Below, in pieces: positions 1 to 37,931 of a stretch of 37,931 bases of DNA (the stretch's first letter is position 1; each line of letters opens with the position of its first letter). The stretch covers positions 1 to 37,931 of the forward strand of contig JAHBUH010000032.1 in assembly GCA_019638185.1 (NCBI GenBank), in the 5' to 3' direction. The notes beneath the pieces were generated by a model that worked only from the letters and a program-made list of their open reading frames with translations, was not told the origin of the DNA and ran no database searches. The position numbers and the translations under genes are program-made. This DNA comes from Leadbetterella sp. (GTDB taxonomy: Bacteria > Bacteroidota > Bacteroidia > Cytophagales > Spirosomataceae).

Positions 1-87
1 CAATCCTGGGGCTTTTTTGTTTTACTTACTTTCACGGGTGTTTAATCCTCCGTATTTATCCTTAAATTTACAGGAAAGGTTATACGG

Positions 88-2766
88 TTGAAAAGGATCT
101 TTTTCGTCTTTACGATTGCGCTAGCGCTTCTTTCCTGTAACGGGGGAACGGAGAAGGAGTATACTATTGGGTTTTCCCAGTGCCTGATGAGCGACAGCTG
201 GCGCAGGGAGATGGTAGATGAGATGCAGCGGGAGCTTACCTTCTATCCTGAAGTGAAGTTTGTGATGCGGAGTGCCGATTCTTCTAACACAAACCAGATC
301 TTACACATACAGCAGTTTATTGATGAAAAGGTAGACCTGCTCATCGTGTCTCCTAACGAGAGCAACCAGCTCACCCCGATTATTGAAAAGGCGTATGAGC
401 GGGGTATACCCGTGGTAGTTGTAGACCGGAGAACGCTTTCAGATAAGTATACGGCTTTTGTGGGAGCTGATAATGTGACGGTAGGTAAAAATGCCGGGCT
501 GTACACCAATGTGCTTTTAAACGGTTCAGGGCGGGTAATTGATATTGCGGATTCGCCCAATACCACTCCTTCACAGGACAGGACAAAGGGCTTTACGGAT
601 GAGCTGCTGAAGCATCCCAAATTAAAGCACCTGGCCACTTTCTGGTATGGTAGGAACATAGATCAGCTGGAAGATTTTTTAAAGAAAAATGAGGTGGACC
701 TGATCTTTGCCCATAACGACCGGTACGCTTTTCAGGCCTATACCACCTTAAAAAAGGCAGGACTGGACCGGAAGATCAAGATTATCGGCGTGGATGGCCT
801 GGCGGGAAAAAACGAGGGCCTGGAGCTGGTTAAAAATAAAAATATTACGGCCACCATTCTTTACCCTACAGGCGGAGAAGTGGCCATAAGAACGGCTATG
901 AAAATCCTGAAGAAGGAGCCGTTTGAGAAAGATAATTCGCTGTATTCCACCATCATCAACCCGGCCAATGTGGAAATCGTGATGGCGCAATACGCCAAGA
1001 TCAAGTCGCAGCAGGAGGCCATAGAGCGCCAGGCAGAGCGGATCACGAACCTGAATACTATTTACGATAATCAACGCCAGGTTTTTATACTTACCCTGAT
1101 CTTACTGGGGCTGGTGGTGGGCCTGGGGGCGTTTTTTGTATACCTGTGGCGGATCAAGCAAAAGTCTAATATCATTCTTTCCCAGCGTAATGATGAGATC
1201 CTGAAGCAAAAGGAAGAGATAGAGCGGGTTTCCCTGCAGGCGAGAGAGGCTACGGAAGAGAAAATGCGGTTTTATTCCTATATATCACACGAGTTTAAGA
1301 CGCCGCTCAGCCTTATCCTGACGCCTACCGAGGATCTGATCCGGAAAGGGAGTTATAATTATAAGGAAGTAAAGCCGGTGCTGGAGCTTATTCAGAAGAA
1401 TGCTAACCGCCTGCTGAGAATGGTGAACCAGGTGCTGGATTTACGGAAGATTGATGCCGGGAAACTCCTGCTCAATGCCGGAAATTATGACTTGGTGCAG
1501 TTTGTGAGGGAGATCGTGGAAGATTTCAGGGTATCGGCGCGGAAGCATAAGATCGATCTGAAGTTTGAGTCGCAGGCAGAAGTGCTGCCGTTTTCCTTTG
1601 ACGCCGAGAAACTGGATAAGGTATTTTTTAATCTCCTTTCCAATGCGTTTAAGTTTACGCCGGATAACGGGAAAGTCCATGTGACATTAAGGCTGATGGG
1701 GGAGAATGTGGCGGTAGAGGTTAAGGATACGGGCGTGGGGATGAATGCAAAAGACCGGGAGAATGCCTTTGAGATGTTCTATAGGGGGAACCAGAAGGTG
1801 AATTTCGGTGTGGGGCTGGGTCTGGCTCTTTCCAGGGAGTTTGTTAACCTGCATAATGGTGAGATCAGCCTGGAATCCAAGGAGGGTCATGGCACTACGT
1901 TTTCCGTGTTTCTGCCCATTGAGCGGAAGGTGGAAGGGGAAGAGCTGCAGCCGTCGGAAGATTTCACCCATGTTATTTTTGAGGCTATTGATTTTTCCAA
2001 TGAAATAAACGGGAATGAACCGGGGAGCACCTCGCTGGTCATTATAGAAGATAACCCGGACCTGGCCGGTTATCTTCGGCATAAATTATCGGCGCAGTTT
2101 TCAGTTACGGTGGCCGGTTCCGCTGAATCGGGCCTGGAGGCGGTTCTGGACCAGATCCCCGATATCATTATTACAGACGTGATGTTACCCGGTAAAGACG
2201 GTTTCTGGCTGACCAAACAGGTGAAAGAAGATTTCAGGACGTCGCATATCCCGGTGATCATGTTGACCGCAAAAGGCCACCTGGACAGCCAGCTGGAGGG
2301 GGTTAAATCAGGGGCTGATATTTATATGGCCAAACCTTTCAGCCAGTCGCTGCTGGAAGCCAATATCGGAACGCTGCTGGAAAACCGGCAGCGGCAGCGA
2401 AGAAGGCTGGAGAGTGAGGTGGTAAACCCGGAGACGGTACAGGCCAGGGAACGTAAGTTTTTATCGGTGTTTGAAAGTACACTTGAAAAACGGTTATCCG
2501 AGAACGAGCTGTCTGTAGAGCAGCTGAGCCGCGATATGGGCATGTCACGGGTGCAATTGTACCGCAAGATCACGGCATTGACGAACCGGAATGTAAATGA
2601 TTATATCGCCGATTATAAAATCAGGAAAGCGAAGATCCTGCTGGCGGATGCGAATAATAATATTTCGGAGATTGCGTATAAGCTTGGGTTTAGCAGCCCG
2701 GGGTATTTTACTACGTTTTTTAAGCAGAGGACGGGCGAGACGCCCAGCGACTGGCGAAAAGAATAA
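88..2766 (+). CDS. Hybrid two-component sensor/regulator (HTCS) of the fructan locus
   Basis: This 892-residue one-protein signalling system senses sugar in the periplasm and regulates the neighbouring fructan genes. Visible parts are a signal peptide with lipobox LLSC (Cys17), a periplasmic-binding-protein type sugar sensor (about 20-310), one membrane segment (about 331-354), a short coiled coil, a HisKA domain with SHEFKTPL (phospho-acceptor His401), an ATPase domain (about 505-615), a receiver (about 650-765, phospho-Asp697) and a C-terminal AraC-type HTH (about 795-890). The start is a TTG at 88 preceded by AGGAAAGG; the next ATG would delete the signal peptide. The layout matches Bacteroides fructan sensors such as BT1754, whose periplasmic domain binds fructose. 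The fructose ligand is inferred here from that family and from the GH32 and fructokinase neighbours. It is convergent with the GH32 gene. Confidence 0.92.
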   Translation: MKRIFFVFTIALALLSCNGGTEKEYTIGFSQCLMSDSWRREMVDEMQRELTFYPEVKFVMRSADSSNTNQILHIQQFIDEKVDLLIVSPNESNQLTPIIEKAYERGIPVVVVDRRTLSDKYTAFVGADNVTVGKNAGLYTNVLLNGSGRVIDIADSPNTTPSQDRTKGFTDELLKHPKLKHLATFWYGRNIDQLEDFLKKNEVDLIFAHNDRYAFQAYTTLKKAGLDRKIKIIGVDGLAGKNEGLELVKNKNITATILYPTGGEVAIRTAMKILKKEPFEKDNSLYSTIINPANVEIVMAQYAKIKSQQEAIERQAERITNLNTIYDNQRQVFILTLILLGLVVGLGAFFVYLWRIKQKSNIILSQRNDEILKQKEEIERVSLQAREATEEKMRFYSYISHEFKTPLSLILTPTEDLIRKGSYNYKEVKPVLELIQKNANRLLRMVNQVLDLRKIDAGKLLLNAGNYDLVQFVREIVEDFRVSARKHKIDLKFESQAEVLPFSFDAEKLDKVFFNLLSNAFKFTPDNGKVHVTLRLMGENVAVEVKDTGVGMNAKDRENAFEMFYRGNQKVNFGVGLGLALSREFVNLHNGEISLESKEGHGTTFSVFLPIERKVEGEELQPSEDFTHVIFEAIDFSNEINGNEPGSTSLVIIEDNPDLAGYLRHKLSAQFSVTVAGSAESGLEAVLDQIPDIIITDVMLPGKDGFWLTKQVKEDFRTSHIPVIMLTAKGHLDSQLEGVKSGADIYMAKPFSQSLLEANIGTLLENRQRQRRRLESEVVNPETVQARERKFLSVFESTLEKRLSENELSVEQLSRDMGMSRVQLYRKITALTNRNVNDYIADYKIRKAKILLADANNNISEIAYKLGFSSPGYFTTFFKQRTGETPSDWRKE

Positions 2767-2890
2767 AGCTGCTTAAAAAGTATATCAACTGCTGCGTTGT
2801 TTTCGGAATTCGGCCTCAGTCACATCCTTTAGTATGCTCCTTTGGCCTCCTCCTCAACGCCTTGCATTTGATATACTTTTTAAGCAGCTT
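2766..2890. repeat. 125-bp palindromic element with perfect 23-bp arms between convergent genes
   Basis: The arms at 2766-2788 and 2868-2890 are perfect 23-bp inverted repeats. The 79-bp interior adds partial pairing (GCGTTG near 2795 with CAACGC near 2856, and GGCC boxes on both sides). The left arm begins on the last base of the regulator's stop codon. There is no trailing T-run, so it is not a textbook intrinsic terminator. It could still end transcription from both convergent genes, or be a dispersed REP/MITE-like repeat. Confidence 0.85.
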
Positions 2891-2939
2891 CGGAACTACC
2901 GGCGGTTACTACTTTTCAAACATCCCTAAACGGGATATT

Positions 2940-4403
2940 TTATTTCCATTTGATGCTGTAAGAAGAGGTATTGCTTTTAAGAAACACCAGTTCTGACATA
3001 ACGGCTTTGCCGTCATTGGCATAAATTTCCACCAGGGATTTATCCACGATAATATCTAATTTCAGCCTGCCGTTTTCCGGTTTGACCGTCATGGATTCCA
3101 GCCCTTTGAACTGTTCGCTGAACCCGGTTTCACCTGAATTATTACGGTCAAAAGTAAGGGTAGAGGTCTGCACATCGTAGCTGACTAAAGTACGGAAGGT
3201 ATCGTGCTTTAACAGTTCTATTTCAAACCCTTTGCTGTCTTTTAAATCCAGGTCCAGCACCAGCCGGTATACATTTTCATTTTTCTTCGAAAGGGCGGAT
3301 GTAAAGGCGCGGCCTTTGGTCAGCGTAACTTTTTCTGTAGGAATAGAAGCGGAGATAACGGGCACCTGCCGAAGCTTTAAAGTACCGTTTTCATCCACTA
3401 AGGTCAGTTTCCGGGGAAGTGAGAACTGGCCCCGGTATTCGTCAGCGGGGATGTCCTTGCCATAGGCCCAGTTATTGGCCCAGCCTATGATAATGGGATC
3501 CGGCTGGCTGGCAGGCGGGTTACCAAACGGGATAGCGGCATAGAAGTCTTTTCCTTCATCGATGTGAAAAACACCTTCCTGTTTCTGTGGGGTAAAGGTT
3601 TTTCCGTCAAAGTCTCCTACAAAGTACTGCATTCCCACATAGCCGTCATACTTGTGCCCGCTGGAAATGAGTAAAACCCATTTTTTTTCAGAGGAGTTTT
3701 CCACTTTTACCCGTGTAAGTGCCGGGCATTCCCAGATTTTAGTTATATCCCCCTGGCCTCCAAACTGGCCTTTGAGTTCCCAGTCTTTCAGGTTTTTTGA
3801 CCAGTAGAAGTGCACTTTGTGCTCTAATGGAATGGCTACGGTCATTATCCAGACTTTATTAGTGGCATCCCAGATCACGGAGGGATCTCTGAAGTTATCC
3901 AGGCCGATGTCTAAGACGGGGTTTCCGTCATATATTTTAAAAGTCCGGCCCTTGTCTTCGCTGTAGGCGATTCCCTGGCTTTCGCCGGCCCCTTTCCGGT
4001 CTATGATTTTCTGAATGGTATAAACGGCTACTATACCGTGCTTAAACCCCGGTTTAAAAAGGCCGCTGGTGTTCAGGCTATCTACCACTGCTCCGCCGGA
4101 AAAGAACATGTCGGAGCCCCGCCCGTCGGGGTGCTGGACCTCTGTCAGCGCCACCGGCAGGGTTTCCCAGGTTTGCAGGTCTTTGGAGACGGCATGGCCC
4201 CATGACATGTGGCCCCAGTCTGTGCCGAAAGGATTATACTGGTAAAACAGGTGGTATTCACCGTCCAGGTAGATCATCCCGTTCGGGTCATTGGACCAGT
4301 TTTTGGGCTGGCTGTAATGGTGAACTGGCCTTCTGTTTACCTGGGATTGCGCGGGCAGGCTGTTTAAGCAGGCTGCCAGGATTAAAAATGGAAGGTATCT
4401 CAT
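2940..4403 (-). CDS. Secreted GH32 beta-fructosidase (levanase/inulinase/invertase family)
   Basis: This 487-residue enzyme hydrolyses beta-fructofuranosyl bonds in fructan or sucrose. The GH32 signature residues are visible: WSNDPNG with the nucleophile Asp39, the transition-state-stabilising RDP at 172-174, and the WEC motif with acid/base Glu225. A five-bladed propeller (about 25-330) is followed by a beta-sandwich C-terminal domain. The N-terminus is hydrophobic. It could be a lipoprotein (LAAC, Cys12) or be cleaved near residue 20, so surface versus periplasmic location is open. It is the last gene of the fructan cluster, 25 bp after susD. Whether it prefers levan, inulin or short oligosaccharides cannot be read from the sequence. 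Confidence 0.93.
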   Translation of the reverse strand: MRYLPFLILAACLNSLPAQSQVNRRPVHHYSQPKNWSNDPNGMIYLDGEYHLFYQYNPFGTDWGHMSWGHAVSKDLQTWETLPVALTEVQHPDGRGSDMFFSGGAVVDSLNTSGLFKPGFKHGIVAVYTIQKIIDRKGAGESQGIAYSEDKGRTFKIYDGNPVLDIGLDNFRDPSVIWDATNKVWIMTVAIPLEHKVHFYWSKNLKDWELKGQFGGQGDITKIWECPALTRVKVENSSEKKWVLLISSGHKYDGYVGMQYFVGDFDGKTFTPQKQEGVFHIDEGKDFYAAIPFGNPPASQPDPIIIGWANNWAYGKDIPADEYRGQFSLPRKLTLVDENGTLKLRQVPVISASIPTEKVTLTKGRAFTSALSKKNENVYRLVLDLDLKDSKGFEIELLKHDTFRTLVSYDVQTSTLTFDRNNSGETGFSEQFKGLESMTVKPENGRLKLDIIVDKSLVEIYANDGKAVMSELVFLKSNTSSYSIKWK

Positions 4404-4428
4404 GCTATGTTTTTATTTGGTTATTCAA

Positions 4429-6141
4429 TTAAAAGTAGCCCGGGTTTTGTTTGTATAAGCCCTTTGTAAAGGTGATCTCGGCCTGGGGTATGGGCAGGTA
4501 TTCATCCCGGCCGGCTGTGAATTTAGCCGTAGATAAATAAGGCCGGCGAACTTTCTCGGTCTCAATAAAATTATTCAGAACTTCCTGGGCAATTCCCCAC
4601 CTTACCAGGTCAAAGAACCTGGCCCCTTCGGTAGCAAATTCCAGCCGTCTTTCCCACACCAGGGCTGTCCAGGCGAAATCCTTCGTCCATACCGCGCTGG
4701 TATAGGGTTTTAGGTTATATTTCGAAGCAAAGGTTCCGTCGGCTTTCCGGAGTCTTGCGGTGCTGGCCGCCGCCCGGTTCCTTACCTGGTTAATGAGCGG
4801 AAGGGCTTTGTCTGGCTGGTTCAGCTGGATGTAAGCTTCCGCCTGCATGAGCAGCACGTCATCGTAACGCAGTACGTCTGTATTTTTAGCCGTTCCCATG
4901 AAAGGCCCCAGTTTAAAGTAGGATGAGCTGGTGGCCAGCAGCTGCCCGCGCATGGTATGGAGGTTACCGTACACGCCGGGGTCACGCACCCAGCTGTTAC
5001 TGAAGGGTTTGGTATTGTCATACTTGTACACGTGCCCGTCTATACCGATGGTATGGTCTAAACGGGTATCTACCGTCTGGGTGCTTAAATCAGCGTTTTT
5101 CGCATTAAAGGTATTGAAGTTAGGCCAGCCGTTAGCATCCGTGGTATGGGCATTCAGAAGGTTCTGGCTGGCGGCGTGGAAGCCGCAGCATCCGTATTGA
5201 GGCGCTCCGTGCGGGTAGGTAAGGCCGTCTTCGTAGTTCATTCTTCCGGCGGTGGTACCGTCATTTACCGTAAACTGGATGGCAAAAACCGATTCCGGGC
5301 CATTTTCTGTTTCCGGGAGGAAGTTATCGGCAATATCCTCTGCCAGGGCATATTTACCTGAACTGATCACGGCCTGGGTGAGGTTAACCACTTCCTGGAG
5401 CCGGGCCTGGCTGATGGCCGTTACTTTATGGGCCTCGTTTTGCTGATAGGCCTGGTAGAGCCTTACTTTAGCCAGGTAAGCCTGAGCGGCGCGTTTATTG
5501 GCCCGACCTAATTCCAGCTGGGTTTCGGGCAGATTGTCTATGGCAAACTGGAAATCGGCTGCAATTTTATTCCAGGATTCCTCATTGCTCAGGGTGTTAG
5601 AGGTTTTCAGAATCTCCTCATCCGTGGCGTTTTCGTCAAACTGGGGGATGTTTTTGTATAATAGCTTCAGGGTGAAGTAGCTGTGAGCCCTTAAAAATTT
5701 CAGTTCTCCCAGGCGGGCGTTTTTATTGGGGAAATTACTTTCGTTTAAGGTATTCACGGCTCTCAGTGCCACATTACACCGGGAAATGGACTTGTAAAGG
5801 TTCCGCCAGGTGCGCGTCACGAAAGCATCCATAGCCGGTGTAACCAGGTTATAGTGCTCCAGGGCATCTATCTCACCTACGTCACTGGTGCCGCCGCCGC
5901 CTTTGTAGGCATCGTCAGAACGGATACTTCCATAGACCCAGTTACTGTGAATAGGGCCTATCATGTCGCCATTGCCGATGGCGGCATAGGCCGCGGTAAC
6001 CAGCCCTTCTATGGCATCCGGAGAGGTGAGGTCAGCGGATGAGAGGACCCCTTTAGGTGTATAATCCAGTGCGTCTTTGCAGGATCCCAGCCAAAGGAGG
6101 GATACCAGGGCTGACGCGGCGATAAATTTTCTATTTTTCAT
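4429..6141 (-). CDS. susD: SusD/RagB family outer-membrane sugar-binding lipoprotein
   Basis: This 570-residue surface lipoprotein should form the lid of the SusC channel and bind fructan chains. It has a lipoprotein signal with LGSC (Cys21), followed by the usual N-terminal SusD segment (DYTPKG) and TPR-like helical repeats. The C-terminus is typical of the family: WERRLEFATEGARFFDLVRW, then YLPIPQAEI and NPGYF at the end. The gene lies 20 bp after susC, the normal tandem order. Substrate specificity is inferred from the GH32 and fructokinase neighbours. Confidence 0.95.
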   Translation of the reverse strand: MKNRKFIAASALVSLLWLGSCKDALDYTPKGVLSSADLTSPDAIEGLVTAAYAAIGNGDMIGPIHSNWVYGSIRSDDAYKGGGGTSDVGEIDALEHYNLVTPAMDAFVTRTWRNLYKSISRCNVALRAVNTLNESNFPNKNARLGELKFLRAHSYFTLKLLYKNIPQFDENATDEEILKTSNTLSNEESWNKIAADFQFAIDNLPETQLELGRANKRAAQAYLAKVRLYQAYQQNEAHKVTAISQARLQEVVNLTQAVISSGKYALAEDIADNFLPETENGPESVFAIQFTVNDGTTAGRMNYEDGLTYPHGAPQYGCCGFHAASQNLLNAHTTDANGWPNFNTFNAKNADLSTQTVDTRLDHTIGIDGHVYKYDNTKPFSNSWVRDPGVYGNLHTMRGQLLATSSSYFKLGPFMGTAKNTDVLRYDDVLLMQAEAYIQLNQPDKALPLINQVRNRAAASTARLRKADGTFASKYNLKPYTSAVWTKDFAWTALVWERRLEFATEGARFFDLVRWGIAQEVLNNFIETEKVRRPYLSTAKFTAGRDEYLPIPQAEITFTKGLYKQNPGYF

Positions 6142-6161
6142 TTTGACAGGTCTGTTAAGGT

Positions 6162-9100
6162 TTAGAATGAGACGTTAATTCCAAATGTATAGGTTTTCGG
6201 AATCGGCACAGGGTTTATGTTAATACGTTCGGGATCAGGGCTTTGATAGCTTTTGGATTTGAACCAGAACATATTTTCAAACATGACGAAGAGCCGGAGC
6301 CTTTCCACCACTTTTGCAGGCCTTAAGGTATACCCCAGCTGCATGTTTCTCATTTTGAAATAGGAAGTATTCACCATGAAGTAGTCGGAGGTACGGGTCT
6401 CGTTATTGTTATCTTTCAGGGTGAGGGCAGGGACACGGGTGTCTGTGTGGGCGGGTGTCCAGCCATCAAACACACCGGGCCCTACGTTTTCACGGCTTCT
6501 CATCAGGTTATTAAACATGGAGTAGGCATCATAGCCGGATTTCCCGGCCACCCCCGAACCAAACAGGGAGGCGTCCCATTGTTTATAAGAAAGGTCTACT
6601 CTTACGCCGTATTCCAGGGCAGGGAGAGTGGTACCGATCCAGGTTCTGTCCAGGTCATCTATGCGGCCGTCATTATTAATGTCCATGTAGCGTATTCTTC
6701 CGGGGGCGGCACCGATCTGGGTAGGGGCGCTATTCACTTCTTCCTGTGACTGGAAGAGTCCCATGGTTTTGTATCCGAAAATATCAAACTGTGACCGGCC
6801 GATGATGGTGCTGGTGAGGTTTCCGGGGTAGGCGGCCCTTACTTCTTCAGGCAGTTCGGTGATCCGGTCCCTGAAATGGCTGAAATTAGTGGTGACGGTA
6901 TAGTCTAAACCGCCGTTATTCCTCTGACGGTACCCCAGCACCAGTTCCCAGCCTTTGTTAGATTTGGCGGCTCCGTTAACGGCTTTTGACTGGCCTTCAC
7001 CCAGTGTGGCCGCTACCGGAGGGATGATCAGGATACCGGTGGTTTTCCGGGTGAAGTAGTCAAATGAACCAAAAAGCTTATCGTTCCACAGGGCAAAGTC
7101 AAGCCCCAGGTTAACCTCACTGGTTTCTTCCCAGCGAAGGTCGTTATTGGCCGCCTGGGTCTGTACAAAACCGGAGGGGAGCGTACCCGTATTGGCTCCT
7201 GACAAGGAGTAGGCCGTACCGATGTTCATGTAGGTTTCCCAGAAACCGGGTGTAAGCTGGTTCTGATTGGTTCCGTAGCGGGTATCGAAGAGCCCGAACC
7301 GGGCCAGGTCTCCGATGTGCTGGTTTCCTACTTTACCTACGCCTACCCGAAGTTTCAGCTCATCAAAGAGATCCTGTTTTTCCATAAAGTTCTCTTTGTC
7401 AATCCGCCATCCGAAGGAAGCCGCCGGGAAAATAGCGTACTGGTTATTTTCTCCGAACCGGGAGGAGCCGTCGCGGCGTACGGTAAAGGCGGCCAGGTAT
7501 TTATCCGCCAGCGTGTAGTCTATACGGGCAAACTGGGAAAAGAGCTTATGCCCGGTGGAGGTTCCGTTAGCCGTAGTATTTCCTGTACCGGCATTGAGCG
7601 TAAAGTAATCTTCTTCCTGGATGGCGTAACCTTCTTTCTTGGTAAACTGGGAGTTAAGATTCGTGTTAATTAATTCCGTACCCACCAGGAACTTCAGTTG
7701 ATGGTTTTTATTGACATCCCAATTGTACCGGGCCGTATTGGACCAGGTAGTGCTCAGATAATGGTTCTGATCCAGTGAAAGGCTGTTAGTGGTTCGGTTA
7801 AATGCGCCTTCGGAGAATTTCAGGGCAATGACCTTATTCTCGAAGTTGGCATTGTCTGCACCGAAATTGGTTTTCACAAACAGGTTTTTAATGGGCTGAA
7901 TCTCCAGGAAGATATTTCCGAAGGTACTTAAACGGTTCGCATTGTTCCATTTGGAGATATCCTGCATGTGCAGGGGGTTATTCCGGTCGGAATAGCCACC
8001 GCCTGATGCCCCGGCATAGGTAACGCCGTCTTTCTGATAAACCGGGATAGTGGGTACCTGGAACACCGACAGGCTGGTGGTGGGTGTACCGCCCAGGTCA
8101 TTGGCCGTAAGGGTTTCGTTGGAATTGGCGATTCTCAGGTTAAGGCCGGTCACTACTTTATTGTTAAAGGCCCGTGTAACAGCGTTAATACTTCCGCTGA
8201 GGCGGTCGTAGTTGGTAAACCGCAGCATACCCGTATTTTTCAGTTGCCCGAGATTAATTTCCAGGGAAGACACGCGGTTACCATAAGAGATGGTCAGGTC
8301 GTTTTGGGTGACAATCCCGGTTTTGTACATGACATCCTGCCAGTCGGTATCGCCTACCGGCGTGTTCGGGTCTCCGCCCACGAAGGGCTTCGGGGTTACA
8401 CTGTTTAAAACCGGGTTGGTAAAATTGCCATTCCAGTTGAAATCATAAATATCGCCATATCCGTCCGCCGGGTTCTGCCCGTCGTTTACGGATGCCTGCC
8501 AGAGCGCCCTGCCCCGGTCGGCGGCGTTCAGCATTTTGAAACGCATGGATTTTTCGGATTGGGCCGAGATGCGCGAGTTAAACTGAAACGCTACTTTTCC
8601 GTCGGTATTTCCCCCGTTTTTTGTGGTTACGATGACCACGCCGTTAGAGGCTCTGGCCCCGTAGATGGAGGCGGCTGAGGCATCTTTCAGTACCTGGATA
8701 GATTCTATATTCCCGGGGTTCATGTTCTGGAATACTTCGGGCCGGGTGGTGGGTATCCCGTCAATGATGTAGAGGGGGTCGTTATTGCCCAGGGTATTGG
8801 CCCCGCGGATCAGGATCCGGCCGTTTGAGCCGTTAGGGGAGCCGTCACGCTCAATGTATAAGCCCGGTACGCGTCCCTGTAAAGACTGCATGGGGTTACC
8901 GGTACTGTTATTCTGAATAGGTTTCAGCTCCACTACGGCTACGGAACCGGTCAGGTCTTCCTTTCGCTGGGTGATGTATCCTACCACCACCACATCCTGC
9001 AGGATGTTATTGGATTGCAGGAGGATTTCCAGGTGTGTTTTACCGCTGATCAGGACTTCCTGCTCTACGTAGCCCACATAGGTTACTTTCAATTTAAGGG

Positions 9101-9299
9101 TATTGGGCGGGAGGGTGAGCGAGAAGTTCCCATCGGCATCGGTAGCCACGCCGGCTGTACCTCCCGGTACGGCGATGGTAGCTCCTATGAGGGGTTCCTG
9201 GGTACCGGCATCTTTAACCGTTCCCGTGATCTTTTGCTGGGAAAACGCCCATTGAGCCATCATCAGCAGGCTCAGGAGAGAGAGTAGTCTTGTTTTCAT
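6162..9299 (-). CDS. susC: SusC/RagA family TonB-dependent transporter
   Basis: This 1045-residue outer-membrane transporter imports oligosaccharides using TonB energy. After a signal peptide (about 1-20) comes a carboxypeptidase-regulatory-like beta-sandwich (about 23-108, KITGTV...LIGATI...GYVEQEV). The plug follows (about 115-230, with LQGRVPGLYIERDGSPNGS and GANTLGNNDPLYIIDG), then a 22-strand barrel. The late family motif RYMDINNDGRIDDLDR and the terminal aromatic residue (NVSF) are present. It starts 15 bp after the fructokinase stop, so it has no obvious promoter of its own and is probably cotranscribed with the kinase. Confidence 0.96.
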   Translation of the reverse strand: MKTRLLSLLSLLMMAQWAFSQQKITGTVKDAGTQEPLIGATIAVPGGTAGVATDADGNFSLTLPPNTLKLKVTYVGYVEQEVLISGKTHLEILLQSNNILQDVVVVGYITQRKEDLTGSVAVVELKPIQNNSTGNPMQSLQGRVPGLYIERDGSPNGSNGRILIRGANTLGNNDPLYIIDGIPTTRPEVFQNMNPGNIESIQVLKDASAASIYGARASNGVVIVTTKNGGNTDGKVAFQFNSRISAQSEKSMRFKMLNAADRGRALWQASVNDGQNPADGYGDIYDFNWNGNFTNPVLNSVTPKPFVGGDPNTPVGDTDWQDVMYKTGIVTQNDLTISYGNRVSSLEINLGQLKNTGMLRFTNYDRLSGSINAVTRAFNNKVVTGLNLRIANSNETLTANDLGGTPTTSLSVFQVPTIPVYQKDGVTYAGASGGGYSDRNNPLHMQDISKWNNANRLSTFGNIFLEIQPIKNLFVKTNFGADNANFENKVIALKFSEGAFNRTTNSLSLDQNHYLSTTWSNTARYNWDVNKNHQLKFLVGTELINTNLNSQFTKKEGYAIQEEDYFTLNAGTGNTTANGTSTGHKLFSQFARIDYTLADKYLAAFTVRRDGSSRFGENNQYAIFPAASFGWRIDKENFMEKQDLFDELKLRVGVGKVGNQHIGDLARFGLFDTRYGTNQNQLTPGFWETYMNIGTAYSLSGANTGTLPSGFVQTQAANNDLRWEETSEVNLGLDFALWNDKLFGSFDYFTRKTTGILIIPPVAATLGEGQSKAVNGAAKSNKGWELVLGYRQRNNGGLDYTVTTNFSHFRDRITELPEEVRAAYPGNLTSTIIGRSQFDIFGYKTMGLFQSQEEVNSAPTQIGAAPGRIRYMDINNDGRIDDLDRTWIGTTLPALEYGVRVDLSYKQWDASLFGSGVAGKSGYDAYSMFNNLMRSRENVGPGVFDGWTPAHTDTRVPALTLKDNNNETRTSDYFMVNTSYFKMRNMQLGYTLRPAKVVERLRLFVMFENMFWFKSKSYQSPDPERININPVPIPKTYTFGINVSF

Positions 9300-9314
9300 T
9301 TTATTCAGGTTTGC

Positions 9315-10196
9315 TTAATTTTTTAAAAGATTAATTATTTCGGCTTCCGAAATGACGGGGGTAGCGCCGTGATGCGAGGCCACCAGGGCACCTACTGCAC
9401 AGGCTTTGGCCAGGGCGGAGGGTACGGGCGTATTTTTGAGAATTTCAGAGATCAGGGTGGCTAAGAAGGAGTCTCCGGCACCTATGGTGTCTGTCACTTG
9501 CACTTCAAAGCCTTTTTGATAGTAAAACCGGCCATTTTGATAGAGTACGGCGCCATTTTCGCCCAGCGTAACGCATATTTCTTCCAGGTCAAAATGGCCG
9601 GCAAGGGCCAGAACCTGCTCTTCCAAGGTGTCAGAAGGCTCAGAGAGATAACCGGAAAGGATGGCCAACTCGTGATGATTAAGCTTCAGGAAGTCGGTTT
9701 GGGACAGTAGAAACAGGAGGGTTTCCCGATCATAATACGGCGGCCTGAGGTTAATGTCCAGTACCCGTTTCCGGGCATGCGTTAAGAGGTTTTTTAAGGT
9801 GGTAAACGAGTGCTCAGACCGGGCGGCCAGGCTGCCGAAGATGAAGGCATCGGCCTCTTTGACTTTCTCCATGGCCCGGTCTTCCACCCCGATGTAATCC
9901 CAGGCCACGGGATGTAAAATTTTATATTGGACGTTATTTTTATCGTCCATATTTACTTTTACCACACCCGTAAGGTGGGTTTGTCCCTGTTGTACCAACT
10001 GGGTGTTAAGGCCCGATGCGGTGGCAAATTGCAGTAATTCACGCCCCAGGTCATCCGTACCGATACGGCTGATCATATCTACCTCATTTCCGAGGTTTCT
10101 TAAATGAATGGCCACGTTCATGGGGGCCCCGCCCGGCATTTTCCCTGACGGAAGCATATCCCAAAGCATTTCTCCGAAGCAAACTATTTTTTTCAT
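9315..10196 (-). CDS. PfkB-family fructokinase
   Basis: This 293-residue cytoplasmic kinase is expected to phosphorylate imported fructose. PfkB features include the N-terminal FGEMLWD, the glycine-rich PGGAPMNVA (21-29) substrate motif, DINLRPP (147-153) and the C-terminal DTIGAGDSF with catalytic base Asp242. The frame remains open upstream to 10274. The ATG at 10196 is preferred because it gives the normal family N-terminus and sits 4 bp after the upstream transporter stop, a tight operon junction. Fructose rather than another hexose or ribose is inferred from the family and the fructan context. Confidence 0.92.
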   Translation of the reverse strand: MKKIVCFGEMLWDMLPSGKMPGGAPMNVAIHLRNLGNEVDMISRIGTDDLGRELLQFATASGLNTQLVQQGQTHLTGVVKVNMDDKNNVQYKILHPVAWDYIGVEDRAMEKVKEADAFIFGSLAARSEHSFTTLKNLLTHARKRVLDINLRPPYYDRETLLFLLSQTDFLKLNHHELAILSGYLSEPSDTLEEQVLALAGHFDLEEICVTLGENGAVLYQNGRFYYQKGFEVQVTDTIGAGDSFLATLISEILKNTPVPSALAKACAVGALVASHHGATPVISEAEIINLLKN

Positions 10197-10200
10197 AGGA

Positions 10201-11535
10201 TCAGTGGCTGATGATGATAGTGTCCATATCTTCCAGGGTTTTTCCTTTGGTCTCCGGCATGATTTTCCAGGCAAAGATGAACTGGCAGACCATCATGAGG
10301 GTAAAGAAGCCGAAGGCCGCGGCTCCGCCGAAGGTTTCGGTGATCATGGGAAAGGAGAAGGAGATGAGGGCCGCCATAACCCAGTGGGTGGAGCTGCCGA
10401 TGGTCTGGCCGTAGGCCCGGACCTCGTTAGGGAAAATCTCTGCGATAAATACCCAGATCACGGCCCCCTGGGAGAATGCAAAAAAGGCGATGAACATAAA
10501 CAGGTAAACGGGAACCACGATGCCGCCTTCGCCCCGGTAGAAGGCCTGGGTGACCAGGGCCAGCGAGAGGATGAGGCCGGCAGAGCCAATGATCATGAGG
10601 GTTTTCCTGCCGTATTTATCGATCAGCGCCAGGCCGAGAAAAGTAGAGAGCAGGTTCACCAGGCCTATACCGGCCGAAGACAGCAGGGCGGACTCTTTGC
10701 CCAGTCCGGCCATTTCAAAGATCCGGGGGGCATAGTAGATGATGGCATTGATCCCCGAAACCTGGTTAAACAGCGCAAATAAAACCGCCAGCATAAGCGG
10801 GGTGCGATAGGTTTTGTTAAAAACATCGGCGAATTTCCCGGCAGATGTTTTCTTATCGGCGGAGTTTACAATGGCCGCTATGGTCTTATCTGCTTCTGCC
10901 GGGTCAATGATCTCCAGGGTTTGCCGGGCTTCCTGGATCCTGTTTTTCTTTAAAATAAGCCACCTCGGGCTTTCCGGAATGATGAAAACGGTGAGGATAA
11001 AGAACAGGGAGGGAATGGCCTGAACCCCCAGCATCCATCGCCATGAATGAGCGGGATCCACGCCGCTCAACAGGTAGTTAGACAGGTAGGCCATTAAAAT
11101 ACCGAAGACAATGTTAAACTGGAAGGTAGCCACCAGGCGGCCTCTTTTACGGGGAGGGGCAATTTCCGTAATGTACAGGGGGGCCACTATGGAGGAGATC
11201 CCTACGCCTATACCGCCCAGGAGACGGAAAATAAGGAAGAACCACCAGTCATGCGCCAGGGCGGTGCCCAATGCCGCAATTAAATAAATAACCGCTACCA
11301 GCAGGAGGGCCTTTTTCCGGCCCAGAAGGTCTGCCGGAATCCCTCCGAAGAGTGCTCCGGCCACGGTACCGATCAGGGCTATGGAAACGGTGAGGCCATG
11401 CTCCAGCGGAGTAAGGTGCCACAGGGTTTGCAGGTATTTTTCCACGCCGGAAATCACTGCCGTATCAAAACCAAACAAGAAGCCGCCAAGTGCAGCCGAA
11501 AGTGACCAGAAGAATATTTTTGAGGTTGGGTTCAT
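10201..11535 (-). CDS. MFS sugar:H+ symporter, copy 1
   Basis: This 444-residue inner-membrane porter is of the sugar-porter family, with twelve predicted membrane helices. Family motifs are GGFLFGFDTAVISG near the N-terminus, GRKK after helix 2, PESPRWL at the end of helix 6, NQVSGINAIIYYAPRIF in helix 7, DKYGRK between helices 8 and 9, and PETKGK near the C-terminus. The frame extends ten codons upstream, but the ATG at 11535 matches the start of the second copy. It is closely similar to the product of 11734-13068. It probably carries fructose into the cytoplasm for the kinase 4 bp downstream. Confidence 0.93.
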   Translation of the reverse strand: MNPTSKIFFWSLSAALGGFLFGFDTAVISGVEKYLQTLWHLTPLEHGLTVSIALIGTVAGALFGGIPADLLGRKKALLLVAVIYLIAALGTALAHDWWFFLIFRLLGGIGVGISSIVAPLYITEIAPPRKRGRLVATFQFNIVFGILMAYLSNYLLSGVDPAHSWRWMLGVQAIPSLFFILTVFIIPESPRWLILKKNRIQEARQTLEIIDPAEADKTIAAIVNSADKKTSAGKFADVFNKTYRTPLMLAVLFALFNQVSGINAIIYYAPRIFEMAGLGKESALLSSAGIGLVNLLSTFLGLALIDKYGRKTLMIIGSAGLILSLALVTQAFYRGEGGIVVPVYLFMFIAFFAFSQGAVIWVFIAEIFPNEVRAYGQTIGSSTHWVMAALISFSFPMITETFGGAAAFGFFTLMMVCQFIFAWKIMPETKGKTLEDMDTIIISH

Positions 11536-11592
11536 AAGACCAGGTTGAATAATATTATGAACCAAAGTTGGGGGAGTATTTTTTAAAGAAGT

Positions 11593-11605
11593 GTCAGAAT
11601 CTGAC
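11593..11605. promoter_or_regulatory. 13-bp perfect palindrome upstream of MFS copy 1 (possible operator)
   Basis: GTCAGA-A-TCTGAC lies about 60-70 bp upstream of the transporter start. Perfect short dyads at this distance often bind dimeric regulators, but no cognate regulator can be named from the sequence. Confidence 0.35.
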
Positions 11606-11651
11606 CAAAAAAGTTTAAATATGTTTCATTATTTAAGTTGTTGATAATAAG

Positions 11652-11689
11652 AATTTAACATTTCCTTCGAAAGAAAGAAATGTTAAATT
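11652..11689. promoter_or_regulatory. Inverted repeat with perfect 13-bp arms between the two MFS genes
   Basis: The arms at 11652-11664 (AATTTAACATTTC) and 11677-11689 are exact reverse complements separated by 12 bp. It lies 45 bp past the stop of MFS copy 2 and 117 bp before MFS copy 1. On the minus strand it could end or attenuate transcription from copy 2, but no T-run follows. It could equally be an operator. Confidence 0.5.
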
Positions 11690-11719
11690 TGTTACCTGAA
11701 GTTTTAAAAATGTTACCTG
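11690..11719. promoter_or_regulatory. TGTTACCTG direct repeats with 21-bp period (possible AraC-type binding site)
   Basis: TGTTACCTG occurs at 11690-11698 and again at 11711-11719. The 21-bp spacing is two helical turns and is the spacing seen at AraC half-sites. The adjacent regulator ends in an AraC-type HTH, so this is a candidate site for it. The link is inference only. Confidence 0.3.
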
Positions 11720-11733
11720 CGGAAGGTGCAGGG

Positions 11734-13068
11734 TCAGTGACTGATGATGATGGTATCCATATCTTCCAGTGATTTCCCTTTGGTTTCCGGCATGATTTTC
11801 CACGCAAACAGGAGCTGGCAGATCATCATGACGGTAAAGAAGCCGAACGCCGCAGCCCCGCCGAAGGTTTCGGTGATCATAGGGAAAGAGAAGGAGATCA
11901 GGGCGGCCATGATCCAGTGGGTGGAGCTGCCCAGGGTTTGACCGTAGGCCCGGACCTCGTTAGGAAAAATCTCCGCGATAAACACCCAGATCACCGCGCC
12001 CTGCGAGAAAGCAAAGAAGGCGATGAACATGAACAGGTAGATGGGAACCATCATGCCGGCCTCATGCCGGTAGAAAGCCTGGGTGACCAGGGCCAGGGAA
12101 AGGATGAGCCCGGCAGAGCCCGCGATCATCAGGGTTTTCCTGCCGTATTTATCAATCAGCGCCAGGCCGAGAAAAGTAGAGAGCAGGTTCACCAGGCCTA
12201 TACCGGCAGAAGACAGCAGCGCGGACTCTTTTCCCAAGCCGGCCAGTTCAAAAATCCGGGGGGCATAATAGATGATGGCATTAATGCCTGACACCTGGTT
12301 AAAGAAGGCAAAGAGCAGGGCCAGGAGCAGGGGCTTTCGGTAGGCTTTGCCAAAAACGGCAGAGAAGCCGGCTGTTTTCCCGGTTTGTGATGAGGTATTC
12401 AGAATGGCTGAGATGGTCTTTTCCGACTCGGCAGGGTCAATGATCTCCAGGGTTTTCCGGGCGTCTTCCAGGTTATTTTTCTTCAGGATGAGCCAGCGCG
12501 GGCTTTCCGGGATGATCAGGGCCGTGATAAGGAAAAGCAGGGAAGGGAAAGCCTGCACGCCCAGCATCCAGCGCCAGGAAACGGCAGGATCAATCCCGCT
12601 CAGCAGGTAGTTAGAAAGGTAAGCGATAAGGATACCGAAAACAATGTTAAACTGGAACATGGCTACCAGCCGTCCGCGCCGGGCAGGCGGGGCTATTTCC
12701 GTAATGTACAGCGGGGCCACTATGGAGGAGATCCCGACGCCTACACCGCCCAGGAAGCGGAAGATGAGGAAGAAGCTCCAGGTATGGGCCAGCGCCGTGC
12801 CTAAGGAGGCCAGCAGGTAAATCACGGCAATCATCAGCAGGGTCTTCTTCCGGCCCAGGGTATCTGCCGGAATGCCTCCCAGTAAAGCCCCTACCACGGT
12901 ACCGATCAGGGCAATGGAAACGGTGAGCCCGTGCTCTACGGCAGACAGGTTCCAGAGGGATTGCAGGTGCTTTTCCACACCGGAAATAACGGCCGTATCA
13001 AAGCCGAACAGGAAGCCACCTAATGCGGCGGAAAGAGACCAAAAAAAGATTTTTGTACCCTGGTTCAT
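11734..13068 (-). CDS. MFS sugar:H+ symporter, copy 2
   Basis: This 444-residue paralogue of copy 1 has the same length and the same motifs (FGFDTAVISG, GRKK, PESPRWL, NAIIYYAPRIF, DKYGRK, PETKGK). Long stretches of both protein and DNA are identical, which points to tandem duplication. Differences cluster in the cytoplasmic loop after helix 6 (about 210-245) and at scattered helix positions. It is separated from copy 1 by 198 bp that hold several dyads, and from the next upstream gene by about 100 bp with a possible promoter, so it may be transcribed separately. A difference in affinity or substrate between the copies is plausible but not shown. Confidence 0.92.
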   Translation of the reverse strand: MNQGTKIFFWSLSAALGGFLFGFDTAVISGVEKHLQSLWNLSAVEHGLTVSIALIGTVVGALLGGIPADTLGRKKTLLMIAVIYLLASLGTALAHTWSFFLIFRFLGGVGVGISSIVAPLYITEIAPPARRGRLVAMFQFNIVFGILIAYLSNYLLSGIDPAVSWRWMLGVQAFPSLLFLITALIIPESPRWLILKKNNLEDARKTLEIIDPAESEKTISAILNTSSQTGKTAGFSAVFGKAYRKPLLLALLFAFFNQVSGINAIIYYAPRIFELAGLGKESALLSSAGIGLVNLLSTFLGLALIDKYGRKTLMIAGSAGLILSLALVTQAFYRHEAGMMVPIYLFMFIAFFAFSQGAVIWVFIAEIFPNEVRAYGQTLGSSTHWIMAALISFSFPMITETFGGAAAFGFFTVMMICQLLFAWKIMPETKGKSLEDMDTIIISH

Positions 13069-13111
13069 AAGATTGGAAATGGTTAAAACGCGGTTAAAGG
13101 CTTACTGGTGA

Positions 13112-13119
13112 TAAATATA
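13112..13119 (-). promoter_or_regulatory. Possible Bacteroidota -7 box for MFS copy 2
   Basis: TATATTTA on the minus strand matches the TAnnTTTG consensus at seven of eight positions and lies about 45 bp upstream of the start codon. I found no convincing -33 TTG at standard spacing, so the call is weak. Confidence 0.25.
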
Positions 13120-13166
13120 GCGAGATAACCTGATATTTTATAGTGTTATAACCATGAGAACAGGAT

Positions 13167-16100
13167 CTAAAATCCTTCCCCCTCCTCTTTCTTCGCCTTT
13201 TTAACGGCTTTCGGCGGTGATTTCAGTTGCTTGTTATATTCTTCCTCGGTGATGCCGTGGTAATTGATCAGGAAGCGCTTTTTGAAGCGGGTGGCTTCGT
13301 TAATGTCTACAAAGTTCACGCCTTTTTCCTTTCCGCCGCCAGTGTTCACCAGCCGGTTTACTTCTTCGTCGGAGGAAACCATGCCCAGCTGGCCGTTACG
13401 GTAGATGAAGTAGTACCACTTTTCAGGGGCGAGGTCCAGGTAGATGTGGAGCTCGTTTCCGGTGCTGTGCGACTGCACGATCTCCACGTAACCGTTTACC
13501 AGGGCGTTAATGTCCACATCGCCCATGTTAGAGATGCCGATGGGCCCGGTGCTGTAATAGGCATTGGCCGTGGCGTTCCATTGGAGGTCTGCTTTGGAGA
13601 GTACCAGCGGTTTCAGGAACTTAGTTGATTCCTTAAACAGGGGGATATGCCCCTTCTGGCTGCTGGTTTTGTATTTTTCGGTGTCTGTTGTACCGATGAT
13701 CCGGCTGAGTCTCTGCAGGAAGTTGGCGTCATCCGGTTCAATGGCCGCATTGCTGTTACCGGCGTCCAGGTTGGTTTTTACGATGTTCTGGCCCATTTTC
13801 TGAACGGTAGGAATGGGCAGCGGGAAGTCAAAGAGCATCATGGTTTCCAGGCGGTATTTCATGGAATCCAGGTTTACGGAAGCTTTTCCCACGGCTTCAA
13901 ATACCTTGGTGGGCACGCCCAGCAGGTTAAACCGGCCGGTGAGCACCATCAGGCCTTTGTCGTCATAAAACTCGGCCTCGTTATCGGATTCGTTCTGCGG
14001 TTTTACGTAGAATCGCTGGTTAGGCTCGTCTCGTCCGAATACGCCGCGGGCCAGGAACACATCGTAGTCGTCTGCGGAGGCCTTCATAGACAGGAAGGAA
14101 GGATAGATGCCGTCGCTGTTAGCCCCGTATTTCAGGTGAAGGCCCACATAGAGCGGTTTTCCGCCGTCTTTCAGGGTCTCGTCGATGTTTATGGTAACGT
14201 TTTCTGACTTACTGCCGGCGTAGTTGATCCAGGAGCCGCCGATCATAGGGTATTTTTTGAGGTCAGGCAACACCTGTCCGCGGAGCGAAAGGTTTTTAAA
14301 GGGGGCCAGCATGGTCATTTCACCCACGTACAGCATTTTTTTAGCCAGGTATACCTGGTCTTTTTCCGAAATGGAGGCACGGGCTATGGTAGACAGTTTG
14401 CCGGAGCCTTTGGAGTCCAGGATGCGGCCGTCAGGCGTGACCTCCGCAAACTCGAAGCCCCCCAGCTTGATGTTGAAAGTGTCTGAACTGATATTTACGT
14501 AGCGGTAATCCGCGTTCCCGCTGTAGGAGAGGCGGGAATTAATGGTGACGCCGGCGTTTGTCAGCGTATGGTAGCGGTTAAGGGTGTCGGCCACGATGGT
14601 GGCCCGGGTGAAGGAGTCCAGCTTGCCGTCATTCTTCACAAATACCTTTCCGTCACGCGGCTGGATGGCGGCATCGGCCGAACGGATCTCTTCCACGCCC
14701 GTTATACTGAGGTTCTTGGAGCTGATGTCATAGCGGGCTCCCGTACCGTTAAACCGCAGCCCGTACTGGTGGGGTGCCGTAGAGGTAAATACGGAGTTTT
14801 CCAGCTGGCCGTCCATGGTGATGATCTTGTCTTTGATGCTCCACAGGGCCTTATCGATGGTGGTTTTGTAAGCCGAAGACGGAAATTCCAGGAAGGCGGT
14901 TTCGCCGGAATTAAAATCGCGGTTCTGGGAGGAGATTTTTACCTGGAACTGCTGGATGTTAAAGTCAATATCCACATTTTTACCGGAGAAGGCCAGCTTA
15001 TCCGCTTCTTCTGCTTTTACCTGGATTGTGGCTTTTTCAGCCAGGAAGCCGTTTTTATCGAACTTAAAGCTGGCAGAAGAGATGTCAGAGTCGGTACGGG
15101 TCAGCTGGCCGTTACCAAACAGCCCGCCGGTACGCATCACAATGCTCCCTTTGAGGTAAGAGCTGCCGTTATAGAATTCAAACCCTTTTTCGGAGGCCAC
15201 CGCCATGCTGTCTTTCAGCGGTTCCCAATGCAGGGTATAGGCCGAAATATTCACCTGGGGGAAGTAGGCGGCTCCCACCTGCTTTTCAGTGATGCGGCCG
15301 GAGCTACCGGTTGCTTCGCTGTGGTCTTCAAAAAAGCTGATCTTATCCGTATTCAGTACGGCGGCCAGGTGGTGCAGCTCGCCGGAAGAGCTGATGCCGC
15401 GTTTATTCAGCGTAATCTCCGAGGCGGCATTAAAGGCTGTAGACGAGCCGTAAACCGGGTAGGGGCCGGCGGCACGGTGCCGCATGCCCATGGAAGAGTC
15501 AGGCAGCACCACCAGGTTATCTTTGACCGGCTTAAAGATTCCGGCGGTGATAAAGAGGCCGGGAATGACGGGGTCACGGGTGTTCAGGCTGTCCAGGGAG
15601 AGGCCACCAGCCTTAAAATACACCTGCTCGGAAAATTTGTGCGTTCTTCCGGGTTCGTTAAAATAAACCATTACGCCGTCAGGGATGTCCAGGCGGGGAT
15701 ATTCAGGCAGCTTTTTCCGCCCGGATTTATTGTCCGGGCTGTTCAGGTACAGCTTCCCGGTTTTCCCGAACCGGAAGTTCCCGGCCAGCTGCAGCTTTCC
15801 GCCTTTTTTATAGATGTCCAGCGGAATGAAGGTAATGGAGTCTATCCGGTTCAGGTTCACCAGGAATTTCTCGTATTCCAGCACAAACTCGCCATAGAAA
15901 GTATAGTTTTTCACCACGATCTTCCCGTTAAACCGGAAGACCTTATTCCCGATCACCTCCATGCTCTGGTCATTGGGCAGGAGCTGTATTCCCAGGCTGT
16001 CACTAAGTTTAAAGTTCTGGGCACCGGTGATGTTCAGTGCCTTGGAGTTAAAGTCGATGGTGGCGTTCTGGCGGCTGGCCCCGGTCCGGTTAAGGGAGGA

Positions 16101-17807
16101 GAAGACCAGGTCGTCATAGTCTTTTTTACCGGTGGCCACAAAATAATAATGGAGTCCTTTCCGGCTGATGCTGTAGTAGTCTCCGAAAGGATGGTAATCA
16201 AAAAAGCCCATCTGGGTACCGATCAGCATGCCGTTAGCGGCTATGTGCCGTTCTTTTTTCGTGAACTGCATCATTTCATCTACGGTGATGCTGTTTTTCT
16301 TTTTCCGGCCTATGATGGTGGCGGCCGCCATAAGCGGACTGAAGCCGGCGGCATCGCTCAGGCTGCTGAGGCGGCTCATGCTAAAGTAGTCGAACGACTC
16401 AAATTCCGCCGCCACTTCCTGCTTACCGGCCACGATATAGAAGTCCATTTTACCGCTGGCCAGGTCCCACGACATGGCATCACAGCGGATATCCACCTGG
16501 TGAAAGGTATCTGAAAACATGCTGTTCCGGAAGCCGCCTTTGCGCACCTTATTCAGCTGCACATGCTGCTGGGGAATCCGGTATTCAAACTGCACGGCGG
16601 GGTGGGATACGGAGTCTTTCCCGAGGCGGGCCACAAAGCTCACCTGGTCAGAAGAAATGAGCGTATCCGTCAGCGTAATGGAGTGCCCCACTACCTCAAA
16701 CTGGCTGGTCTGGCTGCCTTTGTTCACATGCATAAGCGAGTAGCGGTCATAGAGTGAAGCGGTGGTAATTTTAGTGCCGATGACGGTGTATCCGCCTGAA
16801 ATGGTGTAGTCGCCCAGGTTCAGTACATAGGCGGCGTCATTGTGATAGGATTTAAAGCGCGGATAGCTGGGGGCTTCATTCGGGGCTCTTTTCTCCAGTT
16901 TGACCTCCAGTACGCCGGTCACAGGCTGCCGGAGCAGGCGCTCGTGCGAGAGCTTCACGTTTTCAGCCGTTAACTTACCGCTGGCGCCGCGAAAGGCGTA
17001 TTTCCCCAGGGCTGCATCTACCGGGTTTTCCGATACCTGCCAGCGGACATGGCCCCCTTCGCCCACAAAAACCGCATCCATAAAGTTATACGCTCCCCGC
17101 GTACCGGTGAGGATGATGGAGTCAGACGGGCTCACCAGGGTGAGATCCGTGGGGTCAAAAACAAAAAACAGCCCCTGCACTTCGGGGAGGTTTTCACGCG
17201 GCGTCTCTTTTACGGCCGGGGTGAAGTCTGTGGCGGGTTCATCCCAGCCGATATCCTCATTGGCCGGCTTGTCTTTCTGCGCGGTGGCATTGCCGGAGAA
17301 ATAATCCTGTTTCCGGTCAAAGAATTTCAGGCTGGTTTTAGCCGAAGAGGCCCTGATCCGGTTAAAGGAAGACGTATAAAGCGCACCTGTGGTAAAAAAG
17401 TTACCTATCTGGGTCAGTGCTTCGTTAATGGCTTTGGACGGGTAAGGCTCAAATGATTTTTTGAGAAGGGCCAAGAAACTCTCCAGCTCCCGGGCTGACG
17501 CCTCCTGGTTTTTCCGGTAGAGGGCCAGGATCTCCGTGAACCGTACCACTTCTGCCGGGCGCAGGCCTTTAGCAGACAGCAGCTGGATCAGGGTAATGGC
17601 CTCCTTTTTCCCGGCGGGCTCCAGTGCGCTGCGGTAAAGCTCGGAAAACTGGGCGGTGGCCGGAACGGCAGTAGGGCCCACGTACTTTTCGATCTGCCGG
17701 GTATATTCTTCCAGGAACTTTTCCGGGTCCGCAGGCAGGGTCATTACCTGGGCCTGCGCGGCGCTGAAAAGCATAAGGGGAAAAATAAGCCCGATCAGTT
17801 TTCTCAT
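13167..17807 (-). CDS. Very large secreted protein of unknown function
   Basis: I do not recognise a named family for this 1546-residue protein. It has a clear signal peptide (about 1-19, cleavage after AQA). A predicted helical N-terminal part (about 25-150) is followed by more than 1200 residues of beta-rich sequence. That part repeatedly pairs strands with turns such as KNLSITG, LNITGAQNFKLSD and KDKIITMDGQ, which resembles stacked beta-helix or jelly-roll folds. The C-terminal part (about 1270-1500) looks more compact and ends in a Lys-rich tail (KAVKKAKKEEGEGF). No transmembrane helix or T9SS sorting domain is evident. It starts 39 bp after prmA on the same strand. Its size and export suggest an envelope or periplasmic structural role, but that is inference. 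The frame is intact throughout. Confidence 0.85.
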   Translation of the reverse strand: MRKLIGLIFPLMLFSAAQAQVMTLPADPEKFLEEYTRQIEKYVGPTAVPATAQFSELYRSALEPAGKKEAITLIQLLSAKGLRPAEVVRFTEILALYRKNQEASARELESFLALLKKSFEPYPSKAINEALTQIGNFFTTGALYTSSFNRIRASSAKTSLKFFDRKQDYFSGNATAQKDKPANEDIGWDEPATDFTPAVKETPRENLPEVQGLFFVFDPTDLTLVSPSDSIILTGTRGAYNFMDAVFVGEGGHVRWQVSENPVDAALGKYAFRGASGKLTAENVKLSHERLLRQPVTGVLEVKLEKRAPNEAPSYPRFKSYHNDAAYVLNLGDYTISGGYTVIGTKITTASLYDRYSLMHVNKGSQTSQFEVVGHSITLTDTLISSDQVSFVARLGKDSVSHPAVQFEYRIPQQHVQLNKVRKGGFRNSMFSDTFHQVDIRCDAMSWDLASGKMDFYIVAGKQEVAAEFESFDYFSMSRLSSLSDAAGFSPLMAAATIIGRKKKNSITVDEMMQFTKKERHIAANGMLIGTQMGFFDYHPFGDYYSISRKGLHYYFVATGKKDYDDLVFSSLNRTGASRQNATIDFNSKALNITGAQNFKLSDSLGIQLLPNDQSMEVIGNKVFRFNGKIVVKNYTFYGEFVLEYEKFLVNLNRIDSITFIPLDIYKKGGKLQLAGNFRFGKTGKLYLNSPDNKSGRKKLPEYPRLDIPDGVMVYFNEPGRTHKFSEQVYFKAGGLSLDSLNTRDPVIPGLFITAGIFKPVKDNLVVLPDSSMGMRHRAAGPYPVYGSSTAFNAASEITLNKRGISSSGELHHLAAVLNTDKISFFEDHSEATGSSGRITEKQVGAAYFPQVNISAYTLHWEPLKDSMAVASEKGFEFYNGSSYLKGSIVMRTGGLFGNGQLTRTDSDISSASFKFDKNGFLAEKATIQVKAEEADKLAFSGKNVDIDFNIQQFQVKISSQNRDFNSGETAFLEFPSSAYKTTIDKALWSIKDKIITMDGQLENSVFTSTAPHQYGLRFNGTGARYDISSKNLSITGVEEIRSADAAIQPRDGKVFVKNDGKLDSFTRATIVADTLNRYHTLTNAGVTINSRLSYSGNADYRYVNISSDTFNIKLGGFEFAEVTPDGRILDSKGSGKLSTIARASISEKDQVYLAKKMLYVGEMTMLAPFKNLSLRGQVLPDLKKYPMIGGSWINYAGSKSENVTINIDETLKDGGKPLYVGLHLKYGANSDGIYPSFLSMKASADDYDVFLARGVFGRDEPNQRFYVKPQNESDNEAEFYDDKGLMVLTGRFNLLGVPTKVFEAVGKASVNLDSMKYRLETMMLFDFPLPIPTVQKMGQNIVKTNLDAGNSNAAIEPDDANFLQRLSRIIGTTDTEKYKTSSQKGHIPLFKESTKFLKPLVLSKADLQWNATANAYYSTGPIGISNMGDVDINALVNGYVEIVQSHSTGNELHIYLDLAPEKWYYFIYRNGQLGMVSSDEEVNRLVNTGGGKEKGVNFVDINEATRFKKRFLINYHGITEEEYNKQLKSPPKAVKKAKKEEGEGF

Positions 17808-17846
17808 GTTGTAAAATTTAGCTTTCAGCCGGCCAGCAGCTCATAA

Positions 17847-18668
17847 CTATTTCCTAAAAACGACAGCCGCCCAATTGTTCTTACTTATTTGTTTCACTTT
17901 TTTAAAGCCTTCGGCTTCTGCCACCGTCTGAATTTCAGGAATATCCTGTTCGTAAAAGCCGCTGACCAGGAGATACTCCCGGGCAAAGGCCGCATATGCA
18001 GGGATCTCTTCCAGCAGGATGTTCCGGTTAATATTAGCCAGCACGATATCATAAACCTCCGGTTTCTGGCTGCTGATGGTGCCCTGCTCAATGGTGATAT
18101 GCGGTACGCCGTTCAGCTCATAGTTTTCGCGGCCGTTTTCCACGGACCATTCGTCGATATCAAAAGAGTGGATACGGTCAGCCCCCAGCTTATGCGCCAT
18201 GATGGCCAGGATTCCCGTACCGGTGCCTACATCCAGCACGGATTTCCCCTGATGGTCTATCTCCAGCTGCAGTTCGATCATCTGGGCGGTGGTTTCATGA
18301 TGCCCGGTTCCGAAAGACATTTTGGGGACAATGATGATCTCATGCTCAAAACTATCTGGGGCGGGGTCATGGAATGTGGCCCGGATGTATACCCGGCCGG
18401 CCACCTCAATGGGGTGGAAGTTTTCTTCCCACTCTTTGTTCCAGTTTTGTCTTTTGACTTTCTTTAAGGCGTAGGAAAGCGGGATGCGGGCGGCATAGTT
18501 TTCCATGAGCAGTTTAAAAGTCCGGTCATCGAAGAGCTCTTCGGGGATGTAGGCCAGCAGGCCGTCTTCTTTTTCCAGGAAGGAATCGAAGCCTATTTCA
18601 GCCAGTTCGGCCAGGAGTATTTCAGCAAAATCAGGATCTACGCTGAGATCCAGTTCAAAAAAGTCCAT
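17847..18668 (-). CDS. prmA: Ribosomal protein L11 methyltransferase
   Basis: This 273-residue cytoplasmic enzyme methylates ribosomal protein L11 using S-adenosylmethionine. Diagnostic sequences are the N-terminal substrate-recognition domain (about 1-90), PKMSFGTGHHETT, the AdoMet-binding VLDVGTGTGILAI, and the catalytic-site LANINRNIL. Length is close to normal for the family. It follows the porV terminator at 18687-18711, so it likely has its own promoter within the roughly 20 bp after that hairpin or depends on readthrough. Confidence 0.95.
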   Translation of the reverse strand: MDFFELDLSVDPDFAEILLAELAEIGFDSFLEKEDGLLAYIPEELFDDRTFKLLMENYAARIPLSYALKKVKRQNWNKEWEENFHPIEVAGRVYIRATFHDPAPDSFEHEIIIVPKMSFGTGHHETTAQMIELQLEIDHQGKSVLDVGTGTGILAIMAHKLGADRIHSFDIDEWSVENGRENYELNGVPHITIEQGTISSQKPEVYDIVLANINRNILLEEIPAYAAFAREYLLVSGFYEQDIPEIQTVAEAEGFKKVKQISKNNWAAVVFRK

Positions 18669-18686
18669 ATATACAGTTTAAAATAA

Positions 18687-18711
18687 CAAAAGCCCGCAGG
18701 AGGGGCTTTTG
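18687..18711 (-). terminator. Intrinsic terminator after porV
   Basis: Perfect 9-bp arms (18687-18695 and 18703-18711, CAAAAGCCC type) enclose a 7-nt loop. On the minus strand the hairpin is followed by TTATTTT. It lies 58 bp past the porV stop and just before prmA, so it should close the upstream T9SS transcript. Confidence 0.85.
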
Positions 18712-18768
18712 TCAGGTGATTATCTGATACCTGTGCGGGCCTGAAGGGGGGCCGGGGCACAAGAGTAT

Positions 18769-19947
18769 TTATTGATCCACATTATCGCCTATGGTATCCA
18801 CTTTCCCGGATTTGTGAGGCACCTGAAGCCGGAGGGTCACACGCCAGGTGTTTGCCAGGGGGCTGCCGGTACGGGTAGGCACCAGGTAAGCCAGGTCCAG
18901 CTTGATCTTTTCTTTCAGTGTAATTCCCACACCGGCGGTGAGGTATTGTCTTCCCGCCTTGTGCTTCGACTCATGGAAGTAACCGGCTCTTATGGCTACC
19001 AGCTCCTGGTAGGAATATTCAAATCCCAGGGAAGTCATGATTTCCGCCAGCTCTTCTGAAAAACCACCGGAAGCGTCACCAAACGAGTTGAAAATGGCTT
19101 TTACCGTACTCATTTGTGAAGCATCATGTACGGTGCTGTCTGTGCTGGAGTCATTGGCCGGCACCAGCAGCTTATTAAAGTCTAACAGGAAGGAAAACCG
19201 GTTAGAAAGGTCAGGCCGGTATGACAGCTGCGTACCCACTTTGAAGTTAGCCGGGATGAAATATTCCCCGTATCCGTAGCTGATCTTACCGCCTATGTTC
19301 TGGAGAACAATACCGTAGTCCACATCGAATTTCTTGAAACTCCGCGGGTCATTATCCGTAGGCCGGGTTTTGTTATAGTAAAATCCGAGGTCCATGGCGG
19401 CGGTCTGTCCGGGTTTAGCGGTAACGCTGGTACCGGGCAGGGTCAGGTTTCCCACCAGGTTAGAGTGGATATACTTAATGTTCAGCCCCAGGGAGTAGTC
19501 AGAGCTCAGCTTCTGGGCTATTCCGGCGGCAAGGGCAAATTCGTTACTGATGAAGCGGTCAGTTTCAAAACCGTTCCAGTCGGTAAACTGGATCTCGCCT
19601 TGGTTAAAAAAGTTAACGCTGGCACCTATGGTTTGCTTATCAGAGATCTTGTAGTAGCCGGTGGCTGTCAGCAGCCCCATGTCATTAATGATCTGCTTCA
19701 GCCAGGGGGTGTAAGAGAAAGAGCCGCCGTACCGGGAGTCAGAAAAAGCCAGTTTACCGGGGTTCCAGTACATGGCATTGGCATCAAAGGTAGAAGCAGC
19801 ACCTGCGTCACCCATAGCCGCAGCCCTGGAATCCGGCGAAATAGACATAAATGGCACTGCCGTATAGATCAGAGAATAGTTTTTTTGTGCGTTAACGAGT
19901 CCCGGAGTCAGTAACAGGAGAATACTAAACCAATAATTTTTTTTCAT
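18769..19947 (-). CDS. porV: T9SS outer-membrane protein PorV (LptO)
   Basis: This 392-residue FadL-like barrel protein is expected in the outer membrane, where PorV shuttles T9SS cargo to the PorU sortase. A signal peptide (cleavage near NAQ, about residue 21) is followed by the hallmark PFMSISPDSRAAAMGDAGAAS, then NAMYWNPGKLAF and alternating barrel strands. The frame reaches back to a GTG at 19962, but the ATG at 19947 gives the normal signal peptide. It follows porU by 66 bp, the usual PorU-PorV partnership. Confidence 0.93.
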   Translation of the reverse strand: MKKNYWFSILLLLTPGLVNAQKNYSLIYTAVPFMSISPDSRAAAMGDAGAASTFDANAMYWNPGKLAFSDSRYGGSFSYTPWLKQIINDMGLLTATGYYKISDKQTIGASVNFFNQGEIQFTDWNGFETDRFISNEFALAAGIAQKLSSDYSLGLNIKYIHSNLVGNLTLPGTSVTAKPGQTAAMDLGFYYNKTRPTDNDPRSFKKFDVDYGIVLQNIGGKISYGYGEYFIPANFKVGTQLSYRPDLSNRFSFLLDFNKLLVPANDSSTDSTVHDASQMSTVKAIFNSFGDASGGFSEELAEIMTSLGFEYSYQELVAIRAGYFHESKHKAGRQYLTAGVGITLKEKIKLDLAYLVPTRTGSPLANTWRVTLRLQVPHKSGKVDTIGDNVDQ

Positions 19948-20013
19948 AAAGGAATTTTTCACGAAAATATCAGTTGCCCGATTTTTTAAAATTGAGCCCC
20001 CAAAGTAAGAGAT

Positions 20014-23000
20014 TTATTTCCAAAAAAACAAGGTTCCGCCAGTCTGTGCGGAATGATTTTCCGATCTTATGATCAGCCGGTAAAGCACTTTGGGGAATGT
20101 GGGGAAACTTCCGTAAATGTCTGTTTCCAGCAATACTTCCTCTTCGCACCGGGTGCAGCTGAACTCCTCTTTGTGCAATTCCCGCCCCAGGACATCGCTT
20201 AGGATAAGGGTGGCATTCAGGTCATCCCCGGGCCGGTTATGCTTTACCTTTAAGCGGAGGTAATCCGTCACAGGGTTCGGATACGCCGTCAGCTCCAGCA
20301 CTTTCAATTCCGGACGTTCTATTTGGAATTCAAACGTTTTCCGGGCGGTATTATTATAGATATCGGAAGCAATTAATGTGCTTTGGCCGGTGCCGTTCGG
20401 CAGGTTTCCCACATAATAGCTGATCCGGCCTTCGGTGGCGCCGGCCAGGGGCCGGAAATACCGGAGGGGGTCAGGTACGGGCTGGCCGTTTATTTCCAGC
20501 GTAAGGCGGGTGCTGCTATCTCTCCGCGACACCTGGATACCGCTTTCATCGCGGATGAGCCAGGTAAGGGTCATGTCCGGGCCCAGGGTAGCGGAGAGGT
20601 CCGGCGGGCTGAGATCGCGGGATTCCGGAAGCTCTCCCATAGAGATCCGGACCGCAGGGATACCCGAAAACTCCTGCTGCGTGCTGTCTTCCGCCAGGCT
20701 GCAGATCACGATCCGCCCCATTCCCGAACCCGGGAACTGGTTATTGGAAAGGGTGATCTCCCCTTCATAAGCGTAGTCTTTGATGGGAAACCGGCCCTGG
20801 AAGATGACTTCCGAACGCAGCTTGTAGTCAAACGCCGGCCCGTCAGGGAAGGTGCCCAGGGTCTTTTTGGTGCCTGGCTTATCGATCACCGAAACCAGCG
20901 CGCTGCCGTTTTGTATATTTTCTGCCCTTCCGCTGAATTTTACTTTTCGGTAGGCGGTGAGGGAATTCTCTGCCAGGGAGAAGGCAGGCTCCGTGTTCCA
21001 GGCGGGTAAGGGCAGGGTGGGATCGCCCAGGAGGGAGAAGTTCCGGTTAATTTCGCCTCTGACAGACCGGTTCTTGGTCAGCCGGAAGAGCTCGCCCAGG
21101 GTTTTTACGCCGGTAATGTTTTTAAAGAAAGCCTGGTTCACCAGCTGGTTTGTGCTGGAATAGACCGGCCGGGTGGTGGTGAGCAGGGCTATGGCCCCGC
21201 CCTGGGGGCGCAGCAGCATGAGCTCGGCCCCGGAAACCACCCCGGGGTTATCAAATTTCCCGAACTGGCAGGTGGCCGTCAGCCAGACCGGGAGGCGGCC
21301 GGCATTCCGGAAGGCCAGGATGTCACTGAGAGTAAGCAGCTTTTCCGTGGTGAGGCCGTCTTCCGCTCCGTGGCCGATGTAGGTGATGAGGTAGGTGCCG
21401 TCATTGACCAGCTCGTGAAGGCGCTGGTTAGCCAGGGGCGCGGTACCGTTCTCCACCGGGAAGTCATCGAGGTACAGCTTGTCACTGATAAAGCCCGGGA
21501 AGGTGCCCAGCGCCAGGGCATCCAGCTCTTCGGCGTCCCGCTGATGGAGGTTATAATCCCGGTTATCGGCCACAAACGCCAGGCGGTTATGCCCCTCGGC
21601 GCTTTCCAGGGTTTGCCGGTAGCGGATGTATTTAGTGATGTAGTTATTGAGCTCCGGGACGGTCCGGGCAGGTATCCTTCCCACGGCGATGTCCATGAAA
21701 TGGTCATCAGACGTGTTACTGATCCACTGGTTATTAATGCTTTTGCCCTCCGGCCACAGGCCTTCAGCAGGATCCAGGAAGGCAAAGTAATCATCAGAAG
21801 CAAAACTGTAGATGGGCTCCAGTGACTCGCGTGACTCGTAAGTGGGGATTAGCAGGTCCGGGTCCACGTAGCTGGCTTTGTTATTATTTTTATAGTCAAA
21901 GGAGGCATCTCCCAGCAGCAGCAGGTAGCGGAATTTCCCCGGTTCCCGGGTATAGAGGTAGCGGCAGAAGTCGCGGATGGCCGTAGGGTCGGTTTTCCCG
22001 GAGCTGAATTCGTTATAGATCCCGGTGGCGGAATACCCGGCTATTTCCAGGTCTTCATTTTCTTTCTTGAACCGGATCAGCTGTTCCGCTTCTTTCCTGA
22101 ATTTCTCCGGGAATACCACCAGTAGCTCGGGCACCACGCCGTTCCGGAGGTGCTGGGGGGCCACGGCCTCCCGGAACCCGGGTGAGGGGAGGGCGGCGGG
22201 ATCAAAGACGATGAGATCCGCCAGGGTGTTTTCCGGGGTAAAGCTGCCCTGCCCGGAGAGGGGCAGCTCCCGGGTTTCTCCGCCGGGTTTTACCTGCCAT
22301 ACCCGGGCCCCACCCGGGTCCCCGGAAAATCTGCACCGGTATGCGGCGGGCTCCGGCACGGTCCGGAACAGGGTCTGCCGGCCGGGATAAAAACGCAGGA
22401 TGCGGTTATAGCCGGCGGACCAGTAGTTAAAGTAAACGCCCACATTTCCCACACTTTCCGAGCTCAGCTGCAGCTGTACCTCCGCCGGGGGCGTGGCGGG
22501 TGTCATTTGGAAGGAATGGGCATTGGAAATCCGCAGGTAGCGGGCCTGGTTGTCGTTCGGGTAATTAGGAGCCCCGCTGAGGGTATCCTGCCGGGAGGTA
22601 CCGCCCAGGGTGGTTTTTACAAACTGGCGACTGATGCCCATGGGATAGAGCTCAAAGTTCAGGCGGTAATCCGACGCAAAATCTTCCCGTGCCGGTGAAA
22701 AACTGTAAGAAGAGCGGAACAGCTCCCCCAGCCATAGCCGCCCGGAGTTCAGAAGGTTTTTCAGCTCCTTTTCTTCGTAGTCGTAATAGGGCAGGTAGTC
22801 TCTGACCGGCGCAGGTGTTTCTTCCGCGTGCACCGGTATTTTAAGGGAAGGGGCATCACTGACGGTAATAAAGTAATAGTTAAGGCTGCTATAGGGGTTA
22901 ACCTGGTGGGAGAAGCGGCCCTCTGCATAAGTCACCGTATGCGGGTCACGGGCGTAGAAAGCTATATAATCTTCGGCATCCCAGCGGTTATTGTTATCGT

Positions 23001-23358
23001 TCAGGGAAACCGGGATCTCCTGCAGGCCGGTGATTCTTTCCGCGGAATTCAACTGGGGTAATGCCCCCGGATGCCCGCCATACACGCGGATCTTCCCGGG
23101 ATCAGCTTTGGCAAAGGCCGGGGCATATTTTTCAAAAAAGGCCTTGTCCAGCTTATATACCCCCGTGCGACTGACCCCTACTTTTATCCACTGACCCTGA
23201 GCCAGCGGAGCCGTCTGCGCGGGAGCGGAGATGTCGGAGAAGAGAAAGAGATAGAGGAGGTATTTTAACCGTGTCCCCTGTGCCACACGCAGAACCTTCC
23301 GGGCAGTAGATACCAATGTCTGCCCGGTACGGTCCGGCCTATTTCCAGGGTTATTCAT
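20014..23358 (-). CDS. porU: T9SS sortase PorU (C25 gingipain-like peptidase)
   Basis: This protein of about 1114 residues is the sortase that removes the C-terminal signal of T9SS cargo and anchors it at the cell surface. The C25 catalytic pair is visible as YIGHGAED (His663) and TATCQFGKFDNP (Cys697). The 34-residue spacing is like that of gingipains. A C-terminal sorting-like domain (AYPNPVTDYL onward, about 90 residues) is present, as in known PorU. Start choice is uncertain. The ATG at 23358 lies 1 bp after the upstream stop but leaves a long tail of about 30 residues before the hydrophobic signal. A GTG at 23286 would give a conventional signal peptide (AQGTRLKYLLYLFLF). Confidence 0.93.
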   Translation of the reverse strand: MNNPGNRPDRTGQTLVSTARKVLRVAQGTRLKYLLYLFLFSDISAPAQTAPLAQGQWIKVGVSRTGVYKLDKAFFEKYAPAFAKADPGKIRVYGGHPGALPQLNSAERITGLQEIPVSLNDNNNRWDAEDYIAFYARDPHTVTYAEGRFSHQVNPYSSLNYYFITVSDAPSLKIPVHAEETPAPVRDYLPYYDYEEKELKNLLNSGRLWLGELFRSSYSFSPAREDFASDYRLNFELYPMGISRQFVKTTLGGTSRQDTLSGAPNYPNDNQARYLRISNAHSFQMTPATPPAEVQLQLSSESVGNVGVYFNYWSAGYNRILRFYPGRQTLFRTVPEPAAYRCRFSGDPGGARVWQVKPGGETRELPLSGQGSFTPENTLADLIVFDPAALPSPGFREAVAPQHLRNGVVPELLVVFPEKFRKEAEQLIRFKKENEDLEIAGYSATGIYNEFSSGKTDPTAIRDFCRYLYTREPGKFRYLLLLGDASFDYKNNNKASYVDPDLLIPTYESRESLEPIYSFASDDYFAFLDPAEGLWPEGKSINNQWISNTSDDHFMDIAVGRIPARTVPELNNYITKYIRYRQTLESAEGHNRLAFVADNRDYNLHQRDAEELDALALGTFPGFISDKLYLDDFPVENGTAPLANQRLHELVNDGTYLITYIGHGAEDGLTTEKLLTLSDILAFRNAGRLPVWLTATCQFGKFDNPGVVSGAELMLLRPQGGAIALLTTTRPVYSSTNQLVNQAFFKNITGVKTLGELFRLTKNRSVRGEINRNFSLLGDPTLPLPAWNTEPAFSLAENSLTAYRKVKFSGRAENIQNGSALVSVIDKPGTKKTLGTFPDGPAFDYKLRSEVIFQGRFPIKDYAYEGEITLSNNQFPGSGMGRIVICSLAEDSTQQEFSGIPAVRISMGELPESRDLSPPDLSATLGPDMTLTWLIRDESGIQVSRRDSSTRLTLEINGQPVPDPLRYFRPLAGATEGRISYYVGNLPNGTGQSTLIASDIYNNTARKTFEFQIERPELKVLELTAYPNPVTDYLRLKVKHNRPGDDLNATLILSDVLGRELHKEEFSCTRCEEEVLLETDIYGSFPTFPKVLYRLIIRSENHSAQTGGTLFFWK

Positions 23359-23359
23359 A

Positions 23360-24025
23360 TCATCTGTCTTCAAGCTCCACCAGGGCTATTCCCGGAATGG
23401 TATAGCGTTTCCGGGTATTAACGCATTCCACCAGTATTCGTGTGCGCCGGTTTTGAATTCTTTTGAACTGCCGGCCGTTAAAGTTAAATATTTTTCCGTC
23501 GGCCACCTCGGAAAGATAAGTTCCTTTGATCACTTTTTCAGGCGAATACCGGGAAAGCACCTTCACCAGGGCCGGATCTTTGGTAGAGGACGCCGCGGGA
23601 TTTTGCATGTGAGGAACTAGAACCTGCAGGATATCTTCTGGAAAAATATAGGGATGCAGCAGGGGCGCCATCAGGGTTTTAAAGTGGAATTTCCATTCGT
23701 GCCCGTGGGGCGCCGGCGCCTGCCGGAAGAGCTTCTGGCTCTCCCGTACCCGCTGGTGGGCAATTTCATGAATAAGCGTGATCAGGAAGCTGTAAGGGTT
23801 AGAATCGCCGTTAACCGAAATAAAGTGCCGCCCGTTTTTATACATATAATTCCCCAGGCAGGTCTTGCGCGACCCGGCCACGGTAAAATTAAACGGGTGC
23901 TCCCGCCACAGGCCCATGACGTACTCCACCGCCGCTTCCGGAATATGCTGTGAAAACCCCTTGCGGAAAGCTTCTCCGTCAGGCTGCCTGACGGCCCGGG
24001 GTTTTTTATTGAGGAATCCGAACAT
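23360..24025 (-). CDS. SprT-like zinc metalloprotease domain protein
   Basis: This 221-residue, probably cytoplasmic protein has LITLIHEIAHQRV, the HExxH zinc motif (His86, Glu87, His90), and a downstream APHGHEWKFHF likely to supply the third ligand (His107 or His109). This is the SprT/SprT-like layout. The C-terminal 60 residues are basic and may bind nucleic acid or substrate. It starts 36 bp after trpG with no terminator between, and its stop is 1 bp from the porU ATG, so trpG, this gene and porU appear cotranscribed. Substrate is unknown; family members include DNA-repair proteases and uncharacterised bacterial proteins. Confidence 0.85.
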   Translation of the reverse strand: MFGFLNKKPRAVRQPDGEAFRKGFSQHIPEAAVEYVMGLWREHPFNFTVAGSRKTCLGNYMYKNGRHFISVNGDSNPYSFLITLIHEIAHQRVRESQKLFRQAPAPHGHEWKFHFKTLMAPLLHPYIFPEDILQVLVPHMQNPAASSTKDPALVKVLSRYSPEKVIKGTYLSEVADGKIFNFNGRQFKRIQNRRTRILVECVNTRKRYTIPGIALVELEDR

Positions 24026-24061
24026 GCGCTGATTTTTTTGTCTGATTCAGAATAGCAGTTC

Positions 24062-24628
24062 TCAGTTTTTTACCCAGTTCTCCACCATCTTCACCCCATG
24101 CTCCGTCAGGTAGGCCTCCGGGTGAAACTGTACTCCCCGAACATCGTATTTAGTATGCGCCTCTGCCATTACGTTCCCTTTATCATCTACTGCCGTAACG
24201 TTTAAGCCGGCAGGAAATGTTTCAGGCAAAACGGTCCAGGAGTGGTAACGGCACACGTTAAACTGCCCCGGAATTCCCCGGAAAAGCAGCTCCTCAGGAT
24301 CTTTTACAATACAGGGGGTGGTGACGCCATGCAGCACTTCACCCATGTTTTCCAGCCGGGCGCCAAAGGCCTCACCAATGGCCTGGTGGCCCAGGCACAC
24401 GCCAAAGATGCTTTTGGTTTCCTTGTATTCTTTCAGCAGATCCATCATGATGCCGGCTTCTTCGGGAATCCCCGGCCCGGGTGAAAGCAGGATTTTATCG
24501 TACTTTTTCACTTCTTCCAAAGTGATCTTATCGTTCCGGAAAACCTCTACGTCCGCTCCCAGCTGCTTCAGGATGTACACCAGGTTATATACGAAGGAGT
24601 CGTAATTATCTAATACCAGTATTTTCAT
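24062..24628 (-). CDS. trpG: Anthranilate synthase component II (glutamine amidotransferase)
   Basis: This 188-residue class I glutamine amidotransferase supplies ammonia to TrpE for anthranilate synthesis. The catalytic triad is Cys78 in GVCLGHQAIGE, with His169 and Glu171 in GVQFHPEAYLT. The oxyanion motif LSPGPGIPEEAG (48-59) and YHSW (128-131) support TrpG. A PabA role in folate synthesis is possible for this family, but trpE directly upstream favours tryptophan. It is separated from trpE by 104 bp that contain a palindromic insert. Confidence 0.95.
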   Translation of the reverse strand: MKILVLDNYDSFVYNLVYILKQLGADVEVFRNDKITLEEVKKYDKILLSPGPGIPEEAGIMMDLLKEYKETKSIFGVCLGHQAIGEAFGARLENMGEVLHGVTTPCIVKDPEELLFRGIPGQFNVCRYHSWTVLPETFPAGLNVTAVDDKGNVMAEAHTKYDVRGVQFHPEAYLTEHGVKMVENWVKN

Positions 24629-24648
24629 TTGTTTTATAGTTTTTATCG

Positions 24649-24725
24649 ATGAGCAGTGAGTCTTGTGCCGGTGGCGAATCGCTTTTGTTCATTGCCGCCC
24701 TGATTTCTTGTAGCTCACAGCTCAT
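24649..24725. repeat. 77-bp imperfect palindrome between trpE and trpG
   Basis: The ends ATGAGCAGTGAG (24649-24660) and CTCACAGCTCAT (24714-24725) are reverse complements with one mismatch. Inner GGTGGC and GCCGCC also pair. The interior resembles a small REP/MITE-like insertion. The 12-mer CAGCTCATAACT at its right edge (24718-24729) recurs at 17837-17848 by the prmA stop. Confidence 0.6.
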
Positions 24726-24732
24726 AACTGTT

Positions 24733-26154
24733 TTATATTTCCTCGGCCATTTCTATCGCCTTCCGCAGCGCACCCAGCTTCAGGTGAATTTCGTTCATTT
24801 CACTTTCCACGTCGGACTTGGCCACCACGCCCATTCCTGCCTGGTAAAATAAAGTATTATTTTTGCTTAAAAACGTGCGGATGGCGATGGCATGGTTAAA
24901 ATTACCGTTAAAATCCATGAAACCGATGGCCCCGCCGTAAATACCGCGGTGGTTGGGTTCCATGCGGTTAATGATGGTCATGGCATTGTGCTTTGGCGAT
25001 CCGGACAGCGTACCGGCCGGGAAGGTGTCTGCCACCAGCTGGAGCGGGTTCACATCGGCATTCATGCGGGCCGTTACCTTGGAAACCAGGTGGATCACGT
25101 GGCTGTAAAACTGCACCTCTTTGAAAACCTCCACATGCACCTGGTCGGCGTTCCGGGAGAGGTCGTTCCGGGCCAGGTCTACCAGCATCACGTGCTCAGC
25201 CGATTCCTTGGGATCGGCGTGCAGGTCCAGGGCCAGCTGGCTGTCGTGCTGGTCGTCACCGGTGCGCCGGAAAGTGCCCGCTATGGGGTGAATTTCAGCC
25301 GTTCCGTCTTTGATGAAGATCTGCTTTTCCGGGCTGGAGCCGAAGATCCGGTAGTCTCCGCCGTCAAAATAAAACAGGTAAGGAGAGGGGTTAATGCTTC
25401 GCAGCGCACGGTATACGTTAAAATCATCACCACTAAAGGTGCGGCTGAATCTCCTGGACGGTACGATCTGGAAGACATCGCCCCGCAGGCAGTGCCGGAT
25501 ACACTGGTGGATGATCTCCCGCATGCGGTCATCGGCGATATTGGTTTCTTCACCGCCCGTCACCCGGAACACCGAAGTGCTGCGTTTCGGATTCCGGACA
25601 AAAAACTCCAGGGTTTCCAGGCCATCCTGTACGGGTGCGGGCTCTTTTCCTTCAGGCGTGTAAGTGTGCTCAAAGAGATGAAGCTCATTCTTAAAATGGT
25701 TAACCGCAATCACATAGCGATAAACCCGGTACTGGATCTCCGGGATATTATTTTCCGGTGCTTTTCCCTGCAGGGTAATGTCTTCAAAATACTGAACGGC
25801 GTCATAGGTAATATGCCCGAAGAGCCCGTTAGAGATAAAACCCTGGTTCAGGTCATGGTGCTCGAAACGGGCTGAAAACGCCTGAAGTACTTTTACCGCT
25901 TCTTTAGGATGAGCCAGCGGATAAGTATTTACCGAGCCGTCAGGATAAGTTTCCCGTACTTCTCCCTGGTCAATGGTGATAGAAGCCACGGGGTCACACG
26001 CAATGTAGCTGAAGCTGTTATGCATGGCGTGGTAATCGGCACTTTCCAGGATCACCGACAGGGGGAACTGCTCCCGTATGCGGAGGAAAATGCTGACCGG
26101 TGTAAGGGTGTCGGCCAGGAGACGCTTGGTTCTTGTAATAATGTTAAATTTCAT
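24733..26154 (-). CDS. trpE: Anthranilate synthase component I
   Basis: This 473-residue enzyme converts chorismate to anthranilate, using ammonia from TrpG. The N-terminal domain contains ILESAD (35-40), the Trp feedback-binding motif. The chorismate-binding domain carries FGSSPEKQI, HPIAGTFRRTG, HVMLVDLARNDLSR, FPAGTLSGSPKHNAM and YGGAIGFMDFNGN. Length is normal. The start is 15 nt past the T-run of a leader attenuator, so expression responds to charged tRNA-Trp as well as enzyme feedback. Confidence 0.96.
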   Translation of the reverse strand: MKFNIITRTKRLLADTLTPVSIFLRIREQFPLSVILESADYHAMHNSFSYIACDPVASITIDQGEVRETYPDGSVNTYPLAHPKEAVKVLQAFSARFEHHDLNQGFISNGLFGHITYDAVQYFEDITLQGKAPENNIPEIQYRVYRYVIAVNHFKNELHLFEHTYTPEGKEPAPVQDGLETLEFFVRNPKRSTSVFRVTGGEETNIADDRMREIIHQCIRHCLRGDVFQIVPSRRFSRTFSGDDFNVYRALRSINPSPYLFYFDGGDYRIFGSSPEKQIFIKDGTAEIHPIAGTFRRTGDDQHDSQLALDLHADPKESAEHVMLVDLARNDLSRNADQVHVEVFKEVQFYSHVIHLVSKVTARMNADVNPLQLVADTFPAGTLSGSPKHNAMTIINRMEPNHRGIYGGAIGFMDFNGNFNHAIAIRTFLSKNNTLFYQAGMGVVAKSDVESEMNEIHLKLGALRKAIEMAEEI

Positions 26155-26168
26155 AAAACAGGGATATC

Positions 26169-26276
26169 AAAAAAGGCCTGCCGTAGTTGAACAGCAAGCC
26201 TCATAGTATTTATTAAAATCCCATAGCGAATGATGTTCAACTCCCGAGAGAAGAACGCCACCAGTTAGCCGCTATG
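26169..26276 (-). promoter_or_regulatory. Tryptophan attenuator (leader hairpins) upstream of trpE
   Basis: On the minus strand three pairings can be drawn. Region 1 CATAGCG (26270-26276) pairs perfectly with region 2 CGCTATG (26222-26228), flanking the Trp codons. AGTTGAACA (26234-26242, overlapping the leader stop) pairs perfectly, 9 bp, with TGTTCAACT (26185-26193), forming the antiterminator. The terminator AGGCTTGC/GCAGGCCT (26194-26201 with 26174-26181) holds that second strand in its loop and is followed by six Ts (26169-26174). Terminator and antiterminator are mutually exclusive. A ribosome stalled on the Trp codons would block region 1 and free the antiterminator. A ribosome at the stop would mask it and let the terminator form. 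Confidence 0.9.
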
Positions 26277-26293
26277 CTGATTGATAATTTCAT
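26237..26293 (-). CDS. trpL: trp operon leader peptide with tandem Trp codons
   Basis: This is an 18-residue open frame, MKLSISIAANWWRSSLGS, with two adjacent TGG codons at positions 11-12 (26258-26263). Its TGA stop overlaps the 5' arm of the antiterminator, as the attenuation mechanism requires. Its distance to trpE (82 bp) and the paired hairpins support a regulatory leader rather than a chance frame. Confidence 0.88.
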   Translation of the reverse strand: MKLSISIAANWWRSSLGS

Positions 26294-26297
26294 GACG

Positions 26298-26305
26298 CAA
26301 ATGTA
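26298..26305 (-). promoter_or_regulatory. TAnnTTTG-type -7 box just upstream of the trp leader
   Basis: TACATTTG on the minus strand fits the Bacteroidota -7 consensus exactly. It ends only 4 nt before the leader ATG, so if it is active the leader would be nearly leaderless. That makes it ambiguous, and a promoter further upstream is equally possible. Confidence 0.3.
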
Positions 26306-26353
26306 GAAATGTTTTTGAAAAATTATGGAGGTTAGGATGAATTTTTTATAATC

Positions 26354-26409
26354 CCATAGGTACATAGACATATAAGTTCTTACTAAACAGGTCTTATGTG
26401 CCTATGTGG
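26354..26409. repeat. Imperfect inverted repeat between ferritin terminator and trp leader
   Basis: CCATAGGTACATAGACATATAAG (arm from 26354 to 26376, key cores CATAGGTACATA and ATAAG) faces CTTATGTGCCTATGTGG (26393-26409). The arms pair except for a short insertion. It may be a dispersed intergenic repeat or an additional 3' hairpin. Confidence 0.45.
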
Positions 26410-26411
26410 TT

Positions 26412-26437
26412 AAAAAAAAGGGAGCATAAATGCCCCC
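26412..26437 (-). terminator. Intrinsic terminator after the ferritin gene
   Basis: On the minus strand GGGGGCAT and ATGCTCCC pair (26430-26437 with 26420-26427, one G-T wobble) around a tiny loop and are followed by eight Ts. It starts 31 bp past the ferritin stop. Confidence 0.85.
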
Positions 26438-26467
26438 TCTTCGCTTTATAACTGCCCGGGAAAAATC

Positions 26468-26995
26468 TTATTCGTGACCGCCGATCTTAGCGATCTCCTT
26501 ATCCAGCAGGAACAGGCCGTTAGCGCTGTTCACGTCGATCAGCTCGAAAAGCTCCAGGGCTCTTCTTGCATTTTTCTCTTCTTCACGTTGCTCTTTTACA
26601 TACCACATCAGGAAATCTTCGGTGGCGTAATCGTGGTTAGCGCGGCACAGGCCTACGAGGCGATTGATAGCGTTAGTCACGGAAATCTCACTGTGGAGGG
26701 CTGTTTCAAAAACACTTTTCAGATCGGGATATTCCAGCTGTACTTCACCGGTTACGGGCGTTACCGCGTTACCGCCTACTTCATTAATATAGCGGAAGAT
26801 CTTCAGGAAGTGCTCCCGTTCTTCTTCGGCCTGCTTATACAGGTATTCTGCTGAGCGCTCAAAACCATTTCTTTCCAGCCATGAAGCCATGGCCAGGTAT
26901 TTATTCGATGCTTCGGCCTCCATTTTAGCCTGGGCATTCAGTGAAATTTCTATATCTTCTTTTAATGAGGTCTTGTCTCTTAATAAATTCTTCAT
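26468..26995 (-). CDS. ftnA: Non-heme bacterial ferritin (FtnA-like)
   Basis: This 175-residue four-helix-bundle protein oxidises and stores iron in a 24-subunit cytoplasmic shell. Ferroxidase ligands aligned with FtnA are Glu26, Glu59, His62, Glu103, Gln136 and Glu139, seen in KMEAEAS, EEEREHF, HSEISV and KEQREEEK. Length matches the bacterial ferritin family. It is monocistronic, with its own terminator downstream. The ATG at 26995 gives a normal N-terminus. Confidence 0.95.
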   Translation of the reverse strand: MKNLLRDKTSLKEDIEISLNAQAKMEAEASNKYLAMASWLERNGFERSAEYLYKQAEEEREHFLKIFRYINEVGGNAVTPVTGEVQLEYPDLKSVFETALHSEISVTNAINRLVGLCRANHDYATEDFLMWYVKEQREEEKNARRALELFELIDVNSANGLFLLDKEIAKIGGHE

Positions 26996-27151
26996 CGGTC
27001 TTCTGATTTAATTTGTTTACAAAGGTAACGAAGACCCCGGAGATAAAAATTCCCTTGTGATCTGATTTACAGATATTTGTATTGAATCTAAATTTAAAAC
27101 AGGTAAAATTAGAAAGGGGCTCCCGGTGGGGAAGGGCAGAGGAACAGGCGT

Positions 27152-27493
27152 TTATACTACGGAGTAATCACCCAATACCTCGTGGATCATGGAAACCAGC
27201 TCCAGCGAGAAGCGGGTGCCGTCTACCAGCTCGCGCAGCTGGATAAGATCACAAAGCGTCAGGGTGACCGTGGAGGCCATGCGGGCATGGTGGAGCGACA
27301 CAAAATCGCACTCGTCAGAAAGGTTAAATAGCAGCTCTTTAAGATCTACGGCATGAATATGCTTCCGGAAAAGAAGGAAGTCGCTCACTGAAAATTTCCA
27401 GGTGAAGTCCTTGAAATACAGGACTATGGAATTAGTCAGATCACACTGCAGGGCCCGGCCCTTAGAAGTACTGTAAAGTTCTGATGATGTCAA
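27152..27493 (-). CDS. Small conserved-looking protein of unknown function
   Basis: I do not recognise this 113-residue protein. It has no signal peptide or membrane helix. The middle (about 20-70) mixes strands and helices, with IVLYFKDFTWKFSVSDFLLFRKHI then ECDFVSLHHARMASTVTLTLCDLIQLRELV. The start is a TTG at 27493; no earlier ATG is in frame. A TATATTTG -7 box lies just upstream at 27514-27521, which supports expression. Composition matches the GC-richer chromosomal side, so it is probably the last host gene before the mobile element. Confidence 0.6.
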   Translation of the reverse strand: MTSSELYSTSKGRALQCDLTNSIVLYFKDFTWKFSVSDFLLFRKHIHAVDLKELLFNLSDECDFVSLHHARMASTVTLTLCDLIQLRELVDGTRFSLELVSMIHEVLGDYSVV

Positions 27494-27513
27494 CGCCCGA
27501 AGTTTAAACCGTA

Positions 27514-27521
27514 CAAATATA
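27514..27521 (-). promoter_or_regulatory. Possible -7 promoter box of the 27152-27493 gene
   Basis: TATATTTG on the minus strand matches TAnnTTTG exactly, about 20 bp upstream of the TTG start. A -33 element at standard spacing is not clear. The same bases also fit the CTnDOT-type core GTANNTTTGC at nine of ten positions. Confidence 0.4.
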
Positions 27522-27686
27522 CAACGGCACCCGAAAATTTTAAAATTTATTTATAATTAATCCAGATTTTAATTTTAGTATATTGGCGTAGTATAACGAG
27601 GTATAACAAAATAAAAAGTAGGTTTAAGGTGATTTTTTAAGAATTTATAGAATTAATAATTTTTTACAAAAAAAGATTAGATAAAA

Positions 27687-27696
27687 GCAAAATTAC
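27687..27696 (-). other. Candidate integration core site (GTANNTTTGC match)
   Basis: GTAATTTTGC on the minus strand matches the GTANNTTTGC core used by CTnDOT-family recombinases, about 230 bp upstream of an integrase of that type. A 10-bp degenerate match in AT-rich DNA can occur by chance. Confidence 0.35.
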
Positions 27697-27929
27697 GCAA
27701 AACGGTTAGAACCGTTGCTATACAATGCTTTATAAAATAGTAGTCCAAGTTCAGAAGTCGGTGTCCGATAGGTTTTGGGCTTAAAATGACAAGGTTAGGT
27801 TACTAAATCGTTACTGATTGACTTCGGCAACAACATAGTTTAACTGATTATATTTCAGTCTTTTGCACCCTTTTCTACATTGCCTTGTAACTCGATGTAA
27901 TTTAATTTTAAACGTTAAACATTTGAGTT

Positions 27930-29255
27930 ATGGAGCAAGCAAAAAAATCCACGTTCAAGCTGCTTTTCTACCTGAAAAAGAACGAACTGAAAAAGAACGG
28001 TAATGCGCCAATTATGGCACGTATTACCATTGACGGAGTACCTAAAACTTTCGGAACAAAGTCAGAAATCAACCCCAATATTTGGGATTTGAAATTTGGA
28101 AGAGTTGAGGGTAAGAGTGCCCAGGCATTGAGCATTAATAAAAAACTGGATAACATACGGGGACGTATCGACAAGATTTACGAAGATATGCTGAAGCACG
28201 AGGGCTTTGCTACTTCACAGAAAGTAAAGCTATCCTTTTTAGGCGTTGGCGTAATGGAGGATGCTGTATTAAAAGTATTCAGGGAACAAAACAAAGAATT
28301 TCAGAAAATGGTCGCTAAGGGAAAACGCTCCCAAAGCACTTATAGTAAGTACAACACGGTTTACAACCACCTTAGTGAGTTTATAAGGGAGCGTTACCAT
28401 AGGGATGATATGGCTTTCAGGGAACTTACTTCCGATTTTATCCGAGAGTTTGATTTCTTCCTCCGCATTGATAAGGAATGCACCCATAATACGGTTTGGG
28501 TTTATACAATGCCAGTTATTGCTTTGGCTGAACTGGCTATCAAAAAGGGGCTGATACGTGATAACCCGTTTGAGGATTACGAAATCAGTATGGAGGAAAC
28601 CGACAGGAGCTATCTTTTAAAAGAAGATGTAGAAACCTTATTACTTTTAAAGCCTTCAAAGTCCAGGTATGAACTTGTAAAAGAACTCTTTATTTTCAGT
28701 TGTTTTACTGGGCTTTCTTATGTTGATATTAAGAAACTGAAATGGAGCAATATTCAATCGTTCTTTGACGGACACCAGTGGATAATCAGCAGGAGGAAGA
28801 AATCAGATGTTTCTTCCAACGTCCGTCTTTTGGAAATCCCTAAACGCATTATTGAGAAATATAGAGGCGTTACGAAAAATGATTTTGTATTTCCAATGCC
28901 GTCCAATGCGACCTGTAATACGCATATCAGTAAACTTGTAAAGGAGGCAGGCATTGTTACAGAACAAAAAGTTACATTCCACACCGCCCGTCATACATTT
29001 GCTACAATGTTCTTGACCGAGGGCGTACCACTTGAAAGCCTTAGCAAAATGATGGGTCATAAGAATATTTCCACCACGCAGATTTATGCTAAAATCACAA
29101 GCCAAAAAATCAGTAAGGATATGGATTTGGTTTCGCCTAAGTTTAAGGCTATGGAAGATGCGTTTCTTATCCAAATGGAAAGTGAAGAGATAGAATTGCT
29201 GAATGAATATGCAAACACAGATGAAATCTACAATACCGAAGAAGTGTTGGTTTAA
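27930..29255 (+). CDS. Tyrosine recombinase/integrase of the CTnDOT type
   Basis: This 441-residue site-specific recombinase should catalyse integration and excision of the element. It has an arm-binding N-terminal domain (about 8-95), a SAM-like core-binding domain (about 110-215) and a catalytic domain (about 230-400). Catalytic residues visible are Lys291, His351 and Arg354 in HTARHTF, His377 in MMGHKN and nucleophile Tyr386 in TTQIYAKI. The position of the first conserved Arg is Ser263 in CFTGLSYVDIKKL, as known for IntDOT. The ATG at 27930 gives a full arm-binding domain. It points into the element and ends at a clear terminator. Confidence 0.94.
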   Translation: MEQAKKSTFKLLFYLKKNELKKNGNAPIMARITIDGVPKTFGTKSEINPNIWDLKFGRVEGKSAQALSINKKLDNIRGRIDKIYEDMLKHEGFATSQKVKLSFLGVGVMEDAVLKVFREQNKEFQKMVAKGKRSQSTYSKYNTVYNHLSEFIRERYHRDDMAFRELTSDFIREFDFFLRIDKECTHNTVWVYTMPVIALAELAIKKGLIRDNPFEDYEISMEETDRSYLLKEDVETLLLLKPSKSRYELVKELFIFSCFTGLSYVDIKKLKWSNIQSFFDGHQWIISRRKKSDVSSNVRLLEIPKRIIEKYRGVTKNDFVFPMPSNATCNTHISKLVKEAGIVTEQKVTFHTARHTFATMFLTEGVPLESLSKMMGHKNISTTQIYAKITSQKISKDMDLVSPKFKAMEDAFLIQMESEEIELLNEYANTDEIYNTEEVLV

Positions 29256-29284
29256 AACTTAGTCTATTCCTTATTTTCATATTG

Positions 29285-29313
29285 AAGCAGAACTTAACGG
29301 TTCTGCTTTTTTT
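29285..29313 (+). terminator. Intrinsic terminator after the integrase gene
   Basis: AAGCAGAAC (29285-29293) and GTTCTGCTT (29300-29308) form a perfect 9-bp stem with a 6-nt loop, ending in seven Ts. It lies 29 bp after the integrase stop. Confidence 0.9.
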
Positions 29314-29691
29314 ATGCCCCTACTTTTCATTACTCCAATCTCTGTTACAGGCTATCAAAGCCTGCCATTAATGCCATAAAAGTTTAAAAGAATTAAGAAA
29401 AGATATTTCCACAATCAACCGGTAAAAAGGCAGCCAAAGTACGGCGGTCACCCCACGCACAATCCCAGCCAAAAGACTACGGCATAAACGGTTTCCTCCC
29501 TAAAGGTACCCTCCAATTATTCCGTTTCCTTTTGGCTTTTCCTCTTGACCGCCTTGATAGTCTGCTTTCTTTTTTCCGGTTTTTCTTTTGGAAAAAATTA
29601 TGCGAAGCGAAGCGGAGCAGACCACAACGGGAGGCGGGAAACGAGAAAAGCGAACGTAACAAAATGTAAAACTTTTAAAACAGGAACGATT
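29314..29691. other. Intergenic region upstream of ssb with a long nested hairpin
   Basis: No convincing gene is present here. The frame upstream of the ssb ATG is open to 29545 but lacks any SSB-like sequence. The main feature is the three-tier inverted repeat at 29443-29553. A purine-rich stretch GCGAAGCGAAGCGGAGC lies just after it (29602-29618). The region probably holds the ssb promoter, but I could not place its boxes. Confidence 0.5.
29443..29553. repeat. Nested inverted repeat (111 bp) with three collinear stems
   Basis: Three arms pair in order: GGCGGTCA (29443-29450) with TGACCGCC (29546-29553), AGCCAAAAG (29467-29475) with CTTTTGGCT (29529-29537), and AAACGG (29486-29491) with CCGTTT (29522-29527). 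All three are perfect and concentric. This could be an RNA leader, a single-strand initiation site or part of a transfer origin. No nick-site motif was recognised. Confidence 0.6.
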
Positions 29692-30084
29692 ATGAACATC
29701 ATCGGAAGACTGACAAGAGATGCGGAAGTACGCACAACGTCACAGGACAAACAAGTAGTAAACTTTTCAGTAGCTACCAACGAAAGCTACAAGAACAAAC
29801 AGGGCGAACGCATTGAGCAGACAACCTATTTCGACTGTGCCTATTGGCTATCTGCAAAGGTAGCATCACTACTGACTAAAGGCACTTTGGTAGAACTCAC
29901 AGGCAGGGTAAGCACAAGAGCGTGGACAGGCAAAGACGGAGAGCCGAAAGCAGGTTTGAATTTCCACACCTCAAACATCAAGTTTCACGGAGGTATCAAA
30001 AGAACCGAAACCGTACAGCCTACTGCACAATCTGAAAGCAACGGATTTACAGCACAGGGAACAGAGGACGACCTCCCATTTTAA
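29692..30084 (+). CDS. ssb: Single-stranded DNA-binding protein of the mobile element
   Basis: This 130-residue OB-fold protein protects single-stranded DNA, probably during transfer or replication of the element. MNIIGRLTRDAEVR starts the fold, followed by YFDCAYWLSAKVASLLTKGTLVELTGRVSTRAW. The acidic C-terminal tip EDDLPF is the usual protein-interaction tail. The ATG at 29692 is preferred over upstream in-frame starts because it gives the normal SSB N-terminus. It leads the plus-strand gene run that includes DUF932 and the PRTRC genes. Confidence 0.95.
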   Translation: MNIIGRLTRDAEVRTTSQDKQVVNFSVATNESYKNKQGERIEQTTYFDCAYWLSAKVASLLTKGTLVELTGRVSTRAWTGKDGEPKAGLNFHTSNIKFHGGIKRTETVQPTAQSESNGFTAQGTEDDLPF

Positions 30085-30127
30085 TCAAGAACATTCAATC
30101 ATTTTTTAACATCAAAATTTTATCAAA

Positions 30128-31201
30128 ATGGCACATAATATCAATTTCAACGAGCAAACAGGAAAGCACAGTTTTTTTTCAGTACAGCAAAAAGCGTGGC
30201 ACGGTTTAGGGCAAATCGTGGAGCAATACCCAACGAGTGAGGAAGCTATCCGACACGCAGGGTTAGATTACGAAGTCGTAAAATCCCCACTGTTTACCAA
30301 AGGTTCGGGTATCATCGAAACCGCACAGGGTATTGAGATAGGCAGTAGCGAATTGGAAGTACCCAACTATTTCGCCAACATACGCACCGACAATAACGCA
30401 GTTTTGGGAGTAGTCGGTAAAGATTACCACATAGTACAAAACAAAGAAGCCTTTAATTTTTTTGATGCTATTGTAGGCGGTGGTGAGGGTATTCTCTATG
30501 AAACCGCAGGAGCATTGGGCAACGGAGAACGCATTTTTATCACAGCGAAACTGCCCGACTATATCCGTGTAGGCAATGGCGATGATGTTACGGAAAAGTA
30601 CATTTTCCTAACCACTTCGCACGATGGTAGCGGGAGTATTACCGCAGCGTTTACACCTATCCGTATCGTTTGCCAAAACACCTTAAACGCTTCACTACGC
30701 AATATGACCAATGTAGTCCGTATCAAACATACTTCGGGAGCAAAACAGCGTATTGAGAACGCTCACAAGATTATGGGACTTGCCAACACGTTGAGCAACC
30801 AGTTAGAGAACATTTTCAACAATTGGACAAAGGTAAAAGTATCAGACCGAGAAGTAAGAAAGCTAATCCAATTGGCACTTTGCCCGAACAAGGAAACTTT
30901 AGATCTAATCAACAAAGGTGCGGAAGATGAAATTTCAACCGTATTCAAAAACGTGGTTGATAATGCTTTTACCTATGCGATGATAAGCGACACACAGCAA
31001 ATGGACACCACCAAAGGGACTTTGTTCGGGGCATACAATGCGGTTACAGGCTACTATCAGAACGTAAGAAATTACAAAGATGACGAAGCCAAGTTGCAGA
31101 GCATTGTATTGGGTGGAACGGCTCAACAGAAAACGCAGAAAGCATTTGAATTGTGTACCGCCTTTGCTTTGGATGGTGCGGAAATCCTAAACCTTAATTA
31201 G
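30128..31201 (+). CDS. DUF932 phage/plasmid-like protein
   Basis: This 357-residue protein belongs to the DUF932 family (phage/plasmid-like TIGR03299), found on plasmids, phages and integrative elements. Recognisable parts are the N-terminal FFSVQQKAWHGLGQIVEQYPT, the central GVVGKDYHIVQNKEAFNFFDAIVG, and ITAAFTPIRIVCQNTLNASLRN followed by KIMGLANTLSNQLENIF. No biochemical function is established. It is 43 bp after ssb, and a hairpin follows its stop. Confidence 0.9.
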   Translation: MAHNINFNEQTGKHSFFSVQQKAWHGLGQIVEQYPTSEEAIRHAGLDYEVVKSPLFTKGSGIIETAQGIEIGSSELEVPNYFANIRTDNNAVLGVVGKDYHIVQNKEAFNFFDAIVGGGEGILYETAGALGNGERIFITAKLPDYIRVGNGDDVTEKYIFLTTSHDGSGSITAAFTPIRIVCQNTLNASLRNMTNVVRIKHTSGAKQRIENAHKIMGLANTLSNQLENIFNNWTKVKVSDREVRKLIQLALCPNKETLDLINKGAEDEISTVFKNVVDNAFTYAMISDTQQMDTTKGTLFGAYNAVTGYYQNVRNYKDDEAKLQSIVLGGTAQQKTQKAFELCTAFALDGAEILNLN

Positions 31202-31209
31202 ATAACAAC

Positions 31210-31237
31210 AGGCTACCACCTTAATCGGCGGTAGCCT
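31210..31237. promoter_or_regulatory. Stable hairpin after the DUF932 gene
   Basis: AGGCTACC (31210-31217) and GGTAGCCT (31230-31237) pair perfectly. After one mismatch two more GC pairs form, with a TTAATC loop. No T-run follows, so it is more likely an RNA-stability or processing element than a terminator. The 8-mer GGTAGCCT recurs in another hairpin near 37815. Confidence 0.6.
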
Positions 31238-31253
31238 ACTATAAACAATAGTT

Positions 31254-31637
31254 ATGACAATAGAAATATATGAAGCAACGCTGAAGCACGACACAGGTAC
31301 AACAATGCTCAGAGTAATATCACTAAGCGGTAAACAGGGAGCGATACAGCAAATCACAACCGCAGAGGGTTGTCCCGAATGTGCCATTGTGAATATAGTA
31401 GAAATTTTTAACGATACAAGACAGCAGGATATGAAAGCAAAAACCATAGAGGAAGCAAAAGAATTGGCTAAAGGCAAGAGCCTTGAAAAGAAGCACAAGG
31501 ACGAAACAGTACATATTATCTACTGCAATCGTACAGAGTATTTCTACATAGACACGAACGGTTTAATACGCCTTTGGGAGCAATCATTCGGCTACTATGT
31601 GAATGGCGTTTATACGGCTGAAAAATCACATTCATAA
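31254..31637 (+). CDS. Small protein of unknown function in the element
   Basis: I do not recognise this 127-residue protein. It has no signal peptide or membrane segment. The N-terminus looks like a beta-rich domain (IEIYEATLKHDTGTTMLRVISL). A pair of cysteines is spaced by two residues in EGCPECAIVNI. A charged helix (about 62-85) and a final aromatic segment (TEYFYIDTNGLIRLWEQSFGYYVNGVY) follow. It starts 52 bp after DUF932 in the same direction and is collinear with the genes downstream. Confidence 0.75.
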   Translation: MTIEIYEATLKHDTGTTMLRVISLSGKQGAIQQITTAEGCPECAIVNIVEIFNDTRQQDMKAKTIEEAKELAKGKSLEKKHKDETVHIIYCNRTEYFYIDTNGLIRLWEQSFGYYVNGVYTAEKSHS

Positions 31638-31656
31638 CCTTAAACAATAAACGATT

Positions 31657-32172
31657 ATGGCTAATTGGTGCAGTAATACGGTTGTTTTCGAGGGAGAACC
31701 CGAAGCAATCGAACAGATACAACAGCTATTCAAATCAATGGCTGAAAAGGAACAGACAGAAGAATGCGGACAGTTACCCGAATTTGTTTCGGAGCATAAC
31801 GGTGGTTATTTCTTTGAAATCTATCAAAACGATGATGTTACAGGCGTATTCCAATATGAAACAAAATGGTCGCCCAATATTGTAGAAGTACAAAAGATAG
31901 CAGAACACTATAACGTGAACTTCACACAGGACTATCTGGAATTGGGTAACTGTGTATGTGGCAGGGCAACATTTGCTGACGAGCTACTCACAGATGTTTT
32001 TTTGGAGTACGAAGATTTTGAACAGTTCGAGTTTGACGAAGAAACTGACACCTACCATTTTGAGGGCGAAGAGTACGACAGCGAGTACGAAATTTTAGAA
32101 ACCTTATTGGAACGTAAAATCGAAAATCAATTTACCAACACTAACATTCAGAACGATGAAATTATCAGATAA
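31657..32172 (+). CDS. Api92-like (DUF1281-type) protein
   Basis: This 171-residue protein starts MANWCSNTVVFEG, the characteristic opening of Api92/DUF1281-like ferredoxin-fold proteins seen in phages and mobile elements. It continues with FFEIYQNDDVTGVFQYETKWSPN and a YELGNCVCGR-like segment. The C-terminal third is strongly acidic (VFLEYEDFEQFEFDEETDTYHFEGEEYDSEYE), which suggests a protein or DNA-mimic type interaction surface. No function is known. Its last 17 bases overlap the next gene. Confidence 0.75.
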   Translation: MANWCSNTVVFEGEPEAIEQIQQLFKSMAEKEQTEECGQLPEFVSEHNGGYFFEIYQNDDVTGVFQYETKWSPNIVEVQKIAEHYNVNFTQDYLELGNCVCGRATFADELLTDVFLEYEDFEQFEFDEETDTYHFEGEEYDSEYEILETLLERKIENQFTNTNIQNDEIIR

Positions 32173-32599
32173 ACCAACAGCGTACGTACTGCTCAAAGCA
32201 GGAACCAACAGCGAATGGGACAATTGCAATTTTGCCATTATCCACATTACCGAAGATTGGAAAAAAGAACAGCAAAAACGGCTTGAAATGGTTAGGCCGT
32301 TTGCAGAAGATTACTTCTTACAATCACTGAACTATTACGATACGGCAGTAGATTTTTATACGGCTGACGAGGACGACAACCCCGATTTATACAAATGGCT
32401 TGAAAGTAAGCCTATGGCATACGTGGATATTGACAAAGAAGAACTCCAAACATTATCCGTACCCGAAAATCGCTTGGACTGTTACAGGCTTGTACTATAT
32501 AAGACAGGCACAGCAATGTATAAAGCCTACGGAAAGCACACGAGCGAAGAATTTTGGACAGAGGAATTTCCATTAATCCCATTAATTCAAACATTATGA
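32156..32599 (+). CDS. Small acidic protein of unknown function
   Basis: I do not recognise this 147-residue protein. It has no signal peptide. The N-terminal half contains a regular strand-helix pattern (AYVLLKAG, NFAIIHITEDWKKEQQKRLEMV), and the middle is acidic (YTADEDDNPDLYKWLE). It overlaps the preceding gene by 17 bp, and its TGA overlaps the ATG of the next gene (ATGA at 32596-32599), so translation of all three is probably coupled. Confidence 0.75.
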   Translation: MKLSDKPTAYVLLKAGTNSEWDNCNFAIIHITEDWKKEQQKRLEMVRPFAEDYFLQSLNYYDTAVDFYTADEDDNPDLYKWLESKPMAYVDIDKEELQTLSVPENRLDCYRLVLYKTGTAMYKAYGKHTSEEFWTEEFPLIPLIQTL

Positions 32600-32934
32600 C
32601 ACGTTCAAATCTCCATATCAAATTGAGCAATGGCAAATCCATTATATGCGTTGCCGATAGCAGTTCCGCACCCGAACAGGGCTACATCGTAGAGCATCTG
32701 TTATTGCCACTTCTTTCGCTTGACGACATCGAAAAGGAAATGTATTTACTATCAGAGCATTGCACGATGGATGAAAGACGGATAAATGCAGACTACCGCT
32801 ACACCATTGACCTAACTACAAAAGAAGTAAAGTTTTTCGAGGAGCATTATAGCTATTCAAAAGACAATTTCAGAAAGGGAAAGGATATAACGGAGCGATA
32901 TAACGAGTATGTAAAAACAATTATCAACAATTAA
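32596..32934 (+). CDS. Small protein of unknown function preceding PRTRC E
   Basis: I do not recognise this 112-residue protein. The frame is open further upstream, but the ATG at 32596 sits in an ATGA overlap with the preceding stop and is preferred. It begins with a short beta segment (LHIKLSNGKSIICVADSS), and ends in a helical, basic part (NFRKGKDITERYNEYVKTI). It lies 12 bp before the PRTRC E gene, so it may belong to the same functional unit. Confidence 0.7.
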   Translation: MTRSNLHIKLSNGKSIICVADSSSAPEQGYIVEHLLLPLLSLDDIEKEMYLLSEHCTMDERRINADYRYTIDLTTKEVKFFEEHYSYSKDNFRKGKDITERYNEYVKTIINN

Positions 32935-32946
32935 AATTTCAGAACG

Positions 32947-33558
32947 ATGAACGCAAATTTTTTCAATCAGATACAAGCTTTGGACTTTACAGGAGTATTG
33001 CAACTCAACATTTCCAAAGGAGCAGAAAGCAACCTTATTGTATCGGTACTGCTCCAAAACGAACAATGCAGAGATAGTGCCAAAAACCTCATTCCCCCAT
33101 TGACGTTTAACGCCACACCACAGGAATTTGACGAGGGATTTTTTGAGCAGATAAAAGCACCTGTTAAAACCGTTTCAGGCGTAATGGTGGATATGGAAAA
33201 ATTCCTAAAACAAATGGACGAAGTCAAAAAGCAATCGGCAATGGAGAAAGAAAAGACCGAGAAAGCCAAAAAGGAAAAAGAAGCCAAAGACAAGAAGTTT
33301 AAAGACGGAATGGCAAAGGCTGACGAATTGGAGAAAGAGGGCAAACACCGTGAAGCGTGGATGAAAGTACCCGACATCACCGAGTTTCCCGAAAAAGCGG
33401 ACGAGATACGCAAACGCAAAACGGAATTATCAAACAAGTTCGCCACACCGAGCCTTTTCGGAGCAATGGAAGAAGCAACACCCGAACCGCCAAAAGCGGA
33501 AGAAGTTACAGCCGATTATCCCATAGATGAAACGGACGAAGAAGAAAACGAGTATTAA
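32947..33558 (+). CDS. PRTRC system protein E
   Basis: This 203-residue protein matches the PRTRC E family by its opening MNANFFNQIQALDFTGVLQLNI and its place directly before PRTRC C. An N-terminal globular part (about 1-70) is followed by a highly charged Lys/Glu coiled coil (about 85-130) and an acidic tail (DETDEEENEY). Its biochemical role is unknown. In this family the coiled coil suggests a scaffold or adaptor, which is inference. It is 18 bp upstream of PRTRC C. Confidence 0.85.
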   Translation: MNANFFNQIQALDFTGVLQLNISKGAESNLIVSVLLQNEQCRDSAKNLIPPLTFNATPQEFDEGFFEQIKAPVKTVSGVMVDMEKFLKQMDEVKKQSAMEKEKTEKAKKEKEAKDKKFKDGMAKADELEKEGKHREAWMKVPDITEFPEKADEIRKRKTELSNKFATPSLFGAMEEATPEPPKAEEVTADYPIDETDEEENEY

Positions 33559-33576
33559 CCATTAAATACAGGCATT

Positions 33577-33795
33577 ATGTTATTAGCAACGCAATTGGAA
33601 CGAGTGTTTATACTCAAAGACAAAGGACAGGATATCAGACTGACCGACCCCGAACCACGTTGGAGCGTGGAAGCCGTAATGAATTTTTATGCCAATATGT
33701 ACCCCATTCTGACCACTGCAAAAGCATCTGCACCACAGATAAAGGATGATGCAGTAGAGTACAGATTTGAGAGCGTAATGGGAACGAAAGGTTAA
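33577..33795 (+). CDS. PRTRC system protein C (prokaryotic ubiquitin-like)
   Basis: This 72-residue protein belongs to the PRTRC C/Prok_Ub family, predicted to have a ubiquitin-like beta-grasp fold. It carries a beta-hairpin start (ATQLERVFILKDKGQDIRLTDPEP), a central helix (SVEAVMNFYANMYPIL) and late strands (ASAPQIKDDAVEYRFESVMG). The protein ends in Gly (MGTKG), the residue needed for adenylation and conjugation in ubiquitin-like proteins. It lies between PRTRC E and the F-position gene. The fold and Gly fit a modifier, but conjugation has not been shown for this family. Confidence 0.9.
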   Translation: MLLATQLERVFILKDKGQDIRLTDPEPRWSVEAVMNFYANMYPILTTAKASAPQIKDDAVEYRFESVMGTKG

Positions 33796-33812
33796 ACCAA
33801 ATAATTAAAGCG

Positions 33813-34967
33813 ATGAACTATGCACAAACATATCCTATCGGGAACTATCACAATACCCGAACAGCAACGGCAACGACAATTGCACCGCCAGTTAAACGAG
33901 TTCGCCAATTGGATGCAAAAGCCAAAGGACGCAAACGAAGTACGGAAAGACAAACGCAAATCAGTACCAACAGCGATGTTGCCAATGGTTTTTTAAAATG
34001 TTCGTTTCTGCCTAAACTAAAAGAAACGAAAACCGTACAGGCTTGCAGGAAATCGGACAAAACGGAAAGGGATTTTTTTCAGTCCCTTTCTAAATTGGCA
34101 GAACATTACAATATTGAACCTGCACAGACCAAACAATTTGCCTATCCCTACAATATGGCATTGGCGATGACTGATGTAGAGGAAAAGTTAAAGAGCAAGG
34201 TTTTGGATTGGGAAGAAATCCGTTTGGTACAGGACAGTAAGAAAACCTATTTCGTAATTGAAGAACGCTACAATACAGGAGCAACACTTTTTTACATTCC
34301 TGTTTCGCCATTGTACCGCCTTTTGCACGATAAAAAGCGAAAAGCCAACGCACACCTATTATTGTCCGTGTGTGCTTATCTGTACCATATAGCCGACATT
34401 CCGTATTACAGGCAGGAAGCAAGCTATCTCTATTGGATGTACGAAATGATGAACGATTGGGTTGAACAGGACGATTATACGGAAGAAACCGAAGTTTATT
34501 TATCAGAAATCAAACAAGCCGAATTTATAGGCGACTTTATTGAGCAACGGATTTACAACCGTATCAATCTGACCGTATTTGAACAACGTATTGAAAAGTT
34601 CAAAGTAAGAAACGATTTTGACAGCGAATGTTTAGCGGTAGCAAAAGAAGCCTTTGCACTATATCATACCTATCCGAATGAAAATGTATTCCGCAATGCC
34701 AAACCCAATGGAGAAGCATCTGAAGAAGATATGGACAACATTATCGGAATGGAAAAATACATTTCATTTTACGCAGACCACAAAGGTTGGCTTAATGAAA
34801 CCTTGATAGAATCTGTAAACACCGATATACAGGAATACGGACAAATGGAAGAACCTATTATACTGAAACAGTTTGACGGCAGGGATATAACCGCCAACAA
34901 TCTTTGTTTTGAAAACAGGTTATTTCAATTATTACACAGCCTAAGCGATATTTTACATCAATGTTAA
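33813..34967 (+). CDS. Protein between PRTRC C and B (F-position, unrecognised family)
   Basis: This 384-residue protein occupies the place between PRTRC C and B where some clusters carry protein F, but I cannot confirm that family from sequence. The first 60 residues are basic and low complexity (TRTATATTIAPPVKRVRQLDAKAKGRKRSTERQ), possibly nucleic-acid binding. The rest is mostly helical with many aromatics (HLLLSVCAYLYHIADIPYYRQEASYLYWMYEMM). It has no signal or membrane helix. Spacing is 17 bp after C and 10 bp before B, consistent with one operon. Confidence 0.7.
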   Translation: MNYAQTYPIGNYHNTRTATATTIAPPVKRVRQLDAKAKGRKRSTERQTQISTNSDVANGFLKCSFLPKLKETKTVQACRKSDKTERDFFQSLSKLAEHYNIEPAQTKQFAYPYNMALAMTDVEEKLKSKVLDWEEIRLVQDSKKTYFVIEERYNTGATLFYIPVSPLYRLLHDKKRKANAHLLLSVCAYLYHIADIPYYRQEASYLYWMYEMMNDWVEQDDYTEETEVYLSEIKQAEFIGDFIEQRIYNRINLTVFEQRIEKFKVRNDFDSECLAVAKEAFALYHTYPNENVFRNAKPNGEASEEDMDNIIGMEKYISFYADHKGWLNETLIESVNTDIQEYGQMEEPIILKQFDGRDITANNLCFENRLFQLLHSLSDILHQC

Positions 34968-34977
34968 ATGCAAGAAT

Positions 34978-35703
34978 ATGGAAACGATAAACGATATAAC
35001 ACAGGACTTTGGCACATTATACCACCCCAAATCGGCTTTGGTATTCTACGAAACCAAAGGACAGACAACCGATGTGTATGTAGAGCATTTTGATATGGAT
35101 AAAAACGGAAACCCCATCAATGCCCACCCTTTGACCATAAAGGAAGCAAACGTATTGGCAAAGGCACTCCACACCGAAAAGGACAAAGACAAAGCCTTTT
35201 TAAAACCAAGCGGAATTTTGCCGACAAACATTTTGCATCTTAATCCGAGTGCGGAAAAAGGTACGGTAATCTGGTACACCAAAGCACAGCAAAGGCAGTT
35301 GTTTTTTGTGGACGGTCTGAAAATTTCCAACGGTAAAGCCTATGTACCGTCAATGCTTTGGAAAGCAAGTAAAAACAGTCTTACCGTATATGCTCTTTTA
35401 AGTGACCGAAGACCAACCGATAAGACCAAACTGCATTATGCTCCGTTTTTCAATATCTATGAAGACGGTAAAGTTTGTATGGGAACGGTAAGCATAGATA
35501 TAAAGAAATCCGCATCAGTAGAAGAATTTATACAGGCTTGGGAACACTATTTTTTCAATTCCTATTTCAGCCATTTGTTGGGCAAACACAATCCCATAAA
35601 AGGCGATTGCGTACAAGTATGGAAAGACCTTGTAAATACAGATAAAACCTTTCCAAAAGAAGTATTAAAACCGTATAACAAAACCCTTAAAAATCTATTG
35701 TGA
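34978..35703 (+). CDS. PRTRC system protein B (E2-like)
   Basis: This 241-residue protein belongs to PRTRC B, classed with prokaryotic E2-like (Prok-E2_D) proteins. The best evidence in the sequence is APFFNIYEDGKVCMGTV, which mirrors the E2 active-site pattern HPN...G.(V/I)C(L/M); the putative catalytic cysteine is Cys167. An alpha/beta N-terminal part (about 15-100) precedes it and a helix-rich C-terminus follows. If the analogy holds, Cys167 would accept the ubiquitin-like protein from the ThiF partner. Its TGA stop overlaps the ThiF ATG (TGATG), so the two are translationally coupled. Confidence 0.88.
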   Translation: METINDITQDFGTLYHPKSALVFYETKGQTTDVYVEHFDMDKNGNPINAHPLTIKEANVLAKALHTEKDKDKAFLKPSGILPTNILHLNPSAEKGTVIWYTKAQQRQLFFVDGLKISNGKAYVPSMLWKASKNSLTVYALLSDRRPTDKTKLHYAPFFNIYEDGKVCMGTVSIDIKKSASVEEFIQAWEHYFFNSYFSHLLGKHNPIKGDCVQVWKDLVNTDKTFPKEVLKPYNKTLKNLL

Positions 35704-36512
35704 TGGAAACAGTAAAAACAGCCGTTCATTTTACGGACAATTATTTGATAAGTCCGACAAACCCGATTGAAGTTAATTTGATTGGTGCAGGTGGTACAGG
35801 CTCAAAGGTGCTGACTGCTTTAATGGAAATGAGCCACAGTCTAACAGAATTGGGACACGCAGGATTGCAGGTGCGTTTGTGGGATGATGATATTATTACG
35901 GAAGCCAATTTGGGCAGACAGCGATTTGCACCGAGTGAAACAGGATTGTACAAATCGGTAGCACTTATAAACCGTGTCAATCGGTTTATGGGAACAAATT
36001 GGAAAGCAGAAACTCAAAAGTTTGAACGCAATGCGTTGGGCGGATTGCCTGAAAATGCAAAGTCAACGATTTATATTTCTTGTGTGGATAATGTAAAGAC
36101 AAGGTTTGATATTGCAGAAATGCTCAAAACAATGAGTAAACAACGCAGAGCCAACCGTGATGAACCCAAATATTGGTTGGATTTTGGGAACAGCCAACAT
36201 ACAGGGCAAGTGATACTATCTACCATCGGAAGTATCAAACAACCCGACTCTGAAAAGTATGAAGCGGTGGCAAGCCTGCCAATGGTTACGGATGAATTTG
36301 GCGAACTGCTGAAACAGTCCGAACAAACAGACGATACGCCAAGTTGTAGTTTGGCAGAAGCATTGGAAAAGCAGGATTTATATATCAATGCTACATTGGC
36401 TCAAATAGGGTGTTCGCTGTTGTGGAATATGTTCCGCTACGGAATGACTGAAAACAGGGGATTTTTTCTTAATCTGAAAAATTTCCACACCCAACCCCTA
36501 AAAGTTGCCTGA
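35703..36512 (+). CDS. PRTRC system ThiF-family protein (E1-like)
   Basis: This 269-residue protein has the ThiF/MoeB/E1 adenylation fold. NLIGAGGTGSKVL (25-37) is the nucleotide-binding loop, DDDIITEANLGRQRF (61-75) supplies the acidic metal site and arginines, and SCVDNVKTRFDI (126-137) is the second acidic strand. Cysteines at 127 and 215 (DTPSCSLAEA) are present; Cys215 lies in the crossover-loop region where E1 proteins place their catalytic Cys. The expected reaction is adenylation of PRTRC C. A GTG three bases earlier is an alternative start, but the ATG in the TGATG overlap is preferred. Confidence 0.9.
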   Translation: METVKTAVHFTDNYLISPTNPIEVNLIGAGGTGSKVLTALMEMSHSLTELGHAGLQVRLWDDDIITEANLGRQRFAPSETGLYKSVALINRVNRFMGTNWKAETQKFERNALGGLPENAKSTIYISCVDNVKTRFDIAEMLKTMSKQRRANRDEPKYWLDFGNSQHTGQVILSTIGSIKQPDSEKYEAVASLPMVTDEFGELLKQSEQTDDTPSCSLAEALEKQDLYINATLAQIGCSLLWNMFRYGMTENRGFFLNLKNFHTQPLKVA

Positions 36513-36529
36513 CCCCAAAAGGTCGGGCG

Positions 36530-36572
36530 GCGAAAAGACGCATCCTTCCGTTGGTCGGAACCGCCTTTTCGC
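36530..36572 (+). terminator. Compound hairpin after the ThiF gene
   Basis: GCGAAAAG (36530-36537) pairs with CTTTTCGC (36565-36572), enclosing a second stem TTCCG/CGGAA (36546-36550 with 36556-36560). It lies 18 bp past the ThiF stop. There is no long T-run after it, so termination is likely but not certain. Confidence 0.5.
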
Positions 36573-36581
36573 ATTTAAAAA

Positions 36582-36890
36582 GGTGCAACCACTTTGTCAA
36601 AATGCACCTCTACACAATTCCCTCTCTCTACATTTTACCAAACAGGTTGCGACATTATTCTCGTGGGATATTCTTTATCCCTTTCGTTGTTTTTGGTAAT
36701 GACTTCTTTTCTTTTCACACAGCGACCAAAGAAAAGAAGCAAAAGAACGTCGCTTATTAAAACATATATTTTCCACTATTATCATTAAATCGGTGCAACA
36801 CCGTTGCCAAAACGTACCGCTACATACACCCCTCTTAACCTACATTTACATCAAAACAGATTGCGAGATATTGCGACAAATTGCCTGGGG
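36582..36890. repeat. Pair of diverged ~95-bp direct repeats, 210-bp period
   Basis: The copies begin GGTGCAAC at 36582 and 36792. They share GGTGCAAC, then TTG-CAAAA, ACC-CTACA, a C/T-rich tract, TACATTT, AAACAG-TTGCGA and AT-rich ends, with scattered differences. The copies point the same way and lie between ThiF and the response regulator. They could be origin iterons, recombinase or partition sites, or structured RNA genes. Confidence 0.6.
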
Positions 36891-37090
36891 TTTCATTATC
36901 CCATTTTTGTATTTGGAATATTTTTAATTTTAGTTTTAACCAATAGTAGACAATTGAAAACAGTATTTTAAAACTCCAAGAAATACTAAAGCGGCCCTAC
37001 AAAAACTGGCAGAGTGCGATGATACTTTTGCCGGAAGTGATAATTGGAGGTCAGCCTTATTCATTGAGAAAAAACCACCTTTAAATAAAA

Positions 37091-37528
37091 CTAATTTTTG
37101 TAATAGTCCTGCGCAATTTCGGCAACACCTGCACTAAAGTATTGCCCACCGTTATAGATAACTTCAACTGCCTTTTTTAATTCGTCAGGGTCGGCTCCTT
37201 TAAGAACGTAGCCGATAGCACCGCATTCGAGCATTTTAATTACGTCCTTTTTATCATCATTGACACTGAATGCCAGTATCTTTAATTGAGGGTATATTTC
37301 CAGTAACCTTTTTGTGGTTTCAAAACCATTCATAACAGGCATACTCACATCAACGATACAAAGGTCAGGAATATACTTAAAAAGAGCGATTTTGTCGATT
37401 GCAGACTTACCGTTTTCAGCTTCAAATAACACTTCAAAACCGTAGCCTCTCAGGAACTCACAAATGCCTTTTCTTAGCAGGTCGTGGTCATCTATAAATG
37501 CTACCTTAATTGTTGGTTCTATATTCAT
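37091..37528 (-). CDS. Receiver-only response regulator
   Basis: This 145-residue protein has a complete receiver domain: acidic pair Asp13/Asp14, phospho-acceptor Asp60 in CIVDVSMPVMNGFE, Ser88 and Lys110 in YVLKGADPDEL. The sequence is closest to NarL/LuxR-type receivers, but it stops after SAGVAEIAQDYYKN with no DNA-binding domain. The DNA after the stop shows no HTH in another frame. It may be a phosphate sink, a partner-binding switch or a remnant. Its ATG overlaps the stop of the upstream gene (ATGA), so the two are cotranslated. No histidine kinase is visible in the window. Confidence 0.88.
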   Translation of the reverse strand: MNIEPTIKVAFIDDHDLLRKGICEFLRGYGFEVLFEAENGKSAIDKIALFKYIPDLCIVDVSMPVMNGFETTKRLLEIYPQLKILAFSVNDDKKDVIKMLECGAIGYVLKGADPDELKKAVEVIYNGGQYFSAGVAEIAQDYYKN

Positions 37529-37791
37529 CTTCTTCTTTTAAATAGTTTAAAAAATCCGGGTTTAGATAAGTTAGCCTCTTTATACGGAGAATATAAGCCG
37601 TCGTTAACGGCAATATCCCTGATATTGAAACGGCAAAGCCATTCTTTAAAGTGTGCTATTTTGTTAGGTTTAAAACGTACAATTTCCCCATTCTTGAGAG
37701 ATATAATAAAAACGTCTATGCAGAGAGAGAAAGCTGATAATTGCGATGCAGGCTGGTCAAAATCGGGGTAAAAATTGTCTTTGCTGTCCAT
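37525..37791 (-). CDS. Small unknown protein coupled to the response regulator
   Basis: I do not recognise this 88-residue protein. A start at 37791 (MDSKDNFYPDF) is preferred over longer in-frame starts that read through a hairpin. It contains a strand segment (CIDVFIISLKNGEIVRFKP), a helix (NKIAHFKEWLCRF) and a basic C-terminus (KLFKRRR). No signal peptide is seen. The ATGA overlap with the receiver gene suggests a shared function. Confidence 0.65.
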   Translation of the reverse strand: MDSKDNFYPDFDQPASQLSAFSLCIDVFIISLKNGEIVRFKPNKIAHFKEWLCRFNIRDIAVNDGLYSPYKEANLSKPGFFKLFKRRR

Positions 37792-37814
37792 AATCTTAAT
37801 GTTTAAGGTTGTGG

Positions 37815-37843
37815 TAGCCTGCGCAAAAAAAGAGCGTAGGCTA
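37815..37843. promoter_or_regulatory. Hairpin upstream of the small gene at 37525-37791
   Basis: TAGCCTGCGC (37815-37824) and GCGTAGGCTA (37834-37843) form a 10-bp stem with one wobble around an A-rich loop. On the minus strand it lies 24 bp before the start codon, where it may act in a 5' leader. Confidence 0.5.
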
Positions 37844-37885
37844 ACTACACTTACCGCACATTGAGGCACTGGTATGCCCGACAAC

Positions 37886-37931
37886 GAATAAGTGAGCGCC
37901 CACGCCTTTTGACGTGAGCGTTCTTACTTAT
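37886..37931. repeat. Imperfect inverted repeat at the window edge
   Basis: ATAAGTGAGCGCCCACG faces CGTGAGCGTTCTTACTTAT with a short loop and a few mismatches. It may be a terminator of a gene beyond the edge or part of a larger structure cut by the window. Confidence 0.4.

Follow-up and report, generated by a model that had tools for sequence, protein, structure and literature searches.

A mobile PRTRC operon of Bacteroidota that lacks a JAB gene, a candidate ubiquitin-like conjugation cassette

The PRTRC operon and its proteins

The stretch of DNA analysed, here called the window, is the entire contig C26 (37,931 nt) of a Leadbetterella sp. genome. At 32947-36512 it has five genes on the plus strand, for PRTRC E, PRTRC C, a 384-aa protein, PRTRC B and ThiF in that order. 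The first four are separated by 18, 17 and 10 nt in turn, and the ThiF ATG (35703) overlaps the B stop by 1 nt. A sequence-only reading had described a tight operon of just these five ORFs, all of which we find at the positions it gave, and its placing of C, B and ThiF with the ubiquitin-like, E2-like and E1-like families agrees with the Pfam and NCBIfam matches given below. E, C, B and ThiF all exceed the NCBIfam curated cut-offs (TIGR03741, TIGR03738, TIGR03737 and TIGR03736 respectively), and none of the five proteins has a match in a PHROGs scan. All five genes are under purifying selection, with dN/dS against six loci of 0-0.03 for C and 0.06-0.27 for the other four.

PRTRC C (33577..33795, plus strand) is a protein of 72 aa that matches PF14454 Prok_Ub (7.1e-27) and TIGR03738 (3.2e-15). 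The PF14454 match supports assignment as ubiquitin-like and hence a probable beta-grasp protein, and sequence search gave no convincing solved relative. It was expected to end in Gly, and does so: the protein ends MGTKG, with the Gly72 codon at 33790-33792 and the stop at 33793-33795, and with a single terminal Gly and not GG. The Gly is conserved among relatives, and the GTKG terminus is present in 77/77 of the Bacteroidota loci in which C was found (80 loci).

PRTRC B (34978..35703, plus strand) matches PF14460 Prok-E2_D (2.3e-37) and TIGR03737 (4.6e-40). The predicted Cys167 is present in the GKVCMG context (codon 35476-35478) and is conserved in 222/222 B sequences, a count that includes the window and repeated contigs, as are Asn159 (codon 35452-35454) in 221 and His199 in 214. 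Asn159 is eight residues ahead of Cys167, the spacing of classical E2s, and in a comparison of the B profile with four E2 sequences Cys167 aligned with the Cys of the E2s and Asn159 with the Asn of their HPN motif (P 3.3e-4; reversed control 0.42), although the profile match itself is weak (prob 38%). The order of elements, the distance of eight from Asn to Cys and a helix that comes 14 residues past the Cys fit an E2. The family match and the conserved Cys167 and Asn159 speak for B as E2-like. Against an E2 fold, Foldseek with the predicted structure (pLDDT 89) gave no PDB match at E <= 0.001, E2s included; nor did sequence search give a convincing solved relative.

ThiF (35700..36512, plus strand) matches TIGR03736 (2.5e-74). 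The ATG at 35703 is a likelier start than the GTG at 35700, and the Cys encoded at 36345-36347 is residue 215 from the former and 216 from the latter. Both the GAGGTGS loop and Cys215 that had been claimed are there, and the Cys is conserved in 196 of 197 distinct ThiF sequences. The Gly loop, Asn, Arg, Asp and Lys, which we take to be ATP-site residues, are kept in 193-197 of the 197, so that by sequence ThiF appears to have an E1-like adenylation site. Among solved structures, relatives at E <= 1e-5 are confined to two entries for CBASS Cap2 (3.2e-6).

ThiF also matches the model for the ThiS-adenylyltransferase ThiF, at 1e-7 and under the cut-off of that model, which brings in another reading of the operon, that C is a sulfur carrier made into a thiocarboxylate by ThiF, as ThiF does for ThiS, with B a binding partner and not an E2. 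A terminal Gly is compatible with both chemistries, and genes of the phosphoadenosine phosphosulfate reductase family are near the cassette on Aromatoleum and Pseudomonas paraeruginosa plasmids. However the invariant B Cys with an E2-like Asn at -8, the lack of a CxxC pair in the window ThiF, and the lack of any named sulfur or cofactor gene among the neighbours on two Bacteroidota plasmids all argue against it, and we consider a sulfur carrier quite unlikely.

PRTRC E (32947..33558, plus strand; PF19556 1.8e-72, TIGR03741) is a protein of 203 aa that may be an adaptor or a substrate. The 384-aa protein (33813..34967, plus strand) is mostly helical. It had been left as unknown, and has indeed no Pfam or NCBIfam match above cut-off, but it can be placed by position, as it occupies the slot of PRTRC F in plasmid pMOL28. 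With proteobacterial F there is a weak C-terminal profile match (75 columns, prob 34%), and smaller profiles gave no homology with PRTRC F. Its model (pLDDT 83) matches one phage protein (E 9e-8) and nothing in the PDB at E <= 0.001, and no convincing solved relative was found by sequence search.

The mobile element

The operon sits within a foreign element with its left end at about 27649..27669, where similarity to several independent loci begins and GC changes from 0.514 to 0.401. The mobility attributed to the cassette is thus well founded, and PRTRC cassettes were found on plasmids, ICEs and phage-like contigs across several phyla. Inside the left end is a gene that is presumably an integrase (27930..29255, plus strand; relatives in 33/65 loci of at least 17 kb), followed by genes for an SSB (29692..30084, plus strand; PF00436 3.5e-20) and a DUF932 protein (30128..31201, plus strand; PF06067 2.5e-68), each a steady neighbour present in 63/65 loci. 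Most of the element is missing from the assembly: a search there, with no positive control, for 4 kb of a more distal part of the near-identical Epilithonimonas element found nothing. Contig C34, which has a TraG-type gene, was considered as the rest of the element, and seems to be another element, since blastn with its first 20 kb gives no match to the window or to the near-identical locus L035.

Search for gene A and ParB

No JAB or ParB gene had been seen in the window, and we also find none on the contig. Profiles PF14464 and TIGR03735, the latter for the JAB protein A of PRTRC operons, have no match in the whole assembly; the TIGR03735 search had no matching control within that genome, the same model scoring 1.9e-72 on pMOL28. 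ParB_N has two matches in the genome, on contigs C3 and C1. As most of the element lies outside the assembly, these absences hold for the assembled part only.

It had been suggested that the cassette may be a minimal version. Among the Bacteroidota loci examined this is the general form: gene A and PRTRC ParB are absent from the searched flanks of 80/80 Bacteroidota loci, and protein A was found in 0/395 Bacteroidota genomes, of which 15, this one included, carry C. That the JAB-less form is general among the Bacteroidota loci examined is new here.

We scored a cassette as A-negative if no A match fell on the strand of ThiF at up to 6 kb from it, and some contigs cut the flanks short. Unusual B/ThiF spacing or order was seen in 12/152 A-negative cassettes, and in nine of the 12 the ORFs between B and ThiF were inspected by eye and none is JAB-like. 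A loose JAMM regular expression was tried for JAB genes hidden in A-negative loci, and gave apparent chance matches plus RadC in two contigs.

The cassette could still carry out conjugation with a JAB-type enzyme elsewhere in the host or element, RadC for example, removing C, so that the modification would be reversible. The genome does have one RadC, on contig C1, most of the element is not in the assembly, and RadC-like ORFs with the HNHPSG motif accompany the cassette on two contigs, each represented by a pair of loci (L182/L247 and L180/L285). However, in the flanks of 256 loci the motif is confined to these contigs and to L057, where it is in an ORF of 49 aa, and Prok-JAB is unmatched both in this genome and in four other carrier genomes. 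We think removal by such an enzyme unlikely.

The tail of C and gene A

The sequence-only reading had suggested that no processing is needed as C already ends in Gly, and a count of C tails against gene A is a test that this could have failed. The 256 loci were merged to 197 by identical ThiF ends, and the 10 in which C was not found were left out of the count, as was the window itself, with L035 included. A tail of at least 3 residues past the conserved Gly of C is present in 31/43 A-positive and 0/144 A-negative cassettes. The idea of a tail arose from four loci, the window and L032-L034, and without L032-L034 the figures are 30/42 and 0/142. Of 131 distinct A-negative C proteins 129 end in Gly and two in Ala, with none tailed. 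Residues beyond the Gly are thus restricted to A-positive cassettes, and JAB-less C is therefore encoded ready-made. In the other 12 A-positive cassettes the tail falls short of 3 residues or is missing, three of them having a single Arg, and A therefore cannot serve trimming alone. All 44 of the cassettes that carry gene A have it between B and ThiF.

The association is weakened when shared ancestry is allowed for. On a tree of 121 loci kept from the 244 having C and B, an ancestry-aware trait simulation reached the observed link in 3/4006 runs (about 7e-4), and the stricter test of independent pairs was not significant, with 3 supported pairs only, which is too few. The suggestion therefore gains from the count and loses some of that gain to ancestry. 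The link of tail and JAB in PRTRC cassettes, with JAB-less C as a product in the mature form, is new here, as are the placing of the 384-aa gene at the F position and the conservation of the candidate active-site residues of ThiF and B.

Relation to known systems

The idea of conjugation by a PRTRC-type operon is not new, being published in 2006 by Iyer et al (PMC1779556), who described an operon type of this kind with a JAB peptidase. The ubiquitin-like, E1-like and E2-like genes that occur together in their type 6d are all in the window operon, which resembles type 6d and pMOL28 of Cupriavidus in its C with conserved Gly, its E1-like protein, its B with a Cys followed further on by a His, the mostly helical protein encoded at the F position and carriage on mobile DNA. 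It differs in that neither gene A nor ParB was found, in that C is untailed, and in that the F-slot protein is not clearly alike in sequence.

Type II CBASS includes the nearest solved E1, Cap2, whose conjugation uses a Gly or Ala at the C-terminus (PMC10097602). The window in contrast has separate E1 and E2, its own ubiquitin-like modifier and no Cap3, and PADLOC, run on the operon and genes upstream of it (10 proteins), reported no CD-NTase or effector and just weak E1-E2 matches to ThiF. BIL (BilABCD), as outlined in a review (PMC11354881), likewise has a single operon for its Ubl, E2 and E1 proteins, but BilA has two Ubl domains and its Gly is exposed by the JAB protein BilC, whereas C of the window is a single 72-aa domain with no JAB. 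BT2645-BT2649 of Bacteroides thetaiotaomicron are similar in having PRTRC E, a hypothetical gene, an E2 family D protein and ThiF, with conjugative-transposon and integrase genes in the region, but they were met just as entries in a table on the iron response (PMC10434189). PMC5868059 concerns a promoter with a name similar to PRTRC. In the literature as available to us, partly as extracts, we found no experiment on conjugation by a PRTRC cassette.

One paper treats PRTRC as a partition system (PMC7466150), and the proteins could form a plasmid or ICE maintenance complex, for partition or DNA protection, in which the E1-like and E2-like proteins only bind. PRTRC ParB precedes 18/37 A-positive and 4/66 A-negative cassettes (those with 6 kb upstream present, 80 Bacteroidota loci excluded), and genes for DnaN, primase or helicase are near the cassette on some plasmids. 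Against this the catalytic residues of ThiF and B are nearly fully conserved, and the flanks of the Bacteroidota loci have no ParB. A role by binding alone seems very improbable.

Proposed function

We favour the window operon being a mobile ubiquitin-like conjugation cassette without a JAB, and put the probability of this at about 0.6. The chemistry that we infer would have ThiF with ATP adenylate Gly72 of C, and then hold C as a thioester on Cys215. C would be handed to Cys167 of B, with Asn159 and His199 aiding catalysis, and B, perhaps aided by E or the F-slot protein, would join C to a lysine of the target. In A-bearing relatives C often has 5 to 100 residues past the Gly, which A would trim, and A may also take C off targets. 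C of the window is made mature, with trimming unneeded. With no eraser of its own in the cassette, the modification would either persist or be undone by an enzyme from another locus. Since SSB and DUF932 are such steady neighbours, the likely targets are the element's own DNA-handling proteins.

A bolder and quite tentative proposal, which we would ourselves doubt as a whole, is that elements of Bacteroidota carry a one-way system of ready-made C, under sequence constraint like that of ubiquitin, with E1 and E2 and no eraser, which after transfer puts a permanent mark on proteins that handle DNA, whether those of the element or of its new host, and that their JAB relatives make a masked precursor, with a rapidly evolving tail, reaching 100 residues in phage-like contigs, that is cut by the JAB.

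Significance

The link of tail and JAB offers a sharp test of whether the job of the JAB is trimming, erasing or both, and the Bacteroidota form provides a small set, of C, ThiF and B, for reconstitution in vitro without any trimming. How such modules enter new lineages would become apparent from a ubiquitin-like system that is spreading among bacteria.

The JAB gene and the tail of C

The cassette at 32947-36512 had been thought from the sequence-only reading to lack a JAB peptidase gene (PRTRC_A, here A), and this holds for the whole genome assembly, where profile searches gave no match to Prok-JAB or PRTRC_A; the PRTRC_A model was positive on the Cupriavidus plasmid pMOL28, which served as control. 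In the 80 Bacteroidota loci that ranked best among 495 confirmed in a ThiF genome scan, B and ThiF are present in 80/80, C in 77 and E in 76, and neither A nor the PRTRC ParB is found (0/80) in the flanks available, which exceed 5 kb upstream in 72/80 and downstream of ThiF in 74/80. PRTRC_A was likewise found in none of 395 sampled Bacteroidota genomes, of which 15, this one included, carry C. A is also missing beside B and ThiF on annotated plasmids of Pelobacter (where the stretch stops at ThiF), Pseudomonas, Thiodictyon and Alteromonas, and its absence is not restricted to Bacteroidota. RadC-like ORFs (HNHPSG) lie close to the cassette in two IMG/VR contigs (L182/L247 and L180/L285), and are possible stand-in JAB proteins.

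The C protein of the window ends at Gly72, and it had been suggested that such a C needs no processing. Were C trimmed by JAB, a C extending past the conserved Gly would be expected solely alongside JAB. We pooled 256 ThiF loci (genomes, plasmids and IMG/VR contigs) and built HMMs; once loci with the same ThiF ends had been merged, 197 distinct loci remained, 187 of them with C. Loci were A-negative if no A match lay within 6 kb of ThiF on its strand, in flanks that some contigs cut short. Tails of at least 3 residues occur in 31/43 C with A and 0/144 without, two A-negative C that end in Ala being scored as tail-less. The figures are 8/12 and 0/11 for plasmids only, 23/31 and 0/68 for IMG/VR only, and 31/43 and 0/79 if the 80 Bacteroidota loci are left out. 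Fisher values on these counts take no account of ancestry. A ThiF tree with 121 rows requires at least 7 changes of A and 6 of tail; three pairs on supported branches show the expected direction or no difference, which is not significant, and when the tail was simulated independently of A, using one quick tree and one rate model, A-negative tips were free of tails in 3 of 4006 comparable runs. The suggestion thus passes the tail test, although the ancestry-aware support is weaker.

A lies between B and ThiF in 44/44 cases. Because in 12 of the 43 A-positive loci C carries no tail or a single Arg at most, A must have a further role besides trimming. By analogy, A would most likely detach C from its targets, as is described for Cap3 in CBASS (PMC10097602, PMC10449767).

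In IMG/VR contigs L139-L161 C bears 48-100 extra residues, and many of these tails share a conserved final ~25 residues while the preceding part differs. The two C that terminate in Ala belong to JAB-less cassettes L116 and L206; CBASS conjugation is described as tolerating Ala in place of Gly at lower efficiency (PMC10097602).

B and ThiF

Cys167 of B, the proposed E2-like cysteine, is conserved in 222/222 sequences, Asn159 in 221 and His199 in 214 (window included, repeats of the same contig left unmerged). Among the 2285 ORFs in the Bacteroidota loci, 80 contain the motif N-x4-G-x-[IV]-C-[LM], which is common to four E2s, and every one of these is B; in a set of 64 diverse B it is present in just 27. 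When a profile of those 64 sequences was aligned to the E2s, the Asn and the Cys fell on their E2 counterparts (P 3.3e-4, against 0.42 for the reversed control; alignment probability 38%), and all 64 match well to Prok-E2_D alone in Pfam. In the structure model of B (pLDDT 89.2, pTM 0.71) a body rich in strands is followed by Asn159, Cys167 and then a helix that begins 14 residues past the Cys, an order that fits that of the E2 elements; yet the model had no Foldseek match at E <= 0.001. The E2 fold of B is a prediction that we consider likely.

In the case of ThiF the proposed catalytic Cys (Cys215 from ATG, Cys216 from GTG) is present in 196 of 197 distinct proteins, as is Gln74; the loop glycines, Asp62, Asn70, Arg73, Lys85, Asp130 and Arg135 are in 197/197 and Asp64 in 193. 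Window ThiF has no CxxC.

A Tunicatimonas plasmid (L033) has a second E1-like gene at 15059-16121, adjoining a DUF6527 gene and ~7 kb from the PRTRC cassette, and a Deinococcus proteolyticus plasmid (L124) has two annotated PRTRC ThiF genes near each other. Two proteobacterial plasmids (L122, L128) have phosphoadenosine phosphosulfate reductase family genes near the cassette.

The 384-residue protein

The pMOL28 order is ParB-E-C-F-B-A-ThiF, which puts the 384-residue gene in the F slot. Of ORFs between C and B in 240 loci, 149 join its family by iterated HMM and 91 do not, and between the family profile and that of the main proteobacterial F group there is a weak match (75 columns, probability 34%). 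The structure model is predominantly helical (pLDDT 83, the first ~56 residues of low confidence), with no PDB match at E <= 0.001 and a match to one uncultured phage protein (E 9e-8). In position and make-up it is compatible with the protein that Iyer et al. (PMC1779556) call "largely alpha-helical".

The element and its transfer

The window is the entire contig C26 of a 4.22 Mb, 39-contig assembly. Foreign DNA runs from ~27.66 kb to the contig end (GC 0.514 before, 0.401 within), the left boundary at 27649-27669 being the point from which several independent Bacteroidota loci are similar to the window. On the + strand throughout, an integrase-like gene is followed by SSB, DUF932, small genes, E, C, the 384-residue gene, and then B and ThiF. 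The five cassette genes do form one tightly spaced set, as had been proposed, with gaps of 18, 17 and 10 nt and a one-base overlap of B with the ThiF ATG, and four of the five proteins have strong family matches. SSB and DUF932 (window 29692-31201; L035-L114) are regular companions of the cassette, present in 63 of the 65 Bacteroidota loci that span at least 17 kb.

Identity to Epilithonimonas caeni DSM 17710 is 99.96% over 27657-36737 and 100% over 36735-37931. The E. caeni copy (L035 1958-15482) matches window 27657-37931, with ~3.25 kb extra after 36735 whose ORFs we take to resemble a SulP-type transporter and an IS110-type transposase; ORFs downstream presumably resemble conjugation genes. 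GC is 0.341 in the 1950 bases beside the E. caeni insertion and 0.514 in the host part of the window; we infer that the hosts are not close relatives and that transfer was recent. Contig C34 of the same assembly (L290, L291) has a separate conjugation-type gene set, its TraG-type match in two pieces, one with an internal TGA.

For the window against six loci, a simple counting method gives dN/dS values of 0-0.03 (C), 0.06-0.11 (ThiF), 0.10-0.14 (B), 0.09-0.19 (E) and 0.07-0.27 (F-slot gene). All five genes are kept by selection, and constraint is strongest on C, in keeping with a modifier that has to fit several partners.

Relation to earlier work

Iyer et al. 2006 (PMC1779556) already proposed conjugation and described the terminal Gly as well as the Cys and the His downstream of it. 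According to that paper, an E1-like gene without a JAB fusion always has a JAB gene directly next to it, and its row 6d includes B. thetaiotaomicron; the A-less loci described here depart from that rule. In the open-licence literature examined, we found neither an experimental study of PRTRC conjugation nor any mention of a JAB-less class or a tail rule. The window cassette belongs to a predicted system that is already known, as a variant lacking JAB, and the comparative rule linking tail and JAB renders the role of JAB testable.
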